From positions 1 to 50,679 of the IMG/VR virus record IMGVR_UViG_3300031578_000055: a stretch of DNA of 50,679 nt. One strand, written 5' to 3'. Below, one piece after another: positions 1 through 50,679 of this stretch; the first letter of the stretch is position 1; each line of letters starts with the position of its first letter. The notes under the pieces were generated by a model, which did no database searches, was not told the DNA's origin, and saw nothing but the letters and a program-made list of their open reading frames with translations. The stretch is from a virus. The translations under genes and the position numbers were made by a program.

Positions 1-443
1 TTTCTATCGCTACAGATACAACATCATATGGGGAGTGGATTGATACTCTTGGATATAGAAGTCTAACAATTCCGTTGGATTTTGACTGGACCACAGATGG
101 AAATATTGCATCAGTAGGATTTCAGGGATCAAATGTTGCCGGTTATGCCGATGCAGCCGATTTACCTGATGCTGAAAATCTTTATTATCCTGATGATTTC
201 CCAGTAACAGCTGATGCACTTATCCATGTTGGATGTGTTGCAAAAGTAAGATATGTAAGATTAAAAATCGTTTCAACTGAGCATACATCTGGAAGCATAG
301 CAATTCCAAAAACTGCAGGACTATTACAGGATAGTTTAGTTAAACCTGCTGTAAAAGAATCTTCTGTTATTGCCGATGTTGATGTTATATCTCCTGGTGT
401 AACTGGTGACGCTGTATCAACACCTCCAAAACGAACAGCGTAA
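1..443 (+). CDS. Phage structural protein, 5' end missing
   Basis: The reading frame is open from the first bases and stops at 441-443, so the N-terminus lies outside the window. What is visible is an acidic, beta-rich 147-residue segment (for example GYRSLTIPLDFDW near its start) with a low-complexity Val/Pro/Ser tail. I do not recognise a catalytic motif. Its position directly before a small gene and the gp6-like connector suggests a head protein such as a decoration or minor capsid protein. That role is inferred from gene order only. Confidence 0.6.
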   Translation, partial: SIATDTTSYGEWIDTLGYRSLTIPLDFDWTTDGNIASVGFQGSNVAGYADAADLPDAENLYYPDDFPVTADALIHVGCVAKVRYVRLKIVSTEHTSGSIAIPKTAGLLQDSLVKPAVKESSVIADVDVISPGVTGDAVSTPPKRTA

Positions 444-453
444 GGAGTAATTT

Positions 454-714
454 ATGAAGTTGGTCTTTAATATAGCAGGGAAATTTAAATCTGATAGAGA
501 TGTTATTATCGTTTCTGAAGATGATGTTCTTGCTGGAAAGATATTTGAAGTTTTCGCTTCTAATGGTGTTCAGTTTGTGGATACTGGTTCGGCTAAACAA
601 CCAGATGCACCAAAACCAAAAAAAGCACCAAAACCAAAAAAAGCACCTGAAGTGAAACCCGAACCTGAACCTGAAGATTTTGAACCAAAGAAAAAGTCTT
701 CAACAAAAAAATAA
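454..714 (+). CDS. Small head-region protein with Pro/Lys-rich tail
   Basis: This 86-residue protein has an ATG start preceded by AAGGAG. Residues 1-45 look folded (MKLVFNIAGKF..., an acidic middle, then FVDTG). The remainder is a charged Pro/Lys/Glu tail with two copies of APKPKK. The tail is encoded by an 18-bp tandem DNA repeat. It sits 10 bp after the previous gene and before a terminator, so it closes a head transcript. Function unknown; similarly placed small proteins in other phages are often head-completion or decoration factors. Confidence 0.7.
   Translation: MKLVFNIAGKFKSDRDVIIVSEDDVLAGKIFEVFASNGVQFVDTGSAKQPDAPKPKKAPKPKKAPEVKPEPEPEDFEPKKKSSTKK
607..642 (+). repeat. Two tandem 18-bp copies inside a gene
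   Basis: GCACCAAAACCAAAAAAA occurs twice head to tail, at 607-624 and 625-642, followed by a third partial GCACC. The repeat encodes APKPKK units. Its unit length is a multiple of three, so copy-number change would lengthen or shorten the protein tail without a frameshift. Confidence 0.9.
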
Positions 715-720
715 AACATT

Positions 721-742
721 AGCCCTTCGGGGCTTTTGTTAT
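721..742 (+). terminator. Intrinsic terminator with UUCG tetraloop
   Basis: AGCCC-TTCG-GGGCT forms a 5-bp stem closed by C(UUCG)G, an extra-stable tetraloop, followed by TTTGTTATTT. It lies directly after the 86-residue gene and before the ribosome site of the connector gene. Confidence 0.7.
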
Positions 743-756
743 TTAAAGAGGATAAA

Positions 757-1500
757 ATGTATAAAGTAAGTCCTAACATAACTAGAAAAATAGATATTGA
801 TGAAACTGCAATTATAACACCGGCTTTAGTTGGTCAACAGTTAAATCTTGCTTCTGGATTAGTAACTAAAAACACTGTTTTAATTCAGCAATATATTGAT
901 ACGGCTATTGAACAAGTTGAAAAATATTCTTGGTTATCTCTTAGACGTACAACTTATGTATCAGAATTCACTTTACCTTCTGATATGTTTTATTCTTTTA
1001 TCAATGGAGATCTTAAATTGAGTCTTGAAAGATCCCCTATTCTTGCTTTAGCAGATATAACAAAAATAGAATATCTAAATAGTTCCGGTGTATATGTTGA
1101 ATTTGACCGGGGAGCTTTAACTTCTGAAGGATTATATTTAAATGTTACAGAAAAAATTGAACAAAGAGATTGGGCTTCGATTTATTTTATTACTTCTGTT
1201 CCTTACGATACAAGAATCAATGCATATAAAATAAAAGTTACATTTGTAGCAGGGTTTACAATAAGTGATGATCCAGTAACAGATATTCCACATAGTTTAA
1301 AAACTGCATTACTTCAGATTGTTGCATATTATTATACTAATCGAGGGGACTGTTCTGAAGCTGGCTGTGATCTTGGAGGATACCCTGTACCATGTTCAGC
1401 AAAGGCAATGATTGATTTATATGCTATTAGCAGAACGGTTATAGGCGGAGAATATACTCCAGCCTCAGATTGTGGTTGTGGATTTGGGTTCGGGTGTTAG
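757..1500 (+). CDS. Head-tail connector (HK97 gp6-like)
   Basis: This 247-residue protein resembles gp6-type head-tail adaptors: helical segments (LIQQYIDTAIEQVEKYSWLSL near residues 45-65), a beta region with PYD and VTFVAGF, then a helix beginning IPHSLKTALLQIVAYYY. Such proteins form a ring under the portal. The ATG at 757 is chosen because AGAGGA precedes it; an in-frame TTG at 736 lies inside the terminator. The C-terminus DCGCGFGFGC is unusually Cys/Gly-rich for the family. Downstream the transcript meets the antisense ibrAB genes. Confidence 0.75.
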   Translation: MYKVSPNITRKIDIDETAIITPALVGQQLNLASGLVTKNTVLIQQYIDTAIEQVEKYSWLSLRRTTYVSEFTLPSDMFYSFINGDLKLSLERSPILALADITKIEYLNSSGVYVEFDRGALTSEGLYLNVTEKIEQRDWASIYFITSVPYDTRINAYKIKVTFVAGFTISDDPVTDIPHSLKTALLQIVAYYYTNRGDCSEAGCDLGGYPVPCSAKAMIDLYAISRTVIGGEYTPASDCGCGFGFGC

Positions 1501-1512
1501 GCTAAAATTACA

Positions 1513-1535
1513 GACTGCATCGGAATGATGCAGTC
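1513..1535. terminator. Hairpin between convergent genes
   Basis: GACTGCATC-GGAAT-GATGCAGTC is a perfect 9-bp stem with a 5-nt loop, lying between the connector gene (plus) and ibrB (minus). On the minus strand it is followed by a T-containing stretch (TGTAATTTT). A bidirectional terminator is the simplest reading. Confidence 0.6.
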
Positions 1536-1547
1536 GGATAAAATGGG

Positions 1548-2174
1548 TTACTCTGCTTCCCATGCCTTTGAAAATTCCTCATTACCAAAAGCTTCCGCAA
1601 GTCCTGTTATTTGTTTGAGTCTCAACACTTCATCAGCATCCATTCCCAACTCTTTTGATATCTTTTTATCATTCCAGTTTCTTCTTGATAGTTCAATAAC
1701 AATATCTGACATAGCATCAATTTTGTGTTTCCCTCTTGCCCGATTATGTCTAATTGTTGAAGCTATTCGGTCATTTCTTCCCTCTCTATTGTTCTTTATT
1801 TTTACTATTGGAAGATATCCATATATTCTTTTTTGTATTTCAGCGCATTCTTTCCCCACTCTATTCCTATGGAATCCGTCAACAACCTCTATTTTATTTT
1901 TTTGATTTTCAGATGTAACTATAGGCTGTGTAAATCCATCCTCTTCTATTGACAATCTTAAAAGTTCCATTTCTGGAGGTGCAACGGCATTAGGGTTGTA
2001 ATCATTTGCAGTAACTTCCTTGTTTTTGACCCATAGAACACAATCAACAGGTTCTCCTTTTAAAGGTGACCTTTCATGTAAATATATTTTTAACCAATTA
2101 ATAATTTCAATCTTTTCATCTATTGAAATATCTGTTTCTAGTTTTTCAATCATATCTTGCGCAATTTTTTTCAT
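1548..2174 (-). CDS. ibrB: IbrB-like ParB-domain protein
   Basis: This 208-residue protein has a ParB/sulfiredoxin-type fold: NDYNPNAVAPPEMELL (residues 57-72), FTQPIVTSE, then the signature DGFHR (99-103). A helical, probably DNA-binding C-terminal half follows (NWNDKKISKELGMDADEVLR). It overlaps the upstream PAPS-reductase-like gene by ATGA, so the two are translationally coupled. This pairing is known in IbrA/IbrB of Escherichia coli prophages, described as regulators of immunoglobulin-binding protein genes; the molecular activity of the pair is not established. It is not a partition ParB: no parA is present. Confidence 0.8.
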   Translation of the reverse strand: MKKIAQDMIEKLETDISIDEKIEIINWLKIYLHERSPLKGEPVDCVLWVKNKEVTANDYNPNAVAPPEMELLRLSIEEDGFTQPIVTSENQKNKIEVVDGFHRNRVGKECAEIQKRIYGYLPIVKIKNNREGRNDRIASTIRHNRARGKHKIDAMSDIVIELSRRNWNDKKISKELGMDADEVLRLKQITGLAEAFGNEEFSKAWEAE

Positions 2175-3409
2175 ATTTTATACCCTTCTTTTCTTCTTTT
2201 CTTTTTTATTCTAGTCATGTATTGCTCATAAAAGAAACCACTTTTTGTCTGTGTGAAATTAAGCCCTTTAGCCCAGTAGTCATTTCTTAATAACATCTTT
2301 GCTATTCTTCTCCATGATGGAGCTTTTCTTTCTGCTTCTTGTTTTTTGTCTACAGTGTCAGGAATACCATTTGAATATCCTCTTTTTTTATACCATTCAA
2401 TAAAAACATATATTTTATTTTTATAATGTTCCATCATTTTTTCTGGCATGCTCTCCATTAACATCATAGAAAAACTTTCCCATGTGTGTCCTTCGGGCAA
2501 AGTAACTTTTTGCTGTCCTGAAATATTGCCTGAATATTGTACAAAATCAGATCCTGAATTAGCGCCATTAACGCGGGCAACAATTTTCGCCCACGATTCA
2601 GGCTCGATTATGTGATATAACCACAAGCCTTTTCTTTGATCATACCCATAAGGCTGACAGATCCTTTGTTGATGAATGGTTAATCCTGCTTTGCTCATTA
2701 GATCATAAAGTCTGTTATATTTCTTCTGGAATTTCCCGTTATATCTCCAGATATCTTGAGTTTTCCAATCATATATCGGGTAGGCATTATATACTGGCAT
2801 ATCCCACAATTTAGTTGTCCATTTATAGTCTGAAAACGTCTTTTTCTTTTTGCTTGCAATTGTCCTGTATCTATTCAAAGATTCGTCAGTTCTAATCCCT
2901 ACAAAGCAAGCGGTTGGCAACCCTTCTGAATACCATTCCCCGAATAATGGAACAAACTCTTCAAATTCCATATCTCTTTTAAAAAATGGGAAGAAAGATT
3001 CGTCTGTTATAGCAAATTCAGGTGGCGTTCTAACCCATATTTCTTTTTTATCTGGATTCCAACATTGCCATTTAGGCTGATAAACAGAAACTGAATTACT
3101 AAGCGCTATTGGAAGAGAAACCCAGAATGGATCTATGAACTCTGAATATTCTTTATACATTTCTAATAAATGTTCTATTGTTATTTTATATTGGGCTTCC
3201 AGGTCAACGAATAAAACTCCTATTTTCTTTTTTCTTTTTATTGCTTCATCCATTACTAGATGAAGCATTACAGAAGAGTCTTTCCCCCCAGAAAATGATA
3301 AATATATTTTAGGGAAATATTCAAATATGATCTCTATTCTTTTTTTTGCTTCTGTATATACATCAGATTCCAAATATTTCTTACCCACAAATAGCCCCCA
3401 CAAACTCAT
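2171..3409 (-). CDS. ibrA: IbrA-like PAPS-reductase-family protein (DUF3440)
   Basis: This 412-residue protein has the PP-loop SFSGGKDSS (residues 38-46) that binds the adenine-nucleotide phosphate in PAPS reductases and N-type ATP pyrophosphatases. Further family-like features are VGIRTDESLNR, YPIYDWKTQDIWRY and RICQPYG. The ATG at 3409 is chosen because GAGAAG lies 6-7 nt upstream; an in-frame start at 3484 would add a hydrophobic stretch read out of the previous gene. It overlaps the upstream gene by 29 nt and ibrB by 4 nt. The substrate is unknown; DndC is a relative that acts in DNA sulfur modification, but no dnd genes are visible. Confidence 0.82.
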   Translation of the reverse strand: MSLWGLFVGKKYLESDVYTEAKKRIEIIFEYFPKIYLSFSGGKDSSVMLHLVMDEAIKRKKKIGVLFVDLEAQYKITIEHLLEMYKEYSEFIDPFWVSLPIALSNSVSVYQPKWQCWNPDKKEIWVRTPPEFAITDESFFPFFKRDMEFEEFVPLFGEWYSEGLPTACFVGIRTDESLNRYRTIASKKKKTFSDYKWTTKLWDMPVYNAYPIYDWKTQDIWRYNGKFQKKYNRLYDLMSKAGLTIHQQRICQPYGYDQRKGLWLYHIIEPESWAKIVARVNGANSGSDFVQYSGNISGQQKVTLPEGHTWESFSMMLMESMPEKMMEHYKNKIYVFIEWYKKRGYSNGIPDTVDKKQEAERKAPSWRRIAKMLLRNDYWAKGLNFTQTKSGFFYEQYMTRIKKKRRKEGYKI

Positions 3410-3737
3410 AAAAAGCTTCTCTAGTTTTAGCCCCTGAGAAGTGGCTTTTTGATGTTCTAAAATCAGAATCAATAACAGACTCAAAAAAACATGTCTTGAA
3501 TACCCATTCGTTGTTTACAGCATCATAATATAATTTATCAAGAAACGAATGCGCTTCGTTATTATTTTGGCTCCACAATTCGCAATACAATCTTACGTGC
3601 CCAAAATTAGACCAAACCCAGGATTCTTGTATTGCTTTTAGATCCTTTATTATATCTTGCATATTTACTAAATTTTCAGCCACACAATACGGAATATCTA
3701 AATTTTTGGACGCAAATTTTATAACAGCGTTTTCCAT
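3381..3737 (-). CDS. Unknown 118-residue protein of the ibrAB cassette
   Basis: I recognise no family. The protein is acidic, with several Trp and Cys residues (QESWVWSNFGHVRLYCELW in the middle). It has an ATG start with GGAGAGA upstream. A C(UCCG)G hairpin lies immediately before that ribosome site, the same module seen before two other genes. It overlaps ibrA by 29 nt and is transcribed with it from the minus-strand promoter at 4010-4038. Confidence 0.7.
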   Translation of the reverse strand: MENAVIKFASKNLDIPYCVAENLVNMQDIIKDLKAIQESWVWSNFGHVRLYCELWSQNNNEAHSFLDKLYYDAVNNEWVFKTCFFESVIDSDFRTSKSHFSGAKTREAFYEFVGAICG

Positions 3738-3750
3738 GATTCTCTCCTTT

Positions 3751-3766
3751 AGCCTCCGGAGAGGCT
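3751..3766 (-). promoter_or_regulatory. UNCG hairpin directly upstream of a ribosome site
   Basis: On the minus strand AGCCTC-TCCG-GAGGCT forms a 6-bp stem closed by C(UCCG)G, then AAAGGAGAG and the ATG at 3737. The same arrangement recurs at 40309-40324 and 46668-46681 on the plus strand. It is not followed by a U-run, so a terminator is unlikely. mRNA stabilisation or control of ribosome access is more plausible. Confidence 0.7.
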
Positions 3767-3790
3767 GTTTGCATAATCTCTATCCATTGA

Positions 3791-3985
3791 TTATTCGTAA
3801 TGTTTATTTCCCGGATCTATTATATTTTTTTCTGCTTCTAATAGGTCTGTGTATGATGCATTAACAAATGTACCATTATATTCTTGGTTGTTTATCTCAA
3901 AATGTTTTCTAGCTGAAGATCTTCTGTATGCTCCAAATATTTCACCATTCATTTTAAAAACTTTTACTATCATTTTCTTTGTCAT
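3791..3985 (-). CDS. Unknown 64-residue basic protein
   Basis: First gene of the antisense cassette, with AAAGGAG 6-7 nt before its ATG. The sequence begins MTKKMIVKVFKMNGEIFGAY and has the basic stretch RRSSARKHF. I do not recognise a family. As the first product of a promoter with a palindromic operator it could be an autoregulator, but no helix-turn-helix or ribbon-helix-helix is clear. Confidence 0.6.
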   Translation of the reverse strand: MTKKMIVKVFKMNGEIFGAYRRSSARKHFEINNQEYNGTFVNASYTDLLEAEKNIIDPGNKHYE

Positions 3986-4009
3986 CTTTTATCTCCTTTA
4001 CCTATTTTA

Positions 4010-4038
4010 AATATAACGCTATAGCGTTAAGAAGTCAA
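4010..4038 (-). promoter_or_regulatory. Promoter with palindromic operator in spacer (copy 1)
   Basis: On the minus strand TTGACT (4038-4033), a 17-nt spacer and TATATT (4015-4010) form a sigma70 promoter. The spacer contains TAACGCTATAGCGTTA (4014-4029), a perfect 16-bp palindrome. It drives the 64-residue gene, the 118-residue gene and ibrAB. The same promoter-operator arrangement occurs on the plus strand at 46441-46469. Confidence 0.8.
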
Positions 4039-4081
4039 GTATATAATTGAAAATAAATAAAAAAGATGATATTATTTTTAT

Positions 4082-4522
4082 ATGGCTAAAAATAGATGTG
4101 TAAGAACGCAATTTAATAAAGAAATTCTTTGTGCTGGAACAATGAATGATTATCTACTGATTTTATCCAGAGCAATAACAGGAACAGAACCAGGGCAATC
4201 AATACAGGCAAGTGAAACTTTCACTCAGATCGTTGATTATGCCGGATATCTGGAAGCATCAAAACCAACTCAGAGATGGAACGGCGTTTCAATGGAAGAC
4301 CAGAGTGCACCTAATTACACTCATGTTTGTTATATTCCGTTTGATCCAGTTACATATAAATTGGATGTTGGAAAATTGTTTGTTAAAAAACAGGGTGACA
4401 CCTCAGATCTGGATCGGTTATTTAAATTGAAAAGTATTAATAATTTTGGAGAACAGGATGAATACCTGCAATTACGATTAGCTGAAACTGGTTTTGCTGA
4501 ACTTGATGGATCTCATGGCTGA
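4082..4522 (+). CDS. Head-tail joining / head closure protein
   Basis: This 146-residue protein lies between the gp6-like connector and an HK97-gp10-like protein, where phages encode the head-closure (stopper) protein. Visible features are an N-terminal CVRTQFNKEI..CAGTM segment, then beta-rich stretches (YTHVCYIPFDP, KLDVGKLFVK) as in head-tail joining proteins. The start is ATG at 4082 with only weak Shine-Dalgarno signal. It overlaps the next gene by 8 nt. Assignment relies more on position than on sequence. Confidence 0.6.
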   Translation: MAKNRCVRTQFNKEILCAGTMNDYLLILSRAITGTEPGQSIQASETFTQIVDYAGYLEASKPTQRWNGVSMEDQSAPNYTHVCYIPFDPVTYKLDVGKLFVKKQGDTSDLDRLFKLKSINNFGEQDEYLQLRLAETGFAELDGSHG

Positions 4523-4928
4523 TCCTAGAGGATATCATTACCACCGGGATATAATGGTCGGTAGAGAGCTATTAAAACATAAAGATAATATAAGAAATGC
4601 TCTTAGGATTCATGGAAAAGAAGTCAAAACAGAACTGGAAAAAGTTGTTTCGACCGGAACAAGAACAGGAAGAGTTTATACATATAGAGGCCGGAAATAT
4701 ACAGCATCAGCAGAAGGGGAACCACCAGCTTTAAGATCCGGGAGGCTTGCAAAAAGTTTTTCCTATAAATCAAGGGCTATGGAACTTGTAATCGGCAATA
4801 GTGCAAAATCAGATAAAGGATTTAATTATCCTGGGTTTTTAGAAAAAGAAATGAATAGACCATATTTTTTAGTTACAATCAATTCACTTCATTCAAGATT
4901 ACAAACAGATTTACAGAGTTTATATTAG
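4515..4928 (+). CDS. HK97 gp10-like tail completion protein
   Basis: This 137-residue basic protein (start MADPRGYHYHRD) has a helical N-terminus, then TYRGRKYTASAEGEPPALRSGRLAKSF compressed around the typical P-x-x-R-S-G-x-L motif of gp10-like proteins, and ends LSRLQTDL-like. The family links tail terminator and connector. The ATG at 4515 is preferred because it overlaps the previous stop (ATGGCTGA); another ATG at 4506 is possible. It is followed by a 38-bp gap to the tail terminator. Confidence 0.7.
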   Translation: MADPRGYHYHRDIMVGRELLKHKDNIRNALRIHGKEVKTELEKVVSTGTRTGRVYTYRGRKYTASAEGEPPALRSGRLAKSFSYKSRAMELVIGNSAKSDKGFNYPGFLEKEMNRPYFLVTINSLHSRLQTDLQSLY

Positions 4929-4966
4929 AAAGTTGTATTTTTATTTATATTACTGTAAAATAACTT

Positions 4967-6070
4967 ATGAGTTTTTTTAGTCCATCAGCAATTTTAGATC
5001 ATTTAATGGAATATATTCCTAGATTATCAGACCGTTTTTCAAATAACGCTCTTGTTTCCGCTGCTATTATAGCCGGAACTCCGCAAACTTTAAGAGTTAC
5101 AGATAATTTACACGGACTATCTGCAGGTGGTGAAGTTGTTTTAATTGGTGGGAAAACAAATAATCCTATAACAGCGGTTTCTTTAATAGTGGATCCCATC
5201 GGTGGTGATGTATTACGGTTTACAACAAATAAAGATCATAACCTTACTCTTAATTATACATTAACAGTAGATCTTTCAGGATTTACTAATCCCATATTCA
5301 ACGGTACTTTTACAGTTATTTCGGTTCCTTCCAGAAATCTATTTGAAATTTCAGGATCAACTTTACCGGTATTAAATGGAAATGAAGTTCTTGTCGAAGA
5401 ATGGGAAGTAGGAATAAACGGATTGTTTTTTATTGATTCAATTGTTGATGTAAATACTTACGATATTTTATTAACCGGGAAACCAGAATTTGAACCACAA
5501 ACAGTTCCTATTTTAAAAAGATCTTCTATTTTTAAAATGAGTATTGCTATTGATGCCGAACGAGCCAGATCTTTATATACACCTCAACCAAATGACAAAT
5601 CTGTATTGTGGTTATTCGTAATAATGGGAGATGCATCAGCTTCTAAAGATAGAAAAGTTTTGTCTGATGCAAACCAAACAAATACAGCCGGTCAGGGTGA
5701 TAGAACATTAATGATAAATACATTTTCCGTATTAGTATTTTTTCCAACATCCACCGAAACAGCCGGGGCGTTGGCTTCAGATTTAGCATGGAATGAAATA
5801 TATAAAGTTCTACTTGCCGTAGGTGCTGGAATAAAATTTGATGATTTCGGGACTTCCCCTTATAGAACATCTTTAATAGATCACGGTACGGCTATTTATA
5901 CAAATGCTTTTTATGCTCATGCTTATACTTTTGAATATTGTTATCAAGTCACCCAGGAAGAACAATTCCTTACACAATTTATTGAGTCTGTACCGTTTCG
6001 AGATAATGCTATTTCAAGCAATGAAGAAGATGAAGGATCTAACATCGATCTTGATGAAGAGCCAACTTGA
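4967..6070 (+). CDS. Tail terminator-like protein with inserted beta domain
   Basis: This 367-residue protein starts the tail module. Residues about 190-345 (AIDAERARSLYTPQ, ...MINTFSVLVFFPTSTETAGALASD, ...AFYAHAYTFEYCYQV) look like a tail terminator of contractile phages. Residues about 40-165 are an insertion with HGLSAGGEVVLIGG and NPIFNGTFTVISVPS, a beta motif of the form HGL-G-V-NGTF-V common in phage structural proteins. It also appears, altered, in the gp47-like and 479-residue proteins here. The C-terminus is strongly acidic. Confidence 0.6.
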   Translation: MSFFSPSAILDHLMEYIPRLSDRFSNNALVSAAIIAGTPQTLRVTDNLHGLSAGGEVVLIGGKTNNPITAVSLIVDPIGGDVLRFTTNKDHNLTLNYTLTVDLSGFTNPIFNGTFTVISVPSRNLFEISGSTLPVLNGNEVLVEEWEVGINGLFFIDSIVDVNTYDILLTGKPEFEPQTVPILKRSSIFKMSIAIDAERARSLYTPQPNDKSVLWLFVIMGDASASKDRKVLSDANQTNTAGQGDRTLMINTFSVLVFFPTSTETAGALASDLAWNEIYKVLLAVGAGIKFDDFGTSPYRTSLIDHGTAIYTNAFYAHAYTFEYCYQVTQEEQFLTQFIESVPFRDNAISSNEEDEGSNIDLDEEPT

Positions 6071-6096
6071 TAATATGTGAGTGTAGGGTATATAAT
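6067..6096 (+). promoter_or_regulatory. Candidate promoter for sheath and tube genes
   Basis: TTGATA (6067-6072), an 18-nt spacer and TATAAT (6091-6096) lie at the end of the tail terminator gene, 24 nt before the ATG of the next gene. Confidence 0.5.
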
Positions 6097-6119
6097 TACG
6101 GTAACTAATAGGAGTCATA

Positions 6120-6305
6120 ATGTCAGATAAAAAGGAATACAGGGTGACAAAACCTTGGGGTAAACACAAAGTAGGTGATCTGCTCCCTAATTCGAGGGAA
6201 ATTCGCCGGAAAATTCAAGAGGGTGGATGCGTTGAAAAAATGGCTCCTGAAACCTCGAAAAATAAAATGCAGAAAGACACTGCTAAAAATAAAGGAGATG
6301 AATAA
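6120..6305 (+). CDS. Small basic protein upstream of tail sheath
   Basis: This 61-residue protein starts at an ATG after TAGGAG. It begins MSDKKEYRVTKPWGKHKVGDLL and has a Lys-rich C-terminus. A short protein of this kind often precedes the sheath gene in Mu-like phages. Its stop overlaps the sheath start as TAATG, so translation is coupled. Function unknown. Confidence 0.65.
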   Translation: MSDKKEYRVTKPWGKHKVGDLLPNSREIRRKIQEGGCVEKMAPETSKNKMQKDTAKNKGDE

Positions 6306-7876
6306 TGAGTTCAACATCCCTTCCTAGAATTAATGGTCAACTTTTGGCAGCCGTTGGAGCTGTTGGACCCGAACCATTTAGAATGTTGATTACAGGACAG
6401 ACCGGTACTGCTGGAACTGCTGTTTCTGGTGCTACTACAAAAGATGTAGAAAGCCTAACAAATCTTGAAGTTACAACTTTATTTGGTGTAAACTCAGATT
6501 TAACAAACAGAATATTTAAAGCCCGTGACAAATGCCAGGGAAGATATTCAATATGGGTAATTTCTTTAGCTGCTGGAGCAGGAACCGCTGCAAGTGCTGC
6601 TCTGGCTTATGCAGGAACTGCTACTGAAGCCCGAAACATGGTTGTAAGACCTATTTCACAGAAACAATTTTCTTTTACAATCCCGGTTGCGATTGGTGAT
6701 ACTGCAAATGATGTGGCTGTTGCCGTTAAAGCAAAAATTGATGCTCTTGCGGATAATTTTCCTGCTACAAATGCATTAGTAACTGACACTCTAACATTAA
6801 CATCTGTTGATCTTGGAACAATTGGAAATAAATATGTTGTTGAGCATATAAGCATTCCTGCTGGAATAACAGTTAATACAAGTGTTGGAACTGATAAAGT
6901 TCAATTTACATCTGGTGCAACTGATCCTTCGTTGGTCGGATTATTTGACAATGTTGCTGCAACAAGATTTCATACAATTTTATATCCCTGGGAATCTGAT
7001 TTTCAGGAAGTTGAAGATTTCTTAAATCCTAGAAATGTTATTAATAATACATTTCTACACGGCGTTGCAATGATCGGATTTGATGATACTGAAGCAAATA
7101 TCAAAGCAAAAGTGAATGGAACAACTCCTCTTAATTCTCAGAACTTATTTTTCATGGGAAATAGAGTTGCTTCCGGTGTTGCTGCGTTTGTTGAACCTTC
7201 TGATTGGAGAACTGTCGAATTTGCAGCAATTGAAGGATTACGATTAACGGATGATGTTCCTATCGGATCTTATATTACAACATCGGCTCCTCTTGATGCT
7301 ATCGGTGGTCCTGGAAGTGCTTCTCTTGCTTATTATAATACTCCATTAGCTCAAACATCGGCTGTAGATCCTGATCAGTTATTTGATGAAACAGAACAGG
7401 TAAATCTTGGTGATGATGGATACACAATAATTGGTGTTAATACATCTGTTACTAATGCGATTATGGCAGAGGTTATCAGTACATATAAATTTAATATTCT
7501 TGGAAATCCTGATGTAAGTTTTAAATATTTAAATTATATCAGAACTTCATATCTTGCTTTTGAAATATTTTTCAGAACTCTTAAAGCGGATTATTCACAG
7601 AGCAGATTAACCGATGGAGAGTTAGTACCTGGAAGAGCGATTGCGAACGTTGGGTCTATAAAAGCAAATTACTCAAAAATATATAAACTATTGTCTTCTC
7701 CTGAATATGCTCTCACGCAAGCAGGAGCAGCAGCAGAATCATATTTCTTTAAGAATCTTACTCTTTCAGTTGATGTTTCTACCGGAACTGTTACGTCTGC
7801 AAATCCGTTGGCAATAGTAACACAAATTAGAGAATTTATAGTAACAATGCAAATTGCATTTACAGTTGGAGGGTAA
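6305..7876 (+). CDS. Tail sheath protein (Mu gpL-like)
   Basis: This 523-residue protein is followed 7 nt later by the tail tube gene, the normal sheath-tube pair of contractile tails. Typical features are an Ala/Gly/Thr-rich N-terminal region, an inserted middle domain, then RFHTILYPWESD, FLHGVAMIGFDD, LFFMGN, a segment with AAIEGLRLTDDVPIGSYI, and a C-terminal domain with FKYLNYIRTSYLAFEIFFR and VTMQIAFTVGG. The length matches Mu-like sheaths (about 500). The protein contracts to drive the tube into the envelope. Confidence 0.9.
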   Translation: MSSTSLPRINGQLLAAVGAVGPEPFRMLITGQTGTAGTAVSGATTKDVESLTNLEVTTLFGVNSDLTNRIFKARDKCQGRYSIWVISLAAGAGTAASAALAYAGTATEARNMVVRPISQKQFSFTIPVAIGDTANDVAVAVKAKIDALADNFPATNALVTDTLTLTSVDLGTIGNKYVVEHISIPAGITVNTSVGTDKVQFTSGATDPSLVGLFDNVAATRFHTILYPWESDFQEVEDFLNPRNVINNTFLHGVAMIGFDDTEANIKAKVNGTTPLNSQNLFFMGNRVASGVAAFVEPSDWRTVEFAAIEGLRLTDDVPIGSYITTSAPLDAIGGPGSASLAYYNTPLAQTSAVDPDQLFDETEQVNLGDDGYTIIGVNTSVTNAIMAEVISTYKFNILGNPDVSFKYLNYIRTSYLAFEIFFRTLKADYSQSRLTDGELVPGRAIANVGSIKANYSKIYKLLSSPEYALTQAGAAAESYFFKNLTLSVDVSTGTVTSANPLAIVTQIREFIVTMQIAFTVGG

Positions 7877-7882
7877 TAAAAT

Positions 7883-8272
7883 ATGAATGCTTTATCAGTA
7901 CCAGGGGTAAGTGTAAACAATGTCCCTATATTTATAGTTCCAAACACTTTTTCTTTTAAGATGGGAAAAGGTGAAACAAAAGTACGATCTGCTTCGGCTG
8001 GTGGTGGTGCTGCTTCATCAGTACATACCGAAGATGCAGAAGGTAAAATCGGAGAAATGAAATTCGAAATGTATGTCACTGAAGAAACATTAGAACTATT
8101 CAGTGCATGGAAAAAGAATCTCGGAATCAATGCTGTAACGGCTGAACAACCGGCTTCAACTCCATTGTCTGGCAGCCATATGTCATGCACTACAGATTCA
8201 GAGTTTAAAGCTACGGCCGATGGAACTGTTGAAATGATTTTTCAAGGGGATCCATTATCTGATAACTTTTAA
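7883..8272 (+). CDS. Tail tube protein (Mu gpM-like)
   Basis: This 129-residue protein begins MNALSVPGVSVNNVPIFIVP, includes FSFKMGKGETKVRSASAGG and ends with a beta segment (DGTVEMIFQGDPLSDNF). Size, position right after the sheath and the G-x-G-x-x-x-V-R region fit Mu gpM-type tube proteins, whose hexamers stack to form the DNA conduit. A terminator follows immediately. Confidence 0.85.
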   Translation: MNALSVPGVSVNNVPIFIVPNTFSFKMGKGETKVRSASAGGGAASSVHTEDAEGKIGEMKFEMYVTEETLELFSAWKKNLGINAVTAEQPASTPLSGSHMSCTTDSEFKATADGTVEMIFQGDPLSDNF

Positions 8273-8275
8273 TAT

Positions 8276-8304
8276 TATCCGGGTATAATGCCCGGATATT
8301 TTTT
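8276..8304 (+). terminator. Intrinsic terminator after tail tube
   Basis: TATCCGGG-TATAATG-CCCGGATA makes an 8-bp stem followed by TTTTTT. It would attenuate transcription between the abundant sheath/tube genes and the downstream fibre-like gene. Confidence 0.85.
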
Positions 8305-8337
8305 ACTCATGGATCGAACAAATTCGTGAGGTGAAAA

Positions 8338-8589
8338 ATGGCAACATCAACAATACAGATACCAAAAAATACATGGACTTTAATCTCAGAAGTTTCAGTG
8401 AGATTTCAAGTTCAAGGTCAAACCCCATTAATTATAATTGAATCTGTTGCACTTCCAACTGATCTTGATATTCGGAAAGTGGCTTTTGCAGGTGGAATGT
8501 ATACATTTATAAAAGTTGATGGTGATTTTTATGCTTATTCTAAAGATACAAATAATGAAATATCAATAGAACCAGTGGAGGCTACATAA
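8338..8589 (+). CDS. Small beta-rich structural protein
   Basis: This 83-residue protein has GAGGTG before its ATG. The sequence (MATSTIQIPKNTWTLISEV..., ...FIKVDGDFYAYSKD) suggests a compact beta fold. Its stop overlaps the next start as TAATG with GGAGG upstream, so it is probably co-produced with the 479-residue protein, perhaps as its partner or chaperone. No family recognised. Confidence 0.6.
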   Translation: MATSTIQIPKNTWTLISEVSVRFQVQGQTPLIIIESVALPTDLDIRKVAFAGGMYTFIKVDGDFYAYSKDTNNEISIEPVEAT

Positions 8590-10028
8590 TGGGATTTTTT
8601 GAAGGGAATGAATCCTCTGGAATTGGAAGTGTACCTAAATCTGGAAATGTTGTTTATGTGAATGAAGAAAAAGATTTTGGAACTGTAACGGCTGGTGTAA
8701 AAATAGATACTATTCCAGATACGACTTTTGTTTTAAACTCTCCTGTAGTTCAGACCCTACCTTTTGTTGTACCAACAGGATCTTGTTTTCAACTGCTAAC
8801 AACAAATAGAGTATTAAATACATTGACATATACAAATGCTGTTGATGCTCAATTTCAAGGGATTAATAGCTGTGTTATTATATTTGATGTAGTTTTAAAT
8901 GGTAACACTACAGGAACGTTATTTGATTTAACAGGTGGATATATATCATTAAAATTCCCTGATTTTAATAGATATGATAATATAGGAACATTAGATTCCT
9001 TAGAATCTATTTATTGTCCCGGTGTTTTATTTGATGTTATTGCTGGAGGAGTTAATTTAATCGATTGCGTTTCTAGCACTTTCACTGGATGTTTTATAAT
9101 ATCTTTAGACGGCAATACGTTCTCTTTTTTTAATATTTCTGGTGCTTCATCAGGTGATATTCAGATTTCTACAGCAATTTGTGATAATGACGAGTTTTCA
9201 TCTTTTGTTTATGTTGATCCAGCAACATATCCGAATGATCACACTGTCAGTATAACCGCTTGTAATATTACAATAGCAGATAATTTCTTTGGTGCAGGAT
9301 CGATAATAGAAACTGATATAAGAATGATTTTAGCAGCAAATAAGGGCAATCAGGACAGTGTAGTTTCAGCAGGTGCTTTTTTAGTAAGCAATGCACTTGT
9401 AACAGACATTCCAGCAGTAAATTCTTTTGTAATCATAAATGGTACTACATGGACAGGTGATGCAGAGAGCAGAATTCTTGTTAATAGTGATGGAGTTTCG
9501 GATTATTTGGATCTAAGAAAAACATCTTTAACACTTGATGGTGATGCTTCAATGGAGCCGACATTGGCGACTAAGGATTTAACCACCAGATTTGCTCAAA
9601 TAGATCCTGAAAGATTTACAGTTACATTTACAAATGCAACTAATTTAATAAATGAGGCAGGGACTGCACTATCTAATAACGATACTATAATGTTTAAAGA
9701 TACCGTCGGAACTTTGCCCACTGGTTTACGTGCCGATGTTATGTATTTTGTTATTAATAAATTAACTAATTCTTTTCAAGTTTCTTATACATTAGGAGGT
9801 GCAGCGGTTGCATTTACAACAGATGGGACACCAGTTAATTCATATGGACTAACAAGTTTTCACGGAAGTTCTCCTCAGAATGTTATTGCTGCAAATGCAG
9901 CAAGAAGCCTGACCCCTCAAGCTTTAAAATGTGCATGTCCTGGAAGTAAAATATTTTTAATGGTATCAAACAAAACTGATGATGTTAATATTTTAGTCAA
10001 CGAAGCATATTATAGAATTTTAGGATAA
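8589..10028 (+). CDS. Beta-helix-like fibre or decoration protein
   Basis: This 479-residue protein begins with VVYVNEEKDFGT. Residues about 30-300 show periodic short beta strands with Asn, Cys and Ile ladders (SVCIIFDV-type steps), consistent with a right-handed beta-helix. Residues about 350-420 carry TNLINEAGTALSNNDTIMF and LPTGLRADVMYFVINKLT, the GLxxxxxYFVxN motif common in phage fibre-associated domains. A fibre or baseplate decoration is likely. Its place between tube and lysis genes is unusual for a receptor-binding protein. Confidence 0.5.
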   Translation: MGFFEGNESSGIGSVPKSGNVVYVNEEKDFGTVTAGVKIDTIPDTTFVLNSPVVQTLPFVVPTGSCFQLLTTNRVLNTLTYTNAVDAQFQGINSCVIIFDVVLNGNTTGTLFDLTGGYISLKFPDFNRYDNIGTLDSLESIYCPGVLFDVIAGGVNLIDCVSSTFTGCFIISLDGNTFSFFNISGASSGDIQISTAICDNDEFSSFVYVDPATYPNDHTVSITACNITIADNFFGAGSIIETDIRMILAANKGNQDSVVSAGAFLVSNALVTDIPAVNSFVIINGTTWTGDAESRILVNSDGVSDYLDLRKTSLTLDGDASMEPTLATKDLTTRFAQIDPERFTVTFTNATNLINEAGTALSNNDTIMFKDTVGTLPTGLRADVMYFVINKLTNSFQVSYTLGGAAVAFTTDGTPVNSYGLTSFHGSSPQNVIAANAARSLTPQALKCACPGSKIFLMVSNKTDDVNILVNEAYYRILG

Positions 10029-10051
10029 TAAAAATAAAAATAGGAGCGAAT

Positions 10052-10378
10052 ATGAAAAAATTAATGAGTTATATATCAATATTGATATTATCTAAGAATC
10101 TTGCAAAAGCTTTTTACAAAGGTATTAAAAAAGTTTTATTACGAGAAAACAACGAGGCTGGTTATTTGTCTCAGGATCAGTTTGATTCTTGTCTATCAAG
10201 AGCAAAAGCAATTATTTTGGAGGCTATTTCTGGACCAATGCATATGCTTGCCCTTGCTATAGCTGTTCATAGAGAAAAGTTTCACAAAGAAAGCCATTTA
10301 AAAGAAAAGATCGAAATAAGTAGGCAAATGTCTAAAACTGATGTTAAAATAGCATCAAGGGGATGGTGGTACAGCTGA
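10052..10378 (+). CDS. Unknown 108-residue protein with hydrophobic N-terminus
   Basis: AGGAG precedes the ATG. The protein starts MKKLMSYISILILSKNLAKAF, a weakly hydrophobic amphipathic segment rather than a clear signal peptide. A helical middle (SQDQFDSCLSRAKAIIL) and a basic C-terminus ending GWWYS follow. I do not recognise it. It lies just before a membrane regulator and the lysis genes, so a membrane-associated role is possible. Confidence 0.55.
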   Translation: MKKLMSYISILILSKNLAKAFYKGIKKVLLRENNEAGYLSQDQFDSCLSRAKAIILEAISGPMHMLALAIAVHREKFHKESHLKEKIEISRQMSKTDVKIASRGWWYS

Positions 10379-10396
10379 TCTCTAAAGTGGGGGATA

Positions 10397-11104
10397 TTGA
10401 GGATCGAACAAAAACTAAGTATTCCTCTTATTATAATTTCTTTTGGGAATACAATAAATGGAGTTATAAATAAAGAATCATTATTTTATTATATTTTTTA
10501 TTCATTTATATTCGTAATTATTGCAATAATAATACAATTTATAAAATTAAAAAAATCTGAAAAAAGAGTTTCTATATTATTGCTAATAATTTCTTTAATT
10601 GCTTTATGGTTAGATGATATTAGATCTTTATTTGGATTAATGTTGTTAACATATGCTATAAGTTTATCAGGCAACGATAAAAAATATTATTTAACTTATT
10701 TAATCTTAGCTATTATAACAATTATATTAAGATTTACATTATACTCACATAGTGCTACTGGATTAATAATATATTTAGCAGGATCTACATTTATTATAAT
10801 TATTTATTATCATTATATTTTTCCGAAATTATCTAAAAAAATAAAAAATATTCCATACGATTCTATATTTTATGGAATAGATAAAGACACTATTGATATT
10901 TTAAATTTATCAGCACATGGTTATTCTCCTCCTGAAATAAACAAATTATTAAAACGTGGTGTTACTGATGACCGTATAAAAGCAATAATTCGAGAAACAA
11001 GAAATAAATATGGATTCAAATCCCAAGATTCTTTTATTGCAACTCTCACGAAATGTGGTGTAATTACGCTGAATATTGACAACATGCGGTTTAAGGGTAG
11101 ATAA
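10397..11104 (+). CDS. Membrane protein with C-terminal LuxR-type helix-turn-helix
   Basis: This 235-residue protein has about five hydrophobic segments between residues 8 and 145. The cytosolic domain (about 160-228) reads IDILNLSAHGYSPPEINKLL then RIKAIIRETRNKYGF, the scanning and recognition helices of LuxR/GerE-type DNA-binding domains. The start is TTG at 10397 with GGGGG 4-8 nt before it. A membrane-tethered transcription factor is the natural reading; it would couple an envelope signal to phage gene expression. Very AT-rich. A terminator follows. Confidence 0.6.
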   Translation: MRIEQKLSIPLIIISFGNTINGVINKESLFYYIFYSFIFVIIAIIIQFIKLKKSEKRVSILLLIISLIALWLDDIRSLFGLMLLTYAISLSGNDKKYYLTYLILAIITIILRFTLYSHSATGLIIYLAGSTFIIIIYYHYIFPKLSKKIKNIPYDSIFYGIDKDTIDILNLSAHGYSPPEINKLLKRGVTDDRIKAIIRETRNKYGFKSQDSFIATLTKCGVITLNIDNMRFKGR

Positions 11105-11141
11105 TGTCTAAAAGTGCATTATACTAAAATCGTTCGATCCT

Positions 11142-11181
11142 TCCGAGCGGATTGTACATAGTGCGTTCGCTCGGATTTTTT
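11142..11181 (+). terminator. Intrinsic terminator after the membrane regulator
   Basis: TCCGAGCG (11142-11149) pairs perfectly with CGCTCGGA (11168-11175), enclosing 18 nt, and TTTTTT follows. Confidence 0.85.
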
Positions 11182-11203
11182 AATTTAGAATAAGGGGAAG
11201 AAC

Positions 11204-11242
11204 ATGAATGAAAAACCAAGAGGCTCTTCATGGATTGGTTAG
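11204..11242 (+). CDS. 12-residue leader ORF overlapping the next start
   Basis: AAGGGG precedes an ATG that encodes MNEKPRGSSWIG. The stop at 11240-11242 lies 10 nt inside the next gene, whose ATG (11230) has no ribosome site of its own other than this translation. Coupled expression of the downstream membrane protein is the likely role. Confidence 0.4.
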   Translation: MNEKPRGSSWIG

Positions 11243-11781
11243 AGTACGTTTTAGAATTAGTCAAACTTGAAGGAGCTATGGGAGCCATTTCCGTGTTATT
11301 AGCATCGTCTATTTTAATAATGTTTTTAATGTTTTCAAAGAGAATGGAAGGACTGACAAAAGCAATCATAATTCTTACGGATAAAGTTAGCAGCCCATAT
11401 TTAAATTCGATTTTATCTGTAAGACTATTTCGGAATGTAATGTCAAACCATATTAGTAAAAAATTAAGTTATCTTGGTAATATTCTAGATATAAATAATA
11501 TCCTTGAAAGAGAAGAACAAATAAAAAAAAATATTGGAAGAGAATTCAAAAATATTACAACGGAAGAAGCTCACATATTATCTGAATATAAAAGTGTTTG
11601 TGGAGATATGGGAAAAATTCTTGAAGACAATATAGATTGGGAAAAATTCCTAACATCTGTATATTTGATATTTTTTTCTCAAGATAAGGATCGTCAAAAA
11701 ATGATTGATATAAAAACTTTAATGAATGAAAAAGTTAATGAAATTGCAAAAATAATTGAAGATAATGGTATTCATAATTAA
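11230..11781 (+). CDS. Single-pass membrane protein of the lysis region
   Basis: This 183-residue protein has one strong transmembrane segment near residues 14-37 (GAISVLLASSILIMFLMFS). A long charged helical domain follows (ILEREEQIKKNIGREFKNIT...). The domain probably faces the cytoplasm because of basic residues after the segment. It precedes the endolysin, so a lysis-timing or superinfection role is possible, but no family is recognised. The start overlaps a 12-residue leader ORF. Confidence 0.55.
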   Translation: MDWLEYVLELVKLEGAMGAISVLLASSILIMFLMFSKRMEGLTKAIIILTDKVSSPYLNSILSVRLFRNVMSNHISKKLSYLGNILDINNILEREEQIKKNIGREFKNITTEEAHILSEYKSVCGDMGKILEDNIDWEKFLTSVYLIFFSQDKDRQKMIDIKTLMNEKVNEIAKIIEDNGIHN

Positions 11782-11846
11782 ATGTTTTTACCACATTTGG
11801 GATATAACATGATATAATTTTTTAATATAAAAGGATTGAACAACCT

Positions 11847-12443
11847 ATGATTATTGAAATGAAATTTTTCGAAAGAAAAGAAAACAGAGATCTTAGACAG
11901 AAGAAAGCAATCGTCATTCATTGGCCTGGTGCGAAAACAGTAACAGAAGGATATTCTATTTTAAAAATAGATCCATTGTGGAACTGGATGAATGAATCAT
12001 CACTTAATTCCTATCATTATTTAGTATCAAAAAAAAGAATTATCCAAACCAGAGATTTAAAACTCAGAGCCATACATGCTGGTCACAGGACTTATCGGAA
12101 GAAAGCTAAAGACTACTTCGGTTATGATGTATGCTGTGATACAAACTCTCCTAACAACTATACAATCGCAATTTGTGCTTTACATGATACACATCTTGGA
12201 GGGTATGAAACCGAAACAACAGATTCTCTTGTAGATTTAGTTTCAGATCTATGTATTGAATATAATTTAAATCCTGAGACTGATTTGTGGAGACACTCAG
12301 ACATAACAAATGAAAAGTCAATCCCTTGTCCCCGTGGATTTTTTGATGATGATGATGATCCAGATGATTTATGGAATGCTTTCAAATGTTGGGTTGGAAA
12401 TGCTATAACATTGAAATATGAGAAGATGAAAATAGGGGAATAA
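11847..12443 (+). CDS. Endolysin, N-acetylmuramoyl-L-alanine amidase (amidase_2)
   Basis: This 198-residue protein matches zinc amidases of the T7 lysozyme/PGRP type: IVIHWPG with zinc His25, HYLVSKKRIIQTRD, AIHAGH near residue 80, and WRHSDIT...PCPRGFF with candidate zinc ligands His150 and Cys161. It cleaves the bond between N-acetylmuramic acid and L-alanine. No signal peptide is visible, so export through a holin is expected; the holin candidate follows 10 nt later. An acidic run of Asp near residues 167-173 is notable. Confidence 0.85.
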   Translation: MIIEMKFFERKENRDLRQKKAIVIHWPGAKTVTEGYSILKIDPLWNWMNESSLNSYHYLVSKKRIIQTRDLKLRAIHAGHRTYRKKAKDYFGYDVCCDTNSPNNYTIAICALHDTHLGGYETETTDSLVDLVSDLCIEYNLNPETDLWRHSDITNEKSIPCPRGFFDDDDDPDDLWNAFKCWVGNAITLKYEKMKIGE

Positions 12444-12452
12444 GGAGAAACT

Positions 12453-12671
12453 ATGGAATCTACAAATTCGGTGCCTTGGTATAAAAGTACTAAAAAAACT
12501 TTAGGAGTTATTTTCGCAGGAGCTGTTTTGCTTGGTGGGATATATGCTATTTATAAAGATTCTACTCAAACAAATGACGTTTTAGGGATTTGGGCTTTAT
12601 TCTCAGGGTCGTGTTTAGGAATAAAAGCAATCGGAGGAGCTATCCAGAGCCGAAACGGGACTAATCAATGA
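12453..12671 (+). CDS. Candidate holin, two membrane segments
   Basis: This 72-residue protein has two hydrophobic segments, near residues 17-34 (LGVIFAGAVLLGGIYAIY) and 43-62 (LGIWALFSGSCLGIKAIGG), with a short polar linker and a charged C-terminus. The size and its place between the amidase and the spanin gene fit a class II holin. AAGGAG precedes the ATG and its stop overlaps the Rz-like start as ATGA. Confidence 0.6.
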   Translation: MESTNSVPWYKSTKKTLGVIFAGAVLLGGIYAIYKDSTQTNDVLGIWALFSGSCLGIKAIGGAIQSRNGTNQ

Positions 12672-12946
12672 GCCTAAAATTAATAATAACAATAATATCA
12701 ATTGTTTTTTGTAGTGGAATTGTTGCTTTTATTAAATATAAATATAATAAATATAATGCTGCTATGTCAGTTTTAAAGAAAGTCGACAAGCAAATGAAAG
12801 TCAAAAAAGAAATTAAAAAGGAGCATAATAATGTTGATAAAAAAACAGAAGAAATTAAAGAAAATATTAATACTGTTGATAATGATAAGCTTTCTTCTTC
12901 TTATGCTGACAAACTGCGAGACCGTCCCCGTAATAATAGAGGATGA
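12668..12946 (+). CDS. Rz-like inner-membrane spanin (i-spanin)
   Basis: This 92-residue protein has one N-terminal transmembrane segment (LIITIISIVFCSGIVAFI, residues 5-22). A Lys/Glu-rich helical domain follows (KVDKQMKVKKEIKKEHNNV...) that would lie in the periplasm as a coiled coil. A second gene starts inside it in another frame and encodes a lipoprotein, the classic Rz/Rz1 layout. Spanins join the inner and outer membrane at the end of lysis, so the host should have an outer membrane. Confidence 0.75.
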   Translation: MSLKLIITIISIVFCSGIVAFIKYKYNKYNAAMSVLKKVDKQMKVKKEIKKEHNNVDKKTEEIKENINTVDNDKLSSSYADKLRDRPRNNRG

Positions 12947-13172
12947 TTATATTTCTATAAGTATTACTCCAGAGTTCCCGGAATTTTCAAAAGACAATCC
13001 TGAATTATTAAAGATTCTTGATTTTGGCTTAGACATGTATTCTGTAAGATTAAAAGATTTAATATCTGCAGAAAAAACCGGATTATTTATTTCTTCTGAA
13101 ATAGAAAATGAAATAAAATTCTGCATGGAAAATATAGAATGGATTGGAGGAATAATTGAAATATCTCAGTGA
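12831..13172 (+). CDS. Rz1-like outer-membrane lipoprotein spanin (o-spanin)
   Basis: This 113-residue protein starts inside the Rz-like gene in the +1 frame, with AAGGAG 8 nt before its ATG. The N-terminus is a lipoprotein signal peptide: KKQKKLKK, then ILILLIMISFLLLML, then TNC at residues 27-29 as lipobox; Asn at -1 is unusual. A short exported domain follows, with two Phe/Pro-rich repeats (ITPEFPEF). It is longer than lambda Rz1. It extends 226 nt beyond the Rz stop. Confidence 0.7.
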   Translation: MLIKKQKKLKKILILLIMISFLLLMLTNCETVPVIIEDDYISISITPEFPEFSKDNPELLKILDFGLDMYSVRLKDLISAEKTGLFISSEIENEIKFCMENIEWIGGIIEISQ

Positions 13173-13422
13173 AAAATTAAATTCTATAATTAAAGAATGT
13201 GAAATTAACGGATTCCGTGTTTTGATTGAAATAGAACCATCTTTAACAATATATTTTTGGTGTGATAAAGAAAATAAACGACATATAATAAGAATGGTTC
13301 GAAAAGTTGGATTAACTCAAAATCTAAATTGGAATCTTACAGATGAAAAAACAAAATATATAAAAGATTATGATTTAGTTTATTTAGAAAAAAATAAAGG
13401 TAAAATTATTACAAGATTTTAA
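13156..13422 (+). CDS. Unknown 88-residue protein
   Basis: The start is TTG at 13156 with GGAGG 5 nt upstream, overlapping the o-spanin end by 17 nt. The protein begins MKYLSEKLNSIIKECEING and continues with beta segments (FRVLIEIEPSLTIYFWC). It is 14 nt from the tail chaperone gene. In other myophages the gene before the chaperone can be a small tail factor, but no family is recognised. Confidence 0.6.
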   Translation: MKYLSEKLNSIIKECEINGFRVLIEIEPSLTIYFWCDKENKRHIIRMVRKVGLTQNLNWNLTDEKTKYIKDYDLVYLEKNKGKIITRF

Positions 13423-13436
13423 GGAGTGAGGATAAA

Positions 13437-14000
13437 ATGATAAGTAGAAGAGATGGAATATTAGATTTTGATACTAATAAACCATATAAAATAGCTATAG
13501 CTGGAGAACAACAGGAAAGGACTCAGATAATTTGCCATGACGTAACTAGTAAGACGGAGAATGCTGCACTTGATATGTTACAATTATTAACAACAGCAAT
13601 TCAAAATGTTCCACAACCAGAAACAACACCAACAAAAAAACAGTTGGATGCAGATGAACGAAAAGATAGTAAATTCTTTGATAATGAAAGTCCTTCTTTA
13701 AAAGAAATAGATGAACAAGCCCTTGCTTTACAAATGGCTGTTCAATCTAATACTGTTGTTAAAATGTCTGAAATAATGGATTTATTTTTTGACTTTGTTG
13801 ATAGTGGTGCTGTCAATTGTGCTGGAGATCTTAAGATCTATAAACCTATTTGGGAATCTATTCATAGAGATGATAAGATAAAAATAGTTTTCAGGTATTG
13901 TGCTTTTTTCGTCAATCCATTGATGCAGCTGGTAGCTATGGCCTCATCAATGGAGAACCAGGACTCAAAAAAAGCAACAAAAGAATTACAGACGCCGTAA
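13437..14000 (+). CDS. Tail assembly chaperone, short form (gpG-like)
   Basis: This 187-residue product of normal reading has an acidic, helical N-terminal domain (ENAALDMLQLLTTAIQ) and a helical C-terminal part (VVKMSEIMDLFFDFVD). It lies before the tape measure gene, as lambda gpG does, and contains a slippery A-run near its end. gpG-type proteins coat the tape measure during tail assembly. The ATG follows GGAGTGAGGATAAA. Confidence 0.75.
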   Translation: MISRRDGILDFDTNKPYKIAIAGEQQERTQIICHDVTSKTENAALDMLQLLTTAIQNVPQPETTPTKKQLDADERKDSKFFDNESPSLKEIDEQALALQMAVQSNTVVKMSEIMDLFFDFVDSGAVNCAGDLKIYKPIWESIHRDDKIKIVFRYCAFFVNPLMQLVAMASSMENQDSKKATKELQTP

Positions 14001-14116
14001 GAATTACGATTAATACAAAAGGAGGAATCAGCTTTAATGAGGCTGAAGATATGCCTCTTTTTAAGAAACAAATCATTATTGAGGAACTTATTAAAATAAA
14101 TAAAGAAATGAAATAG
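13437..14116 (+). CDS. Tail assembly chaperone, -1 frameshift form (gpGT-like)
   Basis: The heptamer A AAA AAA at 13967-13973 sits in frame as tcA AAA AAA. A -1 slip there joins the gpG-like frame (...MENQDSKK) to a frame reading SNKRITDAVRITINTKGG and ending at 14116. The fused protein is about 226 residues. The downstream frame has no plausible start or ribosome site of its own. The slip site, position and product layout match programmed frameshifting in tail chaperones of many phages. Confidence 0.8.
13967..13973 (+). promoter_or_regulatory. Programmed -1 ribosomal frameshift site
   Basis: Seven A residues arranged as A AAA AAA in the gpG frame. tRNA-Lys in both sites can re-pair after a one-base slip. 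The zero-frame stop lies 25 nt downstream. Confidence 0.75.
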
Positions 14117-14122
14117 TAAAAT

Positions 14123-14188
14123 GGGAGAGCTAGGCCACGGATAAATGACAAATAGTTATTTGTAAAGGTTCAATTCCTTTCTCTTCCA
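14123..14188 (+). ncRNA. Short tRNA-like element
   Basis: The ends pair as a 7-bp acceptor stem: GGGAGAG (14123-14129) with CTCTTCC (14181-14187), one G-T pair, followed by A. A perfect T-arm AAAGG-TTCAATT-CCTTT precedes the 3' strand. Only 66 nt long, it has no normal D-arm, and the middle (ATGACAAATAGTTAT) gives no 5-bp anticodon stem with a U33 loop. It lies between the chaperone gene and a terminator. It may be a degenerate tRNA or a tRNA mimic. Confidence 0.45.
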
Positions 14189-14191
14189 ATA

Positions 14192-14219
14192 AGATCCTTA
14201 AATATAAGGGTCTTTTTTT
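14192..14219 (+). terminator. Intrinsic terminator after chaperone and tRNA-like element
   Basis: AGATCCTT-AAATAT-AAGGGTCT (8 bp, one G-T pair) is followed by TTTTTT. It also faces the convergent gene at 14225-14542. Confidence 0.85.
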
Positions 14220-14224
14220 ATGAC

Positions 14225-14542
14225 TTAAACAAGATCGTATAATTCAAAAAATTCCTTTGCTTTTTTATAGCTATGAAAATATAAATGGGTACCTCTAGTA
14301 ATTCCATAATAATTGTCTGTAAAATTTTTTACGTGTTTTCCCTCTTCTGTTATTGCGTTTTTAAAGATAAGATATTCATATAAAAGTCGAACTCTTTTTG
14401 TTGATTGGGAGGTAGGCCTACGCTCCCCATTTTCAAATCTTTTTAGTTTCATATATCCTTCTTTATTAATTTTTCCAAAAGCTTTCATAAAAGCTATTGT
14501 TTTGTCTTCTTCTTTTTTAAATAAATCATCTAAAGCACTCAT
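14225..14542 (-). CDS. Probable XRE-like DNA-binding moron protein
   Basis: This 105-residue protein lies antisense between the chaperone and tape measure genes with its own promoter. Residues about 28-55 read GYMKLKRFENGERRPTSQST, like the second half of an XRE helix-turn-helix (R-F-E-x-G-x-R-x-P). Translation from 14542 is chosen because AGAGGAG lies 7 nt upstream; an in-frame ATG at 14566 precedes that site. It could be a repressor active when late genes are off. No partner toxin gene is adjacent. Confidence 0.55.
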   Translation of the reverse strand: MSALDDLFKKEEDKTIAFMKAFGKINKEGYMKLKRFENGERRPTSQSTKRVRLLYEYLIFKNAITEEGKHVKNFTDNYYGITRGTHLYFHSYKKAKEFFELYDLV

Positions 14543-14566
14543 AGTAGATCTCCTCTCTATAATCAT

Positions 14567-14594
14567 ATTATACTATCATACAACACTTGTCAAT
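14567..14594 (-). promoter_or_regulatory. Promoter of the antisense XRE-like gene
   Basis: On the minus strand TTGACA (14594-14589), a 16-nt spacer and TATAAT (14572-14567) match the sigma70 consensus exactly, 25 nt before the ATG. Confidence 0.75.
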
Positions 14595-14674
14595 AATTAT
14601 GATACATTTTCTCTGCTCTTTTTTTTATGGCTTAAACAATGTACAATTAGATATAACTTAACGAGGGTATTAAT

Positions 14675-16615
14675 ATGGGCTATTCAATAGATTATATTTA
14701 TAGAATTTCAGATCGCTTTTCTTCTGTAATGGAAAGAATGAGAACTTCAGCAACGAGATTTGATACTGGAGTAACCAGGATGCAAACAGGATTAAGGAAT
14801 TTACAAGGTAGATTCCAAGCAACTGGTGCAAAATTAGCAAATCTCCAGACCGGATTAGCTGCTCTTGGCGCAGGTGCATTTCTAAAAAGTGCTCTCGATG
14901 AAGCTATAAAATTTGGAGATGGGATTGCAAGAATAGGAACTTTAATCCCTGGACAAAAAGAAAGGCTTACTTCTTTAAAGATGACAATTTCGGATCTTGC
15001 AGTATCTATGGGTAAAGATGTTAATGATATAGCCGGAGGTGCTTTTGATGTAATTTCAGCATTCGGAGATATGGAAGGAGAGACAGAAAAAAGACTTAAG
15101 GCAGTAGCACAAGCTGCCGTCGCTGGAGGAGCGACCACATCTGAAGCTTTATCGTTATTATCTGCTGTAACTAAATCATATGGAGACACATCTGGAGAAG
15201 CCTTACAAAAGGCCTCCGACCTAGCATTTATGACAAATGTTTTAGGTCAAACTACCTTTCCTGAAATGGCTGCCGCTATGGGTAAAGTTCTCCCATTAAC
15301 CGCACAGTTAGGAGTAAGCCAGGAGGAAGTTTTTGCCTCTATGGCAACATTAACTGGAGTGACAGGGAATACGGCCGAAGTATCAACTCAATTATCAGCC
15401 GTTATGTCTGCACTAATAAAGCCAACAGCAATAATGGATGATACCCTAAAAAGACTTGGGTACTCTTCCGCCTCAGCAATGTTAAAAGAAAAGGGGTTAG
15501 CTGGTTCTCTGGGGATTTTAGCCAAGGTAACAAATGGCTCAGAAAAAGCAGTAGGGCAACTCTTTGGATCAAAAGAGGCCATGACTGCTTTTTTTGCATT
15601 AAGTGGAGCACAGGCAGACAAATTCAAAGAATCTCTAATAGCAATGTCTGATGCGGCAGCCTCAAAAGGGAAGGTTACCCAAGATGCTTTAAACGAAATG
15701 ATGGATGCTCCGGGATACAAATTAAGTATAATGACCTCAAAATTTCAAAAATTAAAAATTATGATGGGTGATATTATTGCGCAATCAATAACTCCTTTAA
15801 TAGAACGCTTTGGATCTTTTATGGGGAAACTTATTCAAACAAATCCAGAAATAATAAAAATGGCAACATACTTTTTGATGGGAATAACCGCTATAGGTGC
15901 AATTTTAATTCCTCTTGGTTTAATTATTTCAACGATAGGAACTTTAATAGGTGTTATTGCTCCGCTTCTTGGATTATTAAAATTATGGACATTAGGACAA
16001 TTAACTTTAAATGCTGTCATGAGTGCAAACCCTATTGGATTGGTTATTATCGGAATAGCTGCATTGATTGCCATAACAATAATTGTGATAAAATATTGGG
16101 ATCAAATAGTGGCTGCTTTAAAATCTGCTTGGAAATGGATGGTCGATGTTTATGATGCCGTGAAAGGTTTAGCTTTTATTTATGGTGGTCCTTTAGGAAT
16201 GGCATTGATATTTATAATAGAAACTATAAGATCTGTTATTAATAATTTTGCTGAAATAAAAGCAGCATTCACAGACCAGGGATTTTATGCCGGGATAACT
16301 TCATTATCAAAAGCTATTTTTATCGGATTGATAGAACCGTTTACTGCAGTATATGATTTGATTATGAATATTAAAGATAAAATTGTTGGTGTAGTTTCCG
16401 GAGTTAAAGATTTCTTTACCGGTGCTGGTAGTGAAGCATCAAGTCCATATGCATCAAGACAAACATCTGCTCCTGTTTCTGGAAGATCAAGAGGAATGGA
16501 GTCAACAGCTAATGCATCGGTCTCAGTCTATGCAGCAAAAGGTCTTGAAGTTAAACCGTTTGAAGCCAGTGGTGATTTAGGTTATAATATGACTGGAACA
16601 TCGAGGAGAAGATAA
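14675..16615 (+). CDS. Tail tape measure protein
   Basis: This 646-residue protein starts with MGYSIDYIYRISDRFSSVM and a helical N-terminus. The conserved tape-measure core (TIGR01760-type) spans about residues 65-330: FGDGIARIGTLIPG, DVNDIAGGAFDVISAFG, AAMGKVLPLTAQLGVSQEEV, ATLTGVTGNTAEVSTQLSAV. Several hydrophobic segments lie around 395-475, with a Ser/Arg-rich C-terminus. It sets tail length, and the size suggests a short tail. It overlaps the next gene by TAATG. Confidence 0.9.
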   Translation: MGYSIDYIYRISDRFSSVMERMRTSATRFDTGVTRMQTGLRNLQGRFQATGAKLANLQTGLAALGAGAFLKSALDEAIKFGDGIARIGTLIPGQKERLTSLKMTISDLAVSMGKDVNDIAGGAFDVISAFGDMEGETEKRLKAVAQAAVAGGATTSEALSLLSAVTKSYGDTSGEALQKASDLAFMTNVLGQTTFPEMAAAMGKVLPLTAQLGVSQEEVFASMATLTGVTGNTAEVSTQLSAVMSALIKPTAIMDDTLKRLGYSSASAMLKEKGLAGSLGILAKVTNGSEKAVGQLFGSKEAMTAFFALSGAQADKFKESLIAMSDAAASKGKVTQDALNEMMDAPGYKLSIMTSKFQKLKIMMGDIIAQSITPLIERFGSFMGKLIQTNPEIIKMATYFLMGITAIGAILIPLGLIISTIGTLIGVIAPLLGLLKLWTLGQLTLNAVMSANPIGLVIIGIAALIAITIIVIKYWDQIVAALKSAWKWMVDVYDAVKGLAFIYGGPLGMALIFIIETIRSVINNFAEIKAAFTDQGFYAGITSLSKAIFIGLIEPFTAVYDLIMNIKDKIVGVVSGVKDFFTGAGSEASSPYASRQTSAPVSGRSRGMESTANASVSVYAAKGLEVKPFEASGDLGYNMTGTSRRR

Positions 16616-17922
16616 TGTCATTTTTAGACGCTCAACTTGCAGGAAAATTTAAAGGTGTATCTTTTTTAGTTCGTAATGAAACCAGAAATGATGTAGGTCA
16701 AACAAGAATAAAACATAAATATCCTAAAACTGGTGTTCAATATATGGAACCTATGGGTCAAGAACCGTTTTCGGAAACAATAGAATTATTCTTTTCCGGG
16801 GAATCATATCTTGATGATTTTGATAGATTTGAAAAGGCTATTAAAGATCCTGCTCCGGGACGTTTATATTCTCCTACTTTTGGAATATTTAATTCTGTTG
16901 TTGCCGAACCTGCTTCTTTTAGATCTGATCAGAAATCTTTAGGGGAAATAACTGCAACTGTTAATTTTGCTGTTACGATTGATAGACCTGCTCCGACTGA
17001 ATCGGCAACTAGTCAACAGGATGTTTCTGAAAAAGCTCAAATTGCAAGAGAAAACTTACAGAATAAATTTACTGATGCTTATGTTATTCCTACTGAATTA
17101 AATAATATTGCTACGTTTGTTTCTGATGCAAAAGCACTGGCGAATAAAATAAAGAAGATAACAGGAAAATTAAAAGAAGTTAGAAGATTTTTAACAAAAA
17201 TAGACCAGGCTGTTAGAACAGTGCAGGGATATGGAGCGTTATTATTAAATCCAGGGCAACCTATTGGATTTCTGCAGTCAATTGCTCTTGAATTCACGGG
17301 AAATGCAGCTTTTACTTTATTTAAACAAATCGCAACTATTGGAAATGATTTGCCAAATGCAATGAATGATATAACATCCGGAATAAGTCCTATATTATCA
17401 TCTGTTGTTCCTGATATCCAGACAATAGGAATAGATAAAAATATAAATATTTGGAATGATGATACTGCAGAAAGAAGAGAACGAAATACAGGGAGACTTG
17501 CATCAACAAATACATTCAGATTAATAGGTTTAATTGGAATGTTTGAAAATGCTGCAAGTTCTTCTTATACGACTACTCAAGAAATTGATAATATTAGCTT
17601 AACATTAGAAAATTATTATGAAGAACTAATTGAAAATGATATTACTGATATCGTTGTTCCAGAGATGAAAGGTATTATTGATGAACTCCGAGGATTAACA
17701 GATAGAGTTCTAGCAGGAAAAAGACAACAGGCTTTTACTGTAACCACTATTGATGTATTAAGACCTACATCATCATTTTTATTAGCATATGAATTGTATG
17801 GTGAATATGTAAAAAATGAAGCACAACTCAGTTTTATGTCGGATTTAATAACCGGATTAAATAGGCAACAAGTAGCGAATAGATTACAGGGAACTGTAAC
17901 GGTGGTCGTACTTGGGCGTTGA
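16615..17922 (+). CDS. Mu gpN-like tail protein (DNA circularization N family)
   Basis: This 435-residue protein opens with LAGKFKGVSFLVRNETRNDVGQ and KYPKTGVQYMEPMGQEPF, the N-terminal domain typical of Mu gpN (often annotated DNA circularization protein). Long helical stretches and a C-terminal beta end (RLQGTVTVVVLGR) follow. It lies between tape measure and hub, as in Mu, where gpN belongs to the baseplate. It is coupled to the tape measure by TAATG and overlaps the hub gene by 11 nt. Confidence 0.8.
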   Translation: MSFLDAQLAGKFKGVSFLVRNETRNDVGQTRIKHKYPKTGVQYMEPMGQEPFSETIELFFSGESYLDDFDRFEKAIKDPAPGRLYSPTFGIFNSVVAEPASFRSDQKSLGEITATVNFAVTIDRPAPTESATSQQDVSEKAQIARENLQNKFTDAYVIPTELNNIATFVSDAKALANKIKKITGKLKEVRRFLTKIDQAVRTVQGYGALLLNPGQPIGFLQSIALEFTGNAAFTLFKQIATIGNDLPNAMNDITSGISPILSSVVPDIQTIGIDKNINIWNDDTAERRERNTGRLASTNTFRLIGLIGMFENAASSSYTTTQEIDNISLTLENYYEELIENDITDIVVPEMKGIIDELRGLTDRVLAGKRQQAFTVTTIDVLRPTSSFLLAYELYGEYVKNEAQLSFMSDLITGLNRQQVANRLQGTVTVVVLGR

Positions 17923-19129
17923 AGTTAGAGTAAACGGAAAAACATATACATTATTTAAGCAGATTGATGGAGTAAGATCCGTTGATACATTTGCCTCTGA
18001 AGTAAGAATGGTATTATCTGAAGCACAAAGCAATAATTCTATTTTAAAAATAGATGATCTCATACAGGTCCTGCTTGATAATAAAATGGAATTTACTGGA
18101 TATATTGAAAAAATAAATGATTCTGAAAATAGAGAATCTCATACAATAGATTTTACAGCAAGATCTTTAGTTGCTGATTTAATTGATGGAACCGTACCAG
18201 ATAATGTTAAAACAAATGAAGGTGTTTCAAAATTCTCTGAATTAGTTCAATTGTGTATTGATGGATTAAATCTTACAGATACTATAAAAGTAATTGATAA
18301 TGTAGGTGCTACTTTTGGAGATTCACAGAAATTGAAATCTTCTGAAACAGGACAAAAAGTTGGAGATTTCCTGCAGAGTAATGCAAGAATAGTACAGGTA
18401 TTTTTGAATGATGATGGTGATGGAAATGTTGTAATAAATAGACCAACTGGTCGATTAAAAACAATCCTCCAGAATATCCCTGGAGCTACTAATAATAATA
18501 TAAAAGAATCCACTATAAACATTGATAATTCAGATAGGTATCATATTTACAGAGTATTTTCAAATTCTTCTCTTGCGTCTGAATCAGCAACTGTTAAAGA
18601 CATAAATAATTCTGGTGAAGCCATTGATGCAGAAGTAAGAATTACTAGAGTATTTGAAACGATTGCGGACAAACCTATGAGTTCTGATGAATGCAAAAAA
18701 TCTGCTGAAGAAATGGCAAATATTGCAAGGGCAAGAAGTTTTAAATATTCATGCGGTGGAATAGTTGGATTTACTGCAAATGAAGAAAAGTGGTATCCAG
18801 GATTTGAAGTTACGGTTAAAGATAAAATAAAAGGAATAGATGGAATATTCCAGATAAATACTGTTAACTGGAGTTCTTCAGGGCAGGGTGATATTGTGAA
18901 TCTCGACATAACTTTACCGGATAAATTAACAGTTGAATCTAATCCTACAGCAGTAACGGAAAGAATTTCTATTCCATCAAGTACTTATGGAGTTAAACAG
19001 GGCGACACTTTAAGCGAAATAGCAGAGAGTTTAAATATATCATTAGCTGATATTGTTCAAGCAAATCCACAAATATCTAATATAGATTTAATATATCCTG
19101 ATCAACAAATAAAAATACCGGAGAGATAA
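17912..19129 (+). CDS. Baseplate hub (Mu gpP/gp44-like) with C-terminal LysM
   Basis: This 405-residue protein is hub-like over residues 1-335 (VEVRVNGKTYTLFKQI, GQKVGDFLQSNARIVQVFLNDD, DRYHIYRVFSNSS, EKWYPGFEVTVKD). A LysM domain follows at about 358-403: YGVKQGDTLSEIAESLNIS, then DIVQANPQ and YPDQQIKIP. LysM binds peptidoglycan glycan chains, so the hub can anchor to the cell wall at injection. The start is TTG at 17912 with GGTGG upstream. Confidence 0.85.
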   Translation: MGVEVRVNGKTYTLFKQIDGVRSVDTFASEVRMVLSEAQSNNSILKIDDLIQVLLDNKMEFTGYIEKINDSENRESHTIDFTARSLVADLIDGTVPDNVKTNEGVSKFSELVQLCIDGLNLTDTIKVIDNVGATFGDSQKLKSSETGQKVGDFLQSNARIVQVFLNDDGDGNVVINRPTGRLKTILQNIPGATNNNIKESTINIDNSDRYHIYRVFSNSSLASESATVKDINNSGEAIDAEVRITRVFETIADKPMSSDECKKSAEEMANIARARSFKYSCGGIVGFTANEEKWYPGFEVTVKDKIKGIDGIFQINTVNWSSSGQGDIVNLDITLPDKLTVESNPTAVTERISIPSSTYGVKQGDTLSEIAESLNISLADIVQANPQISNIDLIYPDQQIKIPER

Positions 19130-19581
19130 TGTTTAAAATAGGGATAAAAACAAAAAATATAACGAAGCATATTATTGAAACTTTATTTCAGGGTAAAAAA
19201 TCTCCTACTGTAATAGTAATCCCATATGGAATGTTTTCTAATCCAGTTGATAATTTGCCAGTTGGAATATTATCAGATCAAGGCCATGCAGAATCATTAT
19301 TTGGGTTTGTTATGGATCTTGAAAATCTTGAAACATTAGAAGATGGTGAAATAGCATTTGGAATTCCTAAAAAAACAGCACGGATCAAGTTCTTTGACAA
19401 CGACAAGATAGGAATATATAATAAATTAATCAGTATGCTTGAAATACTGGAAGGATTGATAGACGAAATCAAGACTATAACGACAACGGGATCAGCAGTA
19501 GCTCAAGCCGTATCGGTGGCATCTCAAGCATCACTTGAATTATATAAATTAGAAGTGGAGAAATTACTAAATGGCAGTTAG
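19129..19581 (+). CDS. Baseplate spike protein (Mu gp45/gpV-like)
   Basis: This 150-residue protein begins MFKIGIKTKNITKHII. A small beta domain (PTVIVIPYGMFSNPVDNLPVG compressed around GILSDQGHAESLFGFV) and EDGEIAFGIPKKTARIKFFDND, typical of the gp45/gpV OB-fold region, follow. It ends in a helical tail rather than a long beta-helix spike, so it is short for the family. Its start overlaps the hub stop and its end overlaps the next gene. Confidence 0.7.
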   Translation: MFKIGIKTKNITKHIIETLFQGKKSPTVIVIPYGMFSNPVDNLPVGILSDQGHAESLFGFVMDLENLETLEDGEIAFGIPKKTARIKFFDNDKIGIYNKLISMLEILEGLIDEIKTITTTGSAVAQAVSVASQASLELYKLEVEKLLNGS

Positions 19582-19780
19582 TGTTCCGGTTATAAAAACA
19601 GAATTGTTATCTGCATTAAACGAGGCTTCGGCTTCAGAATTATCTAATGATGATTGGGCAGGATTGATGGCCGATATTATAGCTAATGCTATTTTATCAG
19701 CAACGGTAAACCCTGGCATATCATTAACAACTCCTGATACCATAAATGGAGCAACTACAGGAGCAGGAACTTTAAGTTGA
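19571..19780 (+). CDS. Small baseplate-region protein
   Basis: This 69-residue, Ala/Ser/Thr-rich protein begins MAVSVPVIKTELLSALNEAS and ends DTINGATTGAGTLS. It overlaps the spike gene by 11 nt and precedes the gp46-like gene. A small protein here may be a spike tip or assembly factor. No metal-binding PAAR motif is visible. Confidence 0.55.
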   Translation: MAVSVPVIKTELLSALNEASASELSNDDWAGLMADIIANAILSATVNPGISLTTPDTINGATTGAGTLS

Positions 19781-19803
19781 AATATATTAAGGATTGAACA
19801 AAT

Positions 19804-20274
19804 ATGACAAGTACTGGAGTTCGCCAAACAGTGAACATACAAGATTTTTTTATGGAACAAGATAATTATGGTCTTTTTGATATGGTCGTTGATCCAGAAA
19901 CAGCAGATTTTAAATCTGTATCTGGATTCGAAACAGCTGTAAATTTCCAGCTTTTTTTAGATCAAAGAGTTGGAAGAGAAGAAAGGGCAAACACTCAGGA
20001 TCGAAGAGGATGGATTGGTGATATAATGTTTAGGGCTGATGGTTATCAAGTAGGATCATTACTACATTTACAAGAACAATCCAGAGATATCCAAGTTGAT
20101 AATAATGAAACCGCTGCATTTGCAAAAAACGCCCTTGAGTATTTGGTAATAATAGGAGCTAGTAAAAAAATTACGGCTGAAGTTGTTGGCAGCAATATTG
20201 AGGGAGTTATTACAAACTCTAATAATGATACAAGTAGATATTCTAAACTTTGGAGGGCAACGAATGCCTCTTAA
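19804..20274 (+). CDS. Baseplate protein Mu gp46-like (gpW/gp25 family)
   Basis: This 156-residue protein has DFFMEQDNYGLFDMVVDPETADFKSV near the start, then FETAVNFQLFLDQRVGREE, RRGWIGDIMF and ALEYLVIIGASKKITAEV, the order of conserved blocks in Mu gp46 and other wedge proteins. It is translated just before the gp47-like protein and overlaps it by 11 nt. Such proteins initiate sheath assembly on the baseplate. Confidence 0.85.
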   Translation: MTSTGVRQTVNIQDFFMEQDNYGLFDMVVDPETADFKSVSGFETAVNFQLFLDQRVGREERANTQDRRGWIGDIMFRADGYQVGSLLHLQEQSRDIQVDNNETAAFAKNALEYLVIIGASKKITAEVVGSNIEGVITNSNNDTSRYSKLWRATNAS

Positions 20275-21601
20275 TACGAAATCTTTTACTGATATAGTTA
20301 GATTGATACAAGGAAAATTCTTTAAAGTTTTACCTGGGATTGATCCAACAATAAAATCATCCCTTGCAGGAGCATCAACAATTTCGGCTGCAGCCGTTGC
20401 GGTTTCAAATCAGGAAGGTATAAAAGATGCGGTTCGTCAATCTTTCTGGCAAACTCAGGACGGTGATTTTCTTGCTTTAACCGGGGCTTTAAATGATACA
20501 AATAGATTTAATCCTCAACCATCTCAGGGTCAAGCTGCAGCAACCGGGATTCTAGGAACATCGATTTTATCTGATTATCCTATCACATTTAACGGGAATA
20601 CATATTTAACAACTCAGGATTCAGCCATTCAGGAATATTCCGGAGGAATAACATTATCGTTTTCTGCTGGAATTGTTACGGGGGTTACAAATATAGTTCA
20701 TACATTATCAACTGGATTATTTGTTGTTATCTCAGGAGCTACGCAAACAGATTATAATGGAACTTTTGAGATAGTTGTATTGAGTGATATGGAATTCACA
20801 TATGAGTTAGTTGCTGGAGCATTAACAACAGATGCCGGAATATATACAACTGAATATGCTTTATTAAATTTGGAATCTGTAGGAACAGGCTCTGTTCAAA
20901 ATGTGACCTCTGGTGGGATTTTAACTATAGATTTAACAGATGTCGATTCGGATGTTTTTGTCGGTACATTTGGATTAGATGGTGGAGCAGATGAAGAATC
21001 TGAAGAAGATTACAGAGAGCGTGTAGGAGAATCTTATAGTCTGACTCCTGGAATTGCAACACCTCCATCTTTAGTTGCAAGTGCAAAATCTATCGCTGGA
21101 AATACAAGGGTTTTTGTTGTTAGACCTGACGGAACAAGCGGTGGAACCGTAGGTCAGGCTGGATATAAACCGGAACTCGGAGAAACAGTAATGTATATAC
21201 TGAGAGATAATGACCAGAGTATTTTACCATCTTCACAGTTATTAACTACTACAAAAGATCAAATAATTGCAGATGGACTCTGGCCAACATTTACACTTGA
21301 TAGCCAGTTGTATGTTTTATCTCCAATTTTAAAAACTCAGAATTTTGTATTTACTTCTATATCTCCAAATACTGTTACAATGCAAAATGCAATTAGAAAT
21401 CAACTTGTCAGTTTTTTTGAAGATAATGCAGAAATTGAAGGAACTATTTCTTTAGTAAAAACGTTAAATCCTTTTCTACAGAAAATATCAGATCCATCAA
21501 CAGGAGCATTATTAACATCGTTCACATATACAACTCCATCATCTAATATTGTGGCTGCTAGTGGTGAAATATATACAGTAGGAGTAGTGAGTTTTACATG
21601 A
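20264..21601 (+). CDS. Baseplate wedge protein Mu gp47-like (gpJ family), with inserted domain
   Basis: This 445-residue protein starts MPLNTKSFTDIVRLIQGKF. GGAGG lies 8 nt before the ATG at 20264, which is preferred to an in-frame start at 20183. The core has GLDGGADEESEEDYRERV and TPPSLVASAKSIAGNTRVFVVRP, typical of baseplate J proteins. Residues about 125-200 carry an inserted beta segment with HTLSTGLFVVISGATQTDYNG. This resembles the NGTF insertion in the tail terminator-like protein. The inserted part is probably surface exposed. Confidence 0.85.
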   Translation: MPLNTKSFTDIVRLIQGKFFKVLPGIDPTIKSSLAGASTISAAAVAVSNQEGIKDAVRQSFWQTQDGDFLALTGALNDTNRFNPQPSQGQAAATGILGTSILSDYPITFNGNTYLTTQDSAIQEYSGGITLSFSAGIVTGVTNIVHTLSTGLFVVISGATQTDYNGTFEIVVLSDMEFTYELVAGALTTDAGIYTTEYALLNLESVGTGSVQNVTSGGILTIDLTDVDSDVFVGTFGLDGGADEESEEDYRERVGESYSLTPGIATPPSLVASAKSIAGNTRVFVVRPDGTSGGTVGQAGYKPELGETVMYILRDNDQSILPSSQLLTTTKDQIIADGLWPTFTLDSQLYVLSPILKTQNFVFTSISPNTVTMQNAIRNQLVSFFEDNAEIEGTISLVKTLNPFLQKISDPSTGALLTSFTYTTPSSNIVAASGEIYTVGVVSFT

Positions 21602-22272
21602 AATCAATAATAGATTTTCAAACATTTACAAATGATCAATCAGCTCATTATTTAGCAGATCATTATCCAAAAGGGAAACTAACAGGGAAAAGGCATGATT
21701 CAAATTCTGTTATATATAAATTCATATTAAGTATTTCAACTTTTATTAAAATAATTATTGGTTATATTTATATTCTTGCTAAAAATAGAGATATAAATCA
21801 ATCTGAGGAATTATTAACAGAATGGGAAACATCAGTTAAAATTCCTGATGTTATTCCGAGAAGAGAAACTTTAGCTGGCCGGCGTTGTGCTGTTGAATGT
21901 CTGGTACGGAAAATTCCAGTATATAATATTGATGATGGAATTGTTAATATAAAAACAACATTTTCAGAATATATAAATTGCTTAACAGGTCTTGAGGTTG
22001 AAATTAGAACGGCTCAAGTTGATGGTACAGGTTCAATTTTTCCGATGGAATTCCCTGTTATATTTGGTTTTGGTGGAGGAGTTGGTGGATTTGTATTTAT
22101 CATAGGAGTCCCGGTATCTGGACAAGCTGCAAATAATGTTTTTCCATTAGAATTTGCAGTAAGTTTTTTTAATCCAAAAATCCCGGATGCAACTATGAAA
22201 TATTTAGATTTAATTTTAGATAGAGTTATTCCATCTTTTTGTAGATGGGAATATGAAGCGATAGTATCATAA
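21598..22272 (+). CDS. Baseplate protein Mu gp48-like (DUF2313)
   Basis: This 224-residue protein overlaps gp47 as ATGA and precedes the tail fibre, as in Mu. Features include SAHYLADHYPKGKL, LLTEWETSVKIPDVIP followed by RRETLAGRRCAVECLVRK, and the C-terminal CRWEYEAIV. A glycine-rich loop (FGFGGGVGGFVFIIGVPVSG) between residues about 155-175 is unusual. The protein likely links wedge to fibre. Confidence 0.75.
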   Translation: MKSIIDFQTFTNDQSAHYLADHYPKGKLTGKRHDSNSVIYKFILSISTFIKIIIGYIYILAKNRDINQSEELLTEWETSVKIPDVIPRRETLAGRRCAVECLVRKIPVYNIDDGIVNIKTTFSEYINCLTGLEVEIRTAQVDGTGSIFPMEFPVIFGFGGGVGGFVFIIGVPVSGQAANNVFPLEFAVSFFNPKIPDATMKYLDLILDRVIPSFCRWEYEAIVS

Positions 22273-22282
22273 GGAGAATTTT

Positions 22283-23362
22283 ATGCAAGATATAGCAGAT
22301 AAGGCTGATTCTACTGCTGGTTCAACTGGACAACTTCCGGCTGCCGAATATAACGATCACAAAGAAGAATTACAGGGAGCAGTAGAAAGATCAGGACAAA
22401 CTTTAAGTGCTGCAATATTACTGCAGTTAGCAAAAGCATTATTTATAAATGGAACAGGAGCCGAAACTGTTATTGATTCAGGATCTATTAATTCTATATT
22501 ATTATCTCCATTAACCGGATCATCTGGAATGGTTGTTCCAAATAATTATGTTGAATTAAATGGATGTATCCTTAGTTTTAATAAAACAACAGGTAACACC
22601 TCAACTGCTGTAACTGTCAATTTCGGGCAAACTGGAACTGAATTAGGAGCTAAATCTTTAGTTAGATCTGATAGTTCTGTCCCTGCAATTGGAGATGTAA
22701 AAGGACGATGTTTAATTCAATGGAATAATTCCCTTGATAAATGGATATTGTTAAGAAATGAAACTGATACATATAAATATAATATAGCTGCTAGTGGTCC
22801 TGTAGCTCCTAAGTTTGCAAACAATGAAATCGAGGTAGATTTATCAGCAGGAAATATTTCAATTTCTCAAATGCCTGTTCCAGTATTTATAGGGCAAAGA
22901 GTACATATTTATGGCGTAGGAACAGGTCTAGGAGATATAGCCGGAGGTACTGGATTATATGTAAATGGAATAGTTTTTACAGAAACTACGGGTGGTGTTT
23001 TTCTTACTGCTATTTCATTGACGGAATGGAGAGCTAAAGATACAAAGACGGCGTTTTTTAATACACCAGGCTGGAGTATTTCCCAGTACCCAGACGGAGT
23101 ACTTGAAATGATATTCAGATCTGGAAGTTTTCAAACAGTAAACGCACTAGGGAATGTTTTTGTTTCAGGTGTTATAAATGCGCTTTTCCCGGTTGCTTTT
23201 ATAAACAACCCTAGGAAATTATCAGGTGTGCAATCAACTGGAGATGTAGCATGGGAAGGAGCAGCAGGTCAGCCGACTCTCCTTTCAGATACACTAAGAA
23301 TTTTGGGAGGTGGCACATCAGCGGTCGGAATTATAGACGTAAAATACGTCGGGAGTTTTTAA
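22283..23362 (+). CDS. Tail fibre protein
   Basis: This 359-residue protein has AAGGAG before its ATG. The N-terminal segment QLPAAEYNDHKEELQGAV (residues about 19-36) is typical of phage fibre attachment regions. The rest is beta-rich and repetitive in Gly, Thr and Asn, with NNYVELNGCILSFN and GRCLIQWNNSLDKWILLRN. No carbohydrate-degrading motif is evident. Its place after gp48 makes it the best candidate for the main receptor-binding fibre. Confidence 0.75.
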   Translation: MQDIADKADSTAGSTGQLPAAEYNDHKEELQGAVERSGQTLSAAILLQLAKALFINGTGAETVIDSGSINSILLSPLTGSSGMVVPNNYVELNGCILSFNKTTGNTSTAVTVNFGQTGTELGAKSLVRSDSSVPAIGDVKGRCLIQWNNSLDKWILLRNETDTYKYNIAASGPVAPKFANNEIEVDLSAGNISISQMPVPVFIGQRVHIYGVGTGLGDIAGGTGLYVNGIVFTETTGGVFLTAISLTEWRAKDTKTAFFNTPGWSISQYPDGVLEMIFRSGSFQTVNALGNVFVSGVINALFPVAFINNPRKLSGVQSTGDVAWEGAAGQPTLLSDTLRILGGGTSAVGIIDVKYVGSF

Positions 23363-23363
23363 A

Positions 23364-23822
23364 ATGAAAATACAAGCGGTAAAATCACAAAAAAATAAAT
23401 CTGATACATTGGAATTAAATGGAAATGAATTGACTATAAATAATACAATTTTTGATTTAACCAATTTACACCAATATCCAACAGAAAAAAATGCAGATAT
23501 TCAAACATTTATTGAAACGGAACGATGCTATAAAGATCAGAATGGAATAGATATTATACAACTTAAAGTTGATCAACAACATTTTTTTCTATTCGTTAAT
23601 AATAATTATCTTCTTTTTCATGACAAAGATTTAAATGGAGAACTAGATTTGTCTGAACTTTGTTGTTTTGTAGATTGTTACAATCTATCAGAAGAGGATA
23701 GATTAAAAAATCACAGAAAAACTATTGATAAATATGAGAAAAAATCAGGTAAGAAAATAGGTGATTGGAATATACTTGCAAGGACTGTAACGGCAGATAA
23801 AACTAAAATAAAAGATAAATAA
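23364..23822 (+). CDS. Fibre-associated protein with EF-hand-like loop
   Basis: This 152-residue protein starts 2 nt after the fibre gene. Residues 87-98 read DKDLNGELDLSE and fulfil the EF-hand loop pattern D-x-D-x-N-G-x-L-D-x-x-E, with hydrophobic flanks (LLF before, LCCFV after). A single calcium site is therefore plausible. The N-terminal half is beta-rich and the C-terminus is Lys-rich. By position it may be a fibre chaperone or a second fibre subunit. A terminator follows. Confidence 0.65.
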   Translation: MKIQAVKSQKNKSDTLELNGNELTINNTIFDLTNLHQYPTEKNADIQTFIETERCYKDQNGIDIIQLKVDQQHFFLFVNNNYLLFHDKDLNGELDLSELCCFVDCYNLSEEDRLKNHRKTIDKYEKKSGKKIGDWNILARTVTADKTKIKDK

Positions 23823-23827
23823 ATAAA

Positions 23828-23856
23828 GCTCCCTAAAATATGGGAGCCATTTTTTA
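23828..23856 (+). terminator. Terminator at end of tail operon
   Basis: GCTCCC-TAAAATAT-GGGAGC followed by CATTTTTT. It ends the long plus-strand late transcript. Confidence 0.8.
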
Positions 23857-23914
23857 TAATGGATAAATTAACATCAATTCTTGCAATGTTTCATTTTGGA
23901 ATCTATTCAAAATA

Positions 23915-23944
23915 TATTTATTCCCTCTGGTGAGGGAATAAATA
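23915..23944. terminator. 13-bp perfect hairpin at convergent operon ends
   Basis: TATTTATTCCCTC (23915-23927), loop TGGT, then its exact reverse complement (23932-23944), ending one base before the SSB stop codon. It would terminate the minus-strand operon. The stem is longer than most terminators. Confidence 0.7.
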
Positions 23945-24358
23945 CTAAAAAGGGATATCATCTTCAAACGGTATCTGACTCCCTTCAAAACTGTTAGGAT
24001 CAGGTTTTTTATCTGCTGGTGTAAATCCTCCAAATCCTGATGTTGATTTTTTAGGGTCTGGAGTTCCTCCGAAAGAATTTGATTGATCTGATTCCATAAC
24101 ATCTATATGGAAAATCTTAATTTTGGTATACCATTTTTCGTTATATTTTTCCTGAAAGATTTGTCCAGATTTAACTTCTACTTTATCACCTTCTTTAATA
24201 TTTTTTTTTGCTGCATCTCCTAATAGAGTACACCCAAACCATGTGCAATTTTCATATTCACCATTTTTATCTTTTCTTGTATCACCAAGATCAAGGTGGA
24301 TATATCCATTTCTTTCTTCTACTTTCCAAACTTTTAAATATTTACCTGTTACGTTCAT
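23945..24358 (-). CDS. ssb: Single-stranded DNA-binding protein
   Basis: This 137-residue protein has an OB-fold-like N-terminal half (MNVTGKYLKVWKVEE, HLDLGDTRKDKNG, KEGDKVEVKSGQIFQ). A flexible Pro/Gly/Ser linker leads to the C-terminus FEDDIPF. This matches the acidic tip DDIPF of bacterial SSBs that recruits replication and repair proteins. AAAGGAG lies 9 nt before the ATG. It is downstream of the Mre11-Rad50-like gene in one operon. Confidence 0.85.
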   Translation of the reverse strand: MNVTGKYLKVWKVEERNGYIHLDLGDTRKDKNGEYENCTWFGCTLLGDAAKKNIKEGDKVEVKSGQIFQEKYNEKWYTKIKIFHIDVMESDQSNSFGGTPDPKKSTSGFGGFTPADKKPDPNSFEGSQIPFEDDIPF

Positions 24359-24363
24359 ACTAT

Positions 24364-27300
24364 TTATTCTCCTTTCACAAAAAAATCTGTTACTTCAATC
24401 ACATTTGCTATGGTTGATATTGCCTCTGTATTATGTGATACAGAAATCAATTTCTTTTTACCAGCCAAATGTGAATTAATCATGCTATAAAAATCTGCTA
24501 CAACATTATTATCTAATGCACCATCCTGTTCATCAATAATACCATACATATAATTTCTACCTGTTCTTTTTATTACTGATGTATTAATCGCTTCCCTCAA
24601 TGCCGATGTTGACCAGACAGCCTGACCTCCGCTTACAACGGAAATACTCTTTACATCGGAAGCCCGGTTATCATGTACTAGAATTTTAAACTTTTCTGCA
24701 AGATTATTTTTACTGTCAAAATCCTGAGTTATTATTTCCACACTATATCTTGGCTGATAAGTTGATAAGAAATCATTTGCTTCTTGATTTATTACCGGAG
24801 CCACCAAAGACAATTCAAGAGCTTCAATCCCTTTTGGTGAGAATGCTTTTTCGATAGACTCCCATTCAGAAATATTATTTCTTGATATGCTGGTCTTCTC
24901 AGTTAATGTTTTAATCTTCTCCTCTCGTTGCACGTTTTTATTAAGGCGATCCTTCAGAGCTTCAATTTCGGCGGTTAAACGACCAATTCCGGTTGATGTG
25001 CTTGATATTTCTGTTTCTATTTCATATATTCTGGATCTAAGGTTATTATATGCTGTTATATCTATATCCTTTTTTTTATTTCTAAGAATTTCTATTTGTT
25101 TAGAGATTTCAGAAAGCCTTGTTTTTTTCTGAGAAATAGAAGTTTCAAGATCAATTTTTTTTGTCTCAAGAGTTTTTAAACCATCAATAATCATTTGGAG
25201 TTCACTTAATTTATGTGTATCAACTTTTAAATTGTCCATTTCTGATTTTAAATCTATCAAAGATTGTGGTATTTCTGGTTTTTTAGAAATTGATTCCTGT
25301 AGTTTTTTATATTTTTCTCTTTGTTTATCCAGATTTAATTCACATTCTTCTATTCTTGATTTTTTACCTAAGATTATTTCTTTGCATACTTTAATCTCAG
25401 ATAACATTATATCAATCTTTTTTTGTGCAGATGTTGATATTTTTTTGCAAAATTCGCAGGGATCATTTGCTGAAGTTACAACACTTTCTTTTACATTAAT
25501 AAGACCTTCATTTTCAGAAAGCTTATGTTTAGATTCATCAATAAGCGTTTTTATTTCATTAGCTTCAACTTTTATTACTTCAAGATTTTCATCAATTACA
25601 GTTTTTTTATTCTGCCATTCTTCAACTTGGTTGTTGAATTCCCCTTGAGCTTTAAAATAAGCTCCTGATGCAATATTAAGTTTAGTCTGTTGATCTAGTA
25701 GCTTTTTTAATTCAGCTTTATTAGAATCGGCATTTTCAAGAGTTGAGTTTATTTTGGGAAGTTTATACTCAAGAACAGAAACATCGGCTGTAAGATTTGT
25801 TGATTCAGCTGTAATAAAATCAACTTGATCCTGGATAGATTTATTTCCGTTAATATCTTTTTCATAAATCGATAAATCAGATTTAAAATGCCGGAGTGTT
25901 TCATTGGATCTTTCAAGGCTCAGTTTGTTGTCAGATTTTAAAACATCTTTTTCTTCTATTAGAATTTCAATTTCTTTTTTGCTTTCTTCAATGGATTCAA
26001 GTGTTTCAATTTCCCTGGTATCAAGTTCTATTTCTTTTTTTAATACTCCGACTTTTTCATGTGCATAATTTTTTAATTCTGATCTGTCCATACCTGCAAA
26101 CTCTGTGAATATTTTCCGGAGGTCTGTTTCTTTTGCATTTTCAAGGGAAGGATAATTATTGTTTTCCTTTTGTCCTCTAAAAGCACAAGTCATAAACATT
26201 TTAATACTACCGAATATTTCATTTACTGCATCATCAAACGGCGCTTTAGTTCCGGTTACGGTATCAATGGCTTTTCCGTTTATATCCATGTAATATTTTG
26301 CGGTTGGTGCTGTAAGTGTCGGATCAATCAAAATCTTCTGAGTTATTATATCTTTTCCATCTCGAAATCTTCTTAAGATCTGAGAATCTTTTAATTCGAA
26401 TAAAGATTTTAAATCAATACCTGTTGGAAGATGTATTGAAAAAGGTGTACAGAATCCCATATTAAAAGATTTCCCTGTTCCATTTTCCCCGATAATTAAA
26501 TTAGCTCCAGTAACAAAATCATTGAAATCTATTTTTATTTCTTCAACACCATTTTCAAGACCGGCTTTGCTACCCTTTAAATATAGATCAAGAAATTCAA
26601 AATTATGAGGTGTTATATGCTCTGTTTCTCCTCCGGTTTCTCTCTCAGATTCAGCTACTTTTAATAATATAGATTCTGGTACTTCTGGATCATATATTTT
26701 ATATAGATCTTCTAAAGTTTTACAGGCTTCATATTCTTCTATATCAACTCTAATGTTTTCTGTATGCTGGATACTGCAGGTTATTTTTGATAGTGGACCG
26801 ATGTTTACAGCCTCTTTTAATTCAGATAAGGACTGGTCACAATCAAATCCATCAGAAAATTCTTTATTACAATGAATATCGATCCAGACATTTGTATCTG
26901 CCATTACCGATTGTTTCATGATCTCAATATCAGAAACATCTTTAATTATATATTTCTGTCTCTCAAGTTCTCCATAATCAAATCGTTTTGATTCTTTGGT
27001 TACGGTATCAATAATATTAAATCCGGGTTTAAATCCAATATCACCCCATGTCATATGAGCACTTCCACCGTAATATTTTTGTAATAAATGCAGATGCCCG
27101 AATTGAATATAATCAGCTCCTATTCGGTTTAACATCTCTTCAGAATACATAAAATCGGTTGATCTAGGTTTTTGATCATCTCTAAATTTCATTCCAGCAA
27201 TATGACCATGACCCATAAAATGAACAGTTCCAGAATGACTTTTTGCAAGAGGAGCATAATATTTATCTATTATTTCGTTTACAAGATCATACTGCTTTTC

Positions 27301-27708
27301 ATTTATTTCCTGTTTTGATAAATCAGGATATTGACTGATTAAAAATGCCGGGGTTATTTCTGGAATACCTATAATTAATAAATCCCCTATTACATGATGT
27401 TTTCCAATATTGATTTCTTTCCATCCAATATCTTTAAATGCTGCATATGATCCCGGTGCATCATGTCCCGGAGTTCCAGATATAAAAAATACTGGTGCTG
27501 ACTCCTGCAAATCTCGACCCATTTGCAATATATCATCATAACTATTTTTGTCAGTTGCCATTAAAGGGCGATCGAAAAAATCACCTGCAATTGTAATTGC
27601 ATCAACTTTCTCAGATTTAGCTACTTCACATATTCTTTTAATATGTCCTTTCGATTCTTCCAGCCACTTTGGGCTGATGTGTAGATCCTGTGCTTTTAAT
27701 ATTTTCAT
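24364..27708 (-). CDS. Single-chain Mre11-Rad50 (SbcD-SbcC) fusion
   Basis: This 1114-residue protein joins an N-terminal metallophosphatase to a Rad50/SbcC ATPase. Nuclease motifs: D8-x-H10, GD at 42-43, GHD at 81-83 (within SGTPGHD, where GNHD is usual), GHGH 166-169, GHLH 204-207. ATPase motifs: Walker A GENGTGKS (407-414), zinc hook CEFC (751-754) in the middle of a coiled coil, signature SGGQ (1026-1029), Walker B IIDEQDGALD (1057-1066), His switch SVSHN. The ATG at 27708 is preferred (AGAGG 7 nt upstream). Phages normally encode the two parts separately (T4 gp47/gp46). Role: processing of DNA ends in recombination and replication. Confidence 0.9.
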   Translation of the reverse strand: MKILKAQDLHISPKWLEESKGHIKRICEVAKSEKVDAITIAGDFFDRPLMATDKNSYDDILQMGRDLQESAPVFFISGTPGHDAPGSYAAFKDIGWKEINIGKHHVIGDLLIIGIPEITPAFLISQYPDLSKQEINEKQYDLVNEIIDKYYAPLAKSHSGTVHFMGHGHIAGMKFRDDQKPRSTDFMYSEEMLNRIGADYIQFGHLHLLQKYYGGSAHMTWGDIGFKPGFNIIDTVTKESKRFDYGELERQKYIIKDVSDIEIMKQSVMADTNVWIDIHCNKEFSDGFDCDQSLSELKEAVNIGPLSKITCSIQHTENIRVDIEEYEACKTLEDLYKIYDPEVPESILLKVAESERETGGETEHITPHNFEFLDLYLKGSKAGLENGVEEIKIDFNDFVTGANLIIGENGTGKSFNMGFCTPFSIHLPTGIDLKSLFELKDSQILRRFRDGKDIITQKILIDPTLTAPTAKYYMDINGKAIDTVTGTKAPFDDAVNEIFGSIKMFMTCAFRGQKENNNYPSLENAKETDLRKIFTEFAGMDRSELKNYAHEKVGVLKKEIELDTREIETLESIEESKKEIEILIEEKDVLKSDNKLSLERSNETLRHFKSDLSIYEKDINGNKSIQDQVDFITAESTNLTADVSVLEYKLPKINSTLENADSNKAELKKLLDQQTKLNIASGAYFKAQGEFNNQVEEWQNKKTVIDENLEVIKVEANEIKTLIDESKHKLSENEGLINVKESVVTSANDPCEFCKKISTSAQKKIDIMLSEIKVCKEIILGKKSRIEECELNLDKQREKYKKLQESISKKPEIPQSLIDLKSEMDNLKVDTHKLSELQMIIDGLKTLETKKIDLETSISQKKTRLSEISKQIEILRNKKKDIDITAYNNLRSRIYEIETEISSTSTGIGRLTAEIEALKDRLNKNVQREEKIKTLTEKTSISRNNISEWESIEKAFSPKGIEALELSLVAPVINQEANDFLSTYQPRYSVEIITQDFDSKNNLAEKFKILVHDNRASDVKSISVVSGGQAVWSTSALREAINTSVIKRTGRNYMYGIIDEQDGALDNNVVADFYSMINSHLAGKKKLISVSHNTEAISTIANVIEVTDFFVKGE

Positions 27709-27727
27709 TTGCATCCTCTTTAATAAT

Positions 27728-27772
27728 ATAATCCTATAATTATATTATATTATAGAATTATATATAAATCAA
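27728..27772 (-). promoter_or_regulatory. Promoter with overlapping 13-bp dyad operator
   Basis: On the minus strand TTGATT (27772-27767), a 17-nt spacer and TATAAT (27749-27744). Plus-strand arms ATAATCCTATAAT (27728-27740) and ATTATAGAATTAT (27749-27761) are inverted repeats matching at 12 of 13 positions, covering the -10 region. The XRE-type repressor gene lies directly upstream, so it is the likely ligand, controlling the Mre11-Rad50 and SSB genes. Confidence 0.65.
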
Positions 27773-27775
27773 TTA

Positions 27776-27958
27776 TTATTTATCCTTCCGAAGCTTTTCA
27801 GCAGTTAAATTGATAAGGTTTTCTTTATCTTTTGTTATAGGATTTAATCCCTGTTCCCATCTTGAAACGGCTCCTACTGTAACACCTAATTCTCTAGCAA
27901 GGTTATCCTGAGACAATCCAAGTTCTTCACGAATCTTTTTTAAATCTCCTGCAGTCAT
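27776..27958 (-). CDS. XRE-family repressor
   Basis: This 60-residue protein is a single Cro/C1-type helix-turn-helix: LKKIREELGLSQDNLARELG and VTVGAVSRWEQG, ending KLRKDK. Its ATG overlaps the previous stop region at 27958. A dyad-containing promoter lies between this gene and the Mre11-Rad50 gene, which suggests local control of the recombination genes. It is the most repressor-like protein in the window, but no lysogeny genes accompany it. Confidence 0.8.
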   Translation of the reverse strand: MTAGDLKKIREELGLSQDNLARELGVTVGAVSRWEQGLNPITKDKENLINLTAEKLRKDK

Positions 27959-29022
27959 TATTTTAACCTCTCTTTTAATTCTCCAATAATATAGGATTTA
28001 ACTTCATCGGAACTACCATTATCTAATACGACTTTTTTTGCTTCATCAATCTGTGATAATTTGTTGACTTCATCTAATTCCATTATTTTATCGTATGCAT
28101 CGGAGACTTTAATTTTATGCGTTTCAAGATCTTTTATAATGCTGTGGAAGTTTTCTGTTACTGGCTCAACGGCTGGAAAGAAACCTTGTTTTTTCTGAAC
28201 TGGTGGAGTTCCTGGTTTTAATGCTATAGGTTCTGATTTTTTAATTTCTTCCTGAACATTTACATCGTTTCCGGTTAATAATTTTGCAGCATTGTTTATA
28301 TCATCAGCAGATTTTCCACCATGAATTATATTCTGAATATGTGCCTCTGATTCTCTTTTCTGTTTTTCTTCAGATTTGCATACCTGGGAAACAACAATCT
28401 TTCCACCTGTTAATTCGTTTGGTTTAAAACCTGTAGGCATTCCGGTTAATTCCCGGATAACTCCTAATTCTGCACCTGTACTTGCTCTTTGGGCTGCAAA
28501 CTTTTTAAGTGCTAAAACTCTTTTTCTTCTTGCAACTGCTTCTTTTGCTGGATCATCTGGGAAATTATATTTTGCTTTTGGATTTTTATCAGGCCAGAAT
28601 TGACCTACGTTATCCATATCAGAAAGAAAATCTTCCTCGGCTCTATCTTCCCAATTGAATTCATAAGTAAAAGGAGAAGAGAACATAAAATCACCATCAG
28701 GTTTTCTTTTCTTTCCGATTTTTGTGCATTGATATCCGGAAACTTTTCTGATCCTGGTTCCATCAGGAAGAATTTTTTCTTCTCCATAAACTTCTTTCAT
28801 AGAAACAGTTTTATCGAATTCTATTCCCATTCCACATCCGATAATATTGGTTAATTCTTTCTTCGGATAAAATACTGGTTTATTTGTTGTTCCCATGTTG
28901 TGGAACATATCCGGTTTAACTTCTATCACAGTAATTAGAGATTGCCATAATTCATTGCTTACCTGAAATTCCTCAGATGTACAAACAAGTGCTTGCCCTT
29001 TATATTTTTCTAATTCTTTCAT
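27958..29022 (-). CDS. Recombination-operon protein, possible ssDNA-annealing role
   Basis: This 354-residue protein has GGAGG before its ATG. The middle reads RRKRVLALKKFAAQRASTGA and ELGVIRELTGMPTGF, resembling a pattern seen in uncharacterised proteins of phage recombination clusters. The C-terminal 100 residues are charged and helical. Neighbours (SSB, Mre11-Rad50, a coiled-coil protein) suggest a recombinase or annealing-protein position, but I see no diagnostic RecT, Erf or Red-beta motif. Confidence 0.5.
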   Translation of the reverse strand: MKELEKYKGQALVCTSEEFQVSNELWQSLITVIEVKPDMFHNMGTTNKPVFYPKKELTNIIGCGMGIEFDKTVSMKEVYGEEKILPDGTRIRKVSGYQCTKIGKKRKPDGDFMFSSPFTYEFNWEDRAEEDFLSDMDNVGQFWPDKNPKAKYNFPDDPAKEAVARRKRVLALKKFAAQRASTGAELGVIRELTGMPTGFKPNELTGGKIVVSQVCKSEEKQKRESEAHIQNIIHGGKSADDINNAAKLLTGNDVNVQEEIKKSEPIALKPGTPPVQKKQGFFPAVEPVTENFHSIIKDLETHKIKVSDAYDKIMELDEVNKLSQIDEAKKVVLDNGSSDEVKSYIIGELKERLK

Positions 29023-29454
29023 TTAATCCTCCAGCTTTATTTCTTTTGGAAAAGTCGCTTTATTTTCAGTCCCGGTTTTAATAGTTACGAAATCCAGGTT
29101 AAGAGAATCAACGGCTTTATCGAATGCTTTTTGATCGAGCAATAAAAACATATCTTTTTCTTTAGCCCATTTAAAAGCTAAATCTTTATCGTAGGTTATT
29201 GTTTTTGTTTTGGCTTCCTGAACACCAACACCGCCAAGTTGTTTTTTAACACCTGTTTTTTCAAATTCAGATATAGCAGCTTCCCCGATTGCAAGTTTAA
29301 GATCTGCTATTTCATCTTCAAGTTTTTCTTTGTCAATAAGATAAGGCTTTAATATCATAGCCATATCATCTTTTACTTTTTTAATTTTAGCCTGAAGAAC
29401 ATCAACCTTTTCAATTCTTTCTTTAAGCATTTTTAAATCTGTTATTTGTATCAT
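29023..29454 (-). CDS. Coiled-coil protein of the recombination operon
   Basis: This 143-residue protein has an N-terminal coiled coil (residues 5-60, Lys/Glu/Leu heptads). A beta-rich C-terminus with VQEAKTKTITYDKDLAFKWA and FVTIKTGTENKATFP follows. The layout resembles Gp157-like or Gam-like host-nuclease-inhibitor proteins that accompany phage recombinases; the match is only architectural. GGAGAAG precedes the ATG, and the stop lies one base from the next start. Confidence 0.5.
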   Translation of the reverse strand: MIQITDLKMLKERIEKVDVLQAKIKKVKDDMAMILKPYLIDKEKLEDEIADLKLAIGEAAISEFEKTGVKKQLGGVGVQEAKTKTITYDKDLAFKWAKEKDMFLLLDQKAFDKAVDSLNLDFVTIKTGTENKATFPKEIKLED

Positions 29455-29455
29455 T

Positions 29456-29959
29456 TTACACTTCTCCTATTTCAAAATCTTTTGAGAAGAGAGGGTTCTG
29501 TTCAACTCTTCTTACATATTCGTCACTGATGCCATTTAAAACCCATTGATATTGTTTTAATGCATCTCTCCACGCATGAGTAAAATCAAGATCCCGTCCT
29601 TTCTCTGCATAGAAAAATAACCAGTTCTTTTTTTCTTCCCGGTAATTGTTTAATGAATCAAGAACATCGTTCCATGCAATACTTTTTTCAAGTTGCAATC
29701 TCTGGGTTTCTAACTTAACAATTGTCTGATCATCAAAAGCTCTGAAATCAAAATCATCATGATCCGGTTCTTCCATATCAACAATATTTATCCTGGTTAA
29801 TCCGTGTTTTTTCTCAAGTACATAAATAAATAATTTTGATGCTGCAAGTTCGCCTTGAAGTTGTGCAAGTATTTTGCTGGATTCTTCAGTCTCTAAAGAT
29901 TTAGAACAACTTTTAATTGAATTTCTGTATTTCAATTCAACCAATTCCATTAATGCCAT
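29456..29959 (-). CDS. Unknown 167-residue protein
   Basis: GAAAGGAG lies 5 nt before the ATG. The protein is mostly helical and acidic, with EEPDHDDFDFRAFDDQ in the middle and Trp-rich segments (NNYREEKKNWLFFYAEKG, DALKQYQWVLNGI). It begins the recombination operon just after the tRNA-like element. No family recognised. Confidence 0.6.
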   Translation of the reverse strand: MALMELVELKYRNSIKSCSKSLETEESSKILAQLQGELAASKLFIYVLEKKHGLTRINIVDMEEPDHDDFDFRAFDDQTIVKLETQRLQLEKSIAWNDVLDSLNNYREEKKNWLFFYAEKGRDLDFTHAWRDALKQYQWVLNGISDEYVRRVEQNPLFSKDFEIGEV

Positions 29960-29984
29960 ATATTCTCCTTTCTTAATTTAGATA

Positions 29985-30099
29985 TGGGAAGAGCAGGACT
30001 CGAACCTGCAAATCAGCGTATTGTGATTTATTGCACGGTACAACCGTGACCGCCAAACACCCATTACAGATGCATGTCTACCAATTGCAGCACCTTCCC
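29985..30099 (-). ncRNA. Oversized tRNA-like element
   Basis: On the minus strand the ends form a 7-bp acceptor stem, GGGAAGG (30099-30093) with TCTTCCC, followed by A. A perfect T-arm GCAGG-TTCGAGT-CCTGC and a D-loop AATTGGTAGAC like tRNA-Leu are present. At about 115 nt it is too long. The region CATCTGTAATGGGTG could give a GUA loop (CTGTAAT) or, read one base later, UAA, but both have weak stems. About 47 nt, with two hairpins, replace the variable arm. CCA is not encoded. Confidence 0.5.
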
Positions 30100-30105
30100 A
30101 GATAA

Positions 30106-30144
30106 TTAAAACAATTTAATAATAGCCCTTTTCACGTCTACCAT
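30106..30144 (-). CDS. 12-residue micro-ORF, coupled to the preceding one
   Basis: An ATG overlapping the previous TAA as TAATG opens a frame encoding MVDVKRAIIKLF. It lies between the 7-residue micro-ORF and the tRNA-like element. Translation is plausible by coupling, but there is no direct evidence. Confidence 0.3.
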   Translation of the reverse strand: MVDVKRAIIKLF

Positions 30145-30167
30145 TATCGCCGTGTCACGGGGCGCAT
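30144..30167 (-). CDS. 7-residue leader/minigene rich in rare Arg codons
   Basis: A consensus AGGAGG lies 6 nt before an ATG encoding MRPVTRR. The three Arg codons are CGC, CGG and CGA, whereas neighbouring genes mostly use AGA. A good promoter lies just upstream (30199-30227). The layout resembles a leader peptide or an arginine-codon minigene. Confidence 0.4.
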   Translation of the reverse strand: MRPVTRR

Positions 30168-30198
30168 AAAATACCTCCTAACAATTATCTATAACTTA

Positions 30199-30227
30199 AT
30201 AATATAATACTATGCTACAATAGTCAA
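30199..30227 (-). promoter_or_regulatory. Promoter of micro-ORFs, tRNA-like element and recombination operon
   Basis: On the minus strand TTGACT (30227-30222), a 17-nt spacer and TATTAT (30204-30199). It lies immediately after the helicase stop codon and 32 nt before the micro-ORF start. Confidence 0.65.
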
Positions 30228-30230
30228 TAA

Positions 30231-31790
30231 TTATTTATATGTTTGTGAGAATAAAGCGACTTTTTCTAATTCTGGTACTGTGAATTCATTTAAATGTTTG
30301 GTGATAGTTTTCCCGGTTTTATCTCTTCCGTTATTTACTAGATTTAATTTTATCTTTAACCAGAAAATTCTTTGTTTTGTTTTTTTATTTCCGGGAGATT
30401 CATTTGCAAATATTCTATTTATATTTGTATTGATTTCTTTTCTAAGTCTAGTTTCTTTTTCTGATTGAGATTCTTTAATTTCAGGTTGCTGATTAAAATC
30501 AGAGAATAGAGGGATACCATCAATATGAGCTTCAGAAGAAAGTGCTTCAATAGTTCTAGCCGGTCCGGTTGGTTCTAAAGGATCTGCAGGTGATTGTTTT
30601 TCTGGTGGTTCTCCGGTTGCTGATCTTATTATTCCACCATCAATACATTTAAGAGCTTTAAGCATTTTATCATCAGAAGGACAAAAAATATAACCTGTTG
30701 TTTTATCCTCAAAATTCCTTGCAGATCTTCCCGTACATTGCTCCAACCAGGGAACAGATCTTATTAAAGTCATAATTACCATATGTGTAATTTCAGGCAC
30801 GTTAAGCCCTTCATATGCTATGGCAACCGATACCAGACAATCAATTGCTCTAAAGTCTGTATATATTTTTTTAAATCTTTTTATATTTTCTCTGCAGTTT
30901 GAATTATCGTCACTGGTAGCTATTCCAACTCTAAAACCTTTCCCTGATAAATAAGATAAATAATCTTTTGCTGTTTTAATATCTGGAGCAACTACAATAA
31001 ATTTTGCATATTTATAAGTTTTCTTGTGCTTTAACCAATGACTTATAGATAAATCCAATAAGTGTTCTGCATATTCAGATTTAAAAGCACATCTTAAATT
31101 ATTTGAATCAGTTCCGAACCTGTCGAAAGTCCTGGTTATTCCATCAAGATCTATAAAAGAACCGGATCCATCAACTAAAATAGTTTCAAATGGTAAAATT
31201 GATTTATCAATAAGGGCTTGTTTTCTACTGTAGATTATCCATTTAGTCGATTCTGTATTAGTAAAATTAATATCATTTTCAATATATGGAGTTAAAGGAA
31301 GTTTTGTATCATCCCCTCTAGTAATTGTCCCGGTCATCATTACCCTAAGAAATGATAGATCAGCCATTCTTTGAATTATATTTATCCATTCACCGTGAGA
31401 ACTTAAATGATGATATTCATCTAAGATAAGCATGATATTATTCTCTTCACAGATCTGTATCCACTTTTCAGGATTAGCACCTATGGCCTGATATGTGGTT
31501 ACGCATGAATTACAACCCCGGAACGGTTCGCCGATATTGCTGGCAACTCTACAGGTTTTATCTGTTTCATAATATATTGATTGATAATCATCTTCCATCT
31601 GATATTTTAAACTATTCCGGGGAACCACAATAATCTGCTTTTTATTGCCTGTTAATAAATCAGATAGAATAGATGGAGCAAGAGATTTCCCTCCTCCGGG
31701 AACCCAGAAAAGAAATATATCTTTAATGGGTGATCCTGATTTAATGTTATCTACTAATATTTTTAATTGTTGCTGTTGAGGTCTAAGCAT
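30231..31790 (-). CDS. SF2 DNA helicase (DEAD/DEAH-like)
   Basis: This 519-residue protein carries superfamily 2 motifs: Q-region at the start (MLRPQQQQLKIL), Walker A PGGGKS (31-36), DEYH box (124-127), TGT motif III (153-155) and QCTGRSAR motif VI (351-358). The C-terminal 130 residues form an extra charged extension. Possible roles are replication fork or recombination remodelling (UvsW-like). Its start overlaps the zinc-ribbon gene by 8 nt. Confidence 0.85.
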   Translation of the reverse strand: MLRPQQQQLKILVDNIKSGSPIKDIFLFWVPGGGKSLAPSILSDLLTGNKKQIIVVPRNSLKYQMEDDYQSIYYETDKTCRVASNIGEPFRGCNSCVTTYQAIGANPEKWIQICEENNIMLILDEYHHLSSHGEWINIIQRMADLSFLRVMMTGTITRGDDTKLPLTPYIENDINFTNTESTKWIIYSRKQALIDKSILPFETILVDGSGSFIDLDGITRTFDRFGTDSNNLRCAFKSEYAEHLLDLSISHWLKHKKTYKYAKFIVVAPDIKTAKDYLSYLSGKGFRVGIATSDDNSNCRENIKRFKKIYTDFRAIDCLVSVAIAYEGLNVPEITHMVIMTLIRSVPWLEQCTGRSARNFEDKTTGYIFCPSDDKMLKALKCIDGGIIRSATGEPPEKQSPADPLEPTGPARTIEALSSEAHIDGIPLFSDFNQQPEIKESQSEKETRLRKEINTNINRIFANESPGNKKTKQRIFWLKIKLNLVNNGRDKTGKTITKHLNEFTVPELEKVALFSQTYK

Positions 31791-31968
31791 TTCTAAACAT
31801 TCGCTTTAAAGAACCATCTTTTTGCTGAATAAATCCTCTTGCAGTTTTAAAGAAGATAATTTTCTTTCCACAATGAGGACATTTTGCACTTCGTCCTTCA
31901 GGGTGCCATTCTTTTACTAATGTTGATTCGTCAATTTTCTTTGAGCAGTTTTTATACGGGCATTTCAT
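31783..31968 (-). CDS. Small zinc-ribbon protein
   Basis: This 61-residue protein has two Cys pairs, CPYKNC near the N-terminus and CPHC at about 30-33, which can bind one zinc. The C-terminus is basic (GFIQQKDGSLKRMFRNA). It overlaps the helicase start, suggesting a partner or regulator of the helicase. No exact family recognised. Confidence 0.65.
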   Translation of the reverse strand: MKCPYKNCSKKIDESTLVKEWHPEGRSAKCPHCGKKIIFFKTARGFIQQKDGSLKRMFRNA

Positions 31969-32200
31969 CTGTTTTCTCCTTTATTTCTGTCAGTCCTATT
32001 GATGTTATATTTTTTGTACAAATAAACAAATGAGGGGATTTACCAGGCTTGCTTGAAAGTATTATTTTAATCTTTTTCTTGAATATTTTTTCAATGAATT
32101 TAATTACATCTCCATTGATGTATATATCAGAACTACACGATGAACCACCTCTTAATTGAAAATTAATATGGTAATATTTTTGACTAGTTTCTTTTTTCAT
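31952..32200 (-). CDS. Unknown 82-residue protein
   Basis: Begins MKKETSQKYYHINFQLRGGS and continues as a small alpha-beta protein (DIYINGDVIKFIEKIFKKK). It overlaps its downstream neighbour by 17 nt and its upstream neighbour by ATGA, so it belongs to a tightly packed operon. No family recognised. Confidence 0.6.
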   Translation of the reverse strand: MKKETSQKYYHINFQLRGGSSCSSDIYINGDVIKFIEKIFKKKIKIILSSKPGKSPHLFICTKNITSIGLTEIKEKTDEMPV

Positions 32201-32412
32201 TTATTTATTTCCTCTGAATCTTTATCAGTTTCAACAATTCTTTTTACTACATCTACTTTCATTTTTCCATGAAGCATTTTTAATAATTCTTGTTTTATGT
32301 CTTCAATAAATCCAATTAGCTCAAAAGCATTAAACCCTCTATTTTTTCTAGTCAAAGACATTTTGCCATTTTCATCTTCAATCAAAACAATACTGTAAAT
32401 TCTTCTTTTCAT
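32197..32412 (-). CDS. Unknown 71-residue protein
   Basis: Begins MKRRIYSIVLIEDENGKMSL, then a helical half (LIGFIEDIKQELLKMLHGKM). ATGA overlaps at both ends mark it as a translated gene. Function unknown. Confidence 0.6.
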   Translation of the reverse strand: MKRRIYSIVLIEDENGKMSLTRKNRGFNAFELIGFIEDIKQELLKMLHGKMKVDVVKRIVETDKDSEEINK

Positions 32413-32600
32413 TTATTCTTCCCTCCAAACGGATTATGTTTTTTCATAATTGCCCTGCATACTTTCTGGCGTTTCCAATATGGTAGTTCGATTATTCCAT
32501 CAATGTATTGACGGATTGTTACTAAATGCTGATCAAGAGCGTATTTTTTAGCCGTTTCTTTTGCAATTTTTCTTACTTTTTTAATTCTACCTTGTCCCAT
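32409..32600 (-). CDS. Unknown 63-residue basic protein
   Basis: Lys/Arg-rich helical protein (MGQGRIKKVRKIAKETAKKY...) with RQYIDGIIELPYWKRQKVC. AAGGAG lies 5-6 nt before the ATG, and the ATG overlaps the stop of the frameshifted gene upstream (TAATG). The basic character suggests nucleic-acid contact. Confidence 0.6.
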   Translation of the reverse strand: MGQGRIKKVRKIAKETAKKYALDQHLVTIRQYIDGIIELPYWKRQKVCRAIMKKHNPFGGKNK

Positions 32601-32838
32601 TAAAACTCCTTAATACTTCCAGTAATTAGTATTTTCTTTTTTTTGTGATCAAGAGTCATGTTCATCCCGTTTGTTTCTGGAATTGTTTCATGTATAAAAT
32701 CCCATAGTTTTTTTCTGAATTTTTATATCCTTCAGCTCCCATTTTTGCCATAACCATAAAAGAATCCATCTCGTTTTTGATAGATGTAACATGGTCAACA
32801 TTTTCATCTTTAATTTTAATAGTTTCTCCAATTTTCAT
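32600..32838 (-). CDS. Two-frame gene with -1 slippery site
   Basis: The zero frame runs from ATG 32838 to TGA 32662 (58 residues, MKIGETIKIKDENVDHVTSI...). The -1 frame continues smoothly: after the heptamer A AAA AAC at 32713-32707 it reads LWDFIHETIPETNGMN and ends KKKILITGSIKEF, with its TAA overlapping the next ATG (TAATG) like the other joints of this operon. The full product would be about 79 residues. Either programmed -1 frameshifting or a one-base indel in a seven-A run explains this. Confidence 0.6.
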
Positions 32839-33210
32839 TTAAAACCTCACTTTTAACATATTATATATTTCTAGGATCTCAACTACATCCTGAATTGATG
32901 TTGCTACAAAATACGGGATACTTCTTTCATCACACATTTTCTGGAAATCTTTCTGATCAGAAGATTGTTTTCCTCCTGGTTTTTTTACTTCCAGATAAAG
33001 AGTTTGACCACTTCCATTATCAAGAGGAAATTGCCGGTCTGACATTCCTTTAATTCCGGTCTTGATTATTCTCCAGATTTTACTCCCGAAGGCTTGAAAC
33101 TTCCCATGTAATACATGACATTTCCAATTAGGAATATGGTTTAGTGTTAGGAATTCTCCTATCTCTTTTGATATTTCGGTTTCTGATTGGTTGCCTTTTT
33201 TATCAGGCAT
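32839..33210 (-). CDS. VRR-NUC domain nuclease
   Basis: This 123-residue protein shows the VRR-NUC core: an N-terminal Glu in the first helix (SETEISKEIGEFL), GIKGMSDRQF with the catalytic Asp, then LYLEVKKPGGKQSSDQKDF with E-x-K and the Q/D helix, and ending PYFVATSIQDVVEIL. Family members are structure-specific nucleases related to Holliday junction resolvases. Its stop directly abuts the next ATG. It is likely part of recombination or replication. Confidence 0.8.
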   Translation of the reverse strand: MPDKKGNQSETEISKEIGEFLTLNHIPNWKCHVLHGKFQAFGSKIWRIIKTGIKGMSDRQFPLDNGSGQTLYLEVKKPGGKQSSDQKDFQKMCDERSIPYFVATSIQDVVEILEIYNMLKVRF

Positions 33211-33511
33211 ATATTATTTCCAATCCACATATTTTTGCAGTCTTTAATTCAAAGCAAGCGCCTTTCGAGGTTTTCCAGTTTTTTAACATAAAGATATGCG
33301 TACACTCTAAGAGAGCTTTTAAATCTGCTCTCATATACTCTTTATATTTATCCTTTTCTGTATATGCTCCAGGAAATTTTAGATTATCTGCTATGGTTAC
33401 AGGGTTTACGATATTGTCAAATCCTATTGATAAAAATTCTTCTGCCATAAAGAATTCGTTTCTATAGTCTTTAGCATTAGAAATCCCACCAGATATATAA
33501 ATTCTTCTCAC
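33203..33511 (-). CDS. DUF4406 protein (deoxyribosyltransferase-like fold)
   Basis: Begins RRIYISGGISNAKDYRNEF and contains VNPVTIAD, MRADLKALLECTHIFML, and WKTSKGACFELKTAKICG, the blocks of DUF4406, related to nucleoside 2-deoxyribosyltransferases. The conserved ending GACFELKTAKI includes the usual active-site-region Glu. The GTG at 33511 is preferred because GGAGG lies 6 nt upstream and it overlaps the preceding stop (GTGA); a TTG lies one codon earlier. Probable role in nucleotide metabolism. Confidence 0.75.
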   Translation of the reverse strand: MRRIYISGGISNAKDYRNEFFMAEEFLSIGFDNIVNPVTIADNLKFPGAYTEKDKYKEYMRADLKALLECTHIFMLKNWKTSKGACFELKTAKICGLEIIYA

Positions 33512-33606
33512 CAAATCCTCCTATCTTTCTTTTTAAACATTAATTTGATTCTATCGATTAAAGAATATCTTCTTATTTTATTTTTCTGCCATTTTGTGAG
33601 TTTCAT
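33508..33606 (-). CDS. 32-residue basic peptide gene
   Basis: An ATG overlapping the previous stop (ATGA) encodes MKLTKWQKNKIRRYSLIDRI followed by a Lys/Arg tail. Its stop overlaps the next start (GTGA). These joints argue that it is translated. Strongly basic; function unknown. Confidence 0.55.
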   Translation of the reverse strand: MKLTKWQKNKIRRYSLIDRIKLMFKKKDRRIW

Positions 33607-33785
33607 TTTGACTCCGGTTTACCGTGTCGAGTGTTCCACGTTTCTTTTATTTTCTTTTTTGAATTGTCATACATCCTTAACCCACAATTAGTACATTCTA
33701 TAATCCATGTAGTTATTTTAAATTCTCCCTTCATTATTCCTACAATATCACCACAAAAAGGACATTCTTTTAATTCATCATTCAT
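33603..33785 (-). CDS. Lar-like restriction alleviation protein
   Basis: This 60-residue zinc-finger protein has LKECPFCGDIVG, then IECTNCGLRM, and ends IKETWNTRHG. This matches the Lar family pattern (C-P-F-C-G ... C-x-x-C-G ... W-N-x-R). Lar of the Rac prophage modulates type I restriction. With two DNA methyltransferases elsewhere, it suggests an anti-restriction role, though many Lar-like phage proteins are untested. Confidence 0.7.
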   Translation of the reverse strand: MNDELKECPFCGDIVGIMKGEFKITTWIIECTNCGLRMYDNSKKKIKETWNTRHGKPESK

Positions 33786-34792
33786 CCCATAAGCTCCTTA
33801 ATAATTTTATCTTTATTTTTACCAGCAATAGTTTTTCCAGTAAGTTCTCCATAAACTAATTTACATTCTGGTAATGTGTATGCTCTTATTTCCGGACGGT
33901 CTTTATTTACACTAATGAATTTTTCAACTGCATCTTCGGGTTGCAAAATTAAACCTATTTCATCAAATCTGAATAAAAGCATTTTTAAGATGTTCTTTTT
34001 ATCCATAGAAGAGAGTAAAACCTCTGATTTTTGCTTTACTGGTGGGGCTGTGACTATCTTTTCTATTTTCTTGGGTAGTTTGACCTCTGACTTATTTGGT
34101 GCGATTGCAGCCGGTTTTCTAATTATCCCGTGATTCTTAATCATAGATAATGATATAGGACTCATTAATGCCAGAATAAAACTACTAAACAATTGAAACA
34201 AAACCCTGATAAGATTTTCATTAACTCCTGATTTCATTATTCTAGGAAGATCCTCGGCAAACCAGTTATATATTGATTTAGGTGAGTTTATTATTTTTAT
34301 ATCATCTTCTTTTTTGACCTGTGAATTATCCAGTTTTGATTCATATCTTGCCTTTTCTATTTTCGCTTGTTCGAGTGCGTCTTTGTTTCTTAAAACTCCG
34401 AAAACTAATTGTTGTGCAACATATTCATCTATCCTTTTATTTAAAATAGAAATCTGTTCCCGGTAATAATCTACATCTCCAGAAATATCTGTTTTCTCAA
34501 AAACTATTTCTGCAGTATATGATTCTTTTTCTGAAGTACTGGAAAACTGGCTGGATAAAGTTATTAATATTGAGAAAATCACCATTGAGAATTTCAATAC
34601 AATAATCCACCATTTTTTAGAAATATAAATCCAAAGTGCAGATTCAAAGAAGATAAAAAATATTGACATTGATAACGATAATCTATATCCGTAGTTTGCA
34701 TCTTGGAAATATCTGAGATAATAAACTGTATTTAAAATAATTCCTCCCAAAGACAATAAAGCAAGAGGGAAGATATAGAATGTTTTTTTCAT
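33782..34792 (-). CDS. Membrane protein with large coiled-coil domain
   Basis: This 336-residue protein has about three N-terminal transmembrane segments (residues 7-26, 40-57, 63-82). A charged helical region follows (about 95-165, ISGDVDYYREQISILNKRID). A fourth hydrophobic stretch lies around 198-220 (FQLFSSFILALMSPISLSMI) and a C-terminal helical domain follows. The layout resembles host membrane-remodelling or exclusion proteins, but no family is recognised. It overlaps the Lar-like gene by ATGA. Confidence 0.6.
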   Translation of the reverse strand: MKKTFYIFPLALLSLGGIILNTVYYLRYFQDANYGYRLSLSMSIFFIFFESALWIYISKKWWIIVLKFSMVIFSILITLSSQFSSTSEKESYTAEIVFEKTDISGDVDYYREQISILNKRIDEYVAQQLVFGVLRNKDALEQAKIEKARYESKLDNSQVKKEDDIKIINSPKSIYNWFAEDLPRIMKSGVNENLIRVLFQLFSSFILALMSPISLSMIKNHGIIRKPAAIAPNKSEVKLPKKIEKIVTAPPVKQKSEVLLSSMDKKNILKMLLFRFDEIGLILQPEDAVEKFISVNKDRPEIRAYTLPECKLVYGELTGKTIAGKNKDKIIKELMG

Positions 34793-34793
34793 T

Positions 34794-34973
34794 CTATATC
34801 TCTATGTTATTTTTTTTTCTTTCTAACTTTTCGGCCATGTCTCTTCTGGCTTTTTCTAGTATTGCCTGCTGTCCATAACTTGACAAAGATCTGTTATCTG
34901 CTTTTGCAGCTTTTTCAGCAGCATCTTTAAACTCTTGAGAACAAACTATCTGTATAATTTTATTTTCTTTCAT
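34794..34973 (-). CDS. Ribbon-helix-helix-like protein
   Basis: This 59-residue protein begins KENKIIQIVCSQEFKDAAEK, then AAKADNRSLSSYGQQAILEK: a short beta strand and two helices as in Arc/MetJ-type repressors, with the typical R-S-L-S turn. It is first in the leftward operon, 18-23 nt from a promoter, and may regulate the divergent promoters at 34991-35064. The start is the ATG at 34971-34973 after CAGGAG. Confidence 0.65.
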   Translation of the reverse strand: MKENKIIQIVCSQEFKDAAEKAAKADNRSLSSYGQQAILEKARRDMAEKLERKKNNIEI

Positions 34974-34990
34974 AATTAACTCCTGATATT

Positions 34991-35019
34991 ATATTAACTC
35001 ATATATATAAACCTTGCAA
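34991..35019 (-). promoter_or_regulatory. Candidate leftward promoter
   Basis: On the minus strand TTGCAA (35019-35014), a 17-nt spacer and TAATAT (34996-34991). It is back to back with the rightward promoter at 35037. Confidence 0.45.
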
Positions 35020-35036
35020 CTATTATATTATTATTA

Positions 35037-35064
35037 TTGACAATTTATAGAATCAATATATAAT
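35037..35064 (+). promoter_or_regulatory. Strong rightward promoter
   Basis: TTGACA (35037-35042), a 16-nt spacer and TATAAT (35059-35064), 21 nt before an ATG preceded by GAGAGGA. It starts the early rightward operon. Confidence 0.8.
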
Positions 35065-35084
35065 GTCTAATAAGAGAGGATAAC

Positions 35085-35255
35085 ATGAACTATGAAAATT
35101 TCCATAACATAAATCATTTAATACCTGCTGAATCAGGGACATATACCTGGAAGTCTAAACAAATGGGATATATCAAGGTAAAATATGATCATGGAGATTG
35201 GTTTTTAATAAACGGCGATAAATTACCGGATCGCGTGGTCCAGGAGTGGAGATGA
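35085..35255 (+). CDS. Unknown 56-residue protein
   Basis: First gene of the rightward early operon, with AGAGGA before the ATG. The sequence reads MNYENFHNINHLIPAESGTY and has KVKYDHGDWFLING. It overlaps the next gene by ATGA. Function unknown. Confidence 0.6.
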   Translation: MNYENFHNINHLIPAESGTYTWKSKQMGYIKVKYDHGDWFLINGDKLPDRVVQEWR

Positions 35256-35341
35256 TATTTAAAATAAAAACAACAGATAATAAAATACATAAATATCATT
35301 CTATTATTTCTATGGAGTTAGAAAAAGGATTTATAAAATGA
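35252..35341 (+). CDS. 29-residue peptide gene
   Basis: ATGA overlaps at both ends place it between the 56-residue gene and the M23 peptidase gene. The peptide begins MIFKIKTTDNKIHKYHSIIS. It may serve mainly to couple translation. Confidence 0.45.
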   Translation: MIFKIKTTDNKIHKYHSIISMELEKGFIK

Positions 35342-36045
35342 AACTGAAAACAATGTTAAAGATTTTTATTAGTATTTTAATTATTGGAATTATTGTTTTT
35401 TTATATTTAAGTTCTTCTAAATATAAAAATATAGTAAATAAACAGCAAACCGTAATAACTCAACATGCTATAAAAATCAGAGATTATATGGTTATGGAAA
35501 ATAATTATGAAGAGTTGAATTTTAATTTTCAGCTTATAGCTTCTGTTAATCCTTTAATTAATTTAATGACACCTGATGAAATAGCGGAGCTATTAAAAGA
35601 AATACCTCATGGAAATCCTCACGAAACAAAATTTGAAATAACTGCTGGATTTGGAATTTCAATCGGGATGCATGGTAAATTAAGAGATGATCACCAGGGA
35701 ACTGATTCGATCCCTATAAACTCTGAAAAATTGGAATGGGGAATTACTGGATTTTCTGATGGAATAGTTGAGACATTTGGACACAATGATGTATTTGGAA
35801 AATTTATTATAGTGCGTCATTCTGAAAGAGTTAGGACTTTTTATGGCCATTTAGATAAAATATATTGGAGTGGAACAACTGGAAGAATCGTAACTTCTGA
35901 TACGGTTATAGGTGAAATGGGAAAAACAGGAATGGTTTATTCAAGATGGAAAAATGGTGGAGCACATTTGCATTTTGAAATACAGGTGTGGGATGGGTTT
36001 CATTGGGTTTCTGTCAATCCAGAACCGTTTTTAATAAATGAGTAA
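35338..36045 (+). CDS. Membrane-anchored M23 (LytM) peptidase
   Basis: This 235-residue protein has an N-terminal transmembrane anchor (FISILIIGIIVFLYL, residues 10-24). A short linker and a LytM domain follow, with zinc and catalytic residues H119-x3-D123 (HQGTD), H171 in YGHLDK and H210-L-H212 (HLHFEI). M23 enzymes cut peptidoglycan cross-bridges. It is in an early operon rather than with the lysis genes, so roles in wall remodelling or blocking superinfection are possible. Translation is coupled to the upstream peptide gene. Confidence 0.8.
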   Translation: MKLKTMLKIFISILIIGIIVFLYLSSSKYKNIVNKQQTVITQHAIKIRDYMVMENNYEELNFNFQLIASVNPLINLMTPDEIAELLKEIPHGNPHETKFEITAGFGISIGMHGKLRDDHQGTDSIPINSEKLEWGITGFSDGIVETFGHNDVFGKFIIVRHSERVRTFYGHLDKIYWSGTTGRIVTSDTVIGEMGKTGMVYSRWKNGGAHLHFEIQVWDGFHWVSVNPEPFLINE

Positions 36046-36056
36046 GGAGAAAAGAA

Positions 36057-36551
36057 ATGGATGTATGTAAATGGGAATATGGGAAATTTTACCCATGCAG
36101 CGGATTTGAGCCTGTAGTAGATAATTACAATGAGATAATAATTGATAAGCATAGACCTGTTTGTTGTATTTATTGTGATACTAATATTTCAAAACCGGAA
36201 CCAGAAGAACCAATAATAAAAAAGTCTGGAGAAACATGGGTTGCAAGATATGAGGGTGTTGATTATTTGTGGATCAATTTAAATCTATCTCCAGAAAAAA
36301 GAGAATGGACAGCACCAGAAATAAAAGAATCTTTAGGGTGGAAACCAATTTTAGGAATAGAAATAGCTGATAAAATTGTAAAACTTAACCCTGCAGTTAT
36401 TACAGATGCTTATGGACTCTCTCTTTTATTAGCCATGAGTAGAAATGAAATATTTATAGTTGATTGTATTGAAGATGGAGAATGGGGTTGCAGGACAACA
36501 GCTCCTATGCACTCATTAAAACGTCTAGCCACAATCGATGATCTTCCATGA
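36057..36551 (+). CDS. Unknown 164-residue protein with Cys-rich N-terminus
   Basis: AAGGAG lies upstream of the ATG. The N-terminus has CKWEYGKFYPC and CCIYC, a possible zinc site. The rest is mixed alpha-beta (WVARYEGVDYLWINLNLS, LGWKPILGIEIADKIV). It overlaps the next gene by ATGA. No family recognised. Confidence 0.55.
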   Translation: MDVCKWEYGKFYPCSGFEPVVDNYNEIIIDKHRPVCCIYCDTNISKPEPEEPIIKKSGETWVARYEGVDYLWINLNLSPEKREWTAPEIKESLGWKPILGIEIADKIVKLNPAVITDAYGLSLLLAMSRNEIFIVDCIEDGEWGCRTTAPMHSLKRLATIDDLP

Positions 36552-36757
36552 TACAACCAACATTTGTAATAAAATTTATAGATCAAGTCCGGTCTGAAAT
36601 GATTAAAAGAAATCTTGGTAATAATGATATTCCAGGTTTATCAAGACAATATGTTTCTTACCTTTTATCTGGAAAAGGAAATGTCGGAGTAACATCTATT
36701 ATTAAATTAGCAAATGCACTTGATATGGAAATAGTTTTGAAGTTGGAGGAGAAATGA
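36548..36757 (+). CDS. XRE-like helix-turn-helix protein
   Basis: This 69-residue protein contains GLSRQYVSYLLSGKGNVGVT and IIKLANALDMEIVLKL, the recognition helix and ending typical of XRE-type antitoxin-like proteins. There is no adjacent toxin; the following gene is a methyltransferase, for which a small XRE protein often acts as controller. It overlaps that gene by ATGA. Confidence 0.65.
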   Translation: MIQPTFVIKFIDQVRSEMIKRNLGNNDIPGLSRQYVSYLLSGKGNVGVTSIIKLANALDMEIVLKLEEK

Positions 36758-37407
36758 AAGAGATAGAACTTAAGTCAGGTAAAAAGATAGAATTAAATCA
36801 GGCTTTTAATTGTGATTGTTTGGAGTTTATGAAAGAACTTCCAGACAAATGTATTGATCTTGTTTTGACTGATCCTCCTTATGGGATAAAAAGATTTCAG
36901 AAAGGTTCTATAAGATTTGCAAAAGATGAAAAATATAAAGATGGTTTAAAGTGGGATGTTAAGCCTGAACAGGTTATATTCGATGAAATATTCAGGATAA
37001 GTAAAAATCAGATTATATGGGGGGCTAATAACTTTACTCTTCCACAGTCAGAATATTTTATTGTATGGGATAAAAAACAAACTGTTGATAATTTTGCATC
37101 TGCTGAACTTGCATATACAAACGTAAAAAAACCGGCTCAAATATACAGTTATGGAATACACAAGCATAACACAATTGAAAAGATCCATCCAACTCAAAAG
37201 CCTAAAGATTTATTTGTATGGTGTCTTAAAAATTACATGAAAGATGGGGATATTGTATTCGATCCTTTTCTTGGTAGTTTTACAACAGCAATAGCTTGCA
37301 ATGAAATGGATCTTAACTGGCTTGGCTGTGAAAAAGACCATGACTATTTCAAATCAGGCTACCACCGATACGAACAAGAAACCAAACAGATACTAATGGA
37401 GTTTTAA
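36754..37407 (+). CDS. Adenine-N6 (or cytosine-N4) DNA methyltransferase
   Basis: This 217-residue protein has the catalytic motif DPPYG (40-44), an NQAF...DCLEFMKELPDK start, HPTQKP near 145-150, and a SAM-binding motif DPFLGSFTT at 170-178. The usual form is D-P-F-x-G-S-G-T; here Phe replaces the second Gly, which may affect SAM binding. The beta-class order (DPPY before SAM motif) is seen. No restriction enzyme is adjacent, so it probably protects phage DNA. Confidence 0.8.
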   Translation: MKEIELKSGKKIELNQAFNCDCLEFMKELPDKCIDLVLTDPPYGIKRFQKGSIRFAKDEKYKDGLKWDVKPEQVIFDEIFRISKNQIIWGANNFTLPQSEYFIVWDKKQTVDNFASAELAYTNVKKPAQIYSYGIHKHNTIEKIHPTQKPKDLFVWCLKNYMKDGDIVFDPFLGSFTTAIACNEMDLNWLGCEKDHDYFKSGYHRYEQETKQILMEF

Positions 37408-37424
37408 CTATTTTATTAATAGAC

Positions 37425-37453
37425 TTGATTTATAATAAAACACAAACTATACT
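37425..37453 (+). promoter_or_regulatory. Promoter of the replication operon
   Basis: TTGATT (37425-37430), a 17-nt spacer and TATACT (37448-37453), 33 nt before a TTG start with AAGGAG. Confidence 0.55.
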
Positions 37454-37485
37454 AAACAATATAACATAATATAAGGAGAAAGCAA

Positions 37486-37656
37486 TTGGAAATAACAAAA
37501 TCTGAACTAGAAATTCTTTATTTAAGCAATAAAAATAAAGTTGTATGTGAAAAGCTCGGTATATCAGAAATGACCTTAATTAAACTGTTAAAAGAAAATG
37601 GAATCAAGAATAAAGGGAAGGGAAATTATCATAATAAAATTATGGTGGTTGGATAA
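37486..37656 (+). CDS. Small helix-turn-helix protein
   Basis: The start is TTG with AAGGAG 7 nt upstream. The 56-residue protein begins MEITKSELEILYLSNKNK and contains VCEKLGISEMTLIKLLKENG, a homeodomain-like helix-turn-helix. It precedes the replication initiator and may regulate the operon or act at the origin. It overlaps the next start as TAATG. Confidence 0.6.
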   Translation: MEITKSELEILYLSNKNKVVCEKLGISEMTLIKLLKENGIKNKGKGNYHNKIMVVG

Positions 37657-37832
37657 TGATTGAAGAAAAAAAATACCTTGTAACATTTAGAAGATTCTTT
37701 TCTAGTGTGAAAATTGTGATAGATTTTAATCCTGAGTTGTTAGTTTCACTAAGTGATAATTTAAAAACTAATTTTGGAATTGATTGTCCTATTACATCTG
37801 TAGAAGAAATAACCATTAAAAGAAAGGATTAA
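37656..37832 (+). CDS. Unknown 58-residue protein
   Basis: Starts by TAATG coupling to the previous gene. It begins MIEEKKYLVTFRRFFSSVKI and ends SVEEITIKRKD. Two nt before the initiator gene. No family recognised. Confidence 0.55.
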   Translation: MIEEKKYLVTFRRFFSSVKIVIDFNPELLVSLSDNLKTNFGIDCPITSVEEITIKRKD

Positions 37833-37834
37833 TT

Positions 37835-39070
37835 ATGGGAAAAGACAACAGGCGTTCTGTTGACACTAAATTCTGGACTGATCCAGAAGTTGAGCAACTG
37901 ACAAAGAATGCCACTTATTTATTTAATTCACTATTAACATTCCCTGAAAATAATATGGCTGGAACCTATGAAATATCAGAAGGGAAAATGTCTTATTATA
38001 CTAAGATGAATAAAAATGAAATAAATGAAGCTTTTAAAGAATTGGAATATAAAAATAAAGTGCTTAGATTTAAAACATGGGTATCAATTAAAAATCATAT
38101 AAAAAATCAAAAACTTAACGGAGGAATGGCTATTTCTGTAGTTAAAGATTTATGTGATTGTCCTAATCCTGTTAAATTATGGTTGTTTTATCAGGCAAAT
38201 TCAGAGACTTTAGAGCCTTGGTTCCCTAAGCTTTTATTTAATGTCAATGCATATTTAGGGGAACAGAAAAAAAGATATGCAAATAGGATAGTAAAAGATA
38301 ACCCTAAGATAACCGTTATCGAAGCATTATCTAACTATGAGTTTAACCCTATGACAGAAGACAAGCTTTTGCAGATAATGGTTCAAAACCTCCCTTTAGA
38401 CACAAAAGAGCTTTCAAATCTTAACAGTATGATAACCCTTATCGAATGGTTAGATAACCCTTCGATGAATATAAAGAATAAAAGGGAATTAGAAAAGGAA
38501 TTAGAAGATATAAAAGGAAAAGGGAATAGTAAATTGATTTCGGATAACGTTGTATCCGAAGAGACAAAAATTTCTCCCTCTCCCTTCTCCGGTTTTATTC
38601 CTGAATCTAAAAAACAAAATCCTGATGCTACGATGTTTGAATCTAAAGATATTCTTTCAGAACGGATTACAACAGCCATAGAACATTGGAACACTAAGCC
38701 TAATCTTCAGAAATATAAATATAATGTTTTTAATATGAGAAATGTTGCTGATGTAAAAACTCAGTTTGATGTTTTCTCATTAGATGAAATATTGGGAGCT
38801 ATAAATAATTTATCAAAATATATAGATCGTGATGAAATGGTTTCAAAACAATTTGATAGATTTATTAAAAGTTCTTTGGATAGATGGGTTGATGATGCTA
38901 TGCCTTGGAAGCGATATGAAACCGAAGCTGACAAATCACCAAATCAAATTCAATTAGAAAAGTATGAGGAATATATAAGAACCTGTACAAGTGATTTATC
39001 AGAAGAACAATTAGCTCCAACATATGAGAAAATCAGAAAGGTTAAGAAATTGATCGAGGAGGAAGGATGA
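37835..39070 (+). CDS. Replication initiator-like protein (DnaD/phage replisome organizer type)
   Basis: This 411-residue protein starts with a winged-helix-like domain: RSVDTKFWTDPEVEQLT, then TYLFNSLLTFPENNMAGTYE and VLRFKTWVSIKNHIKNQK, as in phage replisome organizers. A variable, charged middle region contains iteron-like DNA repeats. The C-terminal part (ITTAIEHWNTKPNLQKYKYN, DEILGAINNLSKYI) may recruit host helicase or loader. No helicase or polymerase gene is visible in the window, so it must use host or outside enzymes. It overlaps the next gene by ATGA. Confidence 0.7.
   Translation: MGKDNRRSVDTKFWTDPEVEQLTKNATYLFNSLLTFPENNMAGTYEISEGKMSYYTKMNKNEINEAFKELEYKNKVLRFKTWVSIKNHIKNQKLNGGMAISVVKDLCDCPNPVKLWLFYQANSETLEPWFPKLLFNVNAYLGEQKKRYANRIVKDNPKITVIEALSNYEFNPMTEDKLLQIMVQNLPLDTKELSNLNSMITLIEWLDNPSMNIKNKRELEKELEDIKGKGNSKLISDNVVSEETKISPSPFSGFIPESKKQNPDATMFESKDILSERITTAIEHWNTKPNLQKYKYNVFNMRNVADVKTQFDVFSLDEILGAINNLSKYIDRDEMVSKQFDRFIKSSLDRWVDDAMPWKRYETEADKSPNQIQLEKYEEYIRTCTSDLSEEQLAPTYEKIRKVKKLIEEEG
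38297..38558 (+). repeat. Iteron-like repeats, candidate replication origin
   Basis: GATAACCCT at 38297, GATAACCGTTATCG at 38308-38321, GATAACCCTTATCG at 38431-38444 and GATAACCCTTCG at 38453-38464. A dyad, TTCGGATA-ACGTTG-TATCCGAA, spans about 38539-38560. All lie in the variable middle of the initiator gene, an arrangement like the origin inside lambda gene O. Confidence 0.55.
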
Positions 39071-39345
39071 ATCCTGCATTAGAATTGGCGTTCGAAGCTG
39101 GAAAATGGGCTGGACAAGTAGAGCTTGAAGAGCATTTCGACAGGGAGCAATATTCACAGGTTGTCTTTGAATCTATATATTCGAAAAAAACATCAATGCC
39201 GGCTATTATGGAATCAACTGGTAAAACTGTAACTATAAATTTAAGATCGAATGCATGGCGAATTGGTGTTAAAAAATCATCCAAGGAATATCTTGAAAAA
39301 GCTGAGAAAATATTATCTTATCTCAAAGGGGAACTTCATGGATAA
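39067..39345 (+). CDS. Unknown 92-residue protein
   Basis: ATGA overlap with the initiator gene. It begins MNPALELAFEAGKWAGQVEL and has a C-terminal basic helix (KEYLEKAEKILSYLKGELHG). It overlaps the following gene by 8 nt. No family recognised; a replication accessory is possible from context. Confidence 0.6.
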   Translation: MNPALELAFEAGKWAGQVELEEHFDREQYSQVVFESIYSKKTSMPAIMESTGKTVTINLRSNAWRIGVKKSSKEYLEKAEKILSYLKGELHG

Positions 39346-40084
39346 AGAATCTTTCCTATCCGACATGATAAACCGGTTTGGTTCTAAAAAAAATGAAACA
39401 AAGAAAAAAGAATATTTGGAAGAGCTCCACGTTTTTGCAAATATGTGTCCAGAACAAAACCTTCATGCTGTTTATAATTATGCTGTTTCTGCAGATGGAT
39501 ATCCTACATTAAAAAAACTATTTAGGTTTGCACGAGAACATAATTTTATCCCTGAAACAGATAAATACAGTGAAGATATAATTGTTTATTATAAATGCAA
39601 CGGGTTCTATAAATCAGTAGCAGATGGAGGAGGAAAATATAGTAAAAAGAAATTCGAATGTAATACAAGTTATTCTATAAATTCTGGTGGCTGTCCTAAT
39701 TGTGGATCCACTTCTGGAACTATTGTAAAATGTTTTAAAAGTATCCCGGAAGAAGTTATATTTCTTAAAAATGATTGTTTCAGATGTAAATTATATTTAC
39801 CTGAAAATGGGAGTAAAATTTTATATTTATACGGACCCGAATGTGGAGTGCATGGATCAAGGCATTCTCCTAAAACTGATCAGGTTTGTAAATCTTGCAG
39901 ATGTAAGCCCTGTTGTATTGATACCAGGGAATTTAAATATCAAACAAATCATTACATGGAAAAAGTAAGAGATCCCAAACACGAGATTATGCAGCCGTGG
40001 TTAAAAAATAGTCGTAAACCAGGAGATCATATTGCAATATTAGAAAAGCTTGAAATGTCAAAAAAATATAATAATGGCGGTTGA
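39338..40084 (+). CDS. Cys-rich, multi-zinc-finger protein
   Basis: This 248-residue protein uses the ATG at 39338 with AAAGGGGAA upstream. A helical N-terminus (FLSDMINRFGSKKNE) is followed by many Cys pairs: YYKCNGF, GGCPNCGST, NDCFRCKLYL, PECGVHG, VCKSCRCKPCC. Several zinc ribbons are likely. It sits next to the replication initiator and may bind DNA or act as a loader, but no primase or helicase motif is present. Confidence 0.6.
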   Translation: MDKESFLSDMINRFGSKKNETKKKEYLEELHVFANMCPEQNLHAVYNYAVSADGYPTLKKLFRFAREHNFIPETDKYSEDIIVYYKCNGFYKSVADGGGKYSKKKFECNTSYSINSGGCPNCGSTSGTIVKCFKSIPEEVIFLKNDCFRCKLYLPENGSKILYLYGPECGVHGSRHSPKTDQVCKSCRCKPCCIDTREFKYQTNHYMEKVRDPKHEIMQPWLKNSRKPGDHIAILEKLEMSKKYNNGG

Positions 40085-40085
40085 T

Positions 40086-40268
40086 ATGACAAATGAAGAA
40101 TATTTAAGATCAGAATATAAAAGTATGTTAACAGAGGTAAAGAATTCTTTTCATTTGATTAAAATACAGAGAGAAGAAATTAAACGATTAAAATCAAGTA
40201 ATCGTTCTTATCTGGAAATAGTTGTAGAACTCGGTCAAGAATTAAGGGAGAAAGGAAAATACTTATGA
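40086..40268 (+). CDS. Small coiled-coil protein
   Basis: The 60-residue protein begins MTNEEYLRSEYKSMLTEVKN and is a charged helix throughout. The ATG at 40086 (GGCGG upstream, stop of the previous gene 2 nt away) is preferred over upstream ATGs at 40050 and 40074. Function unknown. Confidence 0.5.
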   Translation: MTNEEYLRSEYKSMLTEVKNSFHLIKIQREEIKRLKSSNRSYLEIVVELGQELREKGKYL

Positions 40269-40308
40269 TGAAGGCAATAAGCTTTGTTTTAGTTCTAAAT
40301 AATTAAAC

Positions 40309-40324
40309 AGCCTCTTCGGAGGCT
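40309..40324 (+). promoter_or_regulatory. UNCG hairpin before ribosome site (copy 2)
   Basis: AGCCTC-TTCG-GAGGCT with C(UUCG)G loop, followed directly by AAAGGAGG and the ATG at 40339. Compare 3751-3766 (minus) and 46668-46681. Confidence 0.75.
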
Positions 40325-40338
40325 AAAGGAGGTAAATA

Positions 40339-40512
40339 ATGAAATATGCAATTATTAGAGTCAATAAACATGAATCTGTAAATGTTGAGTTTGACATAAA
40401 AAATATTGCTGAAAAATTTTGTATTGTCTGCAACAAAGGATTAACTAAAAAAGATGACAATTATTTGATTGTAGAGAGGAGAAATCATGAAAGAGAAAAG
40501 AGAACAGTTTAA
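40339..40512 (+). CDS. Unknown 57-residue protein
   Basis: AAAGGAGG lies 6 nt before the ATG, downstream of the UNCG hairpin. The protein begins MKYAIIRVNKHESVNVEFDI and has CIVCNKG, a lone Cys pair, then a basic tail. It overlaps the ribbon-helix-helix gene by 26 nt. Confidence 0.6.
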   Translation: MKYAIIRVNKHESVNVEFDIKNIAEKFCIVCNKGLTKKDDNYLIVERRNHEREKRTV

Positions 40513-40645
40513 TTTAAGAATGCCCGAACCGCTTAAAGGCAGGGGGAAAAAAGAAGCTGCATTTTATGGGATAAATATGTCTCAATTTATTGTTCAGGCT
40601 ATAAATGAAAAACTTGAAAAAATAGATATGCGTATAACAGACTAA
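40487..40645 (+). CDS. Arc-like ribbon-helix-helix protein
   Basis: This 52-residue protein reads EKREQFNLRMPEPLKGRGKK then YGINMSQFIVQAINEKLEK, the strand, helix, turn, helix order of Arc/CopG repressors with the conserved N-x-S/M-x-F-I region. GGAG lies before the ATG. It is one of two such proteins here and a candidate ligand for the palindromic operators. A possible attC-like repeat begins within its last codons. Confidence 0.7.
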   Translation: MKEKREQFNLRMPEPLKGRGKKEAAFYGINMSQFIVQAINEKLEKIDMRITD

Positions 40646-40675
40646 GATGTGCAATGCGGATAATAGTAGTTATGT
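40632..40675 (+). repeat. attC-like site 0 (weak), left edge of cassette array
   Basis: GTATAAC (40632-40638) and GTTATGT (40669-40675) resemble inverted R boxes (R-Y-Y-Y-A-A-C and G-T-T-R-R-R-Y), 44 bp in all, with ACTA/TAGT inside. The usual AAC before GTT is missing. It lies 17 nt before the first cassette gene, as later sites do. Confidence 0.35.
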
Positions 40676-40691
40676 GGAAAAGGGGGCTAAG

Positions 40692-41042
40692 ATGGAATGG
40701 ATTAGTGTTGAAAAAGAACTTCCGATTGAAGAAGATTATTATTTAGTATCGAGTAATTATGGAATAGTTGTTCGTAGTTTTAATGTTTATCATAATTGCT
40801 GGGACGATGAACAGGCAGATGACTATTGGTGCGATGCAGTAGGTGGGAATGTTACACACTGGATGCCACTACCACCGCCCCCTTCATCACATAACAGCGA
40901 ATATAAGCAATGCGAGTTTTGCCACGATACAAGGTTGTTGTGTAGTGGTGCCGGAGAGTGTGACCATGATGGTAGAGACTGTAGCGAAAGTGATAATTGT
41001 GGTGAATATACACCGGCACTATGTAAGCATTGTACAAATTAG
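40692..41042 (+). CDS. DUF551-like protein with Cys-rich tail (cassette gene 1)
   Basis: This 116-residue protein begins MEWISVEKELPIEEDYYLV and has VTHWMPLPPPP, hallmarks of DUF551 phage proteins. A tail of about eight Cys follows (QCEFCHDTRLLC, CEHD-like, ALCKHC). GGGGG lies before the ATG at 40692; an in-frame ATG at 40647 lacks a good site. It is more G+C-rich than phage neighbours. An attC-like repeat begins at its 3' end, as in integron cassettes. Confidence 0.65.
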   Translation: MEWISVEKELPIEEDYYLVSSNYGIVVRSFNVYHNCWDDEQADDYWCDAVGGNVTHWMPLPPPPSSHNSEYKQCEFCHDTRLLCSGAGECDHDGRDCSESDNCGEYTPALCKHCTN

Positions 41043-41072
41043 CGCACTGCATATATTCGCAGAACGTTATAC
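41032..41072 (+). repeat. attC-like site A
   Basis: Ends in CGCAGAAC-GTTATAC (R' box 41066-41072). A partial R'' candidate GTACAAA lies at 41032-41038, and CTGC-ATATATTC-GCAG forms an inner stem. It overlaps the stop codon of gene 1 and lies 27 nt before gene 2. Confidence 0.5.
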
Positions 41073-41098
41073 ACAATTTGTGTCTAAAGGAGAATATA

Positions 41099-41263
41099 AT
41101 GAAAGTTGATTTTAAACAGAAGGCTACATTGGTAATTACACCGGAAAATGAAATAGAAAGTTATGCACTTAGAAAATGGCATGAAGGCTATGTTTCAATA
41201 GAGCCTTCTGAAGAATGTTTATGTGTAGAGTCAATTACAATTGACGACACAAACAATGTATAA
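41099..41263 (+). CDS. 54-residue protein (cassette gene 2)
   Basis: AAAGGAG precedes the ATG. It begins MKVDFKQKATLVITPENEIE and contains EECLCVESITIDD. No family recognised. The stop codon overlaps the R'' box of the next attC-like site, common in integron cassettes. Confidence 0.6.
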   Translation: MKVDFKQKATLVITPENEIESYALRKWHEGYVSIEPSEECLCVESITIDDTNNV

Positions 41264-41315
41264 CAGGGTTTATATGTCATTGATTACAACATCATATAAG
41301 CCGGAAACGTTATAG
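41258..41315 (+). repeat. attC-like site B (most complete)
   Basis: 58 bp. R'' GTATAAC (41258-41264) and R' GTTATAG (41309-41315) are inverted at six of seven positions. Inside, TTATATG and CATATAA form L''/L' arms, with GG/CC next to them and one extra T on one arm, like an extrahelical base. Length and box order match integron attC sites. Confidence 0.65.
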
Positions 41316-41331
41316 GCAATTGGAGGGTTAA

Positions 41332-41538
41332 ATGAGAGGAAAAGGTTTACTCGAATGGGAATGGGTTGCACATATTGAATATTCTGATTATGCCGATTCT
41401 TTGTTACATTTTAGTAGTTTAGATGCTACTGATATATTATCTGCAATAGCACATGTTTATCGGCATTGTCGGGAAAGTGGAGTTTTTGAAGTTATTTCTT
41501 TAACGCAACTGCCTATAACAGCAGATACACGGAAATAA
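41332..41538 (+). CDS. 68-residue protein (cassette gene 3)
   Basis: TGGAGGG lies before the ATG, 17 nt after R' of site B. The protein begins MRGKGLLEWEWVAHIEYSDY and has LDATDILSAIAHVYRHCRES. No family recognised. The stop overlaps the next attC-like site. Confidence 0.6.
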   Translation: MRGKGLLEWEWVAHIEYSDYADSLLHFSSLDATDILSAIAHVYRHCRESGVFEVISLTQLPITADTRK

Positions 41539-41571
41539 CAAGTGACTGCATATAAACCCGAAACGTTATGT
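41533..41571 (+). repeat. attC-like site C
   Basis: AAATAAC (41533-41539) and GTTATGT (41565-41571) are inverted at six of seven positions. CATATAA and CCGAAAC lie before R'. An alternative R'' (CTATAAC, 41513-41519) would give 59 bp, inside the gene. Confidence 0.5.
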
Positions 41572-41591
41572 ACAATATTTTGGAGGAGTAA

Positions 41592-41834
41592 ATGGACAAT
41601 AGGCATATGGATATTATATATGATGCATTGTGTAATGACGATGACCCTGTTTTTTCTAGCGAGACTGTTACAGAAATGTATAATTATATCAAAGAATTGG
41701 AAGCTAAAATAAACCTGCTCCAAAATATTATTCATAACAACAGTTTAACAAAATCATGCAGCGGTTGTTGGGGGGAGAATAAGATTTGTTATGGTTGTAT
41801 AGATTTTAGTGGTTACAAAAGCATGACTTCGTAA
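41592..41834 (+). CDS. 80-residue Cys-containing protein (cassette gene 4)
   Basis: TTTTGGAGGAG precedes the ATG. It begins MDNRHMDIIYDALCNDDDPV, has a helical stretch (EMYNYIKELEAKINLLQNII), then CSGCWGENKICYGC, which could bind zinc. It resembles cassette gene 5 in layout (coiled coil ending LQN-I-I/H-N, then Cys pairs), so the two may be related. Confidence 0.6.
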   Translation: MDNRHMDIIYDALCNDDDPVFSSETVTEMYNYIKELEAKINLLQNIIHNNSLTKSCSGCWGENKICYGCIDFSGYKSMTS

Positions 41835-41852
41835 AACTGCGAAACGTTATGT
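41831..41852 (+). repeat. attC-like site D (right half)
   Basis: CTGCGAAAC-GTTATGT (R' 41846-41852). The segment GTTATGTACAATATTTTGGAGG after it is almost the same as after site C. No convincing R''; GTAAAAC at 41831-41837 is the nearest. Confidence 0.45.
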
Positions 41853-41872
41853 ACAATATTTTGGAGGATTAA

Positions 41873-42097
41873 ATGAGTAGAAAACCAATAGAATCTTTTC
41901 ATATTGCAGGGATAAAATATGCCTGTTGTCAAGAATCAGATGTTAGAGAGCTTGAAGCTGAACTTGACCAGCTCCAAAACACTATACATAACATCGATTA
42001 TTCGAAATGTCCAGATTGTGAAGGGTACGGGCAAAGCATAAAAGGCTGGACGATAATGCCCTGTAAAAAGTGTAAGGGTACGGGACAAATCGTATAA
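41873..42097 (+). CDS. 74-residue DnaJ-type zinc-finger-like protein (cassette gene 5)
   Basis: TTGGAGG lies before the ATG. It begins MSRKPIESFHIAGIKYACCQ, then a helix (VRELEAELDQLQNTIHNI), then CPDCEGYGQ and CKKCKGTGQ, two CxxCxGxG-type motifs as in DnaJ zinc centres. It shares layout with cassette gene 4. Confidence 0.65.
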   Translation: MSRKPIESFHIAGIKYACCQESDVRELEAELDQLQNTIHNIDYSKCPDCEGYGQSIKGWTIMPCKKCKGTGQIV

Positions 42098-42113
42098 TCG
42101 CGAAACGTTAGGC
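42092..42113 (+). repeat. attC-like site E (right half)
   Basis: GTATAAT, then CGCGAAAC-GTTAGGC (R' 42107-42113), which matches the G-T-T-R-R-R-Y consensus exactly. It overlaps the stop of gene 5. The left half is not recognisable. Confidence 0.5.
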
Positions 42114-42129
42114 GAAATTAGGAGTCAGA

Positions 42130-42219
42130 CATTGTTTAGTAGCATGGACGGCTGGTAAAATCTATTGTAGTGGATGCTGTCAATATATCAAAACTTCGCA
42201 TAATCGCAGAACGTTATGA
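42130..42219 (+). pseudogene. Degenerate cassette ORF without a start codon
   Basis: AGGAG lies where a ribosome site is expected, and a frame stays open from 42130 to TGA 42217-42219 with CLVAWTAGKIYCSGCCQYI, a Cys pattern like other cassette products. No ATG, GTG or TTG begins it. The cassette is only about 100 bp long. Confidence 0.4.
42198..42219 (+). repeat. attC-like site F (right half)
   Basis: GCATAAT, then CGCAGAAC-GTTATGA (R' 42213-42219). It lies 17 nt before cassette gene 7. Confidence 0.45.
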
Positions 42220-42235
42220 ATAATAAGAGGATCAA

Positions 42236-42430
42236 ATGGTAGACAACGTTAAAGATATAATTAAAGCGTATTGTTCAGTGCATTATCCCGGAGCAGATGG
42301 ATTATGTAATGATGGTTGTGGATGTTCTTTTGACGATTTGCAACCGTGCAGTAGTTCATGTATGCATTGTGTTCCAGCAAAATGGAATGGAGAAGAAGAG
42401 ATTTTTATAGAAATAGACAAATATCAATAA
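42236..42430 (+). CDS. 64-residue Cys-rich protein (last cassette gene)
   Basis: AAGAGGA lies before the ATG. It begins MVDNVKDIIKAYCSVHYPGA and contains CNDGCGCSFDD and CSSSCMHC, eight Cys in all. No attC-like site follows its stop, so either the array ends here or that site was lost. No family recognised. Confidence 0.6.
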   Translation: MVDNVKDIIKAYCSVHYPGADGLCNDGCGCSFDDLQPCSSSCMHCVPAKWNGEEEIFIEIDKYQ

Positions 42431-42460
42431 ATGAGTATATTATTAACATAAGGATGAACA

Positions 42461-42541
42461 ATGGATACCATAAACCCGATTAAAAACCCAATTTTGATAA
42501 AGTTGACAATTACCCGTACAAGGGGTAATATCATTTTATGA
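42461..42541 (+). CDS. 26-residue ORF across the promoter of the next gene
   Basis: AAGGA lies before an ATG, and the stop overlaps the endonuclease start as ATGA. It encodes MDTINPIKNPILIKLTITRT plus a few residues. A strong promoter lies inside it, so the ORF may be fortuitous. Confidence 0.3.
   Translation: MDTINPIKNPILIKLTITRTRGNIIL
42503..42531 (+). promoter_or_regulatory. Promoter with palindromic operator in spacer (different operator)
   Basis: TTGACA (42503-42508), a 17-nt spacer and TAATAT (42526-42531). ATTACCC (42509-42515) and GGGTAAT (42523-42529) are perfect inverted repeats within the spacer and -10. Seven nt separate the -10 from the ATG at 42538, so transcripts may be leaderless or nearly so for the endonuclease gene. 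Confidence 0.65.
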
Positions 42542-43065
42542 ATAAAATATGGAAAGAAATTAGGGGATATGATGGGTTTTATAAGATTTCTAATTGTGGA
42601 GATGTATATAATTCGAAATGGGATCGTCCAGTAAAGCAACATATAAACAAATCAAACGGATATTATGAAGTCTGCTTATACAAGAAGCAAAAACGAAAAC
42701 ACCATACAATACATAGATTAGTTGCTCTTCATTTTGTTGGTATTTTATCTGGCCGTGAATTTGTAAATCATAAAGATTCTGATAAACATAACAATGATTC
42801 AACAAACCTTGAATGGGTTACTAAGTCTGAGAATGGTATTCACGCAGGAAAAGCAGGATTACTTTCTGTTAATCTAAGAAAAAATGTAAATCAATTAACC
42901 AAAGAAGGGAATTTTATCAAAACACATATTAGCCTTTCTTCTGCAGCTAGAGAATTAAACCTGCAAAAAACAAATATATCATCTTGTTGTTATGGTAAAT
43001 CAAAAACATGTGGAGGATTCTTATGGGAATTCACTCAAAAGGATATAAACCGTGATCAATATTAA
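42538..43065 (+). CDS. HNH homing endonuclease (NUMOD4, HNH_3, NUMOD1)
   Basis: This 175-residue protein has NUMOD4 (IWKEIRGYDGFYKISNCGDV), an HNH nuclease (HRLVALHFVG, then FVNHKDSDKHNNDSTNLEWV), and a C-terminal NUMOD1 DNA-binding repeat (SLSSAARELNLQKTNISSCC). Free-standing enzymes of this kind spread by cutting alleles that lack them. It lies between the cassette array and the ParB-methyltransferase gene and overlaps the latter by 14 nt. Confidence 0.9.
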   Translation: MNKIWKEIRGYDGFYKISNCGDVYNSKWDRPVKQHINKSNGYYEVCLYKKQKRKHHTIHRLVALHFVGILSGREFVNHKDSDKHNNDSTNLEWVTKSENGIHAGKAGLLSVNLRKNVNQLTKEGNFIKTHISLSSAARELNLQKTNISSCCYGKSKTCGGFLWEFTQKDINRDQY

Positions 43066-44329
43066 GCAATTCGATCCAAAATCAAACCCGATAGTAGTTA
43101 AATGCACCGCAGCTGATCTATTACCCATAGATAAAATAGTAGGATTCCAGGGTAATTTAAAAAAACTCTCAACTGTAAATCAGAATAAATTAATTAGTAG
43201 TATTCTTATTCATGGCTTTATTGCTCCTTTTTTCTTATGGGATGATGGATTTGAGTTGAGAGTTCTAGATGGAACACAGCGATTAAAAACTATTCTCGCC
43301 CTTCAAAAACGAGGGTGGGATGTCCCGTTGCTTCCCGTTGTATACATTGAAGCAGATAACGAAAAGGATGCACGAGCGAAACTTCTTAAAATAACATCAG
43401 CTTATGGAGAATTCGATTTAGATGAACTCCAGTCATGGATTAACGATATGGATGATGATATAAGTGAATCTATTAGGTTGGTGGATCAGGAGATTGAACT
43501 TGCATTAACTCCGGAAGCTGCTGAAACAGTTGGTGATGAAGAAATTCCGGAAGAAATTATTCCTGTTACGAAATTAGGTGATTTATGGGAACTTGGAGAA
43601 CATAGGCTATTGTGTGGGAGTTCAACGGATATTAATTCTGTCAAGAAATTAATTAGAGAAAATAAAGTTGATTGTGTATTTTCCGATCCTCCATATGGAA
43701 TAGATGTTGTTAAGTCTTCTCAAGTTGGTGGTGGAGGAGAAACCAAGTTCGGTAAAGGTGGTGGTGGAAAAATTGTTGATTCAAATGAGTATAAAAAAAT
43801 AATTGGAGATGAAACAATAGATACTGCTAAAGAATTTTATGAATTATGTATTAGCATGGATTTTAAGAATATAGTATTATGGGGCGGTAATTATTACACG
43901 GCTTTTATTCCTCCTTCTCGATGTTGGATTATCTGGGATAAAGAAATGACAGGGAATTTTTCTGAAGCAGAAATGGCGTGGACTTCTTTTTCAAAAGGGG
44001 GAATTAAAGTTTTTAAATTCTTGTGGAATGGCCTTTCTCGTGAAGGAAATAGGATTGATGAATTAAAGTCAAGAATTCATCCTACCCAAAAACCAGTCGG
44101 GTTGTTTGCCAATATATTTGAAAGATTTGATGGCTTTAAATCCTATTTTGATGGGTTTTTAGGATCTGGAAGTACTTTAATAGCATGTGAAAAAACAAAT
44201 AATATATGTTATGGAACAGAATTAGAACCATCTTATTGTGACTTGATAGTAATCAGATACAAAACATGGTGTGAGAACAACGGAAAGACACCTATAGTAA
44301 AACTTAATGGTGAGGTCTGGAATGGCTAA
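43052..44329 (+). CDS. ParB-domain / DNA methyltransferase fusion
   Basis: This 425-residue protein combines a ParB-like domain (KLISSILIHGFIAPFFLWDD, VLDGTQRLKT with DGTQR at 73-77) and a beta-class methyltransferase: SDPPYGI (211-217), RIHPTQKPVGL and FDGFLGSGST (366-375). Such fusions are common next to phage terminases. The HPTQKP and DPPYGI segments resemble the other methyltransferase at 36754. The start is GTG at 43052, inside the endonuclease gene. Confidence 0.85.
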   Translation: MINIKQFDPKSNPIVVKCTAADLLPIDKIVGFQGNLKKLSTVNQNKLISSILIHGFIAPFFLWDDGFELRVLDGTQRLKTILALQKRGWDVPLLPVVYIEADNEKDARAKLLKITSAYGEFDLDELQSWINDMDDDISESIRLVDQEIELALTPEAAETVGDEEIPEEIIPVTKLGDLWELGEHRLLCGSSTDINSVKKLIRENKVDCVFSDPPYGIDVVKSSQVGGGGETKFGKGGGGKIVDSNEYKKIIGDETIDTAKEFYELCISMDFKNIVLWGGNYYTAFIPPSRCWIIWDKEMTGNFSEAEMAWTSFSKGGIKVFKFLWNGLSREGNRIDELKSRIHPTQKPVGLFANIFERFDGFKSYFDGFLGSGSTLIACEKTNNICYGTELEPSYCDLIVIRYKTWCENNGKTPIVKLNGEVWNG

Positions 44330-44759
44330 AGTTAAAAACCCAGGAGGAACACCGGCAAATCTTATGCCGGCTTGGAGTGCTACAAATCAGCCTAAAAATA
44401 AAAACGGAAGAAAACCGTCCAGCATTAAAAAATATATCAAAGATAATAATCTCAATGCTACTGATATCTCTGTCCTTGCTAAATATATTCTTCCATTAAA
44501 CCAGGATCAATTAACTGCTTTAATTAGAGATGAAAAAATTCCTTTCGTTGTCAGGATATTTGTTAAATCAGTATTAGAAGATTTTAAACGTGGGAATCTT
44601 TCTAATATTATGACTTTGATTGACAGGGCTGTTGGTAAACCGAAAGAAACAGTTGATGTAAACGAGAATTCAAATAAAACTACTTTAAATGTTGATTATT
44701 CTGATATGTCTGAGGATGAAAAAAGAGAATTGTTTTTCCAGAAGATTAAGAGAGATTGA
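44322..44759 (+). CDS. Terminase small subunit-like protein (DUF5681-type N-terminus)
   Basis: This 145-residue protein starts MAKVKNPGGTPANLMPAW, has NQPKNKNGRKPSSIKKYI (a GRP-like basic motif), then helical segments up to LIDRAVGKPKETVDVN. It lies just before the large terminase, which it overlaps by 4 nt. The ATG at 44322 overlaps the methyltransferase end. Small subunits recognise the packaging site. Confidence 0.7.
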   Translation: MAKVKNPGGTPANLMPAWSATNQPKNKNGRKPSSIKKYIKDNNLNATDISVLAKYILPLNQDQLTALIRDEKIPFVVRIFVKSVLEDFKRGNLSNIMTLIDRAVGKPKETVDVNENSNKTTLNVDYSDMSEDEKRELFFQKIKRD

Positions 44760-46300
44760 TTTTGAATTTTCCATGGGAAGAACGAATAGAAATAGTTGAT
44801 GATATAAAACTATTAAGAGTTTATTTTGATGCTTATAAAATAGGTGGATCAGAAGCAGTAATAGACTTTATTTCAAGATTTTGTTTGACATTTGACCCTA
44901 GAAAAGAAAAAAATAGAGTAATCCCTTTTGAGCTATTTAAAAAACAAGAAGAATACATTCGGTGGCTTTGGCTAAGATATGTCAACAGAGAGGATGGAGT
45001 AGTTGACAAGTGTAGAGGGATAGGAATGTCCTGGATGAATGCTGGATTTTCAGCTTTTTTAATTTTATTTCAACAAGCAGTAACTATATCAATGTATACG
45101 TATAAAGCAGAAGAATGTCATTCATTGGGGAATATTGATACTTTATTAGAAAAGGTAATATTTATTTGTGATAATTTGCCAGAGTCATTTGTGACCGGAA
45201 TAGAACATAAACTAATGCAGATCAAAAATCATAAAAATGGATCTATAATTGTAGGAAAATCTGGTGATTCTCCGGGGCGTGGTGGTAGATCATCAATATA
45301 TTTTTTAGATGAAGCAGCTTTTTATCCTCGTGCCGATTCAATAGAAGCAGCAGTTTCAAGAAATGCAGATTGCAAAATATGGGGATCAACTCACCATGGA
45401 ACAAATACACTTTTTTATAGAAAATGTACTTCTGGAATAAATCCTGTAATAACATTTGACTGGTGGGAACTCAAAGAAATGTACAACCAGGAATGGTACG
45501 ACCGGGAAAAAGAAAAAGCTGTTGCAGAAGGAACACTTCATATTTTTAAACAAGAAGTTGAGCGTGATGCATCTGCAAGTCTTGAAGCATGTGTTGTTCC
45601 GTCCGAATGGGTTAATGCTGCAAAACGATGTACTGCAAATCTTGACGGAAAGATAATTGCTTCCCTTGACCCAGCCAATGAAGGAGGCGATGTTCACGGT
45701 TTTGTTGTAATAAATGGTAACATGCCTATCTATGCAGAAGAGTCCGGTCTTGGTGATCCTGCAGATGCAACAGATATGTTTTTCTGGAAAGCGGTTGAGA
45801 TGGGAGCAGAGGAATTCAGGTATGACCCGATCGGTGTTGGTGTTGGTGTAGCAATTAGAATGAAACAGATAATTGAAGAGTTGAAAACTAATGATCCTGG
45901 GAATAAAGCTTTAAAAGTAAAAATAAAACCGTGGTCGGCTTCCGGTGCTGTATTACGTCCAGACCAAAGAGATTACGCCGAAAAAGCGAACGGTGATTTC
46001 TTCGAAAATGCAAAAGCTCAAGCATGGTGGAAAGTAAGATCAGAATTTTTGAATACTTACCGGTCTGTAAACAATAAAGATTGTGAAGAAGATCAATTAA
46101 TTTCTTTTCCTGGAAAAATAGATAGATCTTTAGAAAAAATGATAATGGAATTATCTCAACCTCAGTTTACTAATTCAAAACGGGGTAAAACTATGATCGA
46201 TAAAAAACCAAAAGGAAGCAAATCCCCGAACCTTGCCGATGCTTATGTTATGTGTAGAGCTGAAGTTGATGTTGAATGGATGGCATGGTCTACAGTTTGA
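44756..46300 (+). CDS. terL: Terminase large subunit
   Basis: This 514-residue protein has a Walker A-like KCRGIGMSW (85-93), Walker B IYFLDEAAF (181-189) and a C-terminal RNase H-like nuclease with Asp305 in IASLDPANEGGD and a later acidic DLADAYVMCRAE-type ending (NLADAYVMC). It is the ATP-driven packaging motor and nuclease. The start is TTG at 44756 overlapping the previous TGA. A terminator-containing gap follows. Confidence 0.9.
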   Translation: MILNFPWEERIEIVDDIKLLRVYFDAYKIGGSEAVIDFISRFCLTFDPRKEKNRVIPFELFKKQEEYIRWLWLRYVNREDGVVDKCRGIGMSWMNAGFSAFLILFQQAVTISMYTYKAEECHSLGNIDTLLEKVIFICDNLPESFVTGIEHKLMQIKNHKNGSIIVGKSGDSPGRGGRSSIYFLDEAAFYPRADSIEAAVSRNADCKIWGSTHHGTNTLFYRKCTSGINPVITFDWWELKEMYNQEWYDREKEKAVAEGTLHIFKQEVERDASASLEACVVPSEWVNAAKRCTANLDGKIIASLDPANEGGDVHGFVVINGNMPIYAEESGLGDPADATDMFFWKAVEMGAEEFRYDPIGVGVGVAIRMKQIIEELKTNDPGNKALKVKIKPWSASGAVLRPDQRDYAEKANGDFFENAKAQAWWKVRSEFLNTYRSVNNKDCEEDQLISFPGKIDRSLEKMIMELSQPQFTNSKRGKTMIDKKPKGSKSPNLADAYVMCRAEVDVEWMAWSTV

Positions 46301-46345
46301 CAGTATTGTTGATATGAATTATATTTAATATATCCTTTCTTTTAA

Positions 46346-46376
46346 TGGAGTGCGGCACTGCTGCAAACCCACTCCA
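46346..46376 (+). ncRNA. Nested hairpin after terminase
   Basis: TGGAGT (46346-46351) pairs with ACTCCA (46371-46376). Inside, GCGGC-ACT-GCTGC forms a second 5-bp stem with one G-T pair, leaving an AAACCC bulge. It lies 46 nt after the terminase stop and before a terminator. It may be a processed 3' RNA or a packaging-related site; no gene overlaps it. Confidence 0.4.
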
Positions 46377-46389
46377 AATATTGATTTTA

Positions 46390-46420
46390 GACCAGAGAAT
46401 GATCCCTCTGGTCTTTTTTT
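46390..46420 (+). terminator. Terminator after terminase
   Basis: GACCAGAG-AATGATCC-CTCTGGTC (8 bp) followed by seven T. Confidence 0.9.
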
Positions 46421-46440
46421 ATTTATAATTAAAATAAGTG

Positions 46441-46469
46441 TTGACTCTTTACCGCTATAGCGTTATATT
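46441..46469 (+). promoter_or_regulatory. Promoter with palindromic operator in spacer (copy 2)
   Basis: TTGACT (46441-46446), a 17-nt spacer and TATATT (46464-46469). The spacer holds TACCGCTATAGCGTTA (46450-46465), differing at one base from the perfect palindrome at 4014-4029. -35, -10 and spacing are the same in both promoters. It drives the accessory block up to the portal. Confidence 0.8.
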
Positions 46470-46498
46470 AAAGATAGATCAAAGGAAAGGAAGTAAAG

Positions 46499-46660
46499 AT
46501 GAACGATTTAAATAAAAACATAGAGGCCCTTACAGAAAAGCAAAGAAAAACAGTTAAGACATTAATTCAGCTTGGAGATAGTAAAGAGCTTGCATATAAA
46601 ACAGTTGTTAATACTAAAGAACATAATTCTGATATGTACGCTTTAGCTTATTATAGCTAA
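46499..46660 (+). CDS. 53-residue protein behind the operator promoter
   Basis: GGAAGG lies before the ATG. It begins MNDLNKNIEALTEKQRKTVK and contains LIQLGDSKELAYKTVVNTKE, a small helical protein. It is the first gene of its operon, where an autoregulator would be expected, but no clear DNA-binding motif is seen. A UNCG hairpin follows. Confidence 0.6.
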   Translation: MNDLNKNIEALTEKQRKTVKTLIQLGDSKELAYKTVVNTKEHNSDMYALAYYS

Positions 46661-46666
46661 TTAAAT

Positions 46667-46682
46667 AGCCTCTTCGGAGGCA
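46667..46682 (+). promoter_or_regulatory. UNCG hairpin before ribosome site (copy 3)
   Basis: GCCTC-TTCG-GAGGC (46668-46681), then AAAGGAAGG and the ATG at 46696. The flanking AATTAAA and AAAGGA are also shared with the copy at 40309. Confidence 0.75.
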
Positions 46683-46695
46683 AAGGAAGGATCAA

Positions 46696-47349
46696 ATGAA
46701 TAAATATAAAAAATATTGTCCAAACGTTTTTGTTATGGAATCGGAAGATGATTATGACCGTGGGGACATAGCAGAAATAGAAACACGGTATGGCAAAGTA
46801 AATGAAGCAATTATATTCAATAAATTATTTGAGCGTGATGGCTTAAAATACTATTCTCAAATAAGAGCCGATGGATTTAATATTCAGGAACGAGCAAAAT
46901 TGAAATCAGAAAAATATGATAACTGGTCGGAATCTGCTTCTAAAAAATCTGATCAGGCTTATCAGGCATCAAATAAACATTCTGAATTCTTGTCACTTGG
47001 AGAACCAATTAAAATAGGTCACCACTCAGAAAACAGACACCGGAAAATGATTTCAGATGCAAATAATAATATGAGAAAATTTGTAGAACTTTCCGACAAG
47101 GCATCGAGCCACGAAAGTAAAGCCGATTACTGGAAATCAAGAGAGAATGATATCAATCTCTCAATGCCTGAATCAATAGATTTTTATGCTCATAAATTAG
47201 AACAGGCAAAAGAGATCCATGTATTTTTAAAGAAAAACCCTGATAAAAGATCTCATAGTTATTCTTTAACTTATGCAAAAAAAGATGTAAATGTCGCTCA
47301 GAAAAATTATGATATCGCTGTAAAATTGTGGGGAGTTTATGAAAAATAG
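46696..47349 (+). CDS. DUF3560-like protein
   Basis: This 217-residue protein has the DUF3560 core: KYDNWSESASKKSDQAYQAS, then IGHHSENRHRKMISDANNNM and ADYWKSREND. DUF3560 proteins are frequent on plasmids and phages; their function is not known. The family is helical and positively charged in the centre. The ATG has AAAGGAAGG upstream. It overlaps the next gene by 11 nt. Confidence 0.75.
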   Translation: MNKYKKYCPNVFVMESEDDYDRGDIAEIETRYGKVNEAIIFNKLFERDGLKYYSQIRADGFNIQERAKLKSEKYDNWSESASKKSDQAYQASNKHSEFLSLGEPIKIGHHSENRHRKMISDANNNMRKFVELSDKASSHESKADYWKSRENDINLSMPESIDFYAHKLEQAKEIHVFLKKNPDKRSHSYSLTYAKKDVNVAQKNYDIAVKLWGVYEK

Positions 47350-47530
47350 TTTTAATTGTAGATCCTGTGAAGGTTGCAAACATATTACTAATAATAATCT
47401 TGAATATTGCTATATGTTTCAAAGTGCACCTTCAATATTACCATGTGCACAACATGATAAATATGCAGAACAAAGAAAAATAAACGGAAGGAAGATATAC
47501 GCAAATTTCAAAAAAAGGAATAAATTATGA
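47339..47530 (+). CDS. Small Cys-rich protein
   Basis: This 63-residue protein reads MKNSFNCRSCEGCKHITNNN, then EYCYMFQ and LPCAQHDKYAEQR, with five Cys and a His that could bind one zinc. It is basic at the C-terminus. ATGA overlap downstream. Function unknown. Confidence 0.6.
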   Translation: MKNSFNCRSCEGCKHITNNNLEYCYMFQSAPSILPCAQHDKYAEQRKINGRKIYANFKKRNKL

Positions 47531-47634
47531 CAGAAAAAAATAGAATCTTCACTGAAAATGTTACTGGTATTTGTTTTATTGCATTTATAGCAATTGTATT
47601 TATTTCTATTATTGTGGAGGTGTTATTTTTATGA
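47527..47634 (+). CDS. 35-residue single-pass membrane peptide
   Basis: ATGA overlaps at both ends. One hydrophobic helix, VTGICFIAFIAIVFISIIVE, takes up most of the peptide. Coupled to both neighbours. Confidence 0.5.
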   Translation: MTEKNRIFTENVTGICFIAFIAIVFISIIVEVLFL

Positions 47635-47945
47635 AAAAATGTAACAAATGCGACTTAGAACATTCTGAAATAGTTATGGTTAAAAATACCTGCTACTTAT
47701 GCGTATTATCTCAATGCCCTTCTAAAACAAGAAGACAAATCAAAGAATATAAAAAAGCGGTATCAATTAGGCTGGCATTATCTACACCATTAACTACAAA
47801 TAATTCCGTTGCAATTGTTGAGCGTATCGGTTTAGAAAATCTCGGATTTATAGATCAGATAGTTAGAGGAATGATTATTGATCATCAACCAGGAGTAAGT
47901 TTTTGCAAAAGACTACATTATTATTTGGATAAGGAAGGATTGTAA
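47631..47945 (+). CDS. 104-residue protein with N-terminal zinc site
   Basis: The ATG at 47631 has GGAGG upstream within the previous gene. The N-terminus CNKCDLEHSE ... CYLCVLSQC can form a zinc ribbon. The rest is helical (RRQIKEYKKAVSIRLALS, LGFIDQIVRGMIID). The stop overlaps the next start as TAATG. No family recognised. Confidence 0.6.
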   Translation: MKKCNKCDLEHSEIVMVKNTCYLCVLSQCPSKTRRQIKEYKKAVSIRLALSTPLTTNNSVAIVERIGLENLGFIDQIVRGMIIDHQPGVSFCKRLHYYLDKEGL

Positions 47946-48328
47946 TGAACATAGATTTTATTAAATGGATGTGTGAAAAGACAGAATGGATGTGTACTGC
48001 AGAACTTGATTGGTATGTAAGAACCCCAGATGAAGATTGTTGTTTTCAGATAACAAATCCATCAGATATGAAAGATACAGGATGGACAGACGTGTATTAC
48101 CCCCTTCTCCTCCAAAGAGCTATTGAGGAAATAAACCAGAGTGATGATACTTGTTATTTTATACAGATAAATCTCTATTCTGTTTGTATCACTAATGTGG
48201 ATACCGGAAAGGATATATTTATAGCAGACTATAATGGATCCGATGGGAACAAGCATGCTTCATCAAAAGAAGTCGATCAAGCAAAAGAAGCCGCACTTAA
48301 ATATATTTTAGAACAGGAAACCAAATGA
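47945..48328 (+). CDS. Unknown 127-residue protein
   Basis: Begins MNIDFIKWMCEKTEWMCTAE and continues with beta strands (CYFIQINLYSVCITNVDTG) and an acidic C-terminal helix (KEVDQAKEAALKYILEQE). TAATG coupling upstream and ATGA downstream. No family recognised. Confidence 0.6.
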   Translation: MNIDFIKWMCEKTEWMCTAELDWYVRTPDEDCCFQITNPSDMKDTGWTDVYYPLLLQRAIEEINQSDDTCYFIQINLYSVCITNVDTGKDIFIADYNGSDGNKHASSKEVDQAKEAALKYILEQETK

Positions 48329-48540
48329 AAGAATCAATAGGACTAAAAAAATTAAAACTATCAATGGAAACAATAGGGTATAAAAAGGTTTGTGAATTAA
48401 CCGGATTAAAACCAACTATTCTTTATGAATGGTTAAACTATAAAAAAGATCCAAAAAATATGAAGATGCTTAATGCCAGACAAATAAAGTTTCATTTACA
48501 TATCGATTATGAGGATTGGTTCAAATCTTCTGATTGTTGA
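48325..48540 (+). CDS. Small helix-turn-helix-like protein
   Basis: This 71-residue protein contains GYKKVCELTGLKPTILYEWL, a helix-turn-helix resembling DNA-binding excisionase or repressor types. It ends FHLHIDYEDWFKSSDC. ATGA overlap with the previous gene. It could regulate the portal transcript. Confidence 0.55.
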   Translation: MKESIGLKKLKLSMETIGYKKVCELTGLKPTILYEWLNYKKDPKNMKMLNARQIKFHLHIDYEDWFKSSDC

Positions 48541-48550
48541 TTTATACGAG

Positions 48551-48575
48551 CATAGAATGTAAACTATATTCTATG
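48551..48575 (+). promoter_or_regulatory. Hairpin that includes a start codon
   Basis: CATAGAAT (48551-48558) and ATTCTATG (48568-48575) form a perfect 8-bp stem with a 9-nt loop. The last three bases are the ATG of the next gene. The stem would hide the start codon, or the dyad may be a protein site. Confidence 0.5.
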
Positions 48576-48761
48576 AAAAGAAAATATATTGTATTTTATG
48601 CTCATACCAATGGTTTCGGCTCAACAGATATCGTGGTATCCAGAAAAGAAAGACCTAATAAAATAGAAAATATACATAAAATTGAAGATGTCCTTTCTGA
48701 ATCTCTTCGCTCTCAAATAGCAATAATAAATTTTAAATATGTAGGTATCTCATGGAAATAA
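48573..48761 (+). CDS. Unknown 62-residue protein before portal
   Basis: Begins MKRKYIVFYAHTNGFGSTDI and ends VGISWK. No Shine-Dalgarno lies before the ATG at 48573, which is inside a hairpin. In-frame TTG codons at 48534 and 48537 are alternatives. It overlaps the portal start by 10 nt. Function unknown. Confidence 0.5.
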   Translation: MKRKYIVFYAHTNGFGSTDIVVSRKERPNKIENIHKIEDVLSESLRSQIAIINFKYVGISWK

Positions 48762-50050
48762 ACACGTCCGGGGCCAGATCAATTAATACTAAATCGGCTG
48801 GATTTAGTCCGTATGTCCAACAGGCCTTGTCTGGTGGAATCGGGAATTCCTGGTTATCTCCTACTGCAGCAATGTTGTTATGGGAAACATCAGATACTAT
48901 TTTTAATTGTATCGATTTAATTTCAATGCCTTTTTCTCAAATGACATATTCTCTTAGAGATAAAAAAACCGGGGATTATTTAAGCAAATCAACTGATCAC
49001 CCATTTCTGGCATTATTAGAAAACCCAGGGTTTATGATGAGTTCGAATGAACTTATGTATTCGTTAATGACTTCTTTTTTAGTGAATTCTGTATGTTATC
49101 CGGTATTAGATGGAAATATAAATTATGAACCAGCCTCTATTCGTGCGGTCTATGCAAATAAAGCAAACCTTACACCCGATGGAAATAATCAACTTTTAAA
49201 TATAAGTTTTGCTGATGGAGAAAAAGAATATTTATACAAAAGACAATTGATTCCTAAAAGAAAAACAGTTGTTTATCAAACAGATATTCCTTTATCCGAA
49301 ACAATGCCTATAATAAAAATGAAACGTAGGCACGGGATAGAGGCATCAAGTCCTTTATCGAGAATAGTAAATCAGGCATATACAAAAATATACGGAAATG
49401 TACATAACTCAAGTTTGCTTAAAAATGGATCTCGTCCAGGTGGATTATGGTCTATCGATGGGAAAGCATTAAGTCAGGAACAATATGAATCTTTTAAAAA
49501 TGAAGTTCATAATAATTTTAGTGGTCCTGCTAATGCCGGAGTTAATGTTGTTTCTCCTGCTCCTGTTAAATACGAAAACTTTATATTAAACCCCAAAGAT
49601 ATGGATTTTGTAAAATTAATAGAAGCATCTGCAGAAGATATTTATAATTTATATCATGTTCCTCTTGCCCTAGTATCTACAAAGACAATGACTATGAGCA
49701 ATTTCCAAAATTCACAGACTGCATTATTTGACCTTGCTGTTTTACCTAACTCTTATATTGTTTTAAAAAGACTTGGAGAATTAGCTCTTCCAAGATATAA
49801 AGATGGTGATAGATATGAACTGACTTTTGATGAAAAAACTCTTCCTGCATTACGTGCAAGGATGCTTGAGACTGCCGAAACTATGCGTAAGGTCGGATCA
49901 TATACAGAAGATGAAATCAGAGCAACAACAGGATATGATAATCTAACAGAAGGTGGTGACGCTGTTTATAGACCGGCAATGTGGGTTTCTTCAGAAGCAG
50001 AAGAGGATGATTCTGATATCTCAGGATCTGATGATATACTAGAGGAATAA
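48752..50050 (+). CDS. HK97-family portal protein
   Basis: This 432-residue protein matches the family: AAMLLWETSDTIFNCIDLIS at about residues 42-61, HPFLALLENPGFMMSSNELM, a central part with SPLSRIVNQAYTKI and SLLKNGSRPGGLWS, and the C-terminal LRARMLETAETMRKVGSYTEDEIRATTGY compressed as T-x-NE/DEIR. Twelve copies form the ring at the DNA-entry vertex. The acidic C-terminus (EEDDSDISGSDDILEE) is common. A head gene downstream is expected. Confidence 0.9.
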   Translation: MEINTSGARSINTKSAGFSPYVQQALSGGIGNSWLSPTAAMLLWETSDTIFNCIDLISMPFSQMTYSLRDKKTGDYLSKSTDHPFLALLENPGFMMSSNELMYSLMTSFLVNSVCYPVLDGNINYEPASIRAVYANKANLTPDGNNQLLNISFADGEKEYLYKRQLIPKRKTVVYQTDIPLSETMPIIKMKRRHGIEASSPLSRIVNQAYTKIYGNVHNSSLLKNGSRPGGLWSIDGKALSQEQYESFKNEVHNNFSGPANAGVNVVSPAPVKYENFILNPKDMDFVKLIEASAEDIYNLYHVPLALVSTKTMTMSNFQNSQTALFDLAVLPNSYIVLKRLGELALPRYKDGDRYELTFDEKTLPALRARMLETAETMRKVGSYTEDEIRATTGYDNLTEGGDAVYRPAMWVSSEAEEDDSDISGSDDILEE

Positions 50051-50082
50051 ACCCTCCGGGCTAAAAATAGTAGGAGGATATT

Positions 50083-50181
50083 ATGATAATAATAATGACC
50101 CCAAGAAAGAAAAAAGGGATAGTTGTAATGATTGCAGGTGCAGTTACACTTATACTAGATGCAAAGGCGGAAATAAAATAA
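50083..50181 (+). CDS. 32-residue hydrophobic peptide gene
   Basis: AGGAGG lies 6 nt before the ATG. The peptide begins MIIIMTPRKKKGIVVMIAGA and ends AKAEIK. Its stop overlaps the next start as TAATG. It may be a small head or coupling peptide; function unknown. Confidence 0.5.
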   Translation: MIIIMTPRKKKGIVVMIAGAVTLILDAKAEIK

Positions 50182-50679
50182 TGGCAACACCAATAGCTCG
50201 TTATAATGTAGTTCCAAATCAAAGAATCTCAGAAGTGTTTAATTTTGGTGTTGTTGCATTTTCTAAAGTTTCAATTGAGAATGTTTCAATTGCAATTGCA
50301 GGGCAAGGATATTTTGGAAGTACTCCATTAGTCTCATCTGAGATAGCATTAAATCCAAGGACTGATGTTTGGGAATATTTTATTGAAATTGATCCTACTG
50401 ATTTTTCGGGGAGTGGATTATTTACTGCCACTGCAACTATTACAGGAACAGATGCAGGGGCATTAGTGTTACCTGCAATTCCTTTAGTTGTAGATGGCGC
50501 TAGTACATTAGAGTCATTTATGGCGTGGGTGTCTACTACAGGAAATGATGGGACAGGAGAAGTTGGGAATGAATTGCTTCCATATTTAACAATTGATGGA
50601 GCAGTAACAGGAATACAGACATCTAGTATCACAAATGTTTCTGATGGTGCTACAATTTATATTAAAGAGGGTACTTTTG
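50181..50679 (+). CDS. Beta-helix-type structural protein, 3' end missing
   Basis: 166 codons are visible before the window ends. Residues 1-105 form a beta domain (ARYNVVPNQRISEVFNFGVV, VWEYFIEIDPTDFSG). From about 110 the sequence AWVSTTGNDGTG, PYLTIDGAV and DGATIYIKEGTF follows the pattern opening right-handed beta-helix proteins (DUF1565/pectate-lyase-like). A head fibre or decoration protein is likely, given the position after the portal. Confidence 0.6.
   Translation, partial: MATPIARYNVVPNQRISEVFNFGVVAFSKVSIENVSIAIAGQGYFGSTPLVSSEIALNPRTDVWEYFIEIDPTDFSGSGLFTATATITGTDAGALVLPAIPLVVDGASTLESFMAWVSTTGNDGTGEVGNELLPYLTIDGAVTGIQTSSITNVSDGATIYIKEGTF

Follow-up and report, generated by a model that had tools for sequence, protein, structure and literature searches.

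A probable integron-type gene-cassette array with spirochaete-type hairpin sites in a tailed-phage genome

The window analysed here is the whole IMG/VR virus record IMGVR_UViG_3300031578_000055, of 50,679 bases, which has annotated tailed-phage genes for the tail sheath, tape measure, baseplate, terminase, and portal. We found a tandem array of short open reading frames (ORFs) on the plus strand, flanked on one side by replication-type genes, including that of a DnaD-like protein (37835-39070), and on the other by genes for an HNH endonuclease, a ParB/methyltransferase protein, and the large terminase. The HNH gene (42538-43065, plus strand; PF13392, NUMOD4) follows the array and is part of the flank, not a cassette. 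Rfam gave no match in the window, and no DNA similarity to known phages was found. Searches for phage relatives with TerL, the methyltransferase, and the portal protein returned only a 4.3-kb TerL contig and distant methyltransferases; since no close relative with another cassette set was found, cassette mobility within the phage was not seen. Elsewhere in the window, a minus-strand gene (2171-3484) encodes a PAPS-reductase/DndC-like protein (PHROG 2302, E = 2e-83, with a weak match to DndC), a kind of auxiliary gene common in phages.

The array contains seven GTT boxes between short same-strand ORFs, at 40669, 41066, 41309, 41565, 41846, 42107, and 42213, all at the positions given in the original prediction. 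The last six carry a 32-nt repeat, with six copies in the array and none elsewhere in the record, and share the motif L'-(G)RAAC-GTTA, as had been predicted; within the record this motif is unique to the array. The box at 40669 lacks the left part and the motif, yet is matched by the R'' of cassette A itself, and hence marks the left boundary of the array, where no attI was identified. Start codons lie 16-26 nt downstream of the boxes, close to the predicted 17-27 nt. The predicted overlap of stop codons with the repeats was seen in cassettes B, D, and E, where the stops fall inside R'' or L'.

Cassette A (40669-41065) begins with the R' box GTTATGT and contains an ORF (40692-41042) for a DUF551 protein (E = 4.5e-12) with a Cys-rich tail. 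In cassette B (41066-41308), the stop codon of the ORF (41099-41263) lies within R'', and cassette C (41309-41564) holds an ORF at 41332-41538. Cassette D (41565-41845) encodes a protein with a CxxC tail (41592-41834), and cassette E (41846-42106) a DnaJ-type, CxxC zinc-finger-like protein (41873-42097), which matched PF00684 with E = 2.4e-5, under the cut-off of the family. Cassette F (42107-42212) is a 106-bp remnant without a clear ORF or R'', and cassette G (42213-42450) has a Cys-rich ORF (42236-42430) and a missing or degraded right-hand site. Downstream of cassette G, at 42436-42480 and just before the HNH gene, TATTATTAACATAA and CATAAACCCGAT resemble worn R'' and L' remnants. The phage cassette proteins had no match in the fetched arrays or in the defence library, and the DUF551 cassette protein had none among phages.

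In a cassette, the first bases from the box should pair with the R'' inside the same cassette. We scored this complementarity using the other cassettes and 1000 shuffles as controls. In A-E, 19-24 nt from the box (24 nt in D) were complementary to 40877-40895, 41246-41264, 41499-41519, 41715-41738, and 41972-41992 of their own cassettes, respectively, with scores of 25-36 versus 8-20 against other cassettes; the exceptions to the low cross-scores were the sister cassettes D and E with each other, and G against D (26). The own score was reached by 0 (A), 3 (B), 0 (C), 0 (D), and 1 (E) of the 1000 shuffles, and the L''/L' pairing was likewise cassette-specific in A, D, and E. Cassettes A-E, five of the seven, are thus genuine, with a 5' end reverse-complementary to their own R'' and not to those of their neighbours. 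Each cassette starts at a GTT box, contains an ORF preceded by its own ribosome-binding site, and ends in an imperfect hairpin site, its two ends being matched to each other. Own-end complementarity was not significant for F (91/1000 shuffles) and G (290/1000); the site at 42213 and the last cassette are degenerate, and the state of cassettes F and G suggests a partial loss of mobility in the array.

The attC-like sites lie on the plus strand. Site A (40889-41072; fold z = -2.5) consists of R'' (40889-40895), L'' (40897-40914), L' (41043-41060), and R' (41066-41072). Site B (41258-41315; 58 bp) pairs over its short loop, and site C (41513-41571) has kept R'' with a degenerate L''. Sites D (41732-41852; 121 bp; fold z = -2.55) and E (41986-42113; 128 bp) overlap ORFs. 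In A, D, and E, R''/L'' sit 100-180 nt upstream, within ORFs, a placement absent from the original prediction, making these sites long, about 120-185 bp. The half site F (42185-42219) has L' and R' alone. In sites A-E, R'' (RYYYAAC) pairs with the R' (GTTRRRY) of its own cassette; the boxes at 41309 and 42213 end in G and A, not Y. The paired R''/R' and L''/L' predicted for site B were confirmed, but the apparent extrahelical base was not: the best stems in B, D, and E pair bulge-free, so that the extrahelical base of the canonical attC L stem is absent. The bottom strands fold into hairpins, a check proposed at the outset, with z values of about -1.8 to -2.55 that are modest owing to AT richness and long loops. 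An attC-geometry filter gave three matches in the window, all inside the array, and none in 20 shuffled windows; a free scan with loose spacers was not specific.

Because the paired 5' end contains the Shine-Dalgarno sequence, an mRNA hairpin could hide it, and TATAAT-like L' motifs stand upstream of every gene. The repeats might on these grounds be regulatory elements (promoter, ribosome-binding, or mRNA-structure) between ordinary phage genes, with no role in recombination. We consider this highly improbable, as the motif is confined to the array, with no copy of the repeat between other genes of the record, where the original prediction would have looked for a promoter role. Moreover, the pairing is cassette-specific, runs through both R'' and L'', and is common to chromosomal arrays that adjoin a recombinase gene, described below.

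A scan of 84,980 species genomes for the L'-R' motif TATAANCGCGAAACGTTA gave 47 loci, among which a Spirochaetales MAG (L051) held the sole attC-type array. Most of the 47 loci shared one repeated coding context, which from the encoded peptide we take to be uvrA-like, and were discarded as chance matches. The viral matches L157-L159 were located in coding DNA. From relatives of the L051 genome we drew 14 clean sites, which have R''-A-L''...L'-(G)RAAC-R' in common. Both stems covary in these sites: 92% of cells were paired and 32 cells changed on both sides, and none of 500 shuffles was as high. A covariance model, R1, was built from 13 of them, all chromosomal sites of spirochaetes, and searched against both strands of the window without filtering. 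The five best-scoring matches were the array sites, all on the plus strand: B (38.4 bits, E = 1.6e-6), A (33.5 bits, E = 2e-5), E (25.3 bits, E = 0.0017), D (19.8 bits), and C (17.3 bits, E = 0.12), scores from a model that is not fully blind, because its training sites were reached via a motif from the window. The end-complementarity pattern played no part in selecting the training sites. The sixth-best match scored 12.6 bits (E = 1.5); half site F and cassette G had no R1 match. The covariance-model check proposed earlier thus returned matches at the array sites with this spirochaete-built model.

As in a CALIN, the attC-like sites are clustered on one strand, with five R1 matches within 1.25 kb on the plus strand (three at E < 0.01), and the record, which may be incomplete, has no match to the integron integrase and recombinase profiles TIGR02249 and PF00589, in agreement with the predicted integrase-less cluster. 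Membership of the canonical integron family is not supported, owing to the missing bulge and the missing IntI.

Several stretches of the phage sites are shared with spirochaete genomes. Twenty nt of R''-L'' in site A are identical in L166/L193, ACATAACAGCGAATATAAGC of the same site is identical in G206, and its R' side is 27/28 identical to G010. In site B, TATAACAGGGTTTATATG is identical in G086 and in L098/L136; the L'-R' of site C is 27/28 identical to L098/L136 and to G086, and half site F is 26/28 identical to L181/L182 and to G010. The genomes with exact or near-exact matches of 18-28 nt to the phage sites are G086, G206, G010, and G044. The site type points to a possible spirochaete host; TerL had no match in 148 spirochaete genomes, which therefore gave no prophage evidence for the host. 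Several spirochaete sites of different genomes also have a palindromic loop element, AAAAAGTATGTTATACTTTTYC, in common (L097 2040-2180, L099 2050-2190, L051 3316-3470), perhaps a promoter or a small insertion.

R1 sites were present in 42 of the 148 spirochaete genomes, with up to 16 per genome. A second model, R2, was built as the canonical model from Treponema-like arrays and recovered canonical arrays in a further genome (L139). R2 found nothing significant in the window (best within the array 8.3 bits, E = 9.9) and no match in the spirochaete R1-type arrays, and no R1 site appeared in twelve regions surrounding canonical IntI (best match 17.5 bits, E = 0.42). The two site classes are thus mutually exclusive, with the phage in the second; one genome (G006) has both systems. 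Judged by sequence, the phage sites fall into this second spirochaete class, with stems of about 22 nt, an L stem without a bulged base, and a 1/5-nt spacer, the last seen in the R1 alignments of sites A-E. The link to Treponema in the original prediction therefore stands as a spirochaete affinity, but not as the known Treponema/IntI attC type.

The two classes also differ in their cassette ends. Own-end complementarity in 62 spirochaete R1 cassettes was about 0.6-0.9 out to nt 21 and then at background, versus background beyond nt 7 in 14 canonical Treponema cassettes. The phage cassettes A-E have the long form, reaching nt 13-21. At nt 10, complementarity in the 62 R1 cassettes dropped to 0.03, a near-obligatory mismatch, because of A at the 5' end (60/62) and G on the paired 3' flank (52/62), with A against G in 50 of the 62; the same A/G occurs in four of the five phage cassettes. 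This pair forms a G-T wobble in the bottom strand and an A-C mismatch in the top strand, an asymmetry that could favour the bottom strand. Furthermore, R1-type L stems mostly pair bulge-free, whereas the canonical Treponema sites all need a bulged base.

These results bear on whether the array is an ordinary canonical CALIN, that is, a set of Treponema-type integron cassettes moved by canonical IntI in trans. Canonical IntI is common in these spirochaetes (over cut-off in 43 of 148 genomes) and commoner in genomes with R1 sites (24/42 versus 24/106, p = 9e-5), the R boxes agree with GTTRRRY, and IntI1 recombines phage-borne attC sites of other kinds (PMC9892861). We nevertheless regard this reading as unlikely, given the failure of R2 in the phage array and in R1-type arrays, the lack of R1 sites at the twelve IntI regions, and the bulge-free L stem.

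The R1 arrays adjoin a different gene, for a shorter, IntI-related tyrosine recombinase without the IntI-specific insertion. At least 12 of 34 such insert-less genes had an R1 site less than 5 kb away in their contig (295-4971 bases), compared with none of 45 canonical IntI genes among the R1 sites listed. Insert-less recombinases head the spirochaete R1 arrays at L135 15613-17269, L142 15801-17369, L178 3019-5775, and L196 4796-7961. In L135, 95 bp separate the recombinase gene from the start of the first cassette, which lies in an attI-like place and has an own-end match of 18/22. This neighbourhood suggests that the insert-less recombinase is the partner of R1-type sites. An integron-like subgroup of simple tyrosine recombinases has been described (Smyshlyaev et al. 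2021, PMC8138268), in the accessible part of which insert-less members are not tied to cassette arrays, unlike the array-adjoining members found here. No such gene adjoins the phage array, and no tyrosine recombinase was detected anywhere in the phage record.

A recombinase tree with two Xer proteins as outgroup placed all canonical IntI, class 1 included, in one clade with four viral relatives (100/100). The sister of this clade (98/91) was an insert-less clade containing the array-linked recombinase of G001, and the other array-linked recombinases branched further out. Several branches are long, which makes an ancestral reading of the insert-less recombinases tentative. The joint absence of the IntI insert and the bulge fits, and does not prove, a simpler recognition mode.

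Similar arrays occur in other viral contigs. The 169.7-kb contig IMGVR_UViG_3300043411_001575 (L231) carries an insert-less recombinase and ten R1-like sites at 1-8852, with cassettes containing several DNA methyltransferases, a PAPS reductase-like gene, and a DUF551-like gene; every ORF is opposite to the site orientation known from spirochaetes. Four further viral contigs (L018, L026, L028, L035) have the 1/5-spacer site geometry with ORFs opposite to the sites, and the L018 array contig also has a terminase gene. These contigs, together with the level G+C throughout the array region (0.337-0.345) and the phage-type DUF551 cassette gene, make it hard to believe that a host array fragment was joined onto the phage contig during assembly, even though the record is of metagenome type without read data and no relative has the same junction.

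The ORFs of cassettes A, D, and E extend over the R''/L'' half of the site, and the hairpin loop is coding (40889-41042, 41732-41834, and 41986-42097). The encoded tails are Cys-rich, beginning HNSEYKQCEFC in A, HNNSLTKSCSGC in D, and HNIDYSKCPDC in E, and follow the pattern HNx(4-5)C-x2-C. In cassette A, the end of the DUF551 domain roughly coincides with the start of R'', and the DUF551-like gene of L231 stops at the same point; the recombination site therefore seems, from these sequences, to extend the protein by a zinc-finger-like, Cys-rich tail.

Taken together, the locus is very likely a real integron-type cassette array in a phage. We give a probability of roughly 0.8 to the fuller reading, drawn from sequence comparison, of an integron-type mobile cassette array in a tailed phage that has no recombinase of its own, with an insert-less host enzyme as the proposed actor. 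The phage DNA would expose single strands on entry and during replication, and a host-supplied insert-less recombinase would cut G|TT in the folded bottom strand. Cassettes could then be inserted, excised, and shuffled between the host array and the phage. Their genes may be expressed by read-through from phage transcription, which would suffice because each cassette has its own Shine-Dalgarno sequence and start. The genes carried, for a DUF551 protein and for small Cys-rich proteins, would be accessory genes of the phage.

Phage carriage itself, which the original prediction held to be unusual, is not new, since clusters of attC sites in phages have been published: Qi et al. 2023 (PMC9892861) reported 17 CALINs, some containing methyltransferase genes, among 10,705 phages, and IntI1 recombination for five of six tested sites. 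The present array resembles these in its tandem same-strand cassettes, tailed-phage setting, and lack of an integrase gene. It differs in that the published CALINs were detected with canonical attC models and their tested sites were recombined by IntI1, whereas the present sites belong to a bulge-less, long-stem spirochaete class unrecognised by the canonical Treponema model. Wu et al. 2013 (PMC3607928) described chromosomal Treponema integrons, which are likewise spirochaete small-cassette arrays with GTT boxes and folding sites, but their sites have a protruding base and about 7 nt of end complementarity beside a canonical IntI, whereas the present class lacks the protruding base and has end complementarity of about 22 nt beside an insert-less recombinase. 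That spirochaetes possess attC types peculiar to them has been described (PMC8352920). In the open papers searched, whose coverage is incomplete, we found no mention of insert-less recombinases paired with arrays. The site class, the recombinase partner, and the Cys-rich tails encoded in three sites appear to be new.

According to PMC9668308 and PMC8138268, integron recombination requires the IntI-specific domain, which also serves as a defining mark of integrons. We see an even chance that spirochaetes and some large phages share a second integron-like system without this domain, whose recombinases include the nearest relatives of all IntI, whose hairpins are longer and bulge-less, and whose phage-carried cassettes in some cases have a site-encoded zinc-finger-like tail; such a system could preserve a pre-IntI state. 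If the arrays do pair with insert-less recombinases, cassette capture arose, or persists, without the IntI-specific domain, and current searches miss a class of arrays. With both the insert and the bulged base absent, the role of the IntI-specific domain becomes directly testable, and a phage with such cassettes would be a vehicle for them between hosts.
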